This document shows, in pieces, positions 1 to 64,000 of a DNA stretch of 64,000 nucleotides. The translations under genes and the position numbers were made by a program. The stretch's first letter is position 1, and each line of letters starts with the position of its first letter. The stretch lies in NCBI RefSeq assembly GCF_013359755.1, contig NZ_JABMCJ010000086.1, positions 62,001 to 126,000 on the forward strand, given 5' to 3'. The notes below the pieces were generated by a model that searched no databases, was not told the origin of the DNA, and saw only the letters and a program-made list of their open reading frames with translations. Source of the DNA: Tardiphaga robiniae. Lineage in GTDB: Bacteria; Pseudomonadota; Alphaproteobacteria; Rhizobiales; Xanthobacteraceae.

Positions 1-527
1 CCGCGGCCAATTTTCTGGCGAACCCACACAATGAGTCCAACGTGTGCCCGGGTCCACGTTGCCAGGCGACTACGGTCGTAGAAATCAAGTTGTATCTCCG
101 CATTCCGAACGTCGTCGGCCACGGCAGATCGCATAATATTTACCCGGTCGGCCAAGGCTGTATCTGAAGTATCGGAGCCCGAACTGGCGATGATGTAAGC
201 CCCACCTTCAGCGATAAGATCGCTAATCGAAACTCGAAGGCTACCGGACGGTCGCATCTCGGGAGTGATTAAACCCGGCGTGAGATCAGACTTCTTGACC
301 TGAAAGCCAATACTGGCTCTAGGGAGAAACCCGCCTGGAGCCACACCGTCTTGGATTCTGACGCGGACATCGATTCCTCCATCGGTAGCGTTCTGATTCC
401 CTCCCCATGTGACGGCCGACGTTGACAGACCATGCGCGCGTAATTCGGCTTCACACAGCAGACCAACAAGGCTGCGCAGGTCAGCGTCGGTTAGTTCGGC
501 GATATGGCTTCCTTCAATTTCGAACAT
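1..527 (-). CDS. Partial PD-(D/E)XK nuclease-like protein (N-terminus only)
   Basis: An open frame of 175 codons starts at the ATG at 527 and runs off the left edge with no stop. The protein begins MFEIEGSHIAELTD. It has a helical segment with an acidic residue (LCEAELRAHG), then GGNQNATDGGIDVRV and about 20 residues later GFQVKKSD. D53 followed by Q76-V-K78 fits the D...(E/Q)xK active-site layout of Mrr-type PD-(D/E)XK nucleases. Codon use looks less GC-rich than in the genes downstream. Such domains often form the N-terminus of large multidomain defence proteins, but the remainder lies outside the window, so that role is inference. No strong Shine-Dalgarno sequence precedes the ATG. No neighbour on this side shares its strand and spacing closely; the next gene ends 180 bp away. 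Confidence 0.6.
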   Translation of the reverse strand, partial: MFEIEGSHIAELTDADLRSLVGLLCEAELRAHGLSTSAVTWGGNQNATDGGIDVRVRIQDGVAPGGFLPRASIGFQVKKSDLTPGLITPEMRPSGSLRVSISDLIAEGGAYIIASSGSDTSDTALADRVNIMRSAVADDVRNAEIQLDFYDRSRLATWTRAHVGLIVWVRQKIGR

Positions 528-705
528 ATAAAAAGATAGTCGCGCGCGGACTACACGGTCAAATACGCGCAGGGTCGTATGCACAACTCAATAGGGAGAA
601 CTCTACTTTCCGCCATTCGCGGATCTTCTAATTTGCACGCGCAAAGAGGCGCGCACGCCCTCAGACTCGCCAAACGGTGTGTGAGGGGGACTAACGAGAG
701 TTTCG

Positions 706-1524
706 CTAAGTCCCAAGCAGCTTGTTCAGCTCACCGCCCTTCGCGCCCTGCGCAAAGGCTGTAAACGTCCCCTTCCCCGCAATCTCCTGCGCCGCGCCCA
801 TGAACCCCGCCCAGGCCACGCGCGCGAGCGCGCCGCCGACGCTGATGCGGCGGACGCCGAGGCTGGCGAGATGCGCCACGGTCATGGTCGGCTGCACGGT
901 CAGGACATTGAGCGGCTTGCCGCCGATCGCCTTCACCAGCGTGGTGATCTCATCGTCGGTGGCGACGCCCGGCGCATAGAGGCAATCGGCGCCGGCCTCC
1001 GCAAAGGCGACGAGGCGCGCCGTGGTCTTCTTGAGGTCGCGCTCGCCATGCAGAAAACCTTCGCAGCGGGCGACCAGCATGACAGCGGGGTCGACGCTGT
1101 CGATAGCGGCGCGGGCGGCCTTGATGCGCTCGACCGCGAGCTTGTCGTCATAGAGCGGCTTGTCGGACTTTCCGGTGGAGTTCTCGATGGAGAGGCCACT
1201 GATGCCGCTCTTCACCGCGCGGGCGACATTGGCGGCGACGCCTGCGGGGTCATCGGCAAAGCCGGCCTCGAAGTCGGCATTGACAGGCAGATCGGTGGCG
1301 GCCGAGAGCAGCGCGAGATGTTCGATGACATCGTCGGCGGTGACCTTGTTGTCGGGGCGGCCGGTGGACCAGGCATAGCCGGCTGACGTCGAGGCCAGCG
1401 CCTTGAAGCCGAGATGCGCGAGATAGCGGGCGCTGCCGACATCCCAGGGATTGGGCAGCACGAAACAGCCGGTCTCGTGGAGCTTGCGGAAGTTGGCGCG
1501 CTTCTCGGCGGTGGAGATGGTCAT
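706..1524 (-). CDS. Isocitrate lyase/PEP mutase superfamily protein
   Basis: This 272-residue protein has the size and TIM-barrel pattern of the isocitrate lyase/phosphoenolpyruvate mutase superfamily, which cleaves or rearranges C-C and P-C bonds of 2-oxo or carboxylate substrates with Mg2+. Visible signatures are FVLPNPWDVGSARYL near the start, the metal-binding stretch VNADFEAGFAD near residue 100, a GISGLSIENSTG strand, and LVARCEGFLHG near 150. The family cysteine loop (KKCGH) of true isocitrate lyases is absent, so it is probably a small PEP-mutase/oxaloacetate-decarboxylase-like enzyme whose substrate cannot be named. The ATG at 1524 is preceded by GGGAGG. It appears to be a single-gene unit, followed upstream by a repeat-bearing spacer. 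Confidence 0.8.
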   Translation of the reverse strand: MTISTAEKRANFRKLHETGCFVLPNPWDVGSARYLAHLGFKALASTSAGYAWSTGRPDNKVTADDVIEHLALLSAATDLPVNADFEAGFADDPAGVAANVARAVKSGISGLSIENSTGKSDKPLYDDKLAVERIKAARAAIDSVDPAVMLVARCEGFLHGERDLKKTTARLVAFAEAGADCLYAPGVATDDEITTLVKAIGGKPLNVLTVQPTMTVAHLASLGVRRISVGGALARVAWAGFMGAAQEIAGKGTFTAFAQGAKGGELNKLLGT

Positions 1525-1603
1525 GGGGCCTCCCGGTCTTAGTGCCGCGTTGATCGCGGCCGGTCACCGCCATCGTAGCCCGGGATGCGCCATTGATCAC
1601 GCC

Positions 1604-1735
1604 GTCATTCCGGGGACGGTCCGACGCCGCAGGCGGCGGAACGGAGCCCGGAATCTCGAGATGGTAGTCTCCGGTGAGCCAAGCCACTCAGAGATTCCGG
1701 GTTCGCTCGCCAAGTGGCGAGCGCCCCGGAATGAC
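1604..1735. repeat. Intergenic inverted-repeat element, family A, copy 1
   Basis: The outer arms are GTCATTCCGGGG and CCCCGGAATGAC. The inner arms are CCCGGAATCTC and GAGATTCCGGG. The element fills most of the spacer between the PEP-mutase-family gene and the trmJ fusion, ending 5 bp from the fusion's stop codon. A related copy lies at 13800-13945 and a fragment at about 41492-41504. Confidence 0.75.
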
Positions 1736-1739
1736 AGTT

Positions 1740-2960
1740 CTAGTTATTGCCCTGCCCCGGCATCCCGCTGGCCAGCAACGCCTCAAGCCGATCCAGCTCC
1801 GCCGCGATGTCGCTGATAACATCGTCCGCCCGCATCGCGATCACGCGGTAGCCGCGCTCTTGCAGCCAGGTCTGCCGGGCGGCGCGGTCGCTGACAATCA
1901 CGTCGGTCTCGCCGGGATTGACCAGCTCGATGGCGATGCGCTCCGGGAAGGAGACGAAATCCGGGATGTGGCGGCCGACCGGGGTCTGGCGCTTGAACTG
2001 GCCGGCGAAGCGGCGATCGGCGCGGAGCTGGTCCCACAACAGCCGCTCGGCATCGGTCGGATTGCGGCGGAGCATGCGCGCCAGGCCGCGGACCGTGCCG
2101 CTCTCATGCGCCTGCGCGCCCTGCCCGTGTTCGGCCAGCAGCGCCCGCAGCCGGGTCGCCTGTTCGCCGTCGAGGACGCCGCCCTTGGCCGGGCCCTTGC
2201 GGCCCTCGGCGATGGCCATGACCACCCCGTGCAGCGTGTGCATGTCCTGCTTGGTCGGCTCCATCCGGGTGAAGATGTTGCGCAGGTTGACCAGCATGGT
2301 GTCGCGCTTTTCCGGCGGGCGCAGGAATTCGACCTTGTCGAGCTCGCCGACGAGGTTGTCGAAAAAGACGCTCATCTGGTGCTGCGACGCCGGCTCCGAC
2401 CGCTCCGGCATGGCATAGGGCAGCGCGTTCGCGGTGGCCTGCTTGAACCATTCATAGCCGCACAGCAGAACCGCCTGGGCGAGGTTGAGCGAGGCGAAGG
2501 CCGGGTTGACCGGGAAGGTGATGATCCGGTTGGCGAGCGCGACCTCCTCGTTCTGGAGCCCGTAGCGCTCCCTACCGAACAGGATGCCGGCGGTCGCCCC
2601 GGTGGCGACATGGGCGATGGTCTCGGCGGCCGCGGCCTCGGGCGCGACCACCGGCTTGGCCTGGTCATGCGCCCGGGCGGTGGTCGCGAACAGCAAGGTG
2701 CAATCGGCCACCGCCTGCTCGACGGTGTCGAACAGCTCGACCTTGTCGAGGATGTGGTCGGCGCCGGAGGCGGCCCGGCGGGCATGGACGTTGGGCCAGC
2801 CGTCGCGTGGATTGACGATGCGCAGCCGGGTCAGGCCGAAATTGCCCATGGCCCGCGCGCACATGCCGATGTTCTCGCCGAGCTGAGGTTCGACGAGGAT
2901 GACAACGGGGCCGACCAGGTCGGTATGCGCCTTGGTAGAGTCGGTGCCTGAACCGGACAT
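1740..2960 (-). CDS. trmJ: TrmJ-type tRNA 2'-O-methyltransferase fused to a C-terminal DUF559 domain
   Basis: Residues 18-260 form a SPOUT methyltransferase of the TrmJ family, which 2'-O-methylates position 32 of tRNAs using S-adenosylmethionine. The signatures are EPQLGENIGMCARAMGN (24-40), GRERYGLQNEEV (129-140) and FPVNPAFASLNLAQAV (149-164); the last two form the knotted SAM site. TrmJ proteins usually stop near residue 260-280. Here the frame continues through a linker into residues 293-395, which match DUF559, a Vsr-like PD-(D/E)XK domain (MLRRNPTDAERLLWDQLRA, VGRHIPDFVSF with D334, IAIEL with E345, and QERGYRVIAMRADDV). The ATG at 2960 is the first in frame. The fusion is continuous with no stop. 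A 28-bp piece of the linker coding region (2083-2110) recurs exactly at 5059-5086. Confidence 0.88.
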   Translation of the reverse strand: MSGSGTDSTKAHTDLVGPVVILVEPQLGENIGMCARAMGNFGLTRLRIVNPRDGWPNVHARRAASGADHILDKVELFDTVEQAVADCTLLFATTARAHDQAKPVVAPEAAAAETIAHVATGATAGILFGRERYGLQNEEVALANRIITFPVNPAFASLNLAQAVLLCGYEWFKQATANALPYAMPERSEPASQHQMSVFFDNLVGELDKVEFLRPPEKRDTMLVNLRNIFTRMEPTKQDMHTLHGVVMAIAEGRKGPAKGGVLDGEQATRLRALLAEHGQGAQAHESGTVRGLARMLRRNPTDAERLLWDQLRADRRFAGQFKRQTPVGRHIPDFVSFPERIAIELVNPGETDVIVSDRAARQTWLQERGYRVIAMRADDVISDIAAELDRLEALLASGMPGQGNN

Positions 2961-2974
2961 CGCACTTCACTTTC

Positions 2975-3024
2975 TGATTCAATCTCTGAAGGTCTTGAAT
3001 CAACCCGTGAAGGTTTTGATTCAA
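2975..3024. repeat. 21-bp tandem repeat upstream of trmJ
   Basis: The unit TGAWTCAA-N4-TGAAGGTYT begins at 2975 and 2996, and a third TGATTCAA begins at 3017, so the period is exactly 21 bp (two helical turns). Each TGAWTCAA core is near-palindromic. The array lies 15-64 bp before the trmJ ATG on the minus strand, where an operator or leader would be. Any function is inferred from position and phasing. Confidence 0.6.
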
Positions 3025-3248
3025 CACCTCATCCGGGCGCTGCAAGTCACATGAAGCTGGACGGTTTTTGCCAGCCGGATGAGCGGCTTGCCGGGATTTG
3101 GTAGATTTCCCCTAAAACCGGCCCGCGTGGTCGCGCGCTCCGTTTGCTTTGGGTCTGGTTTCGGTTACCGGTAGCAGCAACGTTCAAACGAAACTGCAAA
3201 CGAACCCGGTCACCAGTATCACTGGCGCGGGATTATGGGAGGAATGCA

Positions 3249-4979
3249 ATGCGCGCAAGATGGACATTGGCGATAGTTGGCGCCGCAATGATGGTTGCAG
3301 GCAGCCTGCTCGCCCATCTGACGCAAACCTCGGGCGGCATCAAGATCGAGGACATTCGCTTCAAGGGCGCCAAGGGCAACACAATGAGCGCCCTGCTCTA
3401 CACCCCGCCAAACGCCACGCCGCAGACCCCGGCGCCGGGCATCCTCGCGGTCCATGGCTACATCAATTCCCGCGAGACCCAGGACGGCTTCGCCATCGAA
3501 TTCGCACGCCGCGGCTATGTGGTGCTGGCGCTGGACCAGACCGGCCACGGCTATAGCGACGGGCCGGCATTCTCGAACGGGTTCGGCGGACCGGATGGCC
3601 TCGCCAAGCTCCGCAGCCTGGACATCGTGGACAAGACCAATATCGGACTCGAGGGCCACTCGATGGGCGGCTGGACCGTGCTCGCCGCCGCCACCGCCAT
3701 GCCCAACGACTACAAGGCCATGGTGCTCGAAGGCTCCTCCACCGGCAAACCCTTCGCCGCCGACGGCACGCCCACCTGGCCGCGCAACCTCGCACTGGTG
3801 TTCGCCAAGTATGAGGAATTCTCGACCCTGATGTGGGGCGTCCCGAAGGCCCGCGACACCGTCAGCAGCCCGAAGCTGTGGGCGCTGTTCGGCACGAATG
3901 CGGCGGTCGAACCGGGCAAGGTCTATGGCGACCTCGCCGCCGGCACCGCCCGGGTGCTCTATACCCCGGCCATCACCCATCCCGCCGAGCACATCTCCCA
4001 TGAGGCGATCGGCTACGCGCTTGACTGGTTCGGCAAGACGCTGACCGGCGGCACGCCGCTGCCGGCCTCCGACCAGATCTGGTTCCGCAAGGAGATCGGC
4101 ACCGGCATAGCGCTGCTCGGTTTCGTCGCCTTCCTGATCGGCATCTTCGACGGGTTGCTGGAGGCCCGCATGTTTGCCCGGCTGATCCTGCCGGAGCCGG
4201 CGGATGGCTCGAAGCCTTTGGAGACCCCAGTCGACCGCAGCCGCTGGCTCGGCGCTCTGGTCCTCTCGGTTCTGATCCCGGCTTTGACCTATTATCCGGC
4301 CTTCACGCTGGCCGGGAATTGGGTCAAGGCATCGCCCTGGCTGCCGCAGGGGATCACCAACCAGATCGTGGTCTGGGCCCTGATCAACGCCGCCATCGCG
4401 CTGGTGCTGATGCCGTTCGCGCCAAAACGCGCCAGCCGCCGCGGGATCATCGGCCTGTCGATCGCCATCGCGCTCGCCACCGTCGCGTCAGGCTACCTGG
4501 CGCTGTGGCTGGCCGACCTGATCTTCACCGTCGACTTCCGCTTCTGGATCGTGGCGCTGAAGCTGCTCAACGGCAAGCAGGCGCTGATGGCGCTGATCTA
4601 CCTCGCCCCGATCACCCTGTTCTTCGTCATCGCCCTGCACGTGATGCACCGGAATTTCTCGACGCTCAGCGCCAGCCGGTCCGCCGTCTACCTCACCAAC
4701 ATGACCGCGCTGGCCTTTGGCTTCGCTCTCTTGCTGGGCATCCAGTACGGCGCCCTGTTCCTGAACGGCCAGTTGATCGACCCGGCACCCGCGGTGATCA
4801 CCTCGGTCCCGCTGAACACCATCGTGGCAATCCAGTTCGTGCCCCTGATGGCGATTGTGGCCGTGATTGCCACCTTCACCTGGCGGCGCACCGGATCGAG
4901 CCTGCCGGGCGCCCTGATCTGCAGCTTGCTGGTGACCTGGTACGTGGTGGCGGGCACAGCGACGCAAGCTGCATTTTAA
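3249..4979 (+). CDS. Alpha/beta hydrolase with C-terminal polytopic membrane domain
   Basis: This 576-residue protein has an N-terminal signal-anchor (MRARWTLAIVGAAMMVAGS), an alpha/beta-hydrolase domain at about 30-280, and roughly seven hydrophobic segments from about 285 to the end. The nucleophile elbow GHSMGG places the catalytic serine at S138. An oxyanion-type HGY motif follows the second strand (LAVHGYINS), and a late His-bearing segment (THPAEHISHEA) probably supplies the catalytic histidine. The hydrolase domain would be extracytoplasmic or membrane-proximal, acting on an unknown ester or peptide. The ATG at 3249 was chosen because GGGAGGA lies just upstream; a longer frame starts at 3144 without a good ribosome site. 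The last 27 codons are duplicated, diverged, at 6967-7047 beyond the next gene. Confidence 0.85.
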   Translation: MRARWTLAIVGAAMMVAGSLLAHLTQTSGGIKIEDIRFKGAKGNTMSALLYTPPNATPQTPAPGILAVHGYINSRETQDGFAIEFARRGYVVLALDQTGHGYSDGPAFSNGFGGPDGLAKLRSLDIVDKTNIGLEGHSMGGWTVLAAATAMPNDYKAMVLEGSSTGKPFAADGTPTWPRNLALVFAKYEEFSTLMWGVPKARDTVSSPKLWALFGTNAAVEPGKVYGDLAAGTARVLYTPAITHPAEHISHEAIGYALDWFGKTLTGGTPLPASDQIWFRKEIGTGIALLGFVAFLIGIFDGLLEARMFARLILPEPADGSKPLETPVDRSRWLGALVLSVLIPALTYYPAFTLAGNWVKASPWLPQGITNQIVVWALINAAIALVLMPFAPKRASRRGIIGLSIAIALATVASGYLALWLADLIFTVDFRFWIVALKLLNGKQALMALIYLAPITLFFVIALHVMHRNFSTLSASRSAVYLTNMTALAFGFALLLGIQYGALFLNGQLIDPAPAVITSVPLNTIVAIQFVPLMAIVAVIATFTWRRTGSSLPGALICSLLVTWYVVAGTATQAAF

Positions 4980-5047
4980 GCACGAACAACCTGCGTTTTG
5001 GGTTCAAAATTGGGCTGAAACCGCTTAACGCCCCGGCTTTCGCCGGG
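4899..5047 (+). repeat. 149-bp direct repeat, copy 1
   Basis: Covers the last 27 codons of the alpha/beta hydrolase gene and 67 bp beyond, ending in the hairpin CCCCGGC-TTTC-GCCGGGG. It aligns without gaps to 6967-7115 with about 20 mismatches by eye (about 87% identity). The two copies flank the carbamoyltransferase gene. Confidence 0.85.
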
Positions 5048-5227
5048 GCAGGCGTGCGAGGCCGCGGACCGTGCCGCTCTCATGCGGCGACGATGCCTTG
5101 CCGTGTTCGCGGCCTGCCTGCCCTGACAATCCGGATGAAGGCGAGTTCCCGGCCAAGCGCTCGTGATTTGCCGGTCGTAGCGGGGGGTAGGTAATGTGCC
5201 GCTCCCGGGAACGACCTTGCAGCCTTC

Positions 5228-6952
5228 ATGCCTCAGCTTATCCTCAGCGTTCACTCCGGCGTCCATGACGCCGCCGTCGCCATTTTCGAAGATTACGATC
5301 TGAAGGCCGCCATCGCGCTGGAGCGACTGACCCGGCGCAAGAGCGATGGCAGCACTCACCCCGATGCGGCCATCGACGAAGTGCTGTCGATCGCCGGCGC
5401 CACCCGGCGCGATGTCGACGTCGTCGCCACTAGCCGCGCGATGTTTCCCAAGGCCTACTTCCCCCGCCTCGGTGGCCTCCGCTGGCTGCACGAGCAGTAT
5501 CGCAGCCGGGTCGGCAAGGACCGCCTGCTGCTCGGCGCCGAGCAGCATCGCTACCGCGCGCAGCGGGCAGAGGACGTCTTCGATGCCGCGGCGTGGCGGC
5601 GCGACGGCGGTTTCCGCGACGACGCCGCGGTCCATTTCTACAATCACCACGAAGCGCATGCGCTTCCCACTTTGTTCTACAGCCCGTGGCCGGATGCCCT
5701 GCTGGTGACGGCCGATGGCGGCGGCGACAATGTCAATTACAGCTACCGGCACTTCGCCGACCGCCGCCTGACGACGCTCTACGGCGACGACACCTGTCTG
5801 TTCCTGCCAAATCCCGTCGACAGCCTGGGCCGCGCCTATAGCGCGGCGACCAAGTCGCTCGGATTTCGGCCCAACCGGCATGAGGGCAAGCTGACCGGGC
5901 TCGCGGCCATGGGCAAACCGACAGTGGCCGATACGATCGCCGGGTATTTTTCGGTCGGCCCGGACGGACGTATCCAGTCGAGCTTTCGCAGCTATCACCA
6001 GATGAACGCGTTGATGCGCCGGCTGGCCAAACAGGCCGGCCGGGAGGATTTTGCGGCGTCGATCCAGAAGGTGCTGGAAGACACCATGCTGCTGTCGCTG
6101 CAGCGCCTGTTGCAGCGGCATCCGGCGCGCCATCTCGGCCTGTCCGGCGGCGTGTTCGCCAACGTCAAGCTCAACCGCCTGCTCGCGGAGCAATTGCCGA
6201 TCGACGAACTCTTCATTTTTCCGGCGATGGGCGACGACGGCCTGCCGATCGGCGGTGCGCTGTCCTACCTGATGCAGCGCGACGGCCTGGCGCCATGGCT
6301 GGGCCGCCGCCGCGATCTCGGGACTGTCTATCTCGGCCGCGATTTTCAGACCGGGCTCGACGCCGGCATCGCAGCCACCCCGGGGATTCACCGCGTCGAC
6401 GAGGTGCCGGTCGATGGCGCGGTGAAGCGGCTGGTGGCGGGCGAGATCGGCGCGATCTTCAATGGCCGGATGGAATACGGCCCCCGCGCATTGGGCGCCC
6501 GGACCATCCTCGCCAATCCGGCCCGGCGCGGCACCCACGACCTCTTGAACGAACGGCTGAGCCGTTCCGAATTCATGCCGTTCGCCCCCGTCATCACCAC
6601 TGAGCGTGCTGCGGAGGTGTTCGACGTCAATCCCGTCAATGCGCGCGCCTGCCGCTACATGACCATCGCCTGCGACGTGAGGCCGGAATGGCGGGACCGC
6701 ATCCCCGCCGTGGTCCATGTCGATGGATCGGCGCGGCCGCAGGTGATCGCGCGCCCGGACAATCCGCTCTATTATGACATTGTCGAGGGGTTTGCAGAGG
6801 CCAGCGGATTGCCGGTGCTGGTCAATACCAGCTTCAATGTCCACGAGGAGCCCATCGTCAACAGCCCGGACGAAGCGCTGCGGGCGCTGCTCGACGGGCG
6901 GATCGATTTCCTGGTCACCACCGGCGGCCTTTACCGGCGCGACGCGGCGTAA
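5228..6952 (+). CDS. NodU/TobZ-family O-carbamoyltransferase
   Basis: This 574-residue protein has the full two-domain carbamoyltransferase architecture. The N-terminal YrdC/Kae1-like part carries SVHSGVHDAAVAI at the start, the metal and catalytic HHEAHA motif at 140-145, a nucleotide-binding TADGGGDN segment, and LSGGVFANVKLN. The C-terminal part carries GRMEYGPRALGARTILANP and VNTSFNVHEEPIV. These enzymes move a carbamoyl group from carbamoyl phosphate, through carbamoyl-AMP, to a hydroxyl of a sugar or natural product. The acceptor is unknown, since no nod or antibiotic genes are nearby. It stands alone with a weak ribosome site at the ATG at 5228, and 149-bp direct repeats flank it, pointing to insertion between the hydrolase gene and icd. 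Confidence 0.88.
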   Translation: MPQLILSVHSGVHDAAVAIFEDYDLKAAIALERLTRRKSDGSTHPDAAIDEVLSIAGATRRDVDVVATSRAMFPKAYFPRLGGLRWLHEQYRSRVGKDRLLLGAEQHRYRAQRAEDVFDAAAWRRDGGFRDDAAVHFYNHHEAHALPTLFYSPWPDALLVTADGGGDNVNYSYRHFADRRLTTLYGDDTCLFLPNPVDSLGRAYSAATKSLGFRPNRHEGKLTGLAAMGKPTVADTIAGYFSVGPDGRIQSSFRSYHQMNALMRRLAKQAGREDFAASIQKVLEDTMLLSLQRLLQRHPARHLGLSGGVFANVKLNRLLAEQLPIDELFIFPAMGDDGLPIGGALSYLMQRDGLAPWLGRRRDLGTVYLGRDFQTGLDAGIAATPGIHRVDEVPVDGAVKRLVAGEIGAIFNGRMEYGPRALGARTILANPARRGTHDLLNERLSRSEFMPFAPVITTERAAEVFDVNPVNARACRYMTIACDVRPEWRDRIPAVVHVDGSARPQVIARPDNPLYYDIVEGFAEASGLPVLVNTSFNVHEEPIVNSPDEALRALLDGRIDFLVTTGGLYRRDAA

Positions 6953-6966
6953 CGGCATGGCACGGC

Positions 6967-7115
6967 AGCCTGCCGGGGGCCTTGATCTGCAGCCGGCCGG
7001 TGACCCGGTACGTGGTGGCGGGCACCGCGGCGCAGGCTGCATTTTGAGCAAAAACAGCCTGCGTTTTGGGCTGAAAATTGCGCCGAAACTGCATGACGCC
7101 CCGGCTTTCGCCGGG
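6967..7115 (+). repeat. 149-bp direct repeat, copy 2 (remnant of hydrolase 3' end)
   Basis: Gapless counterpart of 4899-5047. It still reads as the hydrolase C-terminus (SLPGALICS...TQAAF-like) up to a TGA at the position of the original TAA. It has no start codon or upstream hydrolase sequence, so it is a non-coding relic between the carbamoyltransferase gene and icd. Confidence 0.85.
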
Positions 7116-7182
7116 TCCTGCGCGGTGCTATAGCCCCCCTACAAATCATCCCTCCCGCAACGCGCTAAAGGCCCGAACCACC

Positions 7183-8397
7183 ATGGCAAAAATCAAGGTA
7201 GCCAACCCCGTCGTCGAACTCGACGGCGATGAGATGACCCGGATCATCTGGCAGTACATCAAGGACAAGCTGATCAACCCCTTCCTTGACGTCAACCTGA
7301 TGTATTTCGACCTCGGGATGGAATACCGCGACAAGACCGACGATCAGGTCACCATTGACGCCGCCCACGCGATCAAGAAATACGGCGTCGGCGTGAAGTG
7401 TGCCACCATCACCCCCGATGAAGCGCGCGTGAAGGAATTCGGCCTCAAGCAGATGTGGAAGTCGCCGAACGGCACCATCCGCAACATCCTCGGCGGCGTG
7501 ATCTTCCGCGAACCGATTATCTGCAGCAACGTGCCGCGCCTGGTCCCCGGCTGGACCAAGCCGATCATCATCGGCCGTCACGCTTTCGGCGATCAGTACC
7601 GCGCCACCGACTTCAAGTTCCCCGGCAAGGGCACCCTGACGATGAAGTTCGTCGGCGAAGACGGCGCCGTGATCGAGCGCGAAGTGTTCCAGTCCCCCGG
7701 CGCCGGCGTCGCACTGGCCATGTACAACCTCGACGACTCGATCCGCGACTTCGCCCGCGCATCGCTGAACTACGGCCTGTCGCGCGGCGTTCCGGTCTAC
7801 CTGTCGACCAAGAACACCATCCTCAAGGTCTATGACGGTCGCTTCAAGGACATCTTCCAGGAAATCTTCGACGCCGAATTCAAGACCAAGTTCGAAGCCG
7901 CGAAGATCACCTATGAGCATCGCCTGATCGACGACATGGTGGCTGCTGCCATGAAGTGGTCCGGCGGTTACGTCTGGGCCTGTAAGAACTACGACGGCGA
8001 CGTGCAGTCCGACACCGTGGCCCAGGGCTACGGTTCGCTCGGCCTGATGACCTCGGTACTGCTGACGCCGGATGGTTCGGTGGTGGAAGCCGAAGCTGCC
8101 CACGGCACCGTGACCCGTCACTACCGCGAGCACCAGAAGGGCAAGGAAACCTCGACCAACTCGATCGCGTCGATCTTCGCCTGGACCCAGGGTCTCGCCC
8201 ACCGCGCCAAGCTCGACAACAATGCCGAGCTGGCGAAGTTCGCCAAGACCCTCGAAAAGGTCTGCGTCGACACCGTCGAAGCCGGCTACATGACCAAGGA
8301 TCTGGCGCTGCTGGTCGGCGCCGATCAGCGCTGGCTCTCGACCACAGGCTTCCTCGACAAGGTCGCGGAAAACCTGACCAAGGAACTGGCGGCCTGA
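7183..8397 (+). CDS. icd: NADP-dependent isocitrate dehydrogenase
   Basis: This 404-residue protein is a dimeric NADP-dependent isocitrate dehydrogenase of the eukaryote-like type II subfamily. It converts isocitrate to 2-oxoglutarate and CO2 in the TCA cycle. Family signatures are [14 protein letters not shown] at the N-terminus, [11 protein letters not shown], the substrate-binding [13 protein letters not shown] (the serine is contacted by isocitrate), LIDDMVA with the metal-binding aspartates, and [16 protein letters not shown] near the NADP site. The ATG at 7183 gives the standard MAKIKV start, and the frame upstream of it is not family-like. A strong Rho-independent terminator follows within 30 bp, so it is a monocistronic unit. 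Confidence 0.97.
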
Positions 8398-8425
8398 TTT
8401 CCGCCCTCTCCTGACTGCACCATCC

Positions 8426-8466
8426 GAAAGTCCGGGTTGCCTCAGGCACCCCGGACTTTCTTTTTG
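8426..8466 (+). terminator. Rho-independent terminator of icd
   Basis: The stem GAAAGTCCGGG pairs with CCCGGACTTTC, and an inner TGCC/GGCA extends it around a TCA loop. A run of T follows at 8461-8465. It lies 28 bp after the icd stop codon and before the S9 peptidase gene. Confidence 0.9.
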
Positions 8467-8491
8467 AGACGTTCCGTTTTCGAGGTGACCC

Positions 8492-10558
8492 ATGACTGCG
8501 CCAAATCCCGCCGACGGCAGCAATGATCCATATGTCTGGCTCGAAGAAATCGAGGGCGAGAAAGCCGTGGCATGGGTCGAGGCACAGAATGCGCGGACCG
8601 ACGGCTTCCTCTGCGACGATAGCTACAAGCGCGATTTCGACGCAGTCATGAAGATCCTCGACGCCGACGATCGCATTCCCTTCGTCGGAAAGTCTGGCGA
8701 CTATCTCTATAATTTCTGGAAAGACGCCGCTCATCCACGCGGACTTTGGCGCCGCACGGTGCTGGAGAGCTACAAGACCGATACGCCTGAATGGGACGTG
8801 CTGCTCGACATCGATGCACTGAACCAAGCGGAAGGCATCTCCTGGGCCTTCGCAGGTGCTGCGCGTTCCCCAGATAAGACCCGCGCGTTGATCAGCCTGT
8901 CGTTCAACGGCACTGACGCCATCGAGATCCGTGAGTTCGATATTCCCAGCAAGAGCTTCGTTGCCGACGGCTTCATCATCCCAAAGGCCAAGACGCAGGT
9001 GAGCTGGGTCGATCAGGACACGCTGCTGCTCGGCAGCGCGCAGACGCCCGAGGACAGCACCGAGGCCGGCTATACCCGCACCGTACGCAAATGGACGCGC
9101 GGCACACCGTTGGCTGCGGCTGAAACCGTCTTCGAGGTCGAGAAGCGGGACGTGGCCGCCTGGTTCGGCGTCAACCGCCGACCGAGCCATGAAGGCGTGA
9201 TGTACTGGCGCGCGCTGGATTTCACGCGCTCGCATATCTTCGTCGAGCGCAAGCATGGCCCGCATGCCGGAAAGCGCCTGCGCCTCGAACTGCCGGAGGA
9301 GATCTCGGTCTCGGCCGAAGCCAATGATCTTCTGGTCAGCCCGAAACAGGACTGGACCGTCGGCGACCAGACGATCCCGACCGGCGCACTCGCCGTCATC
9401 GACCTCGATCACTTCCTGTCTGGCGCACGCGATTTCGAGATCGTCTTCATGCCGACACCGACCCGCGCGCTGCAGTCATGGTCGGAGACCCGGCACGGCA
9501 TCGTGCTCGAAATCCTCGATAACGTCCGCGGTCGCCTCGCATTGCTGCAGCGAAGCGAGGCCGGGTGGCGCGAGACGGCACTTCCGGGATTGCCCGATAA
9601 CGCCACGATCTCGGCGCAGAATTTCGGCGGCGAGGACGATCCCGATCTCGGCACCGACATGCTCTTCACCGTCACGGGCTTCGACCGGCCGACAACGACG
9701 GCACTGTGGACAGGCCACGGCGCGCCCGAGCCGCTGAAGAGCTCGCCGCCCAATTTCGATCCCGAGGGCATCGAGGTGCAGCAGCGCCATGCGGTGGCGG
9801 CGGACGGCACCAGGATCCCCTACTTCCTGATCGGCAAGAATCTCTCGGCCGGCGCCCCGCCCCGGCCGACGATTCTCTATGGCTATGGCGGCTTCGAGAT
9901 ATCGCTGACGCCCGCCTATATGGGCATCGCCGGCAAGCTATGGCTCGAACAAGGTCATCTCTACGCCATCGCCAATATCCGCGGTGGTGGTGAGTTCGGC
10001 CCGGCGTGGCATCTGGCTTCGCGCAAGATCACCAAGCATGTGGCGCATGACGACTTCGCTGCGGTGGCGCGCGATCTCGCAGCGTCTGGCATCACGACGG
10101 CGCAAAAGCTTGCGTGCCACGGCGGCAGCAATGGTGGCCTGCTGGTCGGCAACATGCTGACGCGCTATCCGGAACTGTTCGGCGCGGTCTGGTGCAGCGT
10201 GCCGCTGCTCGACATGGCGCGCTATACCAAGCTGCTCGCCGGCGCGAGCTGGATCGCCGAGTATGGCGATCCGGAAATTCCCGACGAGTGGGCCTATCTG
10301 CAGAAATACTCGCCCTATCACTTGATCGCGCCCGGTAAGACCTATCCGCCGATCTTCATCACCACCAACCGCACCGACGACCGCGTCCATCCCGGCCACG
10401 CCCGCAAGATGGCAGCGAAGCTCGAAGAGCTTGGCTATCCCGTCTGGTTCAACGAGACGGTGGCGGGCGGACACTCCGGCGCCGTCGACAATACCAAGCA
10501 GGCACAGAGCCAGGCTCTGGGATTTGCGTTTCTACGGCGGACGATTGGAGCTGCGTAA
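8492..10558 (+). CDS. S9A prolyl-oligopeptidase family serine peptidase
   Basis: This 688-residue protein has the S9A layout: an N-terminal helix region (DPYVWLEEIEGEKAVAWVEAQN), a seven-bladed beta-propeller from about 70 to 420, and a C-terminal alpha/beta-hydrolase catalytic domain. The triad is visible as S546 in GGSNGG, the aspartate in NRTDDRVHP (629/630) and H661 in GGHSGA. The RGGGEFG loop is also family-typical. It should cleave short peptides, often after proline; no signal peptide is seen, so it is likely cytoplasmic. The ATG at 8492 follows GAGGTGACCC. The 3' end of this gene is duplicated, with decay, beyond the following gene at 11144-11224. Confidence 0.92.
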   Translation: MTAPNPADGSNDPYVWLEEIEGEKAVAWVEAQNARTDGFLCDDSYKRDFDAVMKILDADDRIPFVGKSGDYLYNFWKDAAHPRGLWRRTVLESYKTDTPEWDVLLDIDALNQAEGISWAFAGAARSPDKTRALISLSFNGTDAIEIREFDIPSKSFVADGFIIPKAKTQVSWVDQDTLLLGSAQTPEDSTEAGYTRTVRKWTRGTPLAAAETVFEVEKRDVAAWFGVNRRPSHEGVMYWRALDFTRSHIFVERKHGPHAGKRLRLELPEEISVSAEANDLLVSPKQDWTVGDQTIPTGALAVIDLDHFLSGARDFEIVFMPTPTRALQSWSETRHGIVLEILDNVRGRLALLQRSEAGWRETALPGLPDNATISAQNFGGEDDPDLGTDMLFTVTGFDRPTTTALWTGHGAPEPLKSSPPNFDPEGIEVQQRHAVAADGTRIPYFLIGKNLSAGAPPRPTILYGYGGFEISLTPAYMGIAGKLWLEQGHLYAIANIRGGGEFGPAWHLASRKITKHVAHDDFAAVARDLAASGITTAQKLACHGGSNGGLLVGNMLTRYPELFGAVWCSVPLLDMARYTKLLAGASWIAEYGDPEIPDEWAYLQKYSPYHLIAPGKTYPPIFITTNRTDDRVHPGHARKMAAKLEELGYPVWFNETVAGGHSGAVDNTKQAQSQALGFAFLRRTIGAA

Positions 10559-10603
10559 AACGAACGACAGAGCAACTACCAACCAGAGCAAGAGAGGGTT
10601 CAC

Positions 10604-11131
10604 ATGACCTGCAATACGCCCCATGTTTTCAAACGCCCGATCCTGACCATGATTGTCGCGCTCTCGCTCAGTGACGCGGGCCTATTCTCTGCTTCGGCGC
10701 AGGTGCCGGATGCGATTGCAGCCCCCGGCGAGACGCAGATCGCCAAGCTGCATGCTGAAGGCGCGCAGGTCTATGAGTGCAAGGCCGACGCTTCAGGAAA
10801 GCTGACATGGACGTTCCGCGAGCCGATCGCCACGCTGATGGCCGATGGCAAGACCGTGGGGCGGCACTATGCCGGACCGAACTGGGAATACAGCGATGGC
10901 AGCGCCGTGGTCGGTAAGGTGACCGGCAACGCACCAGGCACCACTGCCAAGGACATTCCGTGGCTCCGTCTCGAAGCCGCCTCGCATCGCGGCAGCGGCA
11001 TGTTGAGCGGCGTGACCACGGTACAGCGCATCAACACCGTTGGCGGCACGCTCGGCGGCACCTGCAGCGGCGCCGGCACTTTACAGAGCGAGCCCTATTC
11101 GGCCGACTACGTGTTCCTGCGCAAGGGCTAA
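10604..11131 (+). CDS. Secreted DUF3455 protein
   Basis: This 175-residue protein has an N-terminal signal peptide (hydrophobic stretch near 13-30, cleavage near FSASAQ). The mature part matches the DUF3455 pattern: AQVYECKADASGKLTW, then IATLMADGKTVGRHYAGPNWEY and DIPWLRLEA, ending with SADYVFLRKG. The function of DUF3455 is not established. The ATG at 10604 follows AGAGAGGG. It sits 45 bp after the S9 peptidase stop and is followed by a relic of that peptidase's 3' end, so it looks inserted between the peptidase gene and its old downstream neighbour. Confidence 0.85.
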   Translation: MTCNTPHVFKRPILTMIVALSLSDAGLFSASAQVPDAIAAPGETQIAKLHAEGAQVYECKADASGKLTWTFREPIATLMADGKTVGRHYAGPNWEYSDGSAVVGKVTGNAPGTTAKDIPWLRLEAASHRGSGMLSGVTTVQRINTVGGTLGGTCSGAGTLQSEPYSADYVFLRKG

Positions 11132-11143
11132 GGACATTTCGCC

Positions 11144-11224
11144 GGCGGACACTCCGGCGCGGTGGAGAATACCAAGCAGGCACAGAGCCAGGCGCTGGGT
11201 TTGCGTTTCTACGCCGAACGATTT
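11144..11224 (+). pseudogene. Relic of the S9 peptidase 3' end
   Basis: About 81 bp match 10466-10546 with roughly seven differences, including a one-base deletion (GGGATTT to GGGTTT). Read in two frames it gives AGGHSGAVENTKQAQSQALG and then FAFLRRTICR, the same C-terminus as the intact peptidase. It has no upstream peptidase sequence and is not translated as a gene. Confidence 0.85.
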
Positions 11225-11270
11225 GCCGCTAGAGCAAGACGACCAGAAAAACATTCAGGGAGACCGCCTC

Positions 11271-11975
11271 ATGTCATCTAGCAAAGTCGCCATCATCACG
11301 GCCGGTGGAAGCGGCATGGGCGCCGCATCGGCGCGCCGCCTTGCCGCCGACGGGTTCAAGGTTGCGATCCTGTCGTCGTCCGGCAAAGGCGAAGCGCTCG
11401 CGCAAGAGCTCGGCGGCATTGGCGTCACCGGCTCCAACCAGTCGAGCGACGATCTGAAGCGACTGGTGGATGGCACGCTGGAGAAATGGGGCCGGATCGA
11501 CACGCTGGTAAACAGCGCCGGTCACGGCCCGCGTGCGCCGCTGCTCGATATCACCGACGAGCAGTGGCACACCGGCATGGATGTCTACTTGATGAACGTG
11601 ATCCGGCCAACGCGACTGGTGACGCCGATCATGCAGAAGCAAAAATCCGGTGCGATCATCAATATCTCCACCGCATGGGCATTCGAGCCCTCAGCGATGT
11701 TTCCGACTTCCGCCGTGTTCCGCGCCGGTCTCGCCTCTTACACAAAATTGTTCGCAGATAGTTTTGCCGCCGACAATGTACGGATGAACAATGTGCTGCC
11801 CGGCTGGATCGACAGCCTGCCCGCCACCGAAGAACGCCGCCAGAGCGTCCCGATGCAACGCTATGGCAAAAGCGAGGAGATCGCGGCCACGGTCGCATTC
11901 CTCGCATCGGATGGCGCTGGCTATATCACCGGCCAGAACATTCGCGTCGATGGCGGCATGACGCGGTCGGTGTGA
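11271..11975 (+). CDS. SDR-family oxidoreductase lacking the catalytic Tyr-Lys pair
   Basis: This 234-residue protein has a classical SDR fold: the nucleotide loop TAGGSGMG (10-17), NSAG in place of NNAG (81-84), catalytic-type serine S133 in INIST, and the C-terminal DGAGYITGQNIRVDGG. Where YxxxK should stand, about 14 residues after S133, the sequence is S147-A-V-F-R151, so both catalytic residues are replaced. A downstream SYTK cannot be aligned to the site without shifting the helix. It may therefore bind NAD(P) without classical reductase chemistry or use another mechanism. The ATG at 11271 follows a purine-rich leader (CAGGGAGACC). It begins shortly after the peptidase relic. Confidence 0.85.
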   Translation: MSSSKVAIITAGGSGMGAASARRLAADGFKVAILSSSGKGEALAQELGGIGVTGSNQSSDDLKRLVDGTLEKWGRIDTLVNSAGHGPRAPLLDITDEQWHTGMDVYLMNVIRPTRLVTPIMQKQKSGAIINISTAWAFEPSAMFPTSAVFRAGLASYTKLFADSFAADNVRMNNVLPGWIDSLPATEERRQSVPMQRYGKSEEIAATVAFLASDGAGYITGQNIRVDGGMTRSV

Positions 11976-11997
11976 TGACCTGATCGCAACGGCGCTA

Positions 11998-13689
11998 CTA
12001 AACCACGCCCGTCGCGCCGATCTGCAGCAGCATCGCCTTGGCGATTTCCTGCTCGCCCATGATCACGACATTGGCGCCGTGATGCTTGAGATGCGCGATC
12101 TCTTCTTCGGAATGGGCGCGGGCGATGATTGGAAGCGTAGGGTTGAGCGCACGGGCCTTGGCGACGATCTGACCGCCTTCGAAGGCGTCCGGGATGGCGA
12201 CGAGCAATCCCCTGGCGCCCATCACATTTGCAGCCTGCAACATGTCCGGCGCCGCGGCATTGCCGGTGACGACCTCAACACCTTCCTTCTGCAGACGCTC
12301 GACAACGCCCGGCGTGTCCTCGATCACCAGCAGCGGCGTGTTGTTCAAGCGCAGCGCCCTGCTGACCACGCTGCCGACACGACCATGGCCGACCAGCACG
12401 ACGTGATCCTTGAGTTGCGTCTCCGGCAACGGGACGCGCGTGACCGCTTTCTCCTTGCTGTCCGCAGCGGCCGCTTCACTCGCAGCCGCCGCTTTCGCGT
12501 CCTTATCGGCCAGTAGGCGATCGAGCAATGCGAAGAACAGCGGATTGAGCATGATCGAGATAATCGCGCCTGCGAGCACGAGATCGCGACCGCGATCCGG
12601 CAGCAGACCGAGGCCCACGCCGAGGCTGACGAGAATGAAGGAGAACTCGCCGATCTGCGCCAGCGAGGCGGAGATCGTCAGCGCCGTCGAGGTCGGATAG
12701 CCGAACAGCCGGACGATGCCGAAGGCAGCCGCCGATTTGCCGAACAGGATGATGAACACGGTGGCGAGCAGCGGCAGCGGTTCGCGCAGGACGATCGCCG
12801 GATCGACCAGCATGCCGACCGAGACGAAGAACAGCACCGCAAACGCATCGCGTAGCGGCAGCGTCTCATTGGCAGCGCGCTGGCTGAGTTCGGACTCGCT
12901 GAGGATCATGCCCGCAAAGAACGCACCGAGCGCGAACGACACGTCGAAGACGAGGGCTGCGCCGAAGGCAACGCCGAGCGAGATCGCGAACACCGCAAGA
13001 CGAAACAACTCGCGCGACCCGGTATGCGCCACATAGTGCAGCAGCATCGGGATGACGCGGCGGCCGACCACCAGCATGAAAATGACGAATCCCGCGACCT
13101 TGCCGAGCGTGATCAGCACCGGCATCGCCAACGCTGACATGCTGGCACCATTGCCCTCGCCTTTAAGCAGGCCAGCGATCGCCGGAAGCAGCACCAGCGT
13201 CAGCACCATCGCGAGGTCTTCGACAATCAGCCAGCCGATGGCGATGCGGCCACGCTCGCTGTCCACCAGACGTCGTTCCTGTAATGCGCGAAGCAGCACC
13301 ACCGTCGAAGCCACCGACAGCGCGAGGCCAAACACAAGGCCACCACCGAACGACCAGCCGAGCGCCTCGCCGAGACCGATGCCGAGCAGTGTCGCCACGG
13401 CGATCTGCACGATGGCGCCGGGGATCGCGATATTCTTGACCGAGAGCAAATCCTTCAGCGAGAAATGCAGGCCTACGCCAAACATCAGCAGGATGATGCC
13501 GATTTCCGCGAGTTCATTGGCGATATTCTGGTCCGCCACATAGCCGGGCGTAAATGGGCCCATGAAGACGCCGGCGAGCAGATAGCCCACCAGTGGCGAC
13601 ACGCGAATGCGCTGTGCGATCAGGCCGAGGATGAATGCCAGTACGAGGCCGACGACGACGGTGGAAATCAGCGGGGTGTTATGCTCCAT
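11998..13689 (-). CDS. CPA2-family cation/proton antiporter with RCK domain (YbaL/KefB type)
   Basis: This 563-residue protein has about twelve hydrophobic segments in the first 390 residues with CPA2 features (VSPLVGYLLAGVFMGPFTPG, IGIILLMFGVGLHFSLKDL, FFVSVGMLVDP). A charged linker (DAKAAAASEAAAADSKEK) follows, then a Rossmann RCK/TrkA-N domain beginning VVLVGHGRVGSVVSRAL. It should exchange K+ or Na+ for protons across the inner membrane, gated by nucleotide binding to the RCK domain. The overall order matches YbaL/KefB relatives. It lies convergent with the SDR gene, 22 bp from its stop. Confidence 0.9.
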   Translation of the reverse strand: MEHNTPLISTVVVGLVLAFILGLIAQRIRVSPLVGYLLAGVFMGPFTPGYVADQNIANELAEIGIILLMFGVGLHFSLKDLLSVKNIAIPGAIVQIAVATLLGIGLGEALGWSFGGGLVFGLALSVASTVVLLRALQERRLVDSERGRIAIGWLIVEDLAMVLTLVLLPAIAGLLKGEGNGASMSALAMPVLITLGKVAGFVIFMLVVGRRVIPMLLHYVAHTGSRELFRLAVFAISLGVAFGAALVFDVSFALGAFFAGMILSESELSQRAANETLPLRDAFAVLFFVSVGMLVDPAIVLREPLPLLATVFIILFGKSAAAFGIVRLFGYPTSTALTISASLAQIGEFSFILVSLGVGLGLLPDRGRDLVLAGAIISIMLNPLFFALLDRLLADKDAKAAAASEAAAADSKEKAVTRVPLPETQLKDHVVLVGHGRVGSVVSRALRLNNTPLLVIEDTPGVVERLQKEGVEVVTGNAAAPDMLQAANVMGARGLLVAIPDAFEGGQIVAKARALNPTLPIIARAHSEEEIAHLKHHGANVVIMGEQEIAKAMLLQIGATGVV

Positions 13690-13799
13690 GCCGCTTTTTG
13701 CCGCATGGGCGCGTGGGATGCCACCCTTAACGAGGGCTACTCATGGTCGCAGGCGCGAGCGGTCACGTCATCGCGAGATGGGGTTGTGTGACCCACACT

Positions 13800-13945
13800 G
13801 CCATTCCGGGGCGCGATCTCAGCGAAGCTGAGAGCGTGAACCTCAGCCATTCCAGTTGGAATGGCGGGGAATCTCGACGTAGTAAAACACTACGGGATTC
13901 CGGGTTCGCGCCCGCCTGGCGGCGTTCGCGACACCGGAATGACGA
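13800..13945. repeat. Intergenic inverted-repeat element, family A, copy 2
   Basis: Begins with GCCATTCCGGGG and ends with ACCGGAATGACG, with internal GGGGAATCTCG / GGGATTCCGGG arms and an extra hairpin AGCCATTCCAGTTGGAATGG. It is related to the element at 1604-1735 and lies directly after the alaS stop codon. Confidence 0.7.
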
Positions 13946-13947
13946 GA

Positions 13948-16629
13948 TTAGTTGCCGATCGCCGCTTCGATCGCCGCCAGCGCAGCATCGGCCTTGGCGC
14001 CGTCCGGACCACCGGCCTGCGCCATGTCCGCCCGCCCACCGCCGCCTTTGCCGCCCAAGGCTTCAGAGGCGAGCTTCACCAGATCGACAGCGCTGAAACG
14101 CTTGGTCAGATCCTCGGTCACGCCGACCACGACGCCGGCCTTGCCGTCTTCACCGACATTGATGATCGCGACCACGCCGGAGCCGAGCTGCTTCTTGCCG
14201 GCATCGGCGAGGCTCTTGAGATCCTTCATCTCGATGCCCGACACACTCTTGGCCATCAGCTTGACGTCACCGACAGTCTTGACGTCTGCAACCGTGCCAC
14301 CGGCGGCCGATGCACCAGCGGCAGCACCGCCGCCCATGGCGATGGTCTTCTTCGCCTCGGAGAGCTCACGCTCCAGCTTCTTGCGCTCGTCCATCAGCGC
14401 AGCGATGCGCGCTGGCATGTCGTCGAGCGTTGTGCGGAGCTCGTTCGCAGCGGTCTTGGCGAGCTGGATCGTCTCGTTGGCGTGATGACGCGCATGATTA
14501 CCGGTCAGCGCCTCGATGCGGCGCACGCCGGAAGACACTGCGCTTTCGCCGGTGACCGAGATCATGCCGATGTCGCCAGTGCGCCGGACATGGGTGCCGC
14601 CGCAAAGCTCGACCGACCAGCCGAGCGCATTGCTGCCGCTATCGCGCGGCATCTTGCCCATCGAGACGACGCGGACCTCGTCGCCGTATTTCTCTCCGAA
14701 CAGCGCGCGGGCACCAGCTTCGCGGGCATCGTCCACTGCCATCAGGCGCGTGGTGACGGCATCGTTTTCCAACACGACATTGTTGGCGATGTCCTCGACG
14801 CGGCGGAGCTCGTCGGCCGTGATCGGCTTCTGATGCACGAAATCGAAACGCAGCCGGTCCGGCGCCACGAGCGAGCCGCGCTGCGCGATGTGATCACCGA
14901 GCACCTGACGCAGCGCTTCATGCAGCAGATGCGTCGCCGAGTGATTGGCGCGGATCGATGAGCGACGGGCGTGGTCAACTTCCAGCGCGAGCGCTGCGCC
15001 AATTTTCAGCGTGCCCTGCTCGACCGTACCGATATGCACGAACAGATCGCCGGCACGCTTCTGGGTTTCGGTGACGCGGAAGGTTACGCCCTCGCCGGTA
15101 ATCACACCAGTGTCGCCGACCTGGCCACCGGACTCTGCATAGAACGGCGTCTGGTTGAGAACGATGGCGCCGGTGTCACCTGCCTTGAGGCTGTCGACTT
15201 CCTTGCCATCCTTCACCAGTGCCGTAACCGCACCTTCCGCAGACTCGGTCTCGTAGCCGAGAAATTCCGTCGCACCGAGTTTTTCACGTAGCTCGAACCA
15301 GATCGCTTCGGTCGCGGTCTCGCCGGAGGAAAAGCGCGACGCGCGGGCCTTCTGTTTCTGCTTCTCCATCGCATCGGTGAAGGACGCGATATCGACCGAG
15401 ATGCCGCGGTTGCGCAGCGCATCCTGGGTCAGATCGAGCGGGAAACCATAGGTGTCGTACAGCGTGAACGCGGTCTCGCCGTCGAACATGTCGCCCTTCT
15501 TCAGCGACGCGCTCTTGTCATCGAGAATGCCGAGACCACGATCCAGCGTTTTGCGGAAGCGCGTCTCTTCGAGGCGCAGCGTTTCCTCGATCAGGCTCTC
15601 GGCGCGCACCAGCTCCGGATAGGCCTGGCCCATCTCGCGCACCAGCGCCCACACAAGGCGCCACATCAGCGGCTCCTTGGCGCCGAGCAACTGGCCGTGA
15701 CGCATGGCGCGGCGCATGATCCGGCGCAGCACATAGCCGCGGCCTTCATTCGACGGCAGCACGCCATCGGCAATCAGGAACGACGAGGCGCGCAGATGGT
15801 CGGCGATGACGCGCAGCGAGGCCTTCATCGGGCCCTGCGGATCGGCGCCGGTGAGATCGGCGATGGCGCGGATCAGTGCGACGAACAGATCGATGTCGTA
15901 ATTGTCGTGCTTGCCCTGCAGCACCGCAGCGATGCGCTCGAGGCCCATGCCGGTGTCGATTGACGGCTTCGGCAGCGAGATGCGGTTGCCCGGCGCAAGC
16001 TGGTCGAACTGCATGAACACCAGATTCCAGATCTCGATGAAGCGGTCGCCGTCTTCATCGGGCGAGCCGGGAGGGCCACCGGGAATCTTGTCGCCATGGT
16101 CGAAGAAGATTTCCGAACACGGGCCGCACGGGCCGGTATCACCCATCTGCCAGAAATTGTCCGAGGTCGGGATGCGGATGATCTTGGAATCCGGCAGGCC
16201 AATCTTCTTCCACAGAGCGAAAGCTTCATCGTCCTCGGAATAGACGGTGACCAGCAGGCGATCTTTCGCCAGACCGTATTCCTTGGTGATCAGGTTCCAG
16301 GCCAGCTCGATCGCGCGTTCCTTGAAATAGTCGCCAAACGAGAAGTTGCCGAGCATCTCGAAGAAGGTGTGATGGCGCGCGGTATAGCCGACATTGTCGA
16401 GATCGTTATGCTTGCCGCCCGCACGGACGCATTTCTGCGACGTCGTCGCGCGCTGATAGGGCCGCTTCTCGACGCCGGTGAAGACGTTCTTGAACTGCAC
16501 CATGCCGGCATTGGTGAACATCAGCGTGGGGTCGTTGCGCGGCACCAGCGGCGACGACGACACGATGTCGTGACCATTCGCCGCGAAGTAATTCAGAAAT
16601 GCCGACCTGATCTCGTTAACGCCGCTCAT
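13948..16629 (-). CDS. alaS: Alanyl-tRNA synthetase
   Basis: The protein is 893 residues (E. coli AlaRS has 876). It charges tRNA-Ala. The order of domains is standard: an aminoacylation core ([56 protein letters not shown]), a tRNA-recognition helix region, an editing domain with the zinc-binding [11 protein letters not shown] and [13 protein letters not shown], and a C-terminal DHHA1/C-Ala region ([13 protein letters not shown]). The ATG at 16629 was chosen because it gives the family N-terminus MSGVNEIR; a longer frame reaches 16731 without similarity. It is divergent from the glycine-riboswitch operon. Confidence 0.96.
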
Positions 16630-16859
16630 ATCAGTCCCATTGCGCCCAAGACTTGTTACGTTCAAGACTTGGCGCCTAAAAATCGCCCACGGCCAAATTG
16701 TTTGAAGATTTGCCGCCGGCCAATGCCACAACCGGTTGCTTTTAGACCGGCGGCACTAGGCCTGTCCAGAAACTGTGCAAGGGGATGACAAGGGATCATT
16801 CAAGCGGATCAGGGGCTTGCCGCAGCAGCACAGGGCCGTTGATAGGTGCCGGAACCGCG

Positions 16860-16888
16860 TTGACAGATTCAGGGAACGCATGCTCTTG
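16860..16888 (+). promoter_or_regulatory. Candidate housekeeping promoter of the gcv operon
   Basis: A perfect TTGACA -35 hexamer lies at 16860-16865, about 40 bp before the glycine riboswitch. No good -10 hexamer follows at 16-18 bp (best is CTCTTG/TCTTGT), so only the -35 element is convincing. Confidence 0.45.
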
Positions 16889-16902
16889 TGCCGGCGTTGA
16901 AA

Positions 16903-17085
16903 GACGTCACGTCGGGAGAGACCGGCCCCGTTTGGGCCGGCGCCGAAGGAGCAACCGCCCCGGAAACTCTCAGGCAAAAGGACCGCGTGACAGGTTAGCA
17001 TCTGGAAAGAGATGCCTTTGAGCCCGAATGGGCCAATGGCGTCCGCCGACGGGATAATACTCTCAGGCACAGCGACAGATGGGGC
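16903..17085 (+). promoter_or_regulatory. Tandem glycine riboswitch
   Basis: Two glycine aptamers stand in series. The first has the conserved GGGAGAG, CGCCGAAGGAGCAA and GGAAACTCTCAGGCAAAAGG elements (about 16911-16981). The second has TGGAAAGAG, GGGCCAATGGCGTCCGCCGACGG and ATACTCTCAGGCAC (about 17002-17070). Position just ahead of gcvT and glycine-cleavage genes fits the known on-switch: glycine binding raises expression of the cleavage enzymes. Confidence 0.95.
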
Positions 17086-17096
17086 TCGTACAGGCA

Positions 17097-17116
17097 CTCC
17101 GGGAATGGTCCCGGGG
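17097..17116 (+). promoter_or_regulatory. Hairpin between riboswitch and gcvT (possible expression platform)
   Basis: CTCCGGGA-ATGG-TCCCGGGG forms a short strong stem 20 bp before the gcvT ATG. No T-run follows, so it would act on ribosome access (the site near GCGAGGA at 17121) rather than as a terminator. This is inference. Confidence 0.45.
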
Positions 17117-17136
17117 AACCGCGAGGACCCGTCACC

Positions 17137-18285
17137 ATGCTAGCGACCGATAAACCCTCAACTTTGAAACAAACGCCGCTGCACGCGCTCCACGTCACCC
17201 GTGGCGGCAAGATGGTGCCGTTCGCCGGCTATGACATGCCGGTTCAATACGCCACCGGCGTGCTGAAGGAGCACCTTCACACCCGTGCTGCCGCCGGCCT
17301 GTTCGACGTCTCGCATATGGGTCAGATGACCCTGCGGGCAAAGTCCGGGAAACTCGAAGACGCCGCTCTGGCACTCGAGAAACTGGTGCCGATGGACATC
17401 CTGGCGCTGGCACCCGACCGCCAGCGTTATGCTCAGTTCACCAATGAGACCGGCGGCATTCTCGACGACCTGATGGTAGCGAATTTCGGCGATCACCTGT
17501 TTCTGGTCGTCAACGCCGCCTGCAAGGATGAAGACGAGGCGCATCTGCGCGCGCATCTCTCCGACAACTGCATCATCGAAACCCTGCCCGACCGCGCACT
17601 GATCGCCTTGCAGGGTCCGAAGGCGGCGGACGTGCTGGCAGAGTTCTGCCCTGAGGCACCGGCGATGAAGTTCATGGATGCCGGCCCGCATCAGGTGAAC
17701 GGCATTGCCTGCTTCGTCTCACGCTCCGGCTATACGGGTGAAGACGGCTACGAGATCTCGATCCCGAACGATCAGGCCGAAGCGTTGACCTCTGCCCTGC
17801 TCGACCATCCCGACATGCTGCCGATTGGCCTCGGCGCCCGCGACAGCCTGCGTCTCGAAGCCGGGCTGTGCCTCTACGGCCATGACATCGACACGACGAC
17901 CACGCCCATCGAAGGTGGGCTGAACTGGTCGATCCAGAAGAGCCGCCGCACCGGCGGCGCCCGCGCCGGCGGCTTCCTCGGCAGCGACAAGATCCTTGCC
18001 CAGCTTGATGGCGGCGCACCGCGCAAGCGCATCGGCCTGCTGCCCGAAGGCCGCGCGCCCGTGCGCGAAGGTGTGCTGCTGTTTGCGGACGCGACCTCCA
18101 CCGAATCGATCGGCAGCGTCACCTCGGGCGGCTTCGGCCCCAGTCTCGGCGCGCCAATTGCAATGGGCTATCTGCCCAGCGCGCAGGCAGCCGACGGCAC
18201 CACCGTCTATGCCGAGCTTCGCGGCCAGCGGATGCCGATGAAAGTGTCACCCATGCCCTTCGTCCCCCACAGCTACAAGCGTTGA
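17137..18285 (+). CDS. gcvT: Glycine cleavage system T protein (aminomethyltransferase)
   Basis: The 382-residue protein transfers the methylene group from the aminomethyl-lipoyl H protein to tetrahydrofolate, releasing ammonia. Motifs include TPLHALHVTRGGKMVPFAGYD, AGLFDVSHMGQ, SRSGYTGEDGYEIS and the catalytic-region GARDSLRLEAGLCLYGHD (the aspartate in GARDSLR). The C-terminal beta-barrel ends with VTSGGFGPSLGAPIAMGY. The ATG at 17137 is the first in frame after the riboswitch. It is the first gene of gcvT-gcvH-gcvP, with gcvH 11 bp downstream. Confidence 0.97.
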   Translation: MLATDKPSTLKQTPLHALHVTRGGKMVPFAGYDMPVQYATGVLKEHLHTRAAAGLFDVSHMGQMTLRAKSGKLEDAALALEKLVPMDILALAPDRQRYAQFTNETGGILDDLMVANFGDHLFLVVNAACKDEDEAHLRAHLSDNCIIETLPDRALIALQGPKAADVLAEFCPEAPAMKFMDAGPHQVNGIACFVSRSGYTGEDGYEISIPNDQAEALTSALLDHPDMLPIGLGARDSLRLEAGLCLYGHDIDTTTTPIEGGLNWSIQKSRRTGGARAGGFLGSDKILAQLDGGAPRKRIGLLPEGRAPVREGVLLFADATSTESIGSVTSGGFGPSLGAPIAMGYLPSAQAADGTTVYAELRGQRMPMKVSPMPFVPHSYKR

Positions 18286-18296
18286 GGAACTGATCC

Positions 18297-18662
18297 ATGA
18301 CCACCCTGTACACCGAAGACCACGAATGGCTCCTGATTGACGGCGACGTCGTCACCGTCGGCATCACCGACTACGCGCAGTCACAGCTCGGCGACGTCGT
18401 GTTCGTCGAACTGCCCAAAGTGGGCCGCGCGCTGAAGAAGGCCGAAGCCGCCGCCGTGGTCGAATCGGTCAAGGCCGCCTCCGACGTCTATGCGCCGATC
18501 ACCGGCGAGGTTGTCGCGATCAATGACGCGCTCGCGGCCGAGCCCGCGCTGGTGAATTCCGATGCCGACGGCAAGGCGTGGTTCTTCAAGCTCAAACTCG
18601 CCGACAAGAGCGAGCTTGATGGCCTGATGGATGCCGACGCCTACAAAGCCCACACCGCCTAG
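18297..18662 (+). CDS. gcvH: Glycine cleavage system H protein (lipoyl carrier)
   Basis: At 121 residues this is the shuttle carrying the lipoyl arm between P, T and L proteins. The lipoylation site is K59 in [11 protein letters not shown], inside the hybrid barrel. The N-terminus [20 protein letters not shown] and the [10 protein letters not shown] strand are family-typical. It is followed by a perfect hairpin before gcvP, so H and P may be made in different amounts. Confidence 0.97.
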
Positions 18663-18694
18663 TCGTCATGCCCGGCGAATGCCGGGCATGACGA
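18663..18694. repeat. Perfect hairpin between gcvH and gcvP
   Basis: The 14-bp arms TCGTCATGCCCGGC and GCCGGGCATGACGA surround a GAAT loop. There is no T-run. It resembles the GATGCCCGGC/GCCGGGCATC hairpin at 26753-26788, so it is probably a REP-like element that could stabilise or partly terminate the transcript. Confidence 0.75.
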
Positions 18695-18723
18695 GCTTCT
18701 GAAATTCGTTCGAGGAACAACAG

Positions 18724-21588
<2,865 letters not shown>

Positions 21589-21616
21589 AGTTCAACGCCA
21601 AGCGACGGCCTCGAGC

Positions 21617-21760
21617 ACCCTCGCCCCGCTCTTGCGGGGAGAGGGCTGGGGTGAGGGGCTCTTGCGATCCGCAAATTGTGTAGTCGAGGTGAGTACCTTG
21701 CCATGCCCCTCACCCGCCGCGAAGACGCGGCGACCTTTCCCCGCGCAGAGCGGGGAGAGG
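21617..21760. repeat. Intergenic inverted-repeat element, family B
   Basis: The left arm CCCTCGCCCCGCTCTTGCGGGGAGAGG and the right arm CTTTCCCCGCGCAGAGCGGGGAGAGG both contain GGGGAGAGG motifs and internal CCCCGC/GCGGGG stems. GGGTGAGGGGCT and GCCCCTCACCC pair between them. It fills the spacer between convergent gcvP and the DUF892 gene, where it could act as a terminator. Confidence 0.75.
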
Positions 21761-21789
21761 TTAAGCAAGCGCCACCGATGCAAATTAGT

Positions 21790-22287
21790 CTACGCCGCTG
21801 CAGCCAGATTGACCGCTGATTTCGCCAGCACCGACAGTGATTCATCGGTCTTCTTTTCCTGATTGAGCGTCTCGTCGAGCAGCCGCACCGCGTCCTTCAT
21901 GCCGAGTTCCGTGGCCCAGGCCTTCAAGGTGCCATAGCGCGAGATCTCATAGTGTTCGACAGCCTGTGCCGCAGCAAGCAGGCCAGCATCGAGCGAACTC
22001 GTGCCCTTGTACTCGTCCATGATCTCCTTGCCTTCGTCGAGGATACCCATGATGGCATCGCAGGTCTTGCCGCGGGCGGGCTTGTCGAGCAGTTCGAAGA
22101 TCTGTTCCAGCCGCTCGACCTGACCTTCGGTTTCGTCGTGGTGCTTTTCGAAAGCGGCGCGCAGTTTGTCCGAGGTTGCGGCCTTGGCCATCTTCGGCAG
22201 GGCTTTCAGGATCTGCTTCTCGGCGAAGTAGATATCCTTGAGCGTATCGAGAAAGAGATCGTTGAGGTCTTTGTCTTTGGTCGCCAT
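21790..22287 (-). CDS. Ferritin-like DUF892 protein (YciE/YciF type)
   Basis: The 165-residue all-helical protein matches DUF892. The carboxylate ligands of a di-iron site are visible in YFAEKQILKALPKM, FEKHHDETEGQVERLEQIFE and AVEHYEISRYGTL. YciE/YciF relatives are stress-induced in many bacteria; the biochemical role is unsettled. The ATG at 22287 was chosen because GGAG lies 8 nt upstream, rather than the GTG three codons earlier. A perfect EcfG-type promoter is centred about 55 bp upstream, in agreement with general-stress control. Confidence 0.9.
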   Translation of the reverse strand: MATKDKDLNDLFLDTLKDIYFAEKQILKALPKMAKAATSDKLRAAFEKHHDETEGQVERLEQIFELLDKPARGKTCDAIMGILDEGKEIMDEYKGTSSLDAGLLAAAQAVEHYEISRYGTLKAWATELGMKDAVRLLDETLNQEKKTDESLSVLAKSAVNLAAAA

Positions 22288-22328
22288 GACGCGCACTCCG
22301 TTAAGCCAGGGGTTGTTTCCCGCGGCTC

Positions 22329-22353
22329 AACGTCACCTGTTGTGTCTTGTTCC
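22329..22353 (-). promoter_or_regulatory. EcfG (general stress sigma) promoter before the DUF892 gene
   Basis: On the minus strand GGAAC (22353-22349), a 16-bp spacer, then CGTT (22332-22329). This is an exact match to the alphaproteobacterial EcfG consensus GGAAC-N16/17-CGTT. It would give a leader of about 35 nt before the ATG at 22287. Confidence 0.85.
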
Positions 22354-22400
22354 TGAGGTTGTGACGCAACTATTAAAAATCATTGCGTGGACGCCCGCTG

Positions 22401-23573
22401 TCAGGCCGCCAGCGTGGTCTCCACCAGCTTCACCCAATAGGACGTGCCGTAGACGATGGCGTCGTCGTTGAAATTATAGGCGGGGTGGTGCAGCCCGGCG
22501 CTGTCGCCGTTTCCGCAGAAGATGAAGGCGCCGGGGCGCGCTTCCAGCATATAGGCGAAGTCTTCGGCGCCCATCACCGGCGGCATGTCGATATTGACCT
22601 TCTCAGCCCCGGAGATTTCGCTGGCGACCCGCACCGCCATGTCGGTCTCTGCGCGATGGTTGACCACCACGGGATAGCCGCGGTCATAGTCGAGCACGAT
22701 CTTCGCGCCGGTCTGCAGCGCGACGCCGTTGACCACCTCGTTCATGCGCTTCTCCATGAGATCGCGCACTTCGGCGTTCAACGTTCGCACGGTGCCGCGC
22801 AGTTCAGCGGTCGCCGGGATGACATTGCTGGCATGCCCGGCATGGAATTCACAGATCGACAGCACCGCGGATTCCAGGGGATTGACGGTACGGGAAACGA
22901 TCGTCTGCAGCGCCATCACGAGCTGCGAGCCGACCAGCACGGAATCGATGGTCTTGTGCGGATAGGCGGCATGGCCGCCCTTGCCCTCGATCTGGATTGA
23001 GATGCGGTCCATCGCCGCCATGATCGGACCCGGACGCAGCGCGAAGGAGCCGACGGGCATGCCGGGATTGTTGTGCATGCCGTAGACCTGATCGATCTTG
23101 AAACGGTCCATCAAGCCGTCCTTGATCATCGCCGCAGCGCCCGCACCGCCCTCTTCGGCCGGCTGGAAGATCACGACGGCATCGCCCGCGAAATTGCGTG
23201 TTTCGGCGAGATATTGCGCCGCTCCCAGCAGCATGGACGTGTGGCCATCGTGACCGCAGGCATGCATCTTGCCGGGGGTCTTCGAGGCGTAAGGCAGATT
23301 GGTCTCTTCCTCGATCGGCAACGCGTCCATGTCGGCGCGCAGCCCGATCACCTTGTGCTCGCCCGAAGCCGGCTTGCGGCCCCTGATGACGCCAACAACA
23401 CCCGTTTGTCCCAGGCCCGTCACAACTTCGTCGCAACCGAACTCCTTCAGTCGTTCCGCCACGAAGCCCGCGGTCCGGTGCACGTCATACATCAGCTCGG
23501 GATGGGCATGCAGGTCACGGCGCCAGGCCATGATTTCCGGTTGCAGATCGGCGACACGATTGATGATGGGCAT
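22401..23573 (-). CDS. M20-family amidohydrolase (hippurate/IAA-amino acid hydrolase type)
   Basis: The 390-residue protein is a metal-dependent M20D amidohydrolase, acting on N-acyl amino acids. The N-terminus MAWRRDLHAHPELMYDVHRT is typical. Metal and catalytic segments are KMHACGHDGHTSMLLGAA, FQPAEEGGAGAAAMI and the late MGAEDFAYML. A dimerisation domain lies between (GKGGHAAYPHKTIDSV). No signal peptide is seen, so it is likely cytoplasmic. The natural substrate cannot be fixed from sequence. It is divergent from the GMC oxidoreductase gene with a 165-bp spacer. Confidence 0.92.
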   Translation of the reverse strand: MPIINRVADLQPEIMAWRRDLHAHPELMYDVHRTAGFVAERLKEFGCDEVVTGLGQTGVVGVIRGRKPASGEHKVIGLRADMDALPIEEETNLPYASKTPGKMHACGHDGHTSMLLGAAQYLAETRNFAGDAVVIFQPAEEGGAGAAAMIKDGLMDRFKIDQVYGMHNNPGMPVGSFALRPGPIMAAMDRISIQIEGKGGHAAYPHKTIDSVLVGSQLVMALQTIVSRTVNPLESAVLSICEFHAGHASNVIPATAELRGTVRTLNAEVRDLMEKRMNEVVNGVALQTGAKIVLDYDRGYPVVVNHRAETDMAVRVASEISGAEKVNIDMPPVMGAEDFAYMLEARPGAFIFCGNGDSAGLHHPAYNFNDDAIVYGTSYWVKLVETTLAA

Positions 23574-23738
23574 GGGTCAAGGTCTCGATGCGGTGGAACG
23601 GCGATATCCTTGTCTAGCATGTCGCGTGCCAACGGCCCACCCCACCGGCCCCATCACACGCTGTACAGACGCCCGCCGCCTCGTTAATCCCTTTCGGCAC
23701 GGCAGGTGAGACCGTGAAACGGATGCGGCAGGGAAACG

Positions 23739-25358
23739 ATGACGACACGGCTCGAGGGTGATTTCGATTATATCGTGGTTGGTGCGGGTACCGCCGGTTG
23801 CATCGTCGCCAATCGCCTTTCGGCAGATCCCAGCAAGCGCGTCCTCATCCTGGAGGCCGGCGGCAACGACAACTGGATCTGGTTTCACATTCCGGTGGGC
23901 TACCTCTTTGCCATCGGCAATCCCCGCTCCGACTGGATGTTTCGCACCGAGCCGGAGCCCGGCCTCAATGGCCGCGCGCTGGCCTATCCGCGCGGCAAGG
24001 TGATCGGTGGCTCCTCCGCGATCAATGCCATGATCTCGATGCGCGGCCAGGCGGCCGACTACGATCACTGGCGACAGCTCGGCCTCAATGGCTGGGGCTA
24101 TGACGATGTGCTCCCGGCGTTCAAGACATTGGAAGATCATTTCCTTGGCGCCAGCGAACACCATGGCGCAGGCGGCGGCTGGCGCATCGAAGAACCACGG
24201 CTGTCGTGGAAGGTACTCGACGCCGTCGGCAATGCTGCGGCTGAAATGGGCATTCGCAAGACCGCCGATTTCAACACCGGCGACAATGAAGGCATCGGCT
24301 ATTTTCACGTCAACCAGAAGCGCGGCCGCCGCTGGTCGTCGGCCCGCGGCTTCCTCAAGCCGGCATTGCACCGCCCGAACCTGCGGCTCGAAACCAAGGT
24401 GATGGTCGATCGCCTGATCGTCGAAAACGGCCGCGCGGTCGGCGTACGCTTCACCCAGAACGGCCAAGAGATCGAGGCACGCGCCAGGGGTGAAGTCGTC
24501 CTGTGTGCTGGCGCGGTTGGCTCGCCGCATCTGTTGCAGCGCTCCGGCATCGGACCCGCGGAGTGGCTGTCCGCCGCTGGTGTCGACATCACACTCGATC
24601 GTCAGGGCGTCGGTCGTAACCTGCAGGACCACCTGCAGCAGCGCGCGATTTACAAGGTCTCCGGCGTGCGCACGCTGAACGAGACCTACTACAATCTGTT
24701 CCGCCGTGGCTGGATGGGCGTCGATTACGCGCTTCGCCGCCGCGGGCCGCTCACCATGGCGCCATCGCAGCTTGGCATCTTCACGCGCTCCGATGCCCAT
24801 CGCGAACGCGCCAACATCCAGTTTCACGTGCAGCCGCTCTCGCTCGACAAATTCGGCGATCCGCTGCATCGCTTTCCGGCGATCACCATTGCTGCCTGCA
24901 ATCTGCAGCCGACATCGCGCGGCGAGATCAAACTGCGCTCGGCGAAGCCCGATGACGCACCCGCAATTGCTCCCCACTACCTCTCGACAGACGACGACCG
25001 TCAGGTTGCTGCCGATGCGATCCGTGTCACGCGCAGGCTGATGAAGCAAAAGGCGCTCGCCGCCTATCATCCCGAAGAATATCTGCCGGGGCCATCGGTT
25101 GGCGACGATGCGGCGTCCCTGGCCAAGGCCGCCGGCGATATCGGCACCACCATCTTCCATCCTGTCGGGACCGCGAAGATGGGCACAGCCTCGGACCCGA
25201 TGGCCGTGGTGGACGAGCGGCTGCGCTTTTACGGGATCTCCGGATTGCGCGTCGTGGACGCCTCGGTGATGCCGACGATTACATCGGGCAATACCAACAC
25301 GCCAACCGCAATGATCGCGGAAAAAGGCGCGTCGATGATCATCACGGATTCGCGATAA
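23739..25358 (+). CDS. GMC-family FAD oxidoreductase (choline/alcohol dehydrogenase type)
   Basis: The 539-residue flavoprotein oxidises an alcohol group using FAD. Visible features are the ADP-binding DYIVVGAGTAGCIVANRLS (10-28), the GMC signature region YPRGKVIGGSSAINAMI near 85-101, and ARGEVVLCAGAVGSPHLLQRSGIG. Near the C-terminus are TTIFHPVGTAKMG with the catalytic histidine and NTNTPTAMIAEKGA. The substrate is uncertain: choline dehydrogenases, polyethylene-glycol dehydrogenases and others share this pattern. The ATG at 23739 follows CAGGGAAACG. Confidence 0.92.
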   Translation: MTTRLEGDFDYIVVGAGTAGCIVANRLSADPSKRVLILEAGGNDNWIWFHIPVGYLFAIGNPRSDWMFRTEPEPGLNGRALAYPRGKVIGGSSAINAMISMRGQAADYDHWRQLGLNGWGYDDVLPAFKTLEDHFLGASEHHGAGGGWRIEEPRLSWKVLDAVGNAAAEMGIRKTADFNTGDNEGIGYFHVNQKRGRRWSSARGFLKPALHRPNLRLETKVMVDRLIVENGRAVGVRFTQNGQEIEARARGEVVLCAGAVGSPHLLQRSGIGPAEWLSAAGVDITLDRQGVGRNLQDHLQQRAIYKVSGVRTLNETYYNLFRRGWMGVDYALRRRGPLTMAPSQLGIFTRSDAHRERANIQFHVQPLSLDKFGDPLHRFPAITIAACNLQPTSRGEIKLRSAKPDDAPAIAPHYLSTDDDRQVAADAIRVTRRLMKQKALAAYHPEEYLPGPSVGDDAASLAKAAGDIGTTIFHPVGTAKMGTASDPMAVVDERLRFYGISGLRVVDASVMPTITSGNTNTPTAMIAEKGASMIITDSR

Positions 25359-25370
25359 CCTCATTTCGCG

Positions 25371-25397
25371 GGAATAAACACCCGCCATCTCCGATCC
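25371..25397 (+). promoter_or_regulatory. Candidate ECF-type promoter before the phosphoesterase-cupredoxin-sigma operon
   Basis: GGAAT(AAA) at 25371-25378 is followed 16 bp after GGAAT by CGATCC (25392-25397). This GGAA-type -35 with a CGAT -10 has the form used by ECF sigma factors and lies 40 bp before the ATG of an operon that itself encodes an ECF sigma. Autoregulation is inferred. Confidence 0.35.
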
Positions 25398-25435
25398 AGT
25401 CCCCATAGCCCAATGCAGGGCGATGGAGATTGGCG

Positions 25436-26386
25436 ATGAGTGCATTCGATCACGATCATTCCCAGGACGACCCGAGACTTAGCCGTCGAAAGGTATTGGA
25501 ATGCATGACGTGGGCCGGCACCGGCGTGCTCTGGAGCATTTCCGGTGGCGTCCCGCACGCCCTTGGACTCATTGATTCAGCACAAGCGGCAGAGCCCACC
25601 GGCCTGACGTTCCTGCAGATCAGTGACAGCCATATCGGCTTCGACAAGCCCGCCAACCCCAACGTCATCGGCACGCTCGAGGAAGCCATCGGCCGGATCA
25701 AAGCCATGCCGGTGAAGCCGTCGTTCATGATCCATACCGGCGATATCAGCCACCTCTCCAAGGCCTCCGAATTCGACGATGCCGACCGCATCATCTCGCA
25801 GGCGCGGCTCGATGTGCATTACGTCCCCGGCGAGCATGATTTCATCGACGAAGAGGTCAAGCTCTACCGCGAGCGCTACGGACGCGGGACCAAGGGCTCC
25901 GGCTGGTATTCCTTCGATGCGAGCGGCGTGCACTTCATCGGGCTCGTGAACGTCGTCGATCTCAAAGCCGGCGGACTTGGAAACCTCGGCGCCGAACAAC
26001 TCGCGTGGCTGGAAGACGATCTGCGCGGCCGATCTAAATCGACACCTATCGTGGTGTTTGCGCATATTCCACTCTGGACCGTTTATCCGACCTGGGGATG
26101 GGGCACCGAAGACGGTGCGCGCGCGCTGGACTACCTCAAGGGCTTCGGCTCGGTCACGGTGCTGAACGGCCATATCCATCAGGTGATGCAGAAAGTGGAA
26201 GGCAACGTCACGTTCCACACCGCACGCTCTACTGCGTTTCCACAACCGGCACCGGGGGCAGCGCCCTCACCCGGCCCCATGAAGGTGGCCGACGACAAAT
26301 TACGCGGCCTGCTGGGCATCGCCAGCATCATCTTCAAACCCGGCGATGAACGCCTCGCCATCATCGATACCCCGTTGCAAGGCTGA
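25436..26386 (+). CDS. Tat-exported metallophosphoesterase
   Basis: The 316-residue protein starts with a twin-arginine signal (LSRRKVLECMTWAG, R17-R18) and a hydrophobic stretch ending near AQAAEP. The mature part is a calcineurin-like phosphoesterase with the dimetal ligands in LQISDSHIGF, IHTGDISH, VPGEHDF (GEHD replacing the usual GNHD), VFAHIP and LNGHIHQ. Tat export suggests cytoplasmic metal loading and periplasmic action. The ATG at 25436 follows GGAGATTGGCG. It heads an operon with a cupredoxin, an ECF sigma and its anti-sigma, so it is probably a target of that regulatory pair. Confidence 0.88.
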   Translation: MSAFDHDHSQDDPRLSRRKVLECMTWAGTGVLWSISGGVPHALGLIDSAQAAEPTGLTFLQISDSHIGFDKPANPNVIGTLEEAIGRIKAMPVKPSFMIHTGDISHLSKASEFDDADRIISQARLDVHYVPGEHDFIDEEVKLYRERYGRGTKGSGWYSFDASGVHFIGLVNVVDLKAGGLGNLGAEQLAWLEDDLRGRSKSTPIVVFAHIPLWTVYPTWGWGTEDGARALDYLKGFGSVTVLNGHIHQVMQKVEGNVTFHTARSTAFPQPAPGAAPSPGPMKVADDKLRGLLGIASIIFKPGDERLAIIDTPLQG

Positions 26387-26398
26387 GGGCATCGCAAC

Positions 26399-26728
26399 AT
26401 GACATCCGTCGCCTTACGCAACATCTGCATCCGTGTCGCCGTTCTTGCCGTCATGACCGCTTGCATGACAGCGGCGCGGTGCGAAGACCTCGCGGTGATG
26501 ATCGACAACTTCACCTTCGAGCCGGCGCAGCTCACTATCAAGGTCGGCACGACCGTCACCTGGAAGAACCGAGACGACATCCCGCACGCCGTGGTCTCAG
26601 CCGGAAAATTCAGGTCGAAAACGCTCGACACTGACGACAGCTATTCCTTCACGTTCACGTCACCAGGTGACTACGCGTATTTTTGCTCGCTGCATCCGCA
26701 TATGACGGGGATGATCAAGGTTGAGTAA
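26399..26728 (+). CDS. Periplasmic cupredoxin (amicyanin-like blue copper protein)
   Basis: The 109-residue protein has a signal peptide over the first 26-29 residues and then a small cupredoxin fold. The type 1 copper ligands are H63 (IPHAVV), C96, H99 and M102 in CSLHPHM, spaced as in amicyanin and pseudoazurin. It should carry single electrons or bind copper in the periplasm. It sits 12 bp after the phosphoesterase gene and directly before the ECF sigma gene, which suggests that copper or redox stress is the signal or target. Confidence 0.92.
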   Translation: MTSVALRNICIRVAVLAVMTACMTAARCEDLAVMIDNFTFEPAQLTIKVGTTVTWKNRDDIPHAVVSAGKFRSKTLDTDDSYSFTFTSPGDYAYFCSLHPHMTGMIKVE

Positions 26729-26752
26729 CCGCCAAAACCAAGGCATCACAAC

Positions 26753-26788
26753 GATGCCCGGCCTCTGGAAACCCGGCAGCCGGGCATC
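26753..26788. repeat. Hairpin between the cupredoxin and sigma factor genes
   Basis: GATGCCCGGC (26753-26762) pairs exactly with GCCGGGCATC (26779-26788) around a 16-nt loop. It resembles the hairpin at 18663-18694. It would lie in the untranslated gap if the sigma factor starts at 26808, which is one reason for preferring that start. Confidence 0.65.
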
Positions 26789-26807
26789 GGCCGGCAAGGG
26801 CAAGTCG

Positions 26808-27371
26808 ATGCCAGCGCACAGAGCTGACGACGATGGCGAAAGGACGCGCCGTTTTCGCGACGCCGCGCTGCCATGCCTCGACGACGTCTATACGCTGGCC
26901 CGCTATCTGCTGCGCGATGCCGACGCCGCCGAAGACGCCGTCCAGGAATGCTATCTGCGCGCGCTGAAACATTTCGACAGCTATCGTGGCCCTGCAATCA
27001 AACCATGGCTGTTCGCCATCCTGCGCAATATCTGCCATGCGGAGTTCGCCCGTCGCATGAACTCACCAACCGCGATCGCCGAAATCGCCGAGGCAGAGTC
27101 GCAGGAAGCCGCGCCGCTCTGGCATGAGGCACAAGCTTCACCGGAGGCGGAATTGCTCCGACGTCGCGATGCCACGACGATCCAGCGTCTCGTAAGCGCG
27201 CTTGCCGAACCATTCAGGGAAATCCTCGTGCTGCGAGAAATGCAAAACCTGTCTTACCGGGAGATTTCCGACATCGTCGGCGCGCCCATCGGCACCGTGA
27301 TGTCACGCCTCGCCCGCGCACGCGCGATGCTCCGCACCGCGTGGATGGCCGAAGAGGAGCCGCACAAATGA
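26808..27371 (+). CDS. ECF-subfamily RNA polymerase sigma factor
   Basis: The 187-residue protein contains only regions 2 and 4. Region 2 is DDVYTLARYLLRDADAAEDA and ALKHFDSYRGPAIKPWLFAI; region 4 is LPEPFREILVL-like, then LSYREISDIVGAPIGTVMSR with its helix-turn-helix. Start choice: in-frame starts exist at 26721 (TTG, overlapping the cupredoxin gene), 26754 and 26808. The last follows AAGGGCAAG and avoids translating a hairpin, so it is preferred but not certain. Its stop overlaps the anti-sigma ATG by 4 bp (ATGA), which implies coupled synthesis. Confidence 0.9.
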   Translation: MPAHRADDDGERTRRFRDAALPCLDDVYTLARYLLRDADAAEDAVQECYLRALKHFDSYRGPAIKPWLFAILRNICHAEFARRMNSPTAIAEIAEAESQEAAPLWHEAQASPEAELLRRRDATTIQRLVSALAEPFREILVLREMQNLSYREISDIVGAPIGTVMSRLARARAMLRTAWMAEEEPHK

Positions 27372-28120
27372 CCTGCGACGAGGCCGAGATTCTTCTTCAC
27401 GCATTGCTCGATGACGAGCTCGACGCCGGGCATGTCCGTGAGGTCGAGGCGCACATTGCCACGTGCCAGCGCTGCGCTGCTGAACTGAACGCCTATCGCG
27501 ACATGCGATCCGCAATGGCCACCAGCGATCTGCATTTTACGGCGCCTCCACAGCTACGCCAGCGCATCGAGGTGGCGTTCCCCAAGGCTCACACGCCAAA
27601 TCGTCGCGCCGTGCTGAAAGGCTTCGCGATGGGATCGGTGTTGTCCGCTTTAGCTGCGACCGGCCTCGTGGTCGTCGTACTTCGCCATGAAGACGAGCAG
27701 CGCATTCTTTCGGAGGTGGTGTCGGCGCATCTGCGCGCGCTGCAGGCCGGACACCTCACCGATGTGCTCTCCACCGATCAGCACACGGTGAAGCCCTGGT
27801 TCAACGGTCGGCTTGACGTGGCGCCGCCGGTTGTCGATCTCACCGCGCAAGGTTTCACGCTCATCGGCGGGCGGCTTGATCATGTCAATGGACGAACGAT
27901 CGGTGCCATCGTCTACCGGCGGCGCACCCATGTGATCAATCTGTTCGTTGCACAGACGACAAATGCAGAATCACGGATGGCCAAGATCGAGACCGTTCAG
28001 GGCTTCAACATTCGCCACTGGAGCGAGCGCGGCCTGACCTACTGGGCGGTCAGCGATTTGAACGCCGATGAACTTGCTGATTTCGGCAGCAAGGTTGAAC
28101 TTGCAGCGGGGGCGAGCTGA
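27368..28120 (+). CDS. Anti-sigma factor with zinc-binding N-terminus
   Basis: The 250-residue protein begins with a ZAS-type anti-sigma domain, H29-x3-C33-x2-C36 (EAHIATCQRCAAEL). One membrane segment follows near 90-105 (FAMGSVLSALAATGLVVVVL), then a periplasmic domain of about 140 residues with QGFNIRHWSERGLTYWAVSD. This layout fits a membrane-anchored inhibitor that releases the ECF sigma when the periplasm or the zinc site is disturbed. The ATG at 27368 overlaps the sigma stop codon. It ends 4 bp before the convergent hpnO stop. Confidence 0.9.
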   Translation: MTCDEAEILLHALLDDELDAGHVREVEAHIATCQRCAAELNAYRDMRSAMATSDLHFTAPPQLRQRIEVAFPKAHTPNRRAVLKGFAMGSVLSALAATGLVVVVLRHEDEQRILSEVVSAHLRALQAGHLTDVLSTDQHTVKPWFNGRLDVAPPVVDLTAQGFTLIGGRLDHVNGRTIGAIVYRRRTHVINLFVAQTTNAESRMAKIETVQGFNIRHWSERGLTYWAVSDLNADELADFGSKVELAAGAS

Positions 28121-28123
28121 AAC

Positions 28124-29515
28124 CTAGGCTGACTTCCGCACGGCGTTGTCGACCAGCGTCTTGCCGAGCGACCAGATCGCACCAGGAACCTTATGGCTAT
28201 CGGCGATCACCGTACGGAACGAGTTCTCGATCCACTTTCCGTCGTCCTCGGTGACCACCAGCGGCGGCAGTAGCTTGATGGTGTGACTGCCGTGGCCGGA
28301 GACCTGGGTCAGGATCTTCTGCTCCTTGAACAGCGGTACGGTGATCAACTGGCAGAACAGGCCTTTGCTGGCCGACTCCAGGATGTTCCACGATGCCTTG
28401 AGGCGCAGCGACTTCGGCGGGCCGAATTCGACACCGATCATCAGACCTTTGCCGCGCACTTCCTTCAGAAGCTCGAATTCGGGAATCATGTTCTGCAGAG
28501 CGAGCCGCAATTCGGCACCGCGCTTGGCCGCGTTCTCGACCAGCTTCTCATGCTTCATGATTTCCAGCGTGGCGATACCGGCGGCCATCGCCAGATCGTT
28601 CTTGCCGAAGGTCGAACCATGGACCAGCGAGCGATCCATCCGGTTGAAGATCTTGTCGAAGATGCTTTTTCGCGTCAGCAGCGCGCCAACAGGAACATGA
28701 CCTCCCGACAAGGCTTTTGCGAGAAGGATCATGTCGGGCTCGACATTCCAGTGCTCGATCGCCAGAAATTTTCCGGTGCGTCCGAGGCCGGTCTGGATTT
28801 CATCGGCGATGAACAGCGTGCCGTATTTGCGGCACAGCGCAGCGGCGCCCGACAGGAATTCGTCGGTGGGCAGGTTGACGCCTTTGCCCTGGATCGGTTC
28901 GACGATGAAGCCGGCAACCTGCTTGGACGACAGCGCCTTCTCCAGCGCTTCGAGGTCGTTGAATGGCACCGTGGTGCAGCCCGAGAGCAGCGGGCCGAAG
29001 CCGGTGCGGAAATTGGTGTCGTCGGTCAGCGACAGCGCGCCATAGGTCAGTCCGTGATAGGCGTGATCGCAATACACGATCCCGTCGCGGCCGGTCGCAT
29101 TGCGAGCAAATTTGATCGCCGCCTCGACGGTTTCCGCGCCCGAGTTCGCGAAAAACACCTTGTCCATATAGGGGACGTTTTCCAGCAGCTTCTCTGAGAG
29201 GATACCTGCGAGTGTGGAAACATCCATTTGCACCAAATTGGGCATGTCGGCGTCGAGCACGCTTTTGAGCGCATTCCGCATCACCGGATGGTTCCGGCCA
29301 ATCGCAAAAACGCCAAATCCGCTCAGTAGATCGAGATAACGGGCGCCGTCCCGATCGAACAAATACTGGCCGATGCCTCGCTGAAAGCCAACGTCATATC
29401 CGATGGTCTTGAGGACTCGAACGAGCTGTTCATTAAGATGGCGCGTATGCATCGAGCTACGCTGCGCCTCCCGTTCAACAAACATCTCGGAAACGTCTAG
29501 ATTCGGATATACCAT
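28124..29515 (-). CDS. hpnO: HpnO-type class III aminotransferase (aminobacteriohopanetriol synthesis)
   Basis: The 463-residue PLP enzyme belongs to the acetylornithine-like class III aminotransferases. Markers are LLSGFGVFAIGRNHP, VFFANSGAETVEAAIKFARN, FIVEPIQGKG, LFIADEIQTGLGRTGKF, the PLP lysine in LLAKALSGGHVPVGA, and HGSTFGKNDLAMAAG. Position beside hpnN and the hopanoid cluster, and its divergence from ornithine enzymes, identify it as HpnO, shown in Rhodopseudomonas palustris to be needed for 35-aminobacteriohopanetriol. It would aminate an aldehyde derived from ribosylhopane. It is divergent from the DUF2147 gene, with about 100 bp between starts. Confidence 0.88.
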   Translation of the reverse strand: MVYPNLDVSEMFVEREAQRSSMHTRHLNEQLVRVLKTIGYDVGFQRGIGQYLFDRDGARYLDLLSGFGVFAIGRNHPVMRNALKSVLDADMPNLVQMDVSTLAGILSEKLLENVPYMDKVFFANSGAETVEAAIKFARNATGRDGIVYCDHAYHGLTYGALSLTDDTNFRTGFGPLLSGCTTVPFNDLEALEKALSSKQVAGFIVEPIQGKGVNLPTDEFLSGAAALCRKYGTLFIADEIQTGLGRTGKFLAIEHWNVEPDMILLAKALSGGHVPVGALLTRKSIFDKIFNRMDRSLVHGSTFGKNDLAMAAGIATLEIMKHEKLVENAAKRGAELRLALQNMIPEFELLKEVRGKGLMIGVEFGPPKSLRLKASWNILESASKGLFCQLITVPLFKEQKILTQVSGHGSHTIKLLPPLVVTEDDGKWIENSFRTVIADSHKVPGAIWSLGKTLVDNAVRKSA

Positions 29516-29614
29516 GAGTTACATACGTCGGTTGATGGTCGCTTCGTCAACTGAAAACCGTAAATGCGGCGATTTGACTTCGCCGAGAACCGCTACTTAA
29601 GCATAGGTCTAAAC

Positions 29615-30325
29615 ATGTTGCAGCGCCCACGCATTACTACGCGTACTCTTACATATTGCGGAATCCTTTTTTCGGCAGGCTTGTTTTCGGCAGGGCTGGC
29701 TCCCGCATTTGCAGCTGATCCGACCGGCGATTGGAAGGTCGAGGACGGTGTCGCGCATATTCGTGTTGCCGAATGCGGTGGCAGCATGTGGGGGGCCGTA
29801 GCCTGGGAAAAGACCCCCGGCGGGATCGACAAGAACAATCCCGATGCCACCAAGAAGGCGCGCCCCACTCTGGGCATCGTGACATTGCTGGACATGAAAA
29901 AGAATGCCGCAAACGACAAATGGGCGGGTCAGGTCTACAATGCCAAGGACGGAAAATTCTATAAATCGACGATCAAGCTCGGTGATACTGCTGACGAACT
30001 TGAAATCGAAGGATGCGTCCTTGGTTTCCTGTGCGGCGGTCAGACCTGGACGCGCGTAGGCCCGTCGATTCCGTCGAGCCCCTCGAACCTCACCGCCAAG
30101 GGTGCCCTGCCCAAGGCAGGCGCCGCCACCGGCGGCAAGATGGCCCCAGCGGCTACTCCGACGGCTTCTGCTGTTGCACCCAAGGCTACACCGGCTCCCG
30201 CTGCCGGCGCCCCCAAGGCCGCCGCTCCTGCCGGTCAGAAAACCGCTGCAGCAACGGTGCCGGGACAGCCGGCCGATATCGGCGATATCTGCCTGCTGCC
30301 CGAAATCAACAAGGTCACTCACTAG
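29615..30325 (+). CDS. Secreted DUF2147 protein with Pro/Ala-rich tail
   Basis: The 236-residue protein has a signal peptide (hydrophobic core CGILFSAGLFSAG, cleavage near PAFAA). The mature domain matches DUF2147: DPTGDWKVEDGVAHIRVAEC, MWGAVAWEKTPGGID, and ELEIEGCVLGFLCGGQTWTR. From about residue 145 the tail is low-complexity Ala/Pro/Thr with Lys, ending DIGDICLLPEINKVTH. The function of DUF2147 is unknown. A TTGACT hexamer at 29574-29579 could be part of its promoter. The ATG at 29615 was chosen to give a proper signal peptide. Its 3' end overlaps the convergent hpnN gene by 11 bp. Confidence 0.82.
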   Translation: MLQRPRITTRTLTYCGILFSAGLFSAGLAPAFAADPTGDWKVEDGVAHIRVAECGGSMWGAVAWEKTPGGIDKNNPDATKKARPTLGIVTLLDMKKNAANDKWAGQVYNAKDGKFYKSTIKLGDTADELEIEGCVLGFLCGGQTWTRVGPSIPSSPSNLTAKGALPKAGAATGGKMAPAATPTASAVAPKATPAPAAGAPKAAAPAGQKTAAATVPGQPADIGDICLLPEINKVTH

Positions 30326-32903
30326 TCTCGCGCGGCTTACCCATGAGAGCCGGCTGGAATAGCAGCACGGCCGCCAGCGTCACGACAAAGGACATCGCGA
30401 GCAATTTACCCATGCTCGCGGTGCCTGGATGGTTCGACAGCCACAGGCTGCCGAACGCCGTGGCAGTCGTCAGCGCGCTAAAGAAAATCGCGCGTGTCAG
30501 TGATGACTGCAGCAGGTTCTTGTAGCCTGCCCGCCACGCCGTCACATAGTAGATCTTGAACGCCACGCCGACGCCGAGCAGCAGCGGCAGCGCGATGATG
30601 TTGGCGAAGTTCAGCGGCAAGCCGATCAACACACAGATCTCCAGCGTGACCGTTCCCGCCACCAGCAAGGGAACGATAGTCAGCAGCACGTCGCTGATGC
30701 GCCGCAAAGCCAGCCACAGCAACAACGAGATCGAAAGCAGCGCCCAGATGCCCGCATGAATGAAGGCGGTGACAATGGTGTCGCCCGACTTCAGGATAGA
30801 GATCGGACCACCGACGGCGAGCGGCTCGGACTTCAGCACGGCATCGGCGAACTTGCGCAATGTGTCGTTATCGTTCGGATCGCCGTTGGGCTGCGCCTCG
30901 ACGCGGATCTGGCCATCCTTAGTCTTCCACGAATTCACCAATTCGGCTGGCAAGGTCTGCAAACTGATCGGGCTCGCCTGCATCAGATTACGCAATTGCC
31001 CCAACGCAAGCTTGAGCGGCACCACAAAGGTCGCCTGCACCTGATCGCGCACAGGCTGGCTAGCATCAGCGGTCTTGGCCAATGCATCCGCCAGACGCTT
31101 CGCAGCGACAGCGCCGGGACTGGTCTGCGTTCCCGCAAGTTTGCGCAGGCTCGCCGCGGAGTCCTTCAGAGAGGTGACATTTTCCGCATCGGTTGGCGCC
31201 TTGTCGATCGACTCAGGGTTCAAAGCCGGCTCGAGAATCTTCGCACCCTCCTGGATCGCCTTCAGCTTGGCGGGCTGATCCTCAGGCACGAAGCTGCCGA
31301 GCGAAATCGTACGAGCAACTTCCGGGACCTTCGAGAGACGTTCTTCGACCTGCTTCGCAGCCGCCTCGTTCGGCGCCATGATATTGACGGCATTGGCGCC
31401 GGTGTTCGGATCCTTGCGCAGATCGAGGAAGGTCGCGATCGACTCGACATTCGGATTGCGCAGGTTGATCGGATTGAAGTCGAACTTCAGGAAGTAGAGC
31501 AATGGCAGACCGGCGATCGTGAGCGCCAGTGTGATGCCGATAATCCAGAAGCGCTTCTCTTCCAGGAAACGGTCGACAGGTGCCAGGAACGCATAACCGA
31601 CGGGCTCCTTTTCGCCCGCGGGATTCAAGAGGTCGAGCAATGCCGGCAGAACGGTGATGCTGGTCAGGAACGCGATCATCATGCCGGCGCCGGCGATCTT
31701 GCCGAGTTCGGACACGCCTTTGTAATCGGTCGGCAGGAACGACAGAAAGCCGGCAGCCGTTGCGAAAGCGGCGAGCGACAGCGGCACGGCGCAATATTCG
31801 GCAGCCTTCGTCAAAGCCAGCGGCAGATTGTCGTTCTTGTAACGCTCGGAGCGGTAACGCACGCTGAACTGGATGCCGAAATCGACACCCAAGCCGACGA
31901 ACAACACGGCAAATGCAATCGACAGCAGGTTCAGCGAACCCACCATCATGAGACCGACGGCGGTGGTTGTGGCGAGGCCCACGAATAGCGTTGCGAACAC
32001 GGCACCGATGATCTTGGCCGAGTGCAGCGCCATCCAGAGGATGACCAGCACGATCAAAACCGTACCGATCCCGTTGACGATGGCTCCATCCTGCACGGTG
32101 GAGAATTCCTCGTTTGCGATGGGGACCGGGCCGGTCAACCGCACGCGTGCGCCGTATTCGCCAGCGATGTTCAGGTCGATGGCAGCCTGCCGGATCGCAT
32201 CTGTCGCGGTCTTGCCGGGCTCAAGCGCGTTGAAGTCGAGGATAGGCTTGATTTCGATGAAGCCACGCTTGTCGCCATCCGTCAGAGGCTTGTCGCTGAC
32301 CAGCCCGCGCCATGAGAAGGTGCCCTTGCCGTTTTTCAGCACGTCCTCGATGGTCTGCGAGACGGCGTTGAAGGTCGGCGCTGCAGCGTCAAGCTGAAGC
32401 TGCCCACGGCGAATGCCGGTAAGGCCGGTCTCCAGCGCGCCGGTGAGACCGCGCAGACTGGGATCGCCGGCCATGATTTCAATCAGGGGAGCAGCTTGCT
32501 GGAACTGGCCCGTCAGTTGCGCAACTTCCTTGGTCGGCAGGAACAGCAAGCCGTTTTTCTCGAAGAACGCTCCGCCATCCAATCGGCGAACCGAGTCGAA
32601 ATCCGTCTTGTTGGTGACCAGCTTCGCTTCCATCGCATTGGCTGCGGCATTGGCGAATTCAGGCGTGGGCGCCTCAACCACCGCGATAATCAGGCGCTCC
32701 TGGTCGAAGGCCTTATCGAAGGCAATGTCGCGCTGACGCCAATCGAGATTGGGCGAGATCAGCTTGTTGATGTCTGTATTGATCGAGAAATTCTTCGCCG
32801 TGTAATAGCTCGCGCCAATCGAAAGAAGCACACAAACGAGCACCACCGGCAGGGCAAACCGGGTGCAGAAGTTCACGACCGAGACGACAACTCTTGTCAG
32901 CAC
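30315..32903 (-). CDS. hpnN: Hopanoid transporter HpnN (RND/MMPL superfamily)
   Basis: The 862-residue protein has the RND permease layout: one N-terminal membrane segment, a large periplasmic loop, a block of five to six membrane segments, then the same order again. Typical pieces are SIGASYYTAKNFSINTDINK, FVGLGVDFGIQFSVRYRSE with the intramembrane acidic residue, and LLGVGVAFKIYYVTAWRAG in the second half. HpnN in R. palustris moves hopanoids from the inner to the outer membrane. The frame opens with GTG at 32903, with only a weak purine-rich ribosome site. It is divergent from ispH-hpnH. Confidence 0.92.
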   Translation of the reverse strand: MLTRVVVSVVNFCTRFALPVVLVCVLLSIGASYYTAKNFSINTDINKLISPNLDWRQRDIAFDKAFDQERLIIAVVEAPTPEFANAAANAMEAKLVTNKTDFDSVRRLDGGAFFEKNGLLFLPTKEVAQLTGQFQQAAPLIEIMAGDPSLRGLTGALETGLTGIRRGQLQLDAAAPTFNAVSQTIEDVLKNGKGTFSWRGLVSDKPLTDGDKRGFIEIKPILDFNALEPGKTATDAIRQAAIDLNIAGEYGARVRLTGPVPIANEEFSTVQDGAIVNGIGTVLIVLVILWMALHSAKIIGAVFATLFVGLATTTAVGLMMVGSLNLLSIAFAVLFVGLGVDFGIQFSVRYRSERYKNDNLPLALTKAAEYCAVPLSLAAFATAAGFLSFLPTDYKGVSELGKIAGAGMMIAFLTSITVLPALLDLLNPAGEKEPVGYAFLAPVDRFLEEKRFWIIGITLALTIAGLPLLYFLKFDFNPINLRNPNVESIATFLDLRKDPNTGANAVNIMAPNEAAAKQVEERLSKVPEVARTISLGSFVPEDQPAKLKAIQEGAKILEPALNPESIDKAPTDAENVTSLKDSAASLRKLAGTQTSPGAVAAKRLADALAKTADASQPVRDQVQATFVVPLKLALGQLRNLMQASPISLQTLPAELVNSWKTKDGQIRVEAQPNGDPNDNDTLRKFADAVLKSEPLAVGGPISILKSGDTIVTAFIHAGIWALLSISLLLWLALRRISDVLLTIVPLLVAGTVTLEICVLIGLPLNFANIIALPLLLGVGVAFKIYYVTAWRAGYKNLLQSSLTRAIFFSALTTATAFGSLWLSNHPGTASMGKLLAMSFVVTLAAVLLFQPALMGKPRETSE

Positions 32904-33295
32904 GCTTTTTCTTTCTATTTGGGCGAGGCACGCAAAGAATGCGGTTCACGAGGGAGGGTTCCGCAAACCATTACTTTCGCATTGGATGCGCTTTGCTTTC
33001 AGCAATGTGATGGGATGGCATAAAACGTGCTGATCACCGTAGCAACGGCCGTGTTAGCGACGCCTCGTCGCGCCGTAAAGTGACGAACAAGTGAGAGTTT
33101 TCAGGTTCTTGGGCGCAACCGCAAGATATTACCGCAACCCGGCCAGTTGTCGCAAACCACGTTTTCGGTTCGTGATTGCATACTGAGTGATTTTTGTCAC
33201 ACAGAACGGCTCAAATATCCAGCTGGGCTGGATATGTGCCTGATTGTGGTACAGAATTAAGGATTATACCGGAATCGATATGGACTTTGTACCAC
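32904..33295. other. Long divergent spacer between hpnN and ispH
   Basis: About 390 bp without a supported gene. It has lower GC than its flanks and must hold the divergent promoters of hpnN (minus) and ispH-hpnH (plus). A perfect 9-bp inverted repeat lies at 33215-33235. No EcfG promoter was found here. The ispH frame is open back to a TTG at 33194, but that part lacks family similarity. Confidence 0.7.
33215..33235. promoter_or_regulatory. 21-bp palindrome upstream of ispH-hpnH
   Basis: ATATCCAGC-TGG-GCTGGATAT has perfect 9-bp arms about 60-80 bp before the likely ispH start. The size suits a dimeric repressor site or a small leader hairpin. No regulator can be named. Confidence 0.5.
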
Positions 33296-34261
33296 GTGCT
33301 TGATCGTCGTCCCCTTGAAATCTTCCTGGCTCAGCCGCGCGGCTTCTGCGCGGGCGTCGTGCGTGCCATCGAGATCGTGGAGCGTGCTCTCGAGCGCTAC
33401 GGGGCGCCGGTCTATGTCCGCCATGAGATCGTCCATAACAAATACGTGGTCGAGAGTCTGAAGGCCAAGGGCGCCATTTTCGTCGAGGAACTCTCCGAAG
33501 TACCTCCGAATGCCATGACCGTCTTCAGCGCCCACGGCGTCGCCCGGAGCGTCGAGGAAGAAGCGGCCAGCCGTGGCCTGCCTGTTTTGGATGCAACTTG
33601 CCCGCTTGTCACCAAGGTCCACAACCAGGGCAAACGGTACATGTCCAAAGGCCGTAAGGTCATCCTGATCGGCCACGCAGGCCATCCGGAGGTCGACGGT
33701 ACCATGGGACAGGTACCCGGCCCGGTTTACCTTGTTCAGAGCGTTGAGGACGTCAAGGCACTCACGCTGCCACCGCAGGAACCGGTCGCCTATATCACCC
33801 AGACGACCCTCAGCGTGGATGACACCAAGGACATCATTTTAGCTCTGGAACAGCGTTTCAGTGACATTGAGGGCCCCGATACCCGCGATATCTGCTATGC
33901 AACACAAAACCGCCAATCTGCGGTAAGAGACCTCAGTAAACTTGTAGACGTCATCCTGGTCGTCGGGGCGACCAACAGTTCCAACTCGAACCGGTTGCGC
34001 GAAATCGGCACCGAGGTCGGTGTCGCAAGTTACCTCATTGCCGATGGCAGCGAACTCAACCCCGCCTGGTTGAAGGATGCGCGTGCCGTAGGCATCACGG
34101 CTGGCGCATCCGCGCCAGAAGTGCTTGTAGATGACGTGATCGAGACCTTACGGCGGATCGGACCGGTTGCGGTGTCGGTGTTGCCCGGACGTGAAGAGAA
34201 TATCGAATTCAAACTACCCGCCGAACTGACCGCGGTTCGATCCACCTTCGTCACGATGTGA
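33296..34261 (+). CDS. ispH: 4-hydroxy-3-methylbut-2-enyl diphosphate reductase (IspH/LytB)
   Basis: The roughly 321-residue iron-sulfur enzyme makes IPP and DMAPP from HMBPP in the last step of the MEP pathway, supplying the isoprene units for hopanoids. The three cluster cysteines are in [26 protein letters not shown] and [11 protein letters not shown]; further signatures are [21 protein letters not shown] and [12 protein letters not shown]. The start is uncertain: TTG at 33287 and GTG at 33296 are both possible, and GTG was chosen because similarity begins immediately after it. It lies 21 bp before hpnH, so the pair is probably one transcript. It may be one of two ispH copies in the genome. 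Confidence 0.93.
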
Positions 34262-34282
34262 TGCGCAGAGAGAAAATTCGAA

Positions 34283-35452
<1,170 letters not shown>

Positions 35453-35472
35453 GCGATTTCGAGCTGAATATA

Positions 35473-35504
35473 AAAAAGGGCGCGATGCAAATCGCGCCCT
35501 TTTT
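35473..35504. terminator. Bidirectional terminator between hpnH and hpnG
   Basis: AAAAAGGGCGCGAT pairs perfectly with ATCGCGCCCTTTTT around a GCAA loop, flanked by A-run and T-run. It lies between the convergent ispH-hpnH and hpnC-to-hpnG transcripts and can serve both strands. Confidence 0.95.
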
Positions 35505-35556
35505 CTTTGAAAGATTGGATTCGCGAGACGCCCGGCAAACACCGCCAGAGCAGCGC

Positions 35557-36291
35557 TCAGACGTCCGCGGAAACGAGGTTGGTGTGACCCAGCAGATAGC
35601 TGCGGCAGTCGCGCAGGCTGCGTAGCGCGCGATTGAAGTCGCGCCCGGTCGAAACCAGCGCCCGAATCACCAGCGGATTGCGGGCGATGCCGCGCAGCAC
35701 CTTGCGCAGATCGACATCACCATTGGGTTTAATCGCAGTGGTGGCGATTTCCGGCAGGGCGCGATGGGCGGGATCGCTGACGACGCGCAGTGCGGCGAAC
35801 GGCAGTCCGGCCATGGCGGCAAATTCCGCGGCGATGTGGCTTTCCATATCGACGGCAGCGGCGCCGAATTCCGAGCGCAGCGCGGCCTTGCCGGCCTGCC
35901 CCGTCACGACCTTCTCGACACCAACCAGACCACCGCGAAACACTTTCTGGCGCCCGACGCCGGCACCGGCGATCAGTTCGTCGCTAAGGACCTCAGAGGC
36001 TGACCAACGGCTGTTGCCGGCAACCACTTCCGTGGCCACAACGACAGCGCCTGATTTGAGATCAGGATCGAGGCCGCCGGCGACGCCAAAGCTGATGACG
36101 CCGCGGATGGTCGTGGGGTCGAAGTCAGCCAGCAGGCTGCGGAGCTGGACGGGGTCGCTTGAGCTGCAAATCACGGTCATTCCCGGCCCGGCAGCGATTT
36201 TCGCTTCCTGGACCAGCCCCGTGACGATCAATACCGGCCGCGGGTCGGTTGTATCGCCCGCGGTCGAAATGCCCCCATCGCCCAAAATCAC
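35557..36291 (-). CDS. hpnG: HpnG adenosylhopane nucleosidase
   Basis: The 244-residue protein is a nucleoside-phosphorylase-fold enzyme that removes adenine from adenosylhopane to give ribosylhopane. Supporting segments are VLIVTGLVQEAKIAAGPG, the strand IRGVISFGVAGGLDPDLK, and VDMESHIAAEFAAMAGLPF, which carries the purine/ribose-contacting MES. The frame opens with GTG, and its GTGA overlaps the shc stop codon, so it is translationally coupled to shc. It is the last gene of the hpnC-D-E-shc-G operon. Confidence 0.92.
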   Translation of the reverse strand: MILGDGGISTAGDTTDPRPVLIVTGLVQEAKIAAGPGMTVICSSSDPVQLRSLLADFDPTTIRGVISFGVAGGLDPDLKSGAVVVATEVVAGNSRWSASEVLSDELIAGAGVGRQKVFRGGLVGVEKVVTGQAGKAALRSEFGAAAVDMESHIAAEFAAMAGLPFAALRVVSDPAHRALPEIATTAIKPNGDVDLRKVLRGIARNPLVIRALVSTGRDFNRALRSLRDCRSYLLGHTNLVSADV

Positions 36292-38261
36292 ATCCCAACC
36301 CCTACCGTCTTGCTGTTGGTGCTCTTCAAATTCCGGAACCGCGCCAACGCCCAGAGCGGGAAGAATTTCGAGTAGCCATGATAACGCAGATAAAACACGC
36401 GGGGGAAGCCGGTAGCCGTGTAACGGGCCTCGTCCCAGAGTCCTTTTTCCGTCTGTGTGTCCATCAGGTACCGCGTTCCACGGGCGACAGCCGGATTATC
36501 GACCTCGCCTGCCGCCATCAGGGCAAGCAAAGCCCATGCCGTTTGCGACGACGTGCTCGGGGCCGCCTCGAATCCCTTGTAGTCGAGTCGGTAGCTGACC
36601 GCATCTTCGCCCCAGCCGCCGTCCTCGTTCTGGATCGACAGCAGCCAGGCCACCGCCTTGCGGAACGCCGGGTCCTGGTGGTCAATGCCAACAGCATTCA
36701 GCGCACACAGCACCGACCAGGTGCCGTAGATGTAGTTCAGGCCCCAGCGGCCATACCAGGAGCCCTCCGCGAGCTGGGTACGGCGCAGATATTCCACACC
36801 GTCTGCCAGCGGCTTCGAGGTCTCGACCGTGTCGCCAAGCTGCGCCAGCATCGAGACGCAGCGCGCGGTGACGTCCTCCGTCGGCGGATCGAGCAGTGCG
36901 CCATGGTCCGAGAACGGGATGTTGTTGAGGTAGTATTCGAGGTTATCGACCTCGAACGCTGCGAAGCCGCCGTCGCTGCTCTGCATGCCCAGGATCCACT
37001 CCCGGCCGCGATCGAGCGCAACGTCGTATTCCTTGCCGCCGGTCTGACGGCGCGCGCGGTCCATCGCCATCATCACCACGGCCGTGTCGTCGAGATCCGG
37101 GTAATACGCGTTGTTGTACTGGAACGCCCAGCCGCCCGGACGCAGGTCCGGCCGCTTCACCGCCCAGTCGCCCTTCACGTCGAGCACCTGCTTCGTCGCC
37201 AGCCAGTCGAGCCCTTCTTTCGCCGGACCGAACGCTTCATCGCCGCCGGTCTCCAGCATCGCATGCGCGGTCAGCGCGGTGTCCCACACTGGCGATACGC
37301 AAGGCTGGCAATAGGCTTCGACCTCACCGACAATCAGAAGTTTGTCGATACCGCGGCGCTGGATGGCGCGGGGCGGATAGTCGGCGGGGAAGCCGAGCAC
37401 TTCATACATCATGACCATATTGGCCATCGGCGGATAGATCGCACCGAGACCATCCTCGCCGTTCAGGCGCTCCTCGCAGAACTCGACGGCTTTCGCGATC
37501 GAATGGGCGCGGAGTTTCTTTGGGAAATACGGTTCGGCGGCGCGGAGCAGAATATCGATACCGGTGAAGAAGGCGAACATCGCGCGGCTCTGATGCGGCG
37601 CGCGTTTAATGCCACCGATCCTGGATGGATCTTCCAGGAACAGCTCGTCGATGCCGACGCCCTTCTTGTTCTGCGCGCGCGGCTTCAGCGCTGCGAGCAC
37701 CATGAGCGGCACGATCGTGGTGCGCGCCCAGTAGGACATCTTGTTGAGGTGGAACGGAAACCACATCGGCAGCAGCATGATCTCAACCGGCAGCACCGGA
37801 GTGGCGCGCCACGAGAGGATGCCGAACATCGCCAGCAGGAAGCGTGTGAAGACGTTGACGTTGACGGCGCCGCCGCGCGAGCGGATCGCTTCGCGGGCGC
37901 GGACCATATGCGGCGCGTCGATCGAATCGCCGATCATCTTCAGCGCGAAATACACTTTCACGCTGGCGCTCATGTCGAAGTCGCCGTCCTGCACCAGCGC
38001 CCAGCCGCCATGCTTGCCCTGGGTGCGGCGCAGATAGTTGGCGATCTTGCCTTCAAGCTCGGCATCGACGGGCTCGCCGAGGTAGTGCCGCAACAACACG
38101 TATTCTGACGGGATCGTGCCGTCGGCTTCGAGCTCAAATACCCAATGGCCGTCAGGCTGCCGGAACTTCAGCAGGCCCTGCTTCGCCGAAGCGATGCTCG
38201 TCTCGAGCGCCGCGTTCTGAATTGTGATCTCTGGACTGACCGAATGCATCTCGCTCGCCAT
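36288..38261 (-). CDS. shc: Squalene-hopene cyclase
   Basis: The protein of about 657 residues cyclises squalene to hopene and hopanol at the inner membrane. The catalytic motif DLDDTA lies at 389-394, within PDLDDTAVVMMAMD. Several QW repeats are visible (for example KQGLLKFRQPDGHWVFELEA, GKHGGWALVQDGDFDMS, GMQSSDGGFAAFEVDN, LAEGSWYGRWGLNYIYGTWS and SIQNEDGGWGEDAVSYR). The ATG at 38261 was chosen (MASEMHSV, GGAG just upstream) over a TTG at 38300. The synonym is hpnF. It lies 42 bp after hpnE and overlaps hpnG. Confidence 0.96.
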   Translation of the reverse strand: MASEMHSVSPEITIQNAALETSIASAKQGLLKFRQPDGHWVFELEADGTIPSEYVLLRHYLGEPVDAELEGKIANYLRRTQGKHGGWALVQDGDFDMSASVKVYFALKMIGDSIDAPHMVRAREAIRSRGGAVNVNVFTRFLLAMFGILSWRATPVLPVEIMLLPMWFPFHLNKMSYWARTTIVPLMVLAALKPRAQNKKGVGIDELFLEDPSRIGGIKRAPHQSRAMFAFFTGIDILLRAAEPYFPKKLRAHSIAKAVEFCEERLNGEDGLGAIYPPMANMVMMYEVLGFPADYPPRAIQRRGIDKLLIVGEVEAYCQPCVSPVWDTALTAHAMLETGGDEAFGPAKEGLDWLATKQVLDVKGDWAVKRPDLRPGGWAFQYNNAYYPDLDDTAVVMMAMDRARRQTGGKEYDVALDRGREWILGMQSSDGGFAAFEVDNLEYYLNNIPFSDHGALLDPPTEDVTARCVSMLAQLGDTVETSKPLADGVEYLRRTQLAEGSWYGRWGLNYIYGTWSVLCALNAVGIDHQDPAFRKAVAWLLSIQNEDGGWGEDAVSYRLDYKGFEAAPSTSSQTAWALLALMAAGEVDNPAVARGTRYLMDTQTEKGLWDEARYTATGFPRVFYLRYHGYSKFFPLWALARFRNLKSTNSKTVGVGM

Positions 38262-38303
38262 ATCTCCGTACTCGTCGTGAATGATCGTCTGGCTGCGCAA
38301 CGG

Positions 38304-39554
38304 TCAGCGCATCGCCAGAACGAGATCGGCCGCGCGGTCACCCGACCGCACCGATCCCTCAATAGTCGCCGGCAGACCGGTATCGGTCCAATCGCCTGCA
38401 AGAAACAGGTTCTTGAAATCGGTGCGCGTGCCCGGACGCAGGGCATCTTGGGCAGGCGTAGCCGCAAAAGTAGCACGGCGCTCGCGCACGATCTGCCAGG
38501 CGGGCAGCGGCGCCTGGATATTCGAAATCTTGCAGATCTCGTCCCAGATCTGTTGCGCAAACTGTTCGCGCGGTGTGTTCACGAAACGGTCGCCATTGCT
38601 GATCGTGATCGACAGGCGATTGTGGAAAGCAAACAACCATTCCACCACACCGCCGACAACGCCAACCAGCGGCGGGTGGCCCGCTGGCGGGACGTAGTTG
38701 AAATGCGCATTCACGATCGCGCGGAATTCGGTCGGCGTCTTCACACCAGGCAATAGCGACTTCGCGGCCCATGGCGGAACAGCCATCACCACGACGTCGT
38801 CCGCACCAAGCGTGATGACGTCATCAGCGCCAAACTTCAGCTCGCTGATGCGATCCCCACTCATGGTGTAACCGCGCAGCTCATGACCAAAATGAACGCC
38901 AGCGCCCTTGGCACGCAGCAATTCGATCGCAGGCTCGACCAGAACATCGCTAAGACCAGCGCGCGCGATCAGCGGGCGGCAGGCCTGCCCGCCTGCCAGC
39001 AGCGTTTCGCGCACGATGGCGCCGGCCAGACCAGCCGAACCTTCCGGCGGATCGACATTGAGCGCGGCCAGCAGCAGCGGCTGTACCAGACGATCGTAGA
39101 GGACGCCTTCACAGCGAATGGCATCGCCGACCAGGCGACTATTCGATGACCAGATCAGCGGCGACAGCGCGAGATAATCGGCGACTGATGTGTCCGGGAC
39201 ACGGCGCGTCTTGTCGAACAACCATGTCGGGATCTTGCCATCGCCGAGATCGAGCTGCCAGCGCTTGCCAGTCTTGGCATCGGCAAATGCGAATTGTGCC
39301 CGCTGCGGACCAACGAGCCCGGCTTCGGTGCCGATCGACTTTGCATAAGCGACGACATAGCTATTACCCGACAGAACCAGATGGTTGCCGTTATCGATCT
39401 GGAGCTGCGTCTGCGCGTCGAAATACGACCGGCAGCGGCCACCGGCCTGCTGCGTCGCCTCATGGACGTGAACCTTGAAGCCGGCATTGACGAGACGCAC
39501 GGCGGCCGACAGGCCGGAAACGCCGGCACCAATGATATGAGCGGTCTTTTGCAT
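38304..39554 (-). CDS. hpnE: HpnE hydroxysqualene dehydroxylase (FAD-dependent)
   Basis: The 416-residue flavoprotein has an N-terminal dinucleotide fold (TAHIIGAGVSGLSAAVRLVN) and an amine-oxidase/phytoene-desaturase-like body ending in FKNLFLAGDWTDTGLPATIE. It completes the HpnC-HpnD-HpnE route by reducing hydroxysqualene to squalene. Its ATG overlaps the hpnD stop by one base (TGATG), showing translational coupling. It acts just before squalene-hopene cyclase, encoded directly downstream. Confidence 0.95.
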   Translation of the reverse strand: MQKTAHIIGAGVSGLSAAVRLVNAGFKVHVHEATQQAGGRCRSYFDAQTQLQIDNGNHLVLSGNSYVVAYAKSIGTEAGLVGPQRAQFAFADAKTGKRWQLDLGDGKIPTWLFDKTRRVPDTSVADYLALSPLIWSSNSRLVGDAIRCEGVLYDRLVQPLLLAALNVDPPEGSAGLAGAIVRETLLAGGQACRPLIARAGLSDVLVEPAIELLRAKGAGVHFGHELRGYTMSGDRISELKFGADDVITLGADDVVVMAVPPWAAKSLLPGVKTPTEFRAIVNAHFNYVPPAGHPPLVGVVGGVVEWLFAFHNRLSITISNGDRFVNTPREQFAQQIWDEICKISNIQAPLPAWQIVRERRATFAATPAQDALRPGTRTDFKNLFLAGDWTDTGLPATIEGSVRSGDRAADLVLAMR

Positions 39555-40408
39555 CAGATGATCGCGTATCGCAGCAGGATCGCTATCTTGGAGGCCTTGC
39601 CGAGACGAACGGGGTCGCGCGGCAAAGCAAAGCCACGCGCCACCAGCAATTCCAGGATGGCGTGATAATATTTCGACATGATCCGCGGCGCGCGCACCAC
39701 GCGGCGCTTGTTACGCGCCATGATCTCGTCGGACTTTTCGAAATGCGCCTGCGCCCGCTTCACCAGCGGCACACAGACCTTCGGCAATGCCGGGCTGGCG
39801 CGCACCACGTCCGGATCACTCGACGTGATGCCGGCGTGATAGAGCAGCTCACGCGGCAGATAGAGACGGCCGATACCGGCGTCTTCGTCGATATCGCGCA
39901 GGATATTGGTAATCTGCAGCGCACGGCCAAGATGATGCGCAAGCAGAATGCCATCTTCGTCCGGCATGCCGAACACCTTCACCGACAGGCGGCCGACGGC
40001 ACTGGCAACACGATCGCAATACAGATCGAGCGTTGCGTCATCGGGCGCGCGAATATCTGCGGGGATATCCATCTCCATGCCGTCGATGACGGCGATGAAA
40101 TCCTCCTTGCGCATGCCGAACTGCTTGACCGGCCCGACATAGTCGCGCACACGCGCCGGCGGATTGCCTGCATAGAGCGCATCGATATCTGCGCGCCACT
40201 GCTGCATGTCGGCGAGCCTGACGTCGCGCGGACCATCGGAATCCGCGATATCGTCGACCTGACGGCAGAAGCTGTAGATCTGGAACATCGCATCGCGCTG
40301 GGCACGCGGCAGAATGCGCATCGCGGCATAGAACGAGCTGCCGGCAGCAACGCCCTGAACCTCGCTCTGAGATTCGCTATTATTCACCTGGCTCGTCATC
40401 TGGTTCAT
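39554..40408 (-). CDS. hpnD: HpnD presqualene diphosphate synthase
   Basis: The 284-residue prenyl-head condensing enzyme joins two farnesyl diphosphates to presqualene diphosphate. Aspartate-rich motifs are in FCRQVDDIADSDGP and ILRDIDEDAGIGRLYLP; AGSSFYAAMRILPRAQRDAM is the usual N-terminal pattern. The ATG at 40408 overlaps the hpnC stop (ATGA) and was chosen over a longer frame that begins inside hpnC. Member of the hpnC-D-E-shc-G operon. Confidence 0.95.
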   Translation of the reverse strand: MNQMTSQVNNSESQSEVQGVAAGSSFYAAMRILPRAQRDAMFQIYSFCRQVDDIADSDGPRDVRLADMQQWRADIDALYAGNPPARVRDYVGPVKQFGMRKEDFIAVIDGMEMDIPADIRAPDDATLDLYCDRVASAVGRLSVKVFGMPDEDGILLAHHLGRALQITNILRDIDEDAGIGRLYLPRELLYHAGITSSDPDVVRASPALPKVCVPLVKRAQAHFEKSDEIMARNKRRVVRAPRIMSKYYHAILELLVARGFALPRDPVRLGKASKIAILLRYAII

Positions 40409-41286
40409 GCGCCCGGCGTCGTCGAACGAGGCATCGGCGCGCTGGTGGTGGCGCGGCGCCACAGCCCGCCGGCAATGCCGGCCAGCGCGTAGCCAGCCAT
40501 GCTGGCCTTAGAGAGGTGAACCTTCTCGCTGAGCGGATCGCGCAACTTCAGCATCTTCAGGATCTGCCAGGCAAAAGTCTCGATGACGGCCACATCGCAG
40601 CCCAGCCGGACGTCGGCGATATGGACCGTCAGTGTCTCGCTCTCATGCATCAGGGTCTCGGTCTTGGCGACCAGCTCGCGAATACAGGCCAGCAGCGCCG
40701 GCGACGCCTTCGCCTGCTTGAGATCTTCCACCGAGGCGCCGTGCCGGTCCAGCGTGTCCTGCGGAATGTAGACCCGATCGAGATCGCGATAGTCGTTGCC
40801 GCAATCCTGCAGGTGATTGTTGATCTGCAAGGCCGCGCACAGCGCATCCGACGCCGGCCAGGTGGCTTTGCTTTCGCCGTGCACGTCGAGCATGAAACGT
40901 CCGACCGGCATCGCCGAGAACGAACAATAATGAATGAGCTCATCCCAGTCGGCGTAGCGCAGCTTGGTCACGTCCATCCGAAAAGCTGTCAGGACGTCGA
41001 GCGCATGACGCGGGGGCATCTCGCGCATCTGGAGCGCCTCGCGCAGAACGACGGCTTCGGCCTGGCCGTCACCCTGACCGAGCAGGTCGGCCTCCAGCTC
41101 GTCGAGCAGGGCCAGTTTCGCCGGCGCATCGAGCAGCGCGTGATCGGCAATGTCGTCTGCGGTCCGGACGAAATTATAGAAGGCAAGAATCAGCGCCCGG
41201 TGGCGCGGATGGATAATCCACGACGCGACAGGAAAATTCTCGTCACGATCGGTCTTGCCGGATCGCAGTTCGCTCGCAGGGGTCAT
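40405..41286 (-). CDS. hpnC: HpnC hydroxysqualene synthase
   Basis: The 293-residue member of the squalene/phytoene synthase family converts presqualene diphosphate to hydroxysqualene. Motifs are ENFPVASWIIHPRHR, FYNFVRTADDIADHALLD, YCSFSAMPVGRFMLDVHGE and LQDCGNDYRDLDRVYIP. The ATG at 41286 gives MTPASELRSGK; the longer upstream frame has no family similarity. It is the first gene of the minus-strand hopanoid operon, so the promoter should lie in 41287-41517; none could be assigned. Confidence 0.94.
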   Translation of the reverse strand: MTPASELRSGKTDRDENFPVASWIIHPRHRALILAFYNFVRTADDIADHALLDAPAKLALLDELEADLLGQGDGQAEAVVLREALQMREMPPRHALDVLTAFRMDVTKLRYADWDELIHYCSFSAMPVGRFMLDVHGESKATWPASDALCAALQINNHLQDCGNDYRDLDRVYIPQDTLDRHGASVEDLKQAKASPALLACIRELVAKTETLMHESETLTVHIADVRLGCDVAVIETFAWQILKMLKLRDPLSEKVHLSKASMAGYALAGIAGGLWRRATTSAPMPRSTTPGA

Positions 41287-41517
41287 CCAGAACTGGCTAC
41301 GTTGGATTTGAACAGGGTGGCTCGGGGGCCGCCAAGGTCCGGTAATACCGGCAGGCGGGGTCGGCCGCGAGCCCCCATATAGGGCAAATTGGCCCGTGAG
41401 ACCAATGCCAATATGCCACTTTCGGCCGCAGCCAGTGCCGGGCCGAATCACGTCTTGGCGGGCTCGCGGCGAGACCAAAACGGCGCCACGAGCCCGGAAT
41501 CTCGCATTAGGGCGGGG

Positions 41518-41760
41518 TTATTGGCCGTGGCTGACCAGCACGTCGTTGCAGGCCTTGCTGATCTTGGGGCGGTTTTCCTTCAGGCAGGACAGAACAACGA
41601 GGTCGCCCTGATCCATGACGGCGCGGCAGAGCTTCTGCACGTCGCGGGTGCAGGCCTTCTGCTCCGCGTCGGTGCCGCTGCGGGGCTGGTTTTGCTGGGC
41701 CAATGCGCCGGTCGAGGCAGATGCGGAAAGCACGGACAGTACCAGGAGAAATTTACGCAT
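41518..41760 (-). CDS. Small secreted protein with a Cys-rich GLG1-type repeat
   Basis: This 80-residue protein has a signal peptide (cleavage near GALAQQ) and a mature part with four cysteines, C37, C45, C59 and C71, in ACTRDVQKLCRA, VVLSCLKEN and KACNDVL. This matches the cysteine-rich repeat pattern found in GLG1-like and many short rhizobial periplasmic proteins, with two likely disulfides. The function is unknown. A fragment of intergenic repeat family A lies at about 41492-41504, between it and hpnC. Confidence 0.85.
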   Translation of the reverse strand: MRKFLLVLSVLSASASTGALAQQNQPRSGTDAEQKACTRDVQKLCRAVMDQGDLVVLSCLKENRPKISKACNDVLVSHGQ

Positions 41761-42198
41761 TGTCTTCCTTCAGTATGGTGACGAGATCACAGCCCGTGTG
41801 GTGCATAGCATAAACTGAAACATTCGCATCGCCGGGAAGGCTTTATCTTCAGGCACATCGGCGAATTCGCGGCGATGGATGCAATCAGGACACAGAACAT
41901 TCCCGCCACCACAGACACGAATAAATGCGGCGAAAGCTTGCGGACATGGCCGCACTGGCTGCAGGACCGGCTGATGCCACCCCGCAGGACAAGATAAGGT
42001 TTTACGACAATTGTTCAGACGCGCATCATCTCCACCCGTTCCGCTCCGGGAACCTTCGCGCTTGTGGGCGGTGACATGTTACTTTTACAATCGTCCAATT
42101 ATGATCGCTCTATTGAACCTAAAGATGTGCAGCGACACTTAAACTTCGATGAGGCGCGGCATAACTCGGTTACACAGCGCTATTTTGGGAAAACTTAC
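41761..42198. other. 438-bp spacer with a possible decayed zinc-ribbon reading frame
   Basis: No intact gene is supported here. On the minus strand, about 42000-41800, one frame reads SRSCSQCGHVRKLSPHLF and the next frame continues VCGGGNVLCPDCIHRREF. Together these look like a zinc ribbon (C-x2-C ... C-x2-C) broken by a frameshift. The remainder shows AT-richer sequence near 42080-42180 that may hold the promoter of the next plus-strand gene. Confidence 0.4.
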
Positions 42199-42699
42199 AT
42201 GACATTCCATTCTGCAAAGCGGTTCGGGCACGCCCTCAAGGCCGCCGGCGCTGGCGCGATCCTGCTGCTGTCGGTATCCGCAGGCCATGCCCAGTCCGGA
42301 CCGTTCGCCGGCTTCGACGGGGCCTGGAGCGGTACCGGAACGGTCTCCATGTCGGACGGCTCCTCGGAGCGCATTCGCTGCCGGGCAACCTACAAGGTGG
42401 ATGGCGGCGGCAGCGCCCTGGCGCAGACGCTGCGCTGCGCCAGCGACAGCTACAAGTTCGACCTCTCCAGCAATGTCACCAGCCAGGGCAACAACGTGTC
42501 CGGCAGCTGGAGCGAAGCCAGCCGCAACGTCTACGGCAATCTGGTCGGCAAGGCGGGCGGCGGCCAGATCGACGTCTTCGTCGAGGCCGCGGGCTTTGCG
42601 GCCAACATCACGCTGACGACCCGCGGTAACAAGCAGTCGGTGTCGATCAGCTCCAAGGGCGAAATTCGCGGCGTTTCGATCAATATGGTCAAGAGCTGA
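42199..42699 (+). CDS. Secreted protein of unknown function
   Basis: The 166-residue protein has a clear signal peptide (hydrophobic AAGAGAILLLSVSAG, cleavage near AGHAQS). The mature part looks like a beta-rich lipocalin or META-like fold: FDGAWSGTGTVSMSDGSSER, RCRATYKVDGGGSALAQTLR, SGSWSEASRNVYGNLVGKA and TLTTRGNKQSVSISSKGE. I do not recognise an enzyme motif. The ATG at 42199 was chosen because it starts the signal peptide; the frame is open back to 42064 without similarity. No obvious operon partner. Confidence 0.78.
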   Translation: MTFHSAKRFGHALKAAGAGAILLLSVSAGHAQSGPFAGFDGAWSGTGTVSMSDGSSERIRCRATYKVDGGGSALAQTLRCASDSYKFDLSSNVTSQGNNVSGSWSEASRNVYGNLVGKAGGGQIDVFVEAAGFAANITLTTRGNKQSVSISSKGEIRGVSINMVKS

Positions 42700-42750
42700 G
42701 ACGTGACCCGTGCATCAGGTGCGAAGCCACAGGCTTCGCGCCGCAGAAAT

Positions 42751-44259
42751 TCATTCGACCTCGTCGCATAGATAGCGATTGATCTGGTAGGGACGCGCTG
42801 CCAGTCCCGGACAGAACGATGCCACCACAGGCTCCAGGCGCTCGAACAGACTACGCCATTCCGCATTGAGTATCTCGAGCCGATCTCGCGCGGCCTCCGC
42901 TTCCCGTGCCAGTCTGGCCATGTCCAGCGTCAGCAAGCGGCCGTCGCGAACCACGAAGCTGCCGCCGATCATCACGTGGCGCACCGAGGTCGCATCTTCG
43001 GTATGAACCAGTTGGTTGACGCTCCAGTTGTGCGGGATCCAGTTGATCGCCCCGAGATCCAGGAACACGATGTCGGCCTTGTAGCCCGGCGCCAATACGC
43101 CGGTATGCGACAGCCCGAGCGCCCGCGCCGAGCCGGCCGTGGCAGCATAATAAATCTCCTCGACCGCAGCCCATTTGCGTGGGTCGGGCCCTTGTACCTT
43201 GGAGGCCATCGATGCGTAGCGCATCGCCTCATACATGTTTTGATTGTCGGAGCAGTTCGCACCGTCTGTCCCGATGCCGACATTGACGCCGAGGTCGAGC
43301 GCACGGCGCATCCTGAACAGGCCGTTGCCCAGCCGCATGTTGCTGCCAGCGTTATGCGCCAGCGAGGCGCCACGGTCGGCCATCAGCCGAAAATCATCAT
43401 CATCGAGCCAGACCGCATGAGCCGCGGAGAATTGTTCGTTGATCAGGCCTAGTTCGTCGAGATGCGCAATCAGCGTCTTACCGTAACGTTCCTTGCCGAC
43501 CACCGCCTGCACCTTGCTCTCGCCGACATGGCTCTGCAGGGGAATGCCATGGTCGCGTGCCAGCTTGGCGCAGCCGCACATGAAACTGTCGCTGCAATGG
43601 ATCGGAATGGTCGGCGCCACCGCAGGTCGGATGTCATGTGAAGACCATTTCCAGCGTTCGAGAATCGATCCGATGGCCGAAATAGTCCGATCGCCCGGCC
43701 CCAGCCTTAGCCGATCGACCTGGTGCTGAAGATCTTCCGGAAGCGCATCGCGCAGTCCGGGAATGGCTTCGTAGAAACTGTGATCCGCGACCATCGGCGC
43801 GATGACGGCACGCATGCCGACTTCCGCATAGGCCTCAGCGACGGCATCCATGCCGTCGATGCTCGGTGCCGGATATTCGTAGTACAGATCATAGGCCGCG
43901 GTGCAGCCTTTCAGCACCATTTCGGCAGCGCAGATCTGGGTCGTGAGCTTCTTGTCCTGCAGCGAGCGGCTACCGCTGATCCACGGGGCGGCAGCCAGCA
44001 GCACCTCCAGCGTCCAGCGATCGCCCTGTCCGCGGCCGAGGCCACCATGGCCATGGGTATGGGCGTTGACGAGGCCGGCATGAACCAGCATGCCGGAGGC
44101 ATCGACGATGTTCGCGCCGTCTGGCGCGGCAAGATCAGGCCCCATTTCCGCAATGATCCCGTCTTTGATCAGAATATCGCCCTTCACGCCGCGGCGGGAC
44201 CCCGCGTCGGAGATCAAAGCGTCACGGATCAGTACATATCCCGGATAGTTCTTTGCCAT
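42751..44259 (-). CDS. Amidohydrolase-superfamily deaminase (guanine/cytosine deaminase or ATZ/TRZ type)
   Basis: The 502-residue metal-dependent hydrolase carries GMLVHAGLVNAHTHGHG with the HxH metal ligands, IPLQSHVGESK, SAAHAVWLDDDD and the catalytic GIGTDGANCSDNQN. Relatives deaminate or dechlorinate heterocycles such as guanine, cytosine, S-adenosylhomocysteine or s-triazines. The C-terminal composite domain (GVLAPGYKADIVFLDLGAI) is standard. No signal peptide is seen. It lies 10 bp after an ABC permease gene and is probably the last gene of the importer operon, so its substrate is likely what the importer brings in. Confidence 0.88.
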   Translation of the reverse strand: MAKNYPGYVLIRDALISDAGSRRGVKGDILIKDGIIAEMGPDLAAPDGANIVDASGMLVHAGLVNAHTHGHGGLGRGQGDRWTLEVLLAAAPWISGSRSLQDKKLTTQICAAEMVLKGCTAAYDLYYEYPAPSIDGMDAVAEAYAEVGMRAVIAPMVADHSFYEAIPGLRDALPEDLQHQVDRLRLGPGDRTISAIGSILERWKWSSHDIRPAVAPTIPIHCSDSFMCGCAKLARDHGIPLQSHVGESKVQAVVGKERYGKTLIAHLDELGLINEQFSAAHAVWLDDDDFRLMADRGASLAHNAGSNMRLGNGLFRMRRALDLGVNVGIGTDGANCSDNQNMYEAMRYASMASKVQGPDPRKWAAVEEIYYAATAGSARALGLSHTGVLAPGYKADIVFLDLGAINWIPHNWSVNQLVHTEDATSVRHVMIGGSFVVRDGRLLTLDMARLAREAEAARDRLEILNAEWRSLFERLEPVVASFCPGLAARPYQINRYLCDEVE

Positions 44260-44269
44260 TGCACCTGAC

Positions 44270-45061
44270 CTAGTTGTTGTCGTTGGAGTTGCTGTCCAGA
44301 TTGCTCGACCACGGCACGAGCAGGCGCTCGATGACCTCGACCAGTTGGAACAGCGCGATGCCCATGATGGCGAGAATCACCACCGCGCCGAACGCGACCG
44401 GTGTGCGGAAGAACGCCATCGAGGTCTGGATCAGATAGCCGAGGCCGGAATCCGCGCCGACGAATTCGGCCACCACGGCACCCACTACGCAAAGCGCAGC
44501 CGCGACGCGCAATCCGCCGAACACGAAAGGCAAAGCGTATGGCAGACGGATGCGCAGCAATTCCTGGACACGGGTCGCGCGGCACGAACGTCCGAGTTCG
44601 ATCAGTTCGGGCGGCGCGGCCAAGAGTCCCGCGACAGAACTCACCACGAGCGGGAAGAACGCGACGAGGAAGGTAATGATCACCCTTGAAAACTCGTTGG
44701 CCCCGAGTGCCACCAGAAGAATCGGCGCCAGTGCCACCTTGGGCACCGACTGGGTGAGCACCAGCAGTGGATAGATTGCCGCCGACATCGTGCGCGAGCT
44801 TGCAATCAGCATGGCAAGCGGCAGGCTGATCGCAATGGAAGCCGCGAGCCCGAGCAGAACGGTCCGCAGCGTAGTCACCGTATGCATGGCGATGTTGGGC
44901 CAGACCGGTACTACCGCTGTCCAGATCGCGCTCGGCGACGGCAACAGGAACGGCCTGATGCCAAACCCTCGGCAGAGCAGTTCCCAGCCGAGCAAGAATG
45001 TCAGGGTCGACACGATGACCGGCAGGTTGCGGCGGCCCCAGTCTGCAGCATTAGTGAGCAT
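44270..45061 (-). CDS. ABC transporter permease (SsuC/TauC/ThiX-like)
   Basis: The 263-residue inner-membrane protein has about six membrane segments and the permease EAA-like loop ELIELGRSCRATRVQELLRI, with LVLTQSVPKVALAPILLVAL and VVGAVVAEFVGADSGLGYLI typical of nitrate/sulfonate/pyrimidine-precursor importers. The ATG at 45061 was chosen because GGAG lies six bases upstream; a start at 45076 is possible. It overlaps the ATPase gene by 11 bp. Confidence 0.9.
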   Translation of the reverse strand: MLTNAADWGRRNLPVIVSTLTFLLGWELLCRGFGIRPFLLPSPSAIWTAVVPVWPNIAMHTVTTLRTVLLGLAASIAISLPLAMLIASSRTMSAAIYPLLVLTQSVPKVALAPILLVALGANEFSRVIITFLVAFFPLVVSSVAGLLAAPPELIELGRSCRATRVQELLRIRLPYALPFVFGGLRVAAALCVVGAVVAEFVGADSGLGYLIQTSMAFFRTPVAFGAVVILAIMGIALFQLVEVIERLLVPWSSNLDSNSNDNN

Positions 45062-45818
45062 GGGCCGCTCCGCCATAGATCCGGTCGCGGATCAGTTTCG
45101 AGCAGCGGTGGAATTCCGCGCTGGCTTCCTGGTCGAACGATCGCGGGCGAGGCAGATTGACCTCCACGATCTCCGCGACACGGCCCGGCCGCGGCGACAT
45201 CACCACGACCCGATCCGCAAGCAGCACGGCTTCGGAAATCGAATGAGTCACGAACAGCACCGCCATCGGATTTGCCTGCCACAACGCGAGCAGGGACAGA
45301 CTCATCTCCTCGCGCGTCAGAGCATCGAGTGCGCCGAATGGTTCATCCATGAGCAGGATGCGCGGCTGTTGCACAAGGCCGCGGCAGATCGCGACGCGTT
45401 GCTGCATGCCACCAGAGAGTTCACGCGGCATCCGATGCTCGAAGCCCGCGAGACCCGCCGAATGCAGCAGCACGCGAGCGCGCTCGCGCGCTTCGGGCCC
45501 ATCACCGCCAGACAGGCTCAATGGAAATGCAACGTTGCGCTCCACATTCATCCACGGCAGCAGGGTCGGCGATTGGAACACCATCGCCGTGCCTTTCGTC
45601 GCCCCTGTGACCAGTTTGCCGTCGAGCGTGAGATGCCCGATATCGGGCAGCACCAATCCGGCCACCATGCGCAGCAACGTCGACTTGCCGCAGCCGGAGG
45701 CACCGACGATGGCGACGAACTCCCCCGGCCGTATGGAGATCGTGACGTCGTCCAGCGCCTGCACATGGCCGCCGCGGCGGGTCTTGAAGGTCTTGCCGAC
45801 CCGGGCAAGCGAGATCAC
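45051..45818 (-). CDS. ABC transporter ATP-binding protein (SsuB/TauB-like)
   Basis: The 255-residue ATPase has Walker A GASGCGKST, the Q-loop VFQSPTLLPWMNV, the signature LSGGMQQRVAICRGLV, Walker B RILLMDEPFGALDAL and the switch histidine in LFVTHSISEAVLLADR. The subtype is that of nitrate/sulfonate/taurine importers. The frame opens with GTG at 45818, whose GTGA overlaps the stop of the binding-protein gene; the longer frame to 46067 lies inside that gene and is not real. Confidence 0.93.
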   Translation of the reverse strand: MISLARVGKTFKTRRGGHVQALDDVTISIRPGEFVAIVGASGCGKSTLLRMVAGLVLPDIGHLTLDGKLVTGATKGTAMVFQSPTLLPWMNVERNVAFPLSLSGGDGPEARERARVLLHSAGLAGFEHRMPRELSGGMQQRVAICRGLVQQPRILLMDEPFGALDALTREEMSLSLLALWQANPMAVLFVTHSISEAVLLADRVVVMSPRPGRVAEIVEVNLPRPRSFDQEASAEFHRCSKLIRDRIYGGAAHAH

Positions 45819-46795
45819 GGGACGAAACTGTCGTCGATGGCCTGGGCCGGATTCCACGACGCATCGAGTTTGAGGCTCTCGGCCACGGCCTTCCACGTAT
45901 CTGCCAGGCGATCTTTTGCGAAGTGCCCCTGCCCTGTTGCACGCTGGTGATCGTTGAAGATGAAGCCCATCGTGGCCTTCTGCGACGCTTCGCATTCGTC
46001 CTGCAGGACTTCCGGATTTTTCTGCACATGGAGCTTGCAGGTCTCGCCCGGATTGTCGCGCGCCCACGCGTAACTCTTCACAGCGGCACCGACGAAACGC
46101 CTCACGAGATCCGGATTGGTCTTGATCGTCTCATCGGTGGCGATCAACGATGACGCATAGATCGCAAAGCCCGCCGAGACGAAGGGCAGCGCTACGATTT
46201 CCTCGCCGGCCTGCGTGGCTGCCTTGTTCTGATAGTATTGATGGATGGAGTAGAATGGCGCCGCATCGACGCGCTTGGCAATCAACATCGCCGCCATTGC
46301 CGATGCGTCCGTCGTGACCCAGGTTACGCTCTCCGGGTCGATTCCGACCCGGCGTGCGACTTCCGGAAAATAGATCCGGTGACTGTTGCCCGGGCTCACG
46401 GCGATTTTCTTGCCGGCAAGATCCTTGAAGCCCTTGATCGCTGACGATTTCAGAATGAACAGCGAGTGCGGCGAATAGGTATAGACCGCCACAATCGATT
46501 TGACCGGTACTGACTGTTGCGCGCGTCCCGCGAGCACCGCGCCGACGTCGGCAACGCCGAACTTGGCCGCGCCTGCCGCCACCTTGTTCACCGTGTCGCC
46601 CGATCCATAACCCCTGACGATGGTGAGATCGATACCAGCGTCCTTGAAAAATCCGCGCTGCTGGCCCGCAAAATACGCCGCGTGCTCCCCTGTCGGGATC
46701 CAGTCGAGCTGCAATATGGCCTTGTCCTCGGCGTATGCGCCTTGCGACAGGCCTGCGGCCAATACAACCGCCAGCAGTAAACGCTTCATGCTCAT
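45815..46795 (-). CDS. ABC substrate-binding protein, NMT1/THI5-like
   Basis: The 326-residue protein has a signal peptide (MKRLLLAVVLAAGLSQGAYA) and an NMT1/THI5-like periplasmic binding fold: LQLDWIPTGEHAAYFAGQQR, KDAGIDLTIVRGYGSGDTV, SLFILKSSAIKGFKDLAGKK and VDAAPFYSIHQYYQ. Relatives bind pyrimidine precursors of thiamine, nitrate or sulfonates, so the ligand is uncertain. The ATG at 46795 follows GAGG. It is the first gene of the importer operon and is divergent from a LysR regulator. Confidence 0.9.
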   Translation of the reverse strand: MSMKRLLLAVVLAAGLSQGAYAEDKAILQLDWIPTGEHAAYFAGQQRGFFKDAGIDLTIVRGYGSGDTVNKVAAGAAKFGVADVGAVLAGRAQQSVPVKSIVAVYTYSPHSLFILKSSAIKGFKDLAGKKIAVSPGNSHRIYFPEVARRVGIDPESVTWVTTDASAMAAMLIAKRVDAAPFYSIHQYYQNKAATQAGEEIVALPFVSAGFAIYASSLIATDETIKTNPDLVRRFVGAAVKSYAWARDNPGETCKLHVQKNPEVLQDECEASQKATMGFIFNDHQRATGQGHFAKDRLADTWKAVAESLKLDASWNPAQAIDDSFVP

Positions 46796-46890
46796 GAACA
46801 ACCTCGTGAATGTTGCAGTCCGGCTGCCGCCGTTCTCCTCCATTCCCAAGCAACACTGATGCCGAGATACCGGCTGGCATTGTCCAAAAA

Positions 46891-46907
46891 TGAAAGTATG
46901 ATTTTCA
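46891..46907. promoter_or_regulatory. Candidate LysR-type operator
   Basis: TGAAA-GTATGAT-TTTCA is a dyad with 5-bp arms in an AT-rich stretch about 30-45 bp before the LysR start, inside the 139-bp divergent spacer. LysR regulators usually bind such T-N11-A dyads next to their own gene. Assignment rests on position and form. Confidence 0.5.
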
Positions 46908-46934
46908 ATTATAGACAGCGGCGGGGCAGCAAAG

Positions 46935-47834
46935 ATGGCCGCGTTTACATGGGACGACCTGCGCGTGGTGCTGGCCATCGAGTCCAGCGGCACGGCGCTT
47001 GGCGCTTCCAAGCAGCTGGATGTCAGCCACAGCACGGTCCTGCGCCGGCTGGCAACGCTCGAGCTCGCGCTGGACACCAAACTGTTCCGGCGCAGTGAGG
47101 GCCGCCTGATTGTGAGCCCGCCCGCCGCCGCGCTGATCGCGAAGGCACGATCAATTGCGGAAGCCCTCGACGCGCTTCCGCAACTGATCGATGGCCCTCA
47201 TTCAGAGCTGGAAGGGGTCGTTCGCGTTGCCGCGCCCCACGCATTGATCTGTCACGCGCTGACCGATGCCTTCGCCGATTTCCGCAACACGCACCCTTCG
47301 ATCCGGATCGCACTATGCGCCGACATGCAGTTCGACGAATTCCGGCGCGGCCACGCCGACGTCGCACTGCGGATCAGTCTTGCGGTTCCCAACGAACTCG
47401 GAATCCGCCGGCTCTGCGACTACCGCTTTGCCCTTTACGCCCGTGATGATCTGGCACTCCGCCTGCGCGAGGGTGCCACGTTGGCGGAGATGCCTTTTAT
47501 CCTTCTCTCCGACGCAAGCCGCGAGATGCCGGAGCGGAAGTGGATGGTCAGTCTCGCCAAGGCGCGCGCGCCGGCGGTGGAAACCAGCTCGACCGTTTCG
47601 CTGCGCGCGGCGGTGGCCTCTGGCCTGGGCGTCGGAGTGCTTCCCTGCTACGTGGGCGATGCCCTGCCTGGCGTCACGCGTATCGAGATGGGTCCTGCGA
47701 CGCCCCGCGAGGGCATCTACCTGATCACCCATCCGACCCAGAGCAAGCTGGCCAGGTCGCGTGCGGTTGCCGACTTCCTGGTCAAGTTCATAGCGCGCAA
47801 TCACGACATGTTTTCCGGCGTCAGACGTAGCTGA
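46935..47834 (+). CDS. LysR-family transcriptional regulator
   Basis: The 299-residue protein has an N-terminal winged helix-turn-helix (FTWDDLRVVLAIESSGTALG, ASKQLDVSHSTVLRRLATLE, TKLFRRSEGRLIVSP) and a C-terminal effector domain with the usual periplasmic-binding-protein fold (VRVAAPHALICHALTD, ALRISLAVPNELGIRRL, SLRAAVASGLGVGVLPCYVG). It is divergent from the SBP-ATPase-permease-amidohydrolase operon and probably regulates it in response to the imported compound. Confidence 0.93.
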   Translation: MAAFTWDDLRVVLAIESSGTALGASKQLDVSHSTVLRRLATLELALDTKLFRRSEGRLIVSPPAAALIAKARSIAEALDALPQLIDGPHSELEGVVRVAAPHALICHALTDAFADFRNTHPSIRIALCADMQFDEFRRGHADVALRISLAVPNELGIRRLCDYRFALYARDDLALRLREGATLAEMPFILLSDASREMPERKWMVSLAKARAPAVETSSTVSLRAAVASGLGVGVLPCYVGDALPGVTRIEMGPATPREGIYLITHPTQSKLARSRAVADFLVKFIARNHDMFSGVRRS

Positions 47835-47857
47835 GCGGCGGATGCAGCGCCGGTTGA

Positions 47858-50230
47858 CTACTTCTCTTGCTTCGCAAGAACCGAACTGCCCGTAAGGCGC
47901 TGCTGCAGATTGATCAGCCACATCGCGGTCGGGCGCAGGATGAACAGATCGGCCACCAGTGCCGCGACCATCGAGAAGGCGCTGAGCCAGCCGAACAGCC
48001 GCAGCGACGGCAGATCCGAGAACACCGTCACCACGAGGCCGCAGGCCAGCACCACCGTCGTCAGGATCAGCGCGGGACCAACGAGCACAGTCGCACGCTC
48101 GACGGCGATCGCGGGATCGGTGCCCGGCGTGTCTTCCAGACGCAAGCGGTTGAGGAAGTGGATCGTGGCGCTGAGGCCGAGACCGAAGGACACTGTCAGT
48201 GCCACCACACTGGCGAATTGCAGCCCCTCCCCGAGTAGCCACAATACGAAGCCGGCCAGCACCACCGGGAAGATGCCCGGCAGGATACAGGCCAGCATCA
48301 CCACCCACGAGCGGAACGCGAGGCCGATGAAGACGGCGACCAATCCGAATTCGATGGTCAGGCCGTGATTGAGCTTCTCGATCATCCCGGCGCTGTTGCG
48401 CGCCGCGATGGCCGAGAGACCAGTCACCGCGATCTCATAGCCCGGGTGCTTGGTGCGAACGGCGTTCAGCGCATTGTCGAGCTTGTCGACCACCGGCAGG
48501 ATCTTGCTCGAATCGCTGTCGGGCACACGGCCGGACACCACCACCGCCGTCTGATCCGCCGAGATGAAGCGGCGCACCAGATGTTCGGGTATCACGCTGA
48601 CATATTCCTTCAGCGTCGCGACATCCGACGAGCCGGCCTTTTCCGCCAGCCAGCGCCGCAGCGTTTCCAACGACCAGACATTGCCGACACCCGCCTGCTT
48701 CTCGACCATGGCGTGGACTTCGGCGATGGTTGCCAACGTGTCCGGCGAATAAAGATCCGCGCCCTTCGGAAATTCGATCAGCACGTCGATCGGATTGGCG
48801 CCGGTCAGCTTGGCGTCGAGCCGTCCGCTGGCCGCGACCGCCTGCTCCTTGTCCGGCACCTGATCGGCCAGCCGATAGCGCGGCTCGAGATTGGCGTAAA
48901 CGATCCCGAGACCAACGACGACGACGAGCGAGATCAGGCTGAACAGGCCAGGACGGCCGACCATGCGCACCGCAATCCAGTAGCAGAAGGCGCGCAGCGC
49001 CTGCACGCCGGCATCGGCGGTCTGAAACTTGGCGGCAAAGATCTTCTCGTTGCGCACCAGCAGCACGCCGAACACCGGCACCAGCGACAGCACCGCGACC
49101 AGCGCGATGATGGTCGCGGTGAGACCAGCCTCGCCGAAGGCGCGGATCAGGTCCGAGTCGGAGAACTGCAACGCCAGGAACGAAATGCCGGCGGTGCCAT
49201 GGGTGAGGACGCAGGCGGGACCCACGACACGAACCGCATTCGTAAATGCTGAATACTTGTCCTCGCCTGCAATCAACCGGTCACGCGCCGCGAAAGTGAG
49301 CTGCATCGAGTCGGCAAAACTGATCACCATGATCAGCGGCGTCATCACGTTGAGGAACATGTTGAGGCTGAAGCCGGCCCAGCCGAGCGCGCCGAGCGAC
49401 AACAGGATCGCCAGCAGCGGCGGAAACGCCGCGATGATCATGAACGAGATCTTGCGGAAGAAGATGATCGCAATGACGCAGCCGGCGAGAATGCCGGCGA
49501 TGTTATAGATCAGGCCGTCGCGCTCGACCGCATTGCGGATTTCGAGCTGCATCACCGGCACGCCCGACAATTCCTTGGTCAGACCGCTATTGGCCAGGTC
49601 CTCATTCATGGTCTTGCGGATATCGGCGACGACGGTGCTGAGCTTGCTGTTGCTGACCACGGCCGGGTCCAGCGACAACACTACCAACGCCAGAGTTCCA
49701 TCGTCGGACAAGAGCTTGCCGCGGATCAGCTCGTTCTGCTTCACCGTCTCGATGAACTTGTCGTAGTCGGCGCCTTCAGGAAGATCGTTGGGAAACAGCG
49801 CTGCCGGCAACTTGCCGGGGGCCGGCGTCTGACGCGCCGAGAAGATCGAGATCAGCCCGCGCACGCCATCGACCAATTGCAGGTCGGTGACGAGGTCGCG
49901 CATCTTTCCAAGATTGTCGCGCGCAAGCAGCGTCTTGCCTTCGAGCACCACGAGCACGTCGAACTCGGTGGACGGGAAGCGCTTCGTCACTTCCTCGTAT
50001 TGCTTGTATTCCTTGCTGTCAGAACGAAATAGCTGGCTCAGCGAATCGTCGATCTTGATGCGCTGGATGCCAAAGATCGCACCGATCACCAGCGCGAGCA
50101 GGATCACGCAGGACAGTACCGGCGCCTTCACCGCGATCAGACCGATGCGCTCGAGCCCGAAGGCGATGCTGATCGGCCCCTTGCGCAATTTATTCATATC
50201 CGCGTCGTGGGGGGGAACCGTATCGTGCAT
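47858..50230 (-). CDS. RND/MMPL-superfamily permease
   Basis: The 790-residue protein has two repeats of one membrane segment, a periplasmic domain, and five to six further segments. Examples are VLSCVILLALVIGAIFGIQR, MIIAAFPPLLAILLSLGALG, and SFADSMQLTFAARDRLIAGE in the first half; VVALTVSFGLGLSATIHFLN is the matching second-half segment. It is a distant relative of HpnN and the COG1033 lipid exporters, but it is a different gene from hpnN at 30315-32903. The substrate is unknown; position 214 bp after eutC and near hpnP allows, without proof, a role with hopanoids. Confidence 0.85.
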   Translation of the reverse strand: MHDTVPPHDADMNKLRKGPISIAFGLERIGLIAVKAPVLSCVILLALVIGAIFGIQRIKIDDSLSQLFRSDSKEYKQYEEVTKRFPSTEFDVLVVLEGKTLLARDNLGKMRDLVTDLQLVDGVRGLISIFSARQTPAPGKLPAALFPNDLPEGADYDKFIETVKQNELIRGKLLSDDGTLALVVLSLDPAVVSNSKLSTVVADIRKTMNEDLANSGLTKELSGVPVMQLEIRNAVERDGLIYNIAGILAGCVIAIIFFRKISFMIIAAFPPLLAILLSLGALGWAGFSLNMFLNVMTPLIMVISFADSMQLTFAARDRLIAGEDKYSAFTNAVRVVGPACVLTHGTAGISFLALQFSDSDLIRAFGEAGLTATIIALVAVLSLVPVFGVLLVRNEKIFAAKFQTADAGVQALRAFCYWIAVRMVGRPGLFSLISLVVVVGLGIVYANLEPRYRLADQVPDKEQAVAASGRLDAKLTGANPIDVLIEFPKGADLYSPDTLATIAEVHAMVEKQAGVGNVWSLETLRRWLAEKAGSSDVATLKEYVSVIPEHLVRRFISADQTAVVVSGRVPDSDSSKILPVVDKLDNALNAVRTKHPGYEIAVTGLSAIAARNSAGMIEKLNHGLTIEFGLVAVFIGLAFRSWVVMLACILPGIFPVVLAGFVLWLLGEGLQFASVVALTVSFGLGLSATIHFLNRLRLEDTPGTDPAIAVERATVLVGPALILTTVVLACGLVVTVFSDLPSLRLFGWLSAFSMVAALVADLFILRPTAMWLINLQQRLTGSSVLAKQEK

Positions 50231-50444
50231 ACCCTGTCCAGTCCTGTCGTCAGCGGCGTCTGCCTAGCAAGCGTCGCGGGCAGTAGTAAGGCTGGAATCG
50301 GCGAGACCGAACAGCGCTAGCCCTTGAAAACATGCGGTAAATTTGCCGCGGGCAGATGTAGCAGGTCTGTATGACATATCGCAAGGCGGCGCGCGCGCCG
50401 AGGTTGCGTTTCAGGTCACAAAATGGAGCGCAGAGGCTGTTGTT

Positions 50445-51230
50445 TCATGCTGGTGCAACGAGCGGTGCTACCAGTTGCAGACCGCTTTCGTCTTTCAGAG
50501 CCACACCGGTGATGTTGCGATTCAGCCCTTCGCGCGCCAGCCAGGCAATCTTGCTCGCTGCCTCCTCGAAGGACAGACCGGCCACCTGGATGTTCGACAC
50601 GCAGTTGCGCGCAGCGTCCGTCAGACCCGGCTGCGGTGCGAAGGTCAGGTAGGCACCGAGACTCTGCGGCGCCGAGAGACCCGGACGTTCGCCGATCAGC
50701 ATGATCGTCATCCGGGCCCTCAATAACGCACCGATCTCGTCGCCGAGCGCGACTCTGGCCCCGCCGGCAACCACAACAGCGCCGATCCCGACCGCCGCCA
50801 ATTTGGGCATTAACGCGCCTAGTAGGCCAAGCGCATGCGCATTGACCGCAGCCGGAGACAGGCCGTCCGCAATCACGATCACCAGATCGCACGCGGCGCT
50901 GTCGCGACCTTCAAGCATCTCCTGTGACTCGCGAGACAGTCGGCGGCCGAGATCGGGACGCTTGAGATAGTCGGCCCGATCTGCGACCTGGCTCGTCACC
51001 ACCAGCGCGCTCGTCCCCAGCCCGGCCAGTGCGGCCGCGATGGCTTCGGCCTCGAAGGGCGCATGGACCGCGTCACGTGCGCGGGCATGGTCGAGCGTGA
51101 AATCAAGCAGGGCCCGCGTGGTCAGGCTGGCTCCGGCCCGGCCGAGCCCGACACGCGCCGGCGTCAACGCCCGCAGCTCCGCGAGGGAGCGCTGCGGCAC
51201 CGGCGGCGTCACATCATTCCGATCTGTCAT
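50445..51230 (-). CDS. eutC: Ethanolamine ammonia-lyase small subunit
   Basis: The 261-residue light chain, with EutB, forms the adenosylcobalamin-dependent lyase that turns ethanolamine into acetaldehyde and ammonia. Markers are [56 protein letters not shown] and [17 protein letters not shown]. It starts 16 bp after the hpnP stop codon, so it is most likely on the hpnP transcript rather than directly coupled to eutB. No eut microcompartment genes are nearby. Confidence 0.95.
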
Positions 51231-51246
51231 GACACCAACTTATCGC

Positions 51247-52830
51247 TCATTCGGCCGGAACGGCAGCGTCCTGCAGTTTCAGCGAATAATAGGACGCGTT
51301 GGTCTGACCACCGGACGCATCGCGGGCAAAGTTGATCAGGTGGTGCGCCACCATGATCCCGCTGATGAGATATTCGATCTCGCCACGGGCCAGCCGACGG
51401 AGCGCGAATTTCCAGAACGCCCGCTTGTAATCACCAAGCACGCCGACCTTCCAGAAGATGTTGCGCAGCATGACCAGCCCGAGCCGGATGCTTTTCCAGG
51501 TGAGCATGGCGCCGACCGGCGGCTTGATCCGATTGGGATAGGTGTGGCGGATCTGGTACTCGAAGCGCTCGAGCAGCTTCTCCGGCACATAGGCGCTGCC
51601 CATGGCGCGCCGCCAGCTTTTCACCACGTCCTCATACGGCAACAGGAAGTCGACGTTGGAATCGCGGCCCTCGTCCTCGTTCAGGCGTCCTTCCTTCTTC
51701 AACCTGTCCCAAAGCGGCGTCTGCGGCAGCGCCTGCAGCAGGTTGATGGTCAGAAGCGGAATCTGTGACGTTTCCACGAACTCGAGCAAATGCTGGCCGG
51801 TCTCGGGCTTGTCGGTATCGAGGCCGAGGATGATGCCGGACACGACTTCCATGCCGAAACTGTTCAGCGTCTCGATCGCCTCCATGATAGGGACCATCAT
51901 GTTGTGATCTTTCTTCATCGCCTTGAGGGCGACGGGATCGGGCGTCTCGATGCCGCAGAAGATCGTGCCGAACCAGGCTTCGCGCATCAGCGAAAGGATT
52001 TCCGGCCGCTTGGCGATGTTCAGCGTCGCCTCGCAGGACAGGCGCAAGACAAAACCGGTCCTCTTCTGCCATTCGACCAGATGCGGCAGCAGATCGAGTG
52101 CGGCCTTGCGGTTGCCGATGAAGTTGTCATCGACGAAATACACTGAGCCCATGATGCCGCATTCGAGCAGCTTGTCGAGTTCGGCGGTGATCTGCTCAGG
52201 CGACTTCAGGCGCGGATTGCGACCATAGAGGCCGGGGATATCGCAGAATTCGCACTGATACGGGCAGCCCGAGGAATACTGGATGCTGCCCAGGAAGTAG
52301 CGCGGAATATCGGCCAGTTCATAGGCCGGAATCGGAAACCTGGTCATGTCCAGACGGTCGGTGGTCTTCAGCACGACCTGCTGGTCCGGCCGCGACGTAT
52401 CCTTTTCCAGGATATCGATCAGTTGATCGGTGGCATCACCGAGTTCGCCGATATGGAGATAGTCGAAAGCTGGGTAGTAGTCCGGACAGGAGGATACCGA
52501 GGGTCCGCCGATCGCCACCGGAAGATCGTAGGAATGCGCGCGGTAGCAGATGTCGTTCATCTGCGTGCGCTGGATGTGCATGCCTGACACCAGCACAACT
52601 TCGGCCCACAGGAAATCATTGGGCGTGGCGGCGCGGATGTTCTCGTCGATGAAACGGACTTCCCAGTTCTCGGGCATATAGGCGGCAATCAGCAGCAAGC
52701 CCTGGGGAGGCATGAAGGCCTGAACGCCGTCGGTCAGAGGGTATGAATATTCAAACGTGCCAAATGAAGACGTGTATCGCGGAAAGACGCACAGAATGCG
52801 CCGGACCGTCTGCCTGCCCTCAGCTCTCAT
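51247..52830 (-). CDS. hpnP: HpnP hopanoid C-2 methylase (B12-binding radical SAM)
   Basis: The 527-residue protein has an N-terminal cobalamin-binding-like region (about 1-140; FMPPQGLLLIAAYMPENWEV) and a radical SAM domain with C-x3-C-x2-C in SSGCPYQCEFCDIPGLYG, followed by GSVYFVDDNFIGNR and GTIFCGIETPDP. Its C-terminal extension, with YEDVVKSWRRAMGSAYVPEK, is typical of HpnP. It methylates hopanoids at C-2. The ATG at 52830 follows AGGAATTTTG and replaces a TTG one codon upstream. A perfect EcfG promoter lies 54-78 bp before it, as reported for R. palustris TIE-1 hpnP control. It stands between eutB and eutC. Confidence 0.92.
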   Translation of the reverse strand: MRAEGRQTVRRILCVFPRYTSSFGTFEYSYPLTDGVQAFMPPQGLLLIAAYMPENWEVRFIDENIRAATPNDFLWAEVVLVSGMHIQRTQMNDICYRAHSYDLPVAIGGPSVSSCPDYYPAFDYLHIGELGDATDQLIDILEKDTSRPDQQVVLKTTDRLDMTRFPIPAYELADIPRYFLGSIQYSSGCPYQCEFCDIPGLYGRNPRLKSPEQITAELDKLLECGIMGSVYFVDDNFIGNRKAALDLLPHLVEWQKRTGFVLRLSCEATLNIAKRPEILSLMREAWFGTIFCGIETPDPVALKAMKKDHNMMVPIMEAIETLNSFGMEVVSGIILGLDTDKPETGQHLLEFVETSQIPLLTINLLQALPQTPLWDRLKKEGRLNEDEGRDSNVDFLLPYEDVVKSWRRAMGSAYVPEKLLERFEYQIRHTYPNRIKPPVGAMLTWKSIRLGLVMLRNIFWKVGVLGDYKRAFWKFALRRLARGEIEYLISGIMVAHHLINFARDASGGQTNASYYSLKLQDAAVPAE

Positions 52831-52883
52831 CAAAATTCCTCTGTGAATGCATCAGCGGTCCCCATAAGCGCTGAACCTTCAAT

Positions 52884-52908
52884 AACGTCGCCGAGCTAAA
52901 ACCGTTCC
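52884..52908 (-). promoter_or_regulatory. EcfG (general stress sigma) promoter of hpnP
   Basis: On the minus strand GGAAC (52908-52904), a 16-bp spacer and CGTT (52887-52884), an exact EcfG match. The start of transcription would be near 52877, giving a leader of about 45 nt before the hpnP ATG. eutC is likely on the same transcript. Confidence 0.9.
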
Positions 52909-53055
52909 ACTCCTGCCGAATACTTTGAGCGATCTAATCACGACGTCCGAATCTGGGCCAGAATTTCTTCAAGATTGTGGCGGGCGGTGACAAGGTCGTG
53001 ACCAGCTCCGCGCAAGTGCGCACAAAGCGCCAAGCCTTATGACGGTTTATTGACG

Positions 53056-54438
53056 TCAGGCGATCAGACGCGCGGCCAGATCGGGCAGCAGGCCTTCCCG
53101 ATCGCGGATGCGAAGGTCCGCTCCGGAGAGCCCGACCCGTTGCAGCCAGTCGTCGAATTCCGGTGCGCGTTTGAGCCCAAAGAGGTCGCGGATATAGAGC
53201 GCGTCGTGAAATGACGTCGACTGGTAGTTCAGCATCACGTCGTCGGCACCGGGGACGCCCATCACGAAGGTCACGCCTGCCGCGGCCAGCAGCGTCAGCA
53301 AATTGTCCATGTCGTCCTGATCGGCTTCGGCATGGTTGGTGTAACAGACGTCGACGCCCAGCGGCAGGCCAAGCAGCTTGCCACAGAAATGATCCTCCAG
53401 CCCGGCACGGATGATCTCCTTGCCGTCATACAAATATTCCGGCCCAATGAAGCCGACGACGCTGTTCACCAGCAATGGGTCGAACGCCCGGGCCACGGCA
53501 TAGGCCCGCGCTTCCAAAGTCTGCTGATCGACGCCGTGATGGGCGTTGGCCGACAGAGCCGAGCCCTGCCCGGTCTCGAAATACATAACGTTCTGGCCAA
53601 GCGTGCCACGTTTCAGCGAAAGCCCGGCGGCATGAGCTTCCTTCAGGATCGCCAGATCGATGCCGAAACTTCTATTGGCGGCCTCTGTCCCGGCGATCGA
53701 CTGAAACACCAGATCGACCGGAGCGCCCTGGTTGATGAGATCAAGACTGGTCGTGACATGGGTGAGCACGCAACTCTGGGTCGGAATATCCAGCTTGGTG
53801 ATGACATCGTCGAGCAGCCGCACCAACCCGCCCAGCACCGCCGGATCGTCGCTCGCCGGATTGATGCCGATACAGGCATCGCCGGAGCCCAGCATCAGCC
53901 CGTCGAGAATGGATGCCGTGATGCCCCTGATATCGTCGAACGGGTGGTTCGGCTGCAACCGCACGCTCATGCGCCCGCGCAACCCGATGGTATTGCGAAA
54001 GCGCGTGATCACCTCGCACTTCCTGGCCACCAGGATCAGGTCCTGATTGCGCATCAGCTTCGAGACCGCGGCGGCCATCTCCGGCGTGATGCCGCGGGCG
54101 ACGGTCTGAAGGACTTGCGGCGTGGCCGCGTCTGACAGCAGCCAGTCACGAAAGCCGCCGACGGTCAGCGACGAGATCGTGGAGAATGCGGCGGCATCAT
54201 GCGTATCGACGATAAGACGCGTGACCTCGTCGTCCTCGTAGGGCACCACCATTTCCTGCAGGAATTGCCTGAGCGGTACGTCGGCGAGCGCCATCCGCGC
54301 CGCGATCATCTGCTCGGCGGTCTCGGCTGCAATCCCGGCCAACCTGTCGCCGGAGCGCGGCGGCGTTGCCTTGGCCATGAGGTCGCGCAGATCCGCGAAG
54401 ACATGCTTATGGTCACCGATGGCGTGGCGATAGATCAT
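53056..54438 (-). CDS. eutB: Ethanolamine ammonia-lyase large subunit
   Basis: The 460-residue catalytic chain (E. coli EutB has 453) is a TIM barrel binding ethanolamine and adenosylcobalamin with EutC. Highly conserved stretches are LRGRMSVRLQPNHPFDDIR, ACIGINPASDDP, MYFETGQGSALSANAHHGVD, NSVVGFIGPEYLYDGKEI and VDVCYTNHAEADQDDMDN. The ATG at 54438 gives the family N-terminus (MIYRHAIGDHKHVFADLRDL); a much longer frame upstream lies inside the FAD-oxidoreductase gene. It begins 32 bp after that gene's stop, so it may be read from the upstream transglutaminase operon. Confidence 0.96.
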   Translation of the reverse strand: MIYRHAIGDHKHVFADLRDLMAKATPPRSGDRLAGIAAETAEQMIAARMALADVPLRQFLQEMVVPYEDDEVTRLIVDTHDAAAFSTISSLTVGGFRDWLLSDAATPQVLQTVARGITPEMAAAVSKLMRNQDLILVARKCEVITRFRNTIGLRGRMSVRLQPNHPFDDIRGITASILDGLMLGSGDACIGINPASDDPAVLGGLVRLLDDVITKLDIPTQSCVLTHVTTSLDLINQGAPVDLVFQSIAGTEAANRSFGIDLAILKEAHAAGLSLKRGTLGQNVMYFETGQGSALSANAHHGVDQQTLEARAYAVARAFDPLLVNSVVGFIGPEYLYDGKEIIRAGLEDHFCGKLLGLPLGVDVCYTNHAEADQDDMDNLLTLLAAAGVTFVMGVPGADDVMLNYQSTSFHDALYIRDLFGLKRAPEFDDWLQRVGLSGADLRIRDREGLLPDLAARLIA

Positions 54439-54470
54439 GGCCGGATTGTTGGATATTCGCCGGAGGCTGT

Positions 54471-55670
54471 CTAGACGTGCCGCCCCGCGGCAACGCCGGA
54501 AGACCACGCCCACTGGAAGTTGAAGCCGCCGAGATGGCCGGTGACATCGATGACTTCGCCGATGAAATATAGCCCCGGCACCGATGTCGCTTCGAACGTC
54601 TTCGATGACAGTTCTGTGGTGTCCACACCGCCAAGGGTTACCTCGGCCGTGCGATAGCCTTCGGTGCCATTCGGCCGCACGCGCCATTCCTTCACTGCAG
54701 CCGCTACCGACGCCAGAAGCTTGTCCGAAAAATCCGCCAGCCGCGGCGGGCCGACGATCTTGTCGGCGATCATCTGGGCCAATCGCTTGGGCAGCATATC
54801 GCCGAGCACCGTCGCCAGTTCCTGCCGCGGTCGTTCGCGGCGTGCCTCCTTCAAGGCGGCGAGCACATCGCGCGTCGGCGCCATGTCGATGACGACATCG
54901 AGCCCCTCCCGCCAATAGGATGAAATCTGCAGGATCGCCGGACCGCTGAGACCGCGATGGGTGAACAGCAGCGCCTCGTCGAATTTGGCCTTGCCGACGC
55001 TGACGACGGTATCAACGGCAACGCCAGCGAGGTCCTTGAATTGTGCAAGCGCCGCAACGTCGAAGGTCAGCGGCACCAGCGCGGCACGCGGCGCGACCAT
55101 CTTCAGCCCGAATTGTTGCGCCAGTTTGTAGCCAAAGGCACTGGCACCCATTTTCGGGATCGAAGGCCCGCCCGTGGCGATCACCAACGACTGACCGCGA
55201 TATTCGCCCTGATCCGTAGCGACGACAAAACCACTCTCGTTCTTCGTCACACCCAGAATGCCGACGCCAAGCCGCATCTGCACGTCGCTGCGGCGGTTTT
55301 CGTCCAGCAGCATGTCGATGATCTGCTGGGACGAGCCATCGCAGAACAATTGCCCGCGCGTCTTTTCGTGATAGGCGATGCGATATTTCTCGACCAGCGC
55401 GATGAAGTCTTGCTGGGTGAAGCCCTTCAGTGCGGATTTACAGAATTGCGGGTTCTGCGACAGGAAATTCGCCGGCGCCGTATGCAGGTTGGTGAAATTG
55501 CAGCGCCCACCGCCGGAGATACGGATCTTCTCGCCCGGCGCCCTCGCCTGCTCCAGCAGCATCACCGAGCGACCGCGTTGCCCCGCAATGCCGGCGCACA
55601 TCAGGCCGGCCGCACCGGCGCCGAGAATGACGATGTCGGCCGTGTTATGCGCGCGACGGACGATGGTCAT
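54471..55670 (-). CDS. FAD-dependent oxidoreductase, HI0933/BaiN family
   Basis: The 399-residue flavoprotein begins with TADIVILGAGAAGLMCAGIA, followed by the family-specific KIRISGGGRCNFTNLHTAP. Later segments are LVIATGGPSIPKMGASAFGY, FTHRGLSGPAILQISSYW and the C-terminal FIGEVIDVTGHLGGFNFQWA. Relatives act on bile-acid double bonds or have unknown substrates. The ATG at 55670 overlaps the transglutaminase stop (ATGA), so it is translationally tied to the transglutaminase/ATP-grasp genes. Confidence 0.9.
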   Translation of the reverse strand: MTIVRRAHNTADIVILGAGAAGLMCAGIAGQRGRSVMLLEQARAPGEKIRISGGGRCNFTNLHTAPANFLSQNPQFCKSALKGFTQQDFIALVEKYRIAYHEKTRGQLFCDGSSQQIIDMLLDENRRSDVQMRLGVGILGVTKNESGFVVATDQGEYRGQSLVIATGGPSIPKMGASAFGYKLAQQFGLKMVAPRAALVPLTFDVAALAQFKDLAGVAVDTVVSVGKAKFDEALLFTHRGLSGPAILQISSYWREGLDVVIDMAPTRDVLAALKEARRERPRQELATVLGDMLPKRLAQMIADKIVGPPRLADFSDKLLASVAAAVKEWRVRPNGTEGYRTAEVTLGGVDTTELSSKTFEATSVPGLYFIGEVIDVTGHLGGFNFQWAWSSGVAAGRHV

Positions 55671-56545
55671 TCCAGCAACAGCACGTCGACGGCGACGGCG
55701 AGCTTCTGCTTGCGGGCACCGACGATCACGCCATCCACCGGTGACACGTCGGAGAAGTCGCGGCCGATCGCCAGTACGATATGATCGTTCTCGACCAAAA
55801 TGTCGTTGGTCGGATCGAAGCCGATCCAACCGAGTTCCTCACCACACCAGACCGACACCCAGGCATGGGTCGCGTCGGCGCCCTGCAGGCGTTCCTTGCC
55901 CGGCGGGGGAATGGTGCGCAGATAGCCGCTGACATACGCCGCGGGCAAACCGAGCCCGCGCATGCCCGCAATCATGATATGCGCAAAATCCTGACAGACG
56001 CCGTGGCGCTTATCCAGCACCTCCTGCAACGGCGTCGAGATCACCGTGGCCTTCGGATCGTATTTGAACTCGGTGCGGATGCGATGCATCAGATCGACGG
56101 CGCCCACGAGAATCCCGCGGCCTTCGGTAAAGCTCACCGCCGCATAGTCCGTGACGGCATCGATGATCGGCACCAGCGGACTGGCGAAGACATAACCAAT
56201 CGGCGACGCACCGCTGAGGTCGCTGGAATCGAACGCCGCCTCGCGGACGCTCTCCCAGGAAGGGCTATCGTCGCCGCGCCCCGGCGCAAAACGTTCGACA
56301 TAGACGCGCGACCGGCTGTCTATCCGCAGCACCCGATGCGGGGTTTCGATCAACACGCTTTCCGTCGGCGTGCCGAAGAAATCCGTCCGCATGGCGCGGG
56401 CCGCCGGCAGCGGCTTGATATCGACGCTGTGCGAGACCAGTTGCTGCCCGGCGCTGCTATTGGGCTGCAGCCGCAGCGAGCAGCGCGCATAGCTCACCGG
56501 GCTTTCATAGCTATAGGTCGTGACATGGCGGATTTCGTAGATCAC
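55667..56545 (-). CDS. Transglutaminase-like protein with N-terminal beta domain
   Basis: The 292-residue protein has the bacterial transglutaminase N-terminal domain (IRHVTTYSYESPVSYARCSL) and a transglutaminase core with the Cys-His-Asp triad: the cysteine in DKRHGVCQDFAHIMIAGMRG, the histidine in GADATHAWVSVW, and the aspartate in LGWIGFDPTND. These proteins are predicted peptidases or amide-forming enzymes of the ATP-grasp peptide-modification system. It overlaps the upstream ATP-grasp gene by ATGA and the downstream oxidoreductase gene by ATGA. Confidence 0.92.
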   Translation of the reverse strand: MIYEIRHVTTYSYESPVSYARCSLRLQPNSSAGQQLVSHSVDIKPLPAARAMRTDFFGTPTESVLIETPHRVLRIDSRSRVYVERFAPGRGDDSPSWESVREAAFDSSDLSGASPIGYVFASPLVPIIDAVTDYAAVSFTEGRGILVGAVDLMHRIRTEFKYDPKATVISTPLQEVLDKRHGVCQDFAHIMIAGMRGLGLPAAYVSGYLRTIPPPGKERLQGADATHAWVSVWCGEELGWIGFDPTNDILVENDHIVLAIGRDFSDVSPVDGVIVGARKQKLAVAVDVLLLE

Positions 56546-59049
56546 GCCAGCCCCGTCAGCTTTTCCGGGCGCGACGCGCTAGCACCGTGCGGGAAGTAAT
56601 GCAGGCCGATGGAATCCGCGAGCGTCAGCAGATCCTGCTCCAGCGCAAACAGTGACTTGGTGTGGATTTCGGATGCCTCGCCGGTGACCAGCGACGAACG
56701 CAGCGCCACCGCCAGCCGCTGGGGCCGTTCCATCAGGCCGTTCTCCTTCAGCGTCGGCAGGCTGGCGATGTGATCATTTAGTGCCGAGACCTGGAATGCC
56801 ACCGAGCGCGGGTTATAGGGATCGAGCACCACGAGATCGCGGACCGGTGCCAATAGCGGACCAACGAGATAACGCGAGCGATAGGTGATCTGGCAATCGA
56901 CCAGCGTCAGCAGGATATCGAGATCGTCGCTCGTCGCCTCGTCGGACGCGAATTGCCGCGCAAAGCGCGTGGTGTTGATGGCGCGTTCGGCACGGCGCCC
57001 CATTTCGAGGAAACGCCAGCCCGCGGCTCGGTTCATGTTTTCCTGCGCGAGACCGGCGAAGCTCGCCAGTTCCTGCAGCGTGAGTTCGGCCGCACTGACG
57101 ACGTCATCGTCATCTTCGACTTCATGCGCAAGCCGCTCGGCCATTTCGGTGATGACCTGCCAGGCGTCGGGGGACAGCCGTTCGCGCAGCGAGGTGGCGG
57201 TCCGCAATGCAGAGCGCACCAGCGATAGCGCTGAGCCAAACTGCTCTTCGCCCTGCAATGCCTGAGCCGCGATCTTGGCCGGCTGGGAGCGCGAGGTGAG
57301 CGATGTCGCGCCCCAGGTCATCAGCATGCGCTGGATGCGCTCGATCGACTGCTGCGTGGTGGCTCCGCCCTTGCCGGGATCGCGCTGCGGCACGCTGAGT
57401 GCACGGATCAGACGCAGTGTGGATTCGGCGCGCTCGAGATAGCGCCCGAGCCAGAACAGATTGTCGGCGGCGCGACTCGGCACCCAGCCGGCGATGCGGC
57501 GGATACGCACATTGTCGACGGCCGGCAGTAGCGTCGATGCAGCAACGGCCTTGTCGGCCACCACCCAGACGTCGGCGGCGCGTGCGCCCGCGCCCATGGA
57601 GACTGCGCGGGCATCCGGTTGATCCGCAATACGGCAGAAGCCGCCGGGCATGACGGTCCAGCCCTCAGGCGTCGCCGCCGCGAAGACGCGCAGCACGAAC
57701 GGACGCGGCGCGAGCCGGCCATTGTCCCAGACCGGCGTGGTCGAAAGCTGCACCAGCTCCTGCCCTACATAATCGACACCGCGATTGGCAATCGCCGCCT
57801 TCAGGCGCTCGCGTTCATCCGGCGAGAGCTGCGACGGCAGCACGGGCGAGTAGCCAGGGAAACCGGGCACCGCTCCGCCATAGGCGCCTTCGATCGCAAA
57901 GTCGTCGAGCCGCGCCAGCACTTCCTCGCGCGCCGATTTCTGGCCGCACCACCAGGTCGCGATATGCGGCATCTTGAGTGGTTCACCGAGCAGCTTCCGG
58001 CTCAAGCTTGGCAGAAAACCCAAAAGCGCGCGCGCTTCCATGACGCCGGAGCCCGGCATGTTAGCGACGACGACGCCATTCTTTCTGACAACGTCGATCA
58101 GCCCGGGCACACCGAGTTGCGACGAGGCATCGAGCTCCAGCGGGTCGAGCGAATTGGCATCCACGCGGCGCAGCAGCACATCAAGGCGCTTCAGGCCGGC
58201 CACAGTGCGGATGTGCACGCGGTCGCCGGAGACTGCGAGGTCATCGCCTTCCACCAGCAGGAAGCCGAGATAACGCGCCAGCGTCGCATGTTCGAAATAG
58301 GTTTCGCTGAACGGCCCCGGCGACAACAGGCCGACCCGCGGCTCGTCGCGATCGGCCGAGGCGCGCAGGCTGTCGCGAAACGCTTCGAAGAACGGCGCGA
58401 CGCGCTCGACATTCATCGATTTGTAGAGGTCGGTGAAGGCGCGCGACAACACCAGCCGGTTTTCCAGCGCATAGCCCATGCCGGACGGCGCTTGCGTGCG
58501 ATCGCCGAGCACCCACCAGCGGCCATCGGGACCGCGGCCGAGATCGGCGGCATAGACGTTGAGATAGCGCCCACCCGGCGGTTTCACGCCGCGCATCGCA
58601 CGCAGATATTCCGAACTGCCGGCAATCGCCGCCGCCGGGATCGCGCCGGACGCGACGAGGCTGGCATCGCCATAGAGATCGCCGAGAATCTTCTCCAGCA
58701 ACTCCGCACGCTGCGTCATTGCCGCTGAAATCTGCAGCCATTCGGATTCGTCGATCAGGAGCGGCACATGGCTGAGTGGCCAGATCCGGTCGGCGATTTC
58801 GCCGGGCGCGCGGTAGGTGACGCCGGCTTCCCGGAGATGACGGTCGGCAGAGCCGAAGCGGCGTTCGATCTCGACGGGCGCCATGGCGCCGAAGGCCTCG
58901 AAGAACCGCGTCCAGACCTCGCGGGGCGTGCCGTCCTGGGCGATGAATTCGTCGGGAATCCCGGGCAGCCGCTCGTAGTCGCGGGTCCATTGCGCGACTT
59001 TACGATGTCCCGGACGGGGCTTTTTCCCCTGACCGGCCTGTCCCGTCAT
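56542..59049 (-). CDS. Circularly permuted ATP-grasp protein fused to an alpha-E domain
   Basis: The 835-residue protein joins a circularly permuted type 2 ATP-grasp ligase (about 1-480; YERLPGIPDEFIAQDG, RYLNVYAADLGRGPDGRWWV, GLLSPGPFSETYFEHATLAR and VVANMPGSGVMEA) to a C-terminal helical alpha-E/DUF403 domain (about 510-820; ADNLFWLGRYLERAESTLRL). Such ATP-grasp proteins are predicted to form amide bonds on peptides. Many genomes encode the two parts separately, so this is the fused form. The ATG at 59049 follows GGAGAGTCGGA. It lies 31 bp after the upstream transglutaminase-DUF2126 gene. Confidence 0.92.
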   Translation of the reverse strand: MTGQAGQGKKPRPGHRKVAQWTRDYERLPGIPDEFIAQDGTPREVWTRFFEAFGAMAPVEIERRFGSADRHLREAGVTYRAPGEIADRIWPLSHVPLLIDESEWLQISAAMTQRAELLEKILGDLYGDASLVASGAIPAAAIAGSSEYLRAMRGVKPPGGRYLNVYAADLGRGPDGRWWVLGDRTQAPSGMGYALENRLVLSRAFTDLYKSMNVERVAPFFEAFRDSLRASADRDEPRVGLLSPGPFSETYFEHATLARYLGFLLVEGDDLAVSGDRVHIRTVAGLKRLDVLLRRVDANSLDPLELDASSQLGVPGLIDVVRKNGVVVANMPGSGVMEARALLGFLPSLSRKLLGEPLKMPHIATWWCGQKSAREEVLARLDDFAIEGAYGGAVPGFPGYSPVLPSQLSPDERERLKAAIANRGVDYVGQELVQLSTTPVWDNGRLAPRPFVLRVFAAATPEGWTVMPGGFCRIADQPDARAVSMGAGARAADVWVVADKAVAASTLLPAVDNVRIRRIAGWVPSRAADNLFWLGRYLERAESTLRLIRALSVPQRDPGKGGATTQQSIERIQRMLMTWGATSLTSRSQPAKIAAQALQGEEQFGSALSLVRSALRTATSLRERLSPDAWQVITEMAERLAHEVEDDDDVVSAAELTLQELASFAGLAQENMNRAAGWRFLEMGRRAERAINTTRFARQFASDEATSDDLDILLTLVDCQITYRSRYLVGPLLAPVRDLVVLDPYNPRSVAFQVSALNDHIASLPTLKENGLMERPQRLAVALRSSLVTGEASEIHTKSLFALEQDLLTLADSIGLHYFPHGASASRPEKLTGLA

Positions 59050-59080
59050 TCCGACTCTCCAGCCCAAACTGCCTGCATTC

Positions 59081-62000
59081 TCAATGCAGGAGAGGCGTTC
59101 GCAAGTCGAGGGTCAATGGGAATTCAAGTGTGCGTTCTGCCCTTGGCGGAGCGATTTCGCCGGGCGTGTGGCCGATCTCCTCGAACCGGGCCAGCCGCCG
59201 GGCCTCCGCCTCATAGGCATTGACCGGTTTTGTCTCGTAATTGCGGCCGCCGGGATGCGCCACATGATAGACGCAGCCGCCGAGCGACCGCCGATTCCAG
59301 CTGTCATAAATGTCGAAAACCAGCGGCGCATGGACCGGGATCGTCGGATGCAGGCCGGATGCCGGCTGCCAGGCCTTGAAACGGACGCCGGCGACCACCT
59401 CGCCGGCCCGGCCGGTCTCGGTCATCGGCAGCGCCCGGCCGTTGCAGGTAATGATGTGCCGCCCCTGCGTGAAACCGTTGGCCTTCAATTGCAACCGCTC
59501 CACCGAGGAATCAACATAGCGCACGGTGCCGCCGGCCGAGCCCTCCTCGCCCAGCACATGCCAGGGCTCCAGCGCCTGGCGGACTTCCAGCGTGACGCCG
59601 CCATAGGTCACGTGGCCGAACACGGGAAAGCGGAATTCGAGCTGCGCCTCGAACCACTCCTTGGAGAATTCGTAACCGGACCGGCCGAGTTCACTCAGCA
59701 CGTCCTGGAAATCCTCCCAGAGGAAATGCGGCAGCATGAAGCGATCATGCAGCGCCGTGCCCCAGCGGACGAATTTGCCGTCCTGCGGCTCGCGCCACAT
59801 CCGGGCGATCAGCGCGCGGATCAGGAGCTGCTGCGCCAGCGACATGCGCGGATCGGGCGGCATTTCGAGCGCACGGAATTCGACGAGACCGAGGCGACCT
59901 GTCGTACCATCGGGCGAATAGAGTTTATCGATGCAGATCTCTGCACGATGGGTATTGCCGGTGATATCGACGAGGATATGCCGGAACAGCCTGTCGACCA
60001 GCCACAACGGCGCCTTTCCACCGGGTGGCGGCACCTGCGCCAGTGCGATCTCCAATTCATAGAGACCGTCATGCCGTGCTTCGTCGATGCGCGGTGCCTG
60101 ACTGGTCGGACCGATGAACATGCCGGAGAACAGATAGGACAGCGATGGATGGCGCTGCCAATACAGCACGAGGCTCTTCAGGAGATCCGGCCGACGCAGG
60201 AACGGCGAGTCAGCCGGCGAGCTGCCGCCGACCACCACGTGATTGCCACCACCGGTGCCGGTGTGACGACCATCGAGCAGAAACTTGTTGGCGCCGAGCC
60301 GCGTCTTCGCGGCCTCCTCATAGAGAAACGTCGTGGTATCGACGGCCTCGCGCCAGCTCGAGGCGGGATGGATGTTGATCTCCAGCACGCCGGGATCCGG
60401 CGTCACCTTGATGACCTCGACGCGCGGATCGAACGGCGGCGGATAGCCCTCGACATGCACCTGCATCTGCAGTTCTTCGGCCGTCGCCTCCAGCGCCGTC
60501 ACCAGTTCGAGATAATCTTCAAACTTCTCGACCGGCGGCATGAAGGCACAGAGAATGCCGTCACGAATTTCAATCGACATCGCCGTGCGTACACCGCCGG
60601 AACGAATTTGTTGCTCCTGGACATATTGCGCGGCAGGCTGGTTTTCCGCAGACGCGATTTCGTCGAACACCGGCATGTCGCCGCGCGGCTCCAGCGGATC
60701 CTGCTCGACGATGAACGGATATTCCTCTTCGGTGAGATGCGGCAGCGACGACAACGGCAGGCGCAGGCCCATCGGTGAATCGCCGGGCGTCAGGAACAGG
60801 TTGCCACGGCGCAGCTTCCACCGCTCGGACCGCCAGCGTCTGTCCGCGGCCGTCTCCGCATTCCAGCGCTGGATCGGCAGCACGAACCCTTTCGGCCTGT
60901 CGAGGCCATGTTCGAAGACCCGCGCCATGCGCGCACGTTCCTCCGGATCGGGCAATTTGGAGTCGCCAGGCACGACATTGTTCGGCAGGTTCGATTCTTT
61001 CTGCTCCCAATAGACGGGATCCTCGAAGGCCGGAATGACATAGTCCTTCGGCAGCCCAAGCCGCCGCGCCGTGCCTTCGGCGAAGCGCTCGGCACCGCCG
61101 ATATCGGCGCTGCGCGGGCCTTCGATCCGTGAGATCAGCGCATCGTTCTTCCAGATCGGCACGCCGTCCTTGCGCCAGTACAGGCCGAACGCCCAGCGCG
61201 GCAGGCTCTCGCCGGGATACCATTTGCCCTGCCCGTAATGCATCAGGCCACCCGGCGCGAAGCGCGTCCGCAACCGGCGGATCAGATCGTCGCCGAGGCC
61301 GCGTTTGGTGGGGCCGACGGCGGCCGTATTCCACTCCGGCGATTCCATATCGTCGACCGACACGAATGTCGGCTCGCCGCCCATGGTGAGACGCACGTCA
61401 TGCGCCTTCAGATCGGCATCGACCTTTTCGCCGAGCGCGTCGAGCCTGGCCCAGGATTCATCCGAGAACGGCTTGGTGATCCGCGGTGCTTCGCGAATAC
61501 GTTTGACGCCCATCGCGAACGCGAACTCGACTTCGGCGAAGCCCGCCATGCCGGAGATCGGCGCCGCCGACCGGAAATGCGGCGTCGCCGCCACGGGAAC
61601 GTGCCCCTCGCCCGTCAGCATGCCCGAGGTCGCGTCGAAGCCGACCCAGCCGGCGCCGGGGATATAGACTTCGGCCCAGGCGTGCAGATCGGTGAAGTCC
61701 GCTTCGACTTCGGGCGGGCCTTCGATCGGATCGATGTCCGGGCGCAACTGGATCAGATAGCCGGAGACGAAACGTGCAGCGAGACCGAGATGGCGCAGTG
61801 TCTCGATCAGGAGCCACGCAGAGTCGCGGCATGAGCCCGCGCCGGACAGCAGCGTCTCTTCCGGAGACTGCACGCCAGGCTCCATGCGGATGATGTAGTT
61901 GACCTTCTCGCGCAGGCGCGCATTGAGATCGACGAGGAAGTTCACCGTGTTCGGCGCTTCCTTCGCGATCTCTGCCATATAGGCGGTGAAGCGCGGACCT

Positions 62001-62368
62001 GGTTCGGTCGTCGCCATATAGGGCGCGAGTTCGCTCTTCAGGTCATCGGTATAAGCAAACGGAAACGTCTCGGCATAGGGCTCGACGAAGAAGTCGAACG
62101 GATTGATCACGGTCATTTCGGCGGTGAAGTCGACCTCGATCTTCAGCTCATTCGCCGGTTCCGGGAAGACGAAGCGCGCCAGCCAGTTGCCTTGCGGATC
62201 CTGCTGCCAGTTCACGAAGTGATTGGTCGGCGTGACCTTCAGCGAATAACTCAGAATCGGCGTGCGCGCATGCGGCGCGGGTCGCAGCCGGATGGTCTGC
62301 GGCCCCAGCGTGATCGGCCGATCATATTTGTAATGGGTGACGTGGTTCAGTGCGACGAAGATCGACAC
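59081..62368 (-). CDS. Large transglutaminase-DUF2126 protein
   Basis: The 1095-residue protein has an N-terminal transglutaminase region ([20 protein letters not shown]; cysteine in [20 protein letters not shown]; histidine and aspartate in [20 protein letters not shown]). The rest is DUF2126 ([59 protein letters not shown]), which is related to ATP-dependent amidoligases. With the ATP-grasp/alpha-E protein and the small transglutaminase it forms a conserved operon thought to build or modify an unknown peptide. The frame opens with GTG at 62368. It is the first gene of the operon; no promoter was assigned. Confidence 0.93.
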
Positions 62369-62478
62369 AGTGGCGCAACTCCAGCAGCTTTTTTAAGCAG
62401 AACACCGGAGGTGCCAGGGATCAAGCTCTAACAACGGGCACGATGTGCCTCGATTGGGGGCGCTTCACCTAACTCAGC

Positions 62479-62584
62479 CCTCATGGTGAGGAGCGCGCCG
62501 CTTGGCGCGCGTCTCGAACCATGAATCGGAGTGTTGCGCCATCCTTCAAGACGCGGCGCAAGTGCGCCGCTCCTCAGGATGAGG
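62479..62584. repeat. Intergenic inverted-repeat element, family C
   Basis: CCCTCATGGTGAGGAGCGCG at the left and CGCTCCTCAGGATGAGG at the right frame two internal stems, GCGCGCCGCTTGGCGCGC and GCGGCGCAAGTGCGCCGC. Elements of this form are common in Bradyrhizobiaceae genomes. It lies between the UxaA-type gene stop and the transglutaminase-DUF2126 start. Confidence 0.75.
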
Positions 62585-62602
62585 ACGGAGCAGCGGTCCC
62601 CC

Positions 62603-64000
62603 TCACATCGTCGCGCCCAGGACCCAGGGCGCGAACTCCGCGCCGCCGAAATCGAAGCTTTCGCTCTTGGTCGGCGCGCCGGAGGCGGTCTTGAGCATCA
62701 GCTCAAAGATGCGCTGGCCGCATTCCTGCACTGTCTCGTCGCCATCGAGGATGGTTCCGCAATTGATGTCCATGTCCTCTTCCATGCGCTTGAACATCGG
62801 CGTGTTGGTGGCGAGCTTGATGGACGGCGCGGGCTTGCAGCCAAACACGCTGCCGCGGCCGGTGGTGAAGCAGACGAGATTGGCACCGCCGGCGACCTGC
62901 CCTGTCGCCGCAACGGGGTCGTAGCCGGGCGTGTCCATGAACACAAAACCCTTCTTGGTGATCGTCTCGGCATAGTTCAGCACGTCGACGAGATTGGTCG
63001 AGCCGGCCTTGGCCATAGCGCCCAAAGATTTTTCGAGAATGGTGGTGAGGCCGCCGGCCTTGTTGCCGGGACTCGGATTGGCGTTCATCTCGGCGCCCTC
63101 GCGTTCGCAATAGGCATCCCACCAGCGCATCAGCCCGACCAGTTTCTCGCCGACCTCGCGCGACACCGCGCGGCGCGTCAGCAGATGTTCGGCGCCATAG
63201 GTCTCCGGCGTTTCCGACAGCACGACGGTGCCACCGTGACGCACGAGCAGATCGCTCGCCGCGCCGAGCGCCGGATTGGCGGATATGCCCGAATAGCCAT
63301 CGGAGCCGCCGCATTGCAGAGCGACGGTCAATTCGCTGGCAGAGACTTCCTCGCGCGTCACCTTGTTGGCATCGGCCAGCACTTCATTGACGAAGGCAAC
63401 GCCGGCTTCCGTGGTCTTGCGCGTGCCGCCGATTTCCTGGATCTGCATTTCGCGCAAGCGCCCGGCGAGCTTCTGCTCCTGCATCAAGCCGCCGATCTGG
63501 TTGATCTCGCAGCCGAGGCCGAGCACGACCACGTGGGAGAAGTTCACGTGCCGCGCGTAGCCGCCGAGAGTTCGGCGCAGCAGCGTCAGCGGTTCGTCCT
63601 GCGTCATGCCGCAGCCCGTCTTGTGCGTGAGTGCGACGACGCCATCGACATTGGGATAGTCGGCGAGCGGGTTGTGGCCGGTGAAGGGATTCTTCTTGAA
63701 TACATCGGCAACCATGCTGGCGACATGGGCGCTGCAATTCACCGAAGTGAGGATGCCGATATAGTTGCGCGTGGCGACGCGGCCATCGCTGCGCTTGAGA
63801 CCCATGAAGGTGGCGGGCAAATCGAAATTCGGCGTCGGCTTGACGTCGACGCCATAGGCGTAGTCGCGATCGAAATCGCCCATGCCCATGTTCTGCGTAT
63901 GGACATGCTGGCCGGGCGCGATCGGCTGGGTGGCAAAGCCGATGATCTGCCCGTAGCGGCGAATCTCCTCGCCCGTGGCGATGGGCCGGATCGCGACCTT
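62603..64000 (-). CDS. UxaA/GarD-family dehydratase, partial at the window edge
   Basis: The frame is open from its stop at 62603 to the right edge, giving at least 465 residues, and its true start lies outside. The most N-terminal visible part, ATGEEIRRYGQIIGFATQPI, belongs to the SAF-type domain. The large catalytic domain follows: GLKRSDGRVATRNYIGILTS, THKTGCGMTQDEPLTLLRRT, VVVLGLGCEINQIGG, LQCGGSDGYSGISANPALG and GRGSVFGCKPAPSIKLATNT. Family members dehydrate altronate, galactarate or related sugar acids. The substrate cannot be fixed without the neighbours. Confidence 0.93.
   Translation of the reverse strand, partial: KVAIRPIATGEEIRRYGQIIGFATQPIAPGQHVHTQNMGMGDFDRDYAYGVDVKPTPNFDLPATFMGLKRSDGRVATRNYIGILTSVNCSAHVASMVADVFKKNPFTGHNPLADYPNVDGVVALTHKTGCGMTQDEPLTLLRRTLGGYARHVNFSHVVVLGLGCEINQIGGLMQEQKLAGRLREMQIQEIGGTRKTTEAGVAFVNEVLADANKVTREEVSASELTVALQCGGSDGYSGISANPALGAASDLLVRHGGTVVLSETPETYGAEHLLTRRAVSREVGEKLVGLMRWWDAYCEREGAEMNANPSPGNKAGGLTTILEKSLGAMAKAGSTNLVDVLNYAETITKKGFVFMDTPGYDPVAATGQVAGGANLVCFTTGRGSVFGCKPAPSIKLATNTPMFKRMEEDMDINCGTILDGDETVQECGQRIFELMLKTASGAPTKSESFDFGGAEFAPWVLGATM

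Follow-up and report, generated by a model that had tools for sequence, protein, structure and literature searches.

The locus lies on the minus strand of a 64,000-nt stretch of a Tardiphaga genome, referred to here as the window, and its components are listed in Table 1. The genes for the large and the small subunit of ethanolamine ammonia-lyase, eutB and eutC, flank hpnP, whose predicted product modifies hopanoids, sterol-like lipids of the membrane, and an EcfG-type site precedes hpnP in the gap that separates it from eutB. Gene order, strand and the 16-bp spacing between hpnP and eutC are as given in a preliminary description of this DNA. No terminator-like site was found in the 225-bp eutB-hpnP gap. 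The gene for a FAD enzyme ends 35 bp before eutB, and the eutB transcript may begin with it. The enzymes are ordinary, the operon architecture is unusual.

Table 1. Features of the eutB-hpnP-eutC locus and surroundings (positions in the 64,000-nt window)
Feature	Positions	Strand	Remarks
Aminoacetone-oxidase-family FAD enzyme	54474..55829	minus	TIGR00275, 401 bits vs cut-off 184
eutB, ethanolamine ammonia-lyase large subunit, 460 aa	53056..54438	minus	NCBIfam NF011649; split-type clade
eutB-hpnP intergenic region, 225 bp	52831..53055	minus	carries putative hpnP regulatory sites
28-bp conserved element of hpnP	52953..52980	minus	start at -150 from ATG, 72 bp upstream of GGAAC
EcfG-type promoter site GGAAC-N16-CGTT	52884..52908	minus	start at -78 from hpnP ATG
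hpnP, predicted B12-type radical SAM hopanoid C-2 methylase, 527 aa	51247..52830	minus	ATG at 52830
hpnP-eutC gap, 16 bp	51231-51246	minus	
eutC, ethanolamine ammonia-lyase small subunit, 261 aa	50445..51230	minus	NCBIfam NF003971; split clade
MMPL/RND transporter	47858..50230	minus	PF03176
LysR gene	46935-47834		annotation
Core hopanoid cluster hpnC-hpnD-hpnE-shc	36288..41478	minus	downstream
hpnC	40405-41478	minus	ORF containing hpnC
hpnD	39554-40462	minus	
hpnE	38304-39554	minus	
shc	36288-38300	minus	

The three genes form the 5' arm of a hopanoid island extending from hpnP to hpnC-hpnD-hpnE-shc. The earlier view of hpnP as a gene inside an ethanolamine operon is better reversed here, as it is the eut genes that sit within the hopanoid island. 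The hpnC/hpnD genes lie downstream of hpnP, within 8 kb and on the same strand, in 63 of the 68 named loci with enough sequence, and the MMPL/RND transporter gene follows hpnP, with or without eutC in between, in 77 of 80, the other three being too short to tell. The transporter is not HpnN (58 bits with TIGR03480, cut-off 752), and no sequence relative was found in the PDB at an E value of 0.001. The transporter or hpnC/D/E/shc are present within 3.5 kb in only 22 of the 49 hpnP genomes without the split. Nor is the split everywhere beside hopanoid genes: in one split genome (G016, genus code g17; locus L245) transporter, hpnC-E and shc are missing from about 7.6 kb downstream of eutC and from 3.3 kb upstream of eutB. 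The name hpnP is a prediction based on homology, 75% to the R. rhenobacensis protein (L050), and on hopanoid-cluster context. The product carries PF04055 (radical SAM) followed by PF13282/DUF4070, and a CxxxCxxC motif at residue 189. Pfam reported no N-terminal cobalamin-binding domain at 1e-5; several B12-binding radical SAM models match from residues 76-102, with scores below their cut-offs, and no HpnP model is among the 16 NCBIfam families matched.

Judging from sequence, the split pair most likely is a working adenosylcobalamin-dependent ethanolamine ammonia-lyase. Both subunits score above the curated NCBIfam cut-offs (EutB 711 bits vs 554, EutC 310 vs 230), and the PDB relatives of split EutB are 2qez and 3abo. 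Among the residues which we take to bind the substrate (R160, Q162, N193, E287 and D362 in the numbering of the enteric enzyme), the first three are kept in all 28 split EutB sequences, as well as in a second EutB copy of the Tardiphaga genome. Positions 287 and 362 of the window EutB are F and V; E and D come one residue later (MYFE, GVD), and match in the 2qez alignment. The split copies are full length in 28 of 28 genomes (EutB 459-466 aa, EutC 257-270 aa). Measured against seven congeners, dN/dS values (0.05-0.11 for EutB, 0.14-0.21 for EutC, 0.01-0.17 for HpnP) denote purifying selection; EutC evolves faster, its dN being 1.3 to 3.4 times that of EutB. The second eutBC pair is contiguous, and resides on another contig. 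The separation of the subunit genes concerns one of the two copies in this genome, that of the window, which the contiguous pair may make redundant here. The best match of the genome to the curated type of ethanolamine permease reaches 54 bits, against a cut-off of 382.

The eutB-hpnP-eutC order is not peculiar to this genome; it is found in one group of soil bacteria, and has been identified in 28 of 159 genomes of the family. Surveying gene order across the hpnP-bearing genomes, both eut genes were located at hpnP in 28 of 77, and neither was seen there in 49, in two of which the upstream side is cut by a contig end. All remaining eutB copies that have eutC as a neighbour are contiguous with it; a single eutB is at the end of a contig. 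In 27 of the 28 split genomes no EutB-EutC other than the split pair was found, and in 12 of the 77 hpnP genomes the only eutBC is contiguous and located elsewhere. Both eut genes are present at 65 of 80 named loci, neither at 13; one locus has eutC only, one eutB with the eutC side cut off. On a metagenome contig (L006) hpnP-eutC stands without a eutB match in the 1683 bp that precede it. Quick EutB and EutC trees were drawn in comparison with 43 contiguous and three fused-type rows, leaving out four partial loci. Since the split EutB and the split EutC each form one supported clade (SH-aLRT 100 and 98, respectively), the arrangement probably arose once, and was probably inherited thereafter. 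Mapped onto the HpnP tree, the split label requires seven changes, which for a single origin would mean about six losses. Many relatives retain hpnP in a hopanoid neighbourhood without eut genes, which are therefore a variable partner; in a Rhodopseudomonas-like genome (G141) the site holds hpnP with its neighbours but no eut genes, and a contiguous eutBC of another clade lies elsewhere.

The site in the eutB-hpnP gap, GGAACGGTTTTAGCTCGGCGACGTT, reads GGAAC-N16-CGTT on the minus strand, and corresponds to what we take to be the EcfG promoter consensus, GGAAC-N16/17-CGTT. The pattern GGAACN16-17CGTT occurs five times in the window against 0.8 expected; genome-wide it is not enriched (101 matches vs 149 for the reversed control), and was rejected as stand-alone evidence. 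A first count of CGTT sites at the named loci returned few sites, and the first base of the tetramer was widened to N after reading the sequences. The widened form, chosen after part of the data had been seen, recovered sites in the Nitrobacter group and others, and was then tested against four control motifs: in 40 of 75 surveyed genomes GGAAC-N16/17-NGTT occurs in the 300 bp preceding hpnP, and each control occurs there in 0 of 75. Being conserved in front of hpnP, the site goes beyond chance. Its distance from the ATG varies by genus code, from about -60 to -85 in g1, g20, g40 and g45, to about -118 to -127 in most of g28 and g6, and -140 to -164 in g26. The genome has one match above cut-off to NepR, the EcfG anti-sigma factor; the ORFs beside it resemble an ECF sigma factor and PhyR, as judged by eye only. 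GGAAC-N16-CATT and GGAAC-N16-CGTA lie near its own nepR and phyR; the phyR-nepR gap has no match to the counted GGAAC-N-NGTT form.

A fairly probable account of these data is that a working lyase was split once, that hpnP has its own control, and that eutC is a passenger in a linkage of historical nature. The lyase genes flanking hpnP, here within a hopanoid island, would derive from a single event in an ancestor of the Bradyrhizobium-Rhodopseudomonas-Tardiphaga-Nitrobacter group, followed by inheritance and by several losses in which both eut genes went and hpnP stayed; trees and synteny support this history. The control region of hpnP would comprise an EcfG-type promoter in many lineages, and a 28-bp element in an overlapping but different set. 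Of the named split loci, 62 have a recognisable eutC start, which in 60 falls within 20 bp of hpnP, and three more have none; the genes overlap in 12. Because eutC follows so closely, it probably shares the hpnP transcript. The 16-bp gap or overlap, and the lack of a visible terminator, suggest that eutC may be the second gene of this transcript, and be served also by read-through from eutB. In lineages carrying the EcfG-type site stress would raise hpnP, and eutC as a passenger, but plausibly not eutB, so that lyase activity need not rise. In a two-subunit enzyme of this kind, surplus EutC alone should not raise activity. The linkage has probably been kept by history and tolerable read-through, rather than by a function joining stress and ethanolamine. 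Its occurrence across eight genus codes could instead mean that linkage is selected, to which this account gives little weight. Also to be set against the account are contig L006, the G016 split away from hopanoid genes, the low count of hopanoid neighbours at non-split hpnP, the possible redundancy of the pair in Tardiphaga, the faster change of EutC, the permease score below cut-off and the unmatched phyR-nepR gap.

An alternative, unlikely, assigns the central role to the 28-bp element. According to it, hpnP would be under a dedicated, nearly unique cis element with its own regulator, and the eut genes would flank this control region so that hopanoid C-2 methylation responds to the same membrane-lipid signal as ethanolamine breakdown, a signal distinct from general stress. 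The element reads CCACAATCTTGAAGAAATTCTGGCCCAG in Tardiphaga, with a conserved G just before, and its core is GCCACAATnTTGArrAATT...CAG. The Tardiphaga genome has one other copy, with two mismatches, and the element is nearly unique in the 12 genomes tested; all 11 relatives searched have it at hpnP, having been picked because they carry it. A strict regular expression missed many copies; with scored matching in its place (minimum score 20 of 28, a score of 19 never being exceeded in 1550 shuffles), the element was located upstream of hpnP in 105 of 155 regions (75 surveyed and 80 named, the sets overlapping). Among the surveyed loci it accompanies 19 of the 28 that are split and 9 of the 47 that are not; g25, which has no EcfG-type site, is among the groups carrying it, but split g28, g17 and g26 loci lack it. 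Folding into an RNA hairpin was considered and rejected: changes in the arms break pairs with no compensation, and a DNA site is therefore likelier. A search for a nearby regulator that might read the element gave no candidate: no Pfam transcription factor was found among ten neighbouring ORFs from five loci, mechanically defined ORFs of which some may not be genes.

The preliminary description had proposed that eutC probably rides on a stress-driven transcript from the EcfG promoter of hpnP, and that ethanolamine use and 2-methylhopanoid synthesis may be linked under stress. On such a model the small subunit would limit lyase activity, and eutC would be placed behind hpnP for the consumption of ethanolamine released from membrane lipids during stress-time production of 2-methylhopanoids. 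EcfG reportedly controls hpnP in R. palustris TIE-1, eutC is close behind hpnP, and site and split coexist in g1 (7 of 8 split loci), g6 (2 of 2), g28 (6 of 6), g20 (1 of 1) and g26 (1 of 1). A stress-driven transcript for the small subunit is backed by a site conserved in several genera and by the closeness of eutC, with the proviso that eutC is only probably on the hpnP transcript. The proposed link between ethanolamine use and 2-methylhopanoids under stress is not supported. The split occurs without the site in the Bradyrhizobium-like g25 (7 of 7), in g17 (2 of 2) and g46 (1 of 1), and the site occurs with no eut gene beside hpnP in g20 (6), g40 (6), g26 (4) and g45 (2); in g20, the Nitrobacter group, all seven genomes have the site and six of these lack the eut genes. 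EcfG-type sites were found at 17 of 28 split and 23 of 47 non-split loci (Fisher p = 0.35, descriptive, as the rows are related). They are missing from the 300 bp before eutB (0 of 28), and none stands before eutC (0 of 28) or the transporter gene (0 of 77). The site does not follow the split, so that control of hpnP by stress can be separated from its linkage to eut, and the proposed link is weakened. The proposal as a whole is improbable.

It is more doubtful still that the split eut genes are decaying passengers devoid of lyase activity, contiguous eutBC doing the work where ethanolamine matters. Repeated loss, the second pair in Tardiphaga and the faster change of EutC would fit, but the frames are full length in all split genomes, dN/dS does not exceed 0.21 for either subunit, the presumed active-site residues of EutB are kept, and nearly all split genomes have no other EutB-EutC. 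Adenosylcobalamin is required by the lyase, and HpnP belongs to the B12-type radical SAM enzymes; the locus might be an operon whose two B12-dependent enzymes are switched on and off in common, following the supply of cobalamin. This is very unlikely. A scan for cobalamin riboswitches gave no hit at gathering threshold, either in the window or in the 19 kb surrounding the second eutBC, and hence no sign of joint control by B12; several lineages keep hpnP with no eut genes at the site, and contiguous eutBC elsewhere is the only pair in the 12 hpnP genomes mentioned above. That the GGAAC-N16-CGTT site is a chance match, as the unenriched strict pattern and the differing distances from the ATG might suggest, is hardly credible given its frequency upstream of hpnP compared to the controls, the occurrence of GGAAC-N16-NGTT in just 0.8% of 300-bp tiles of the window, and the related forms near nepR and phyR.

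C-2 methylation of hopanoids gives rise to a widely used molecular fossil, and its purpose in bacteria is unsettled. The locus provides two handles on this question, a gene order joining hpnP to the lyase that is kept across genera, and an element residing almost only at hpnP. Strains can be contrasted which carry the split along with the EcfG-type site (Tardiphaga, Rhodopseudomonas-like), the split without the site (Bradyrhizobium-like), or the site without eut genes (Nitrobacter). To enzymologists, the locus offers a natural case in which an unrelated gene, with a control region of its own, stands between the genes of a two-subunit complex. No description of the eutB-hpnP-eutC split was found in an open-access library, which lacks most subscription papers.

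The locus can be compared to three known systems. The hpnP gene of Rhodopseudomonas palustris TIE-1, for which EcfG control was reportedly described by Kulkarni in 2013, encodes an HpnP homologue and is likewise preceded by an EcfG-type site; the present survey shows that this site varies within the group. The contiguous eutBC of most eutB-bearing genomes of the family encodes the same two subunits, above curated cut-offs, in the same order and strand and with the same presumed substrate residues. In contrast, the split locus has hpnP and its control region between the genes, and its EutB and EutC form clades of their own. Finally, as in the alphaproteobacterial hopanoid cluster (PMC12583986), hpnC-hpnD-hpnE-shc lie downstream on the same strand, whereas here hpnP, the eut genes and the MMPL transporter make up the 5' arm.

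The eutB-hpnP-eutC order claimed in the preliminary description is borne out by the gene coordinates in the window (see table), and is found in 28 of the 77 hpnP genomes of the family. HpnP, EutB and EutC were searched in the same 159 family genomes (47 genus codes, g-numbers below), and their places were then joined. Of the codes used below, g1 is tied to Tardiphaga, g20 to Nitrobacter and g46 to R. rhenobacensis, g25 is probably Bradyrhizobium-like, and g6 and g28 are probably Rhodopseudomonas-like. hpnP occurs in 77 and eutB in 73 of them. The split order occurs as the only one in 27 genomes, and together with a contiguous eutBC pair in the window's own genome; 12 genomes carry hpnP and a contiguous eutBC elsewhere, 37 hpnP without eutB, 32 contiguous eutBC without hpnP, one lacks hpnP and has eutB at a contig end, and 49 have neither. 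A wider sample, taken from the order and compared for the places of HpnP and EutB, includes 21 hpnP genomes out of 297 (E 1e-120 or better). eutB adjoins hpnP in all ten from the same family (the window's own and nine of the Bradyrhizobium-like g25), and in none of the 11 from other families. Among the best 80 of 290 named loci, both eut genes flank hpnP in 65 and neither in 13, and L067 has eutB, its eutC side being cut off; the split order is found there in Bradyrhizobium, Tardiphaga and Rhodopseudomonas rhenobacensis, and four Nitrobacter loci have neither eut gene. Some genomes belong to both the named and the surveyed set. No description of the arrangement turned up in a mostly open-access literature, whether hpnP was combined with ethanolamine or with eutB, or the lyase with hopanoid.

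Features of the eutB-hpnP-eutC locus and of related regions (window positions unless a contig or locus is named)
Feature	Position	Strand	Remark
FAD enzyme	54474-55829	-	35 bp before eutB
eutB	53056-54438	-	225 bp before hpnP
28-bp element CCACAATCTTGAAGAAATTCTGGCCCAG	52953-52980	-	begins 72 bp upstream of GGAAC
GGAAC-N16-CGTT, putative EcfG-type site	52884-52908	-	
hpnP	51247-52830	-	16 bp before eutC
eutC	50445-51230	-	214 bp before MMPL/RND transporter
MMPL/RND transporter	47858-50230	-	
Glycine riboswitch	16902-16995	+	68.7 bits
Strict EcfG-pattern match	16873-16898		one of five in the window; just before the riboswitch
Second eutBC pair	C94:13061-15149		contiguous; another contig of the same genome
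Gene run closed by second eutBC	L118 (G000:C94:3000-22000), about 36-12195		
Chemotaxis-like ORFs	L003 4928-6319; L050 2946-6294		

The split enzyme looks intact. None of the 28 split copies is truncated (EutB 459-466 aa, EutC 257-270 aa), and pairwise dN/dS values against seven congeners are 0.05-0.11 for EutB, 0.14-0.21 for EutC and 0.01-0.17 for HpnP; the internal-stop test of the same run has little weight, because sequence extraction stopped at the first stop. Of the EutB substrate-binding residues (R160, Q162, N193, E287 and D362 of the enteric enzyme), the first three are the same in every one of the 28 split copies, and E and D lie one residue past 287 and 362. Relatives of solved structure are 2qez and 3abo.

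Split EutB sequences form one clade of 28 (SH-aLRT 100), as do split EutC sequences (SH-aLRT 98), both apart from 43 contiguous and three fused-type rows, in quick trees that have no bootstrap, carry flags on some long branches and omit L150, L151, L184 and L188. In the HpnP tree, built from 75 rows without the partial L229 and L243, the split label requires seven changes. Judged from these trees, the split probably arose once and was lost several times, about six if the origin was single. The trees are compatible with either direction, entry of hpnP into a eutBC operon or gathering of eut genes around hpnP. The other 49 hpnP genomes, which lack the split, showed no eut gene next to hpnP (L229 and L243 are cut off upstream), and this joint retention or joint loss suggests subunits that still function as a pair. 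The sole exception seen, among the best 80 of 290 named loci, is the metagenome contig L006, with eutC beside hpnP and no eutB match in 1683 bp upstream. The transporter or hpnC/D/E/shc lie within 3.5 kb of hpnP in 22 of the 49 (the transporter in g20, g40, g45, g8 and genome G141, hpn genes in g26; in one g12 genome shc is upstream of hpnP); none was seen within that distance in the remaining 27, which are for the most part outer lineages. G141 (L246, L182), Rhodopseudomonas-like, has no eut gene beside hpnP and carries elsewhere a contiguous eutBC of another clade, an apparent replacement. In L152, L153 and L154 (genomes G060, G018 and G051) EutB and EutC matches lie, within each genome, in open frames of equal length (740-798 aa), suggestive of a fused, divergent EutB-EutC protein.

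A model search of the window's own genome revealed a second, contiguous EutB and EutC pair (61% and 43% identical to the window copies). It is outside the split clade in both trees, and its EutB pairs with one from genome G114 (support 100). No other of the 28 split genomes has an extra contiguous eutBC. It is preceded by an ABC transporter of the oligopeptide type, a DeoR-like regulator and an amidohydrolase, and further by an ORF without assignment, a kinase-like protein (family match under the cut-off) and a HisN-like phosphatase. The make-up of the run suggests a catabolic operon that acts on some compound containing ethanolamine.

hpnP and eutC very likely share one transcript, given the close or overlapping eutC start: of the 65 split loci among the best 80 of 290 named ones, 62 have a eutC start that can be recognised and three lack one; in 60 of the 62 it lies no more than 20 bp from the hpnP stop, and eutC overlaps hpnP in 12. 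No terminator-like site was found between eutB and hpnP; the only one in the region is inside eutB and does not exceed chance expectation. An EcfG promoter had been proposed before hpnP. The strict pattern is rarer genome-wide (101 matches) than its reversed control (149), and the case for the site must therefore rest on conservation. There it holds: GGAAC-N16/17-NGTT occurs within 300 bp before hpnP in 40 of the 75 genomes counted in the survey, from which L229 and L243 were dropped as too short, and each of four control motifs in none; in the best 80 of 290 named loci the site is found 21 times, the controls 1, 0, 0 and 0. The same 300-bp search is negative before eutB (0/28), eutC (0/28) and the transporter (0/77), one control motif having a single match before each of eutB and eutC. 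The site is present throughout g20 (7/7), g28 (7/7), g40 (6/6), g6 (2/2), g45 (2/2) and g8 (1/1), in part in g1 (Tardiphaga, 7/8), g26 (5/6), g12 (2/5) and g3 (1/4), and missing in g25 (0/7), g10 (0/5), g13 and g43 (0/3 each), g17 and g9 (0/2 each), and g46 (R. rhenobacensis), g22, g35, g37 and g38 (0/1 each). Its distance to the ATG varies by genus. The genome encodes NepR, and GGAAC-N16 sites in the gap between nepR and a putative phyR end in CGTA and CATT, not NGTT, so that the required -10 may be too strict; a relaxed -10 still gives 0/7 in g25, 0/2 in g17 and 0/1 in g46. Kulkarni is said to have reported in 2013 on EcfG and hpnP in R. palustris TIE-1.

The simplest arrangement would be a long eutB-hpnP-eutC transcript plus an internal hpnP promoter. 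In that case stress would increase expression of hpnP and eutC but not of eutB, and lyase activity would be limited by EutB, the lyase being a complex of both subunits. The idea of a small subunit on a stress-driven transcript draws support from the spacing of eutC, but the site is lacking in 11 of the 28 split genomes. A split lyase inherited from one origin, with hpnP under a control region of its own and eutC as a passenger, is the best explanation, and we hold it with moderate confidence, tempered by the g17 genome whose split locus showed no hopanoid genes nearby and by the outer lineages.

The most interesting loose end of the locus is the 28-bp element upstream of hpnP. Scores of at least 20/28 against the group consensus are reached by 105 of 155 hpnP upstream regions, the best of 1550 mononucleotide shuffles scoring 19, a comparison flattered by a consensus derived from the scored sequences themselves. 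In the 12 genomes searched the element hardly occurs away from hpnP: one other place, with two mismatches, in the window's own, and one match each, at hpnP, in 11 relatives chosen as carriers, plus one stray in G155; the control search of these relatives gave one match, in G024. The bases conserved in it show no symmetry, and changes in its arms are uncompensated. Carriers are g1 (8/8), g25 (7/7), g40 (6/6), g20 (4/7), g6 (2/2) and g46 (1/1), and it is absent from g28 (0/7), g26 (0/6), g17 (0/2) and outer lineages. Of the 28 split loci in the survey 19 have it, and of the 47 non-split ones 9. The element might be dedicated to hpnP and read by its own regulator, the flanking eut genes answering the same membrane-lipid signal rather than general stress; this reading is improbable, and the absence of the element from several split groups counts against it. 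The joining of ethanolamine use and 2-methylhopanoid synthesis under stress is unlikely and is not borne out by the comparative evidence, split and site not being associated (17/28 split vs 23/47 non-split; p 0.35, rows not independent). As a whole, the earlier interpretation is only partly supported.

hpnC, hpnD, hpnE and shc lie about 6 kb past the transporter on the strand of hpnP; hence, in this genome, hpnP, eutC and the transporter belong to the 5' arm of a hopanoid island, not to a free-standing eut operon. At the other end, the window eutB is directly preceded by the FAD gene, whereas ORFs resembling methyl-accepting chemotaxis proteins lie directly upstream of eutB in L003 and L050. 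In the window the start of shc is about 13 kb past hpnP; G123, G141 and G154 also have shc on that side. Of the 68 loci, among the best 80 of 290 named ones, whose sequence reaches far enough, 63 have hpnC/hpnD within 8 kb downstream of hpnP on the same strand. The trio is about 1.4 kb upstream of hpnC in the split g26 genome G123, and no hopanoid gene or transporter was found within the 15 kb examined in the split g17 genome G016; the hopanoid setting is thus common, not universal. The split is part of a wider pattern. Its enzymes belong to known families and are ordinary in them; the architecture is a new variant. hpn gene clusters are described in PMC12583986. The position of hpnP upstream of a same-strand hpnC-hpnD-hpnE-shc series, in the window (36288-52830) and in loci L003-L082, differs from the published statement that squalene cyclase and HpnP show no synteny.
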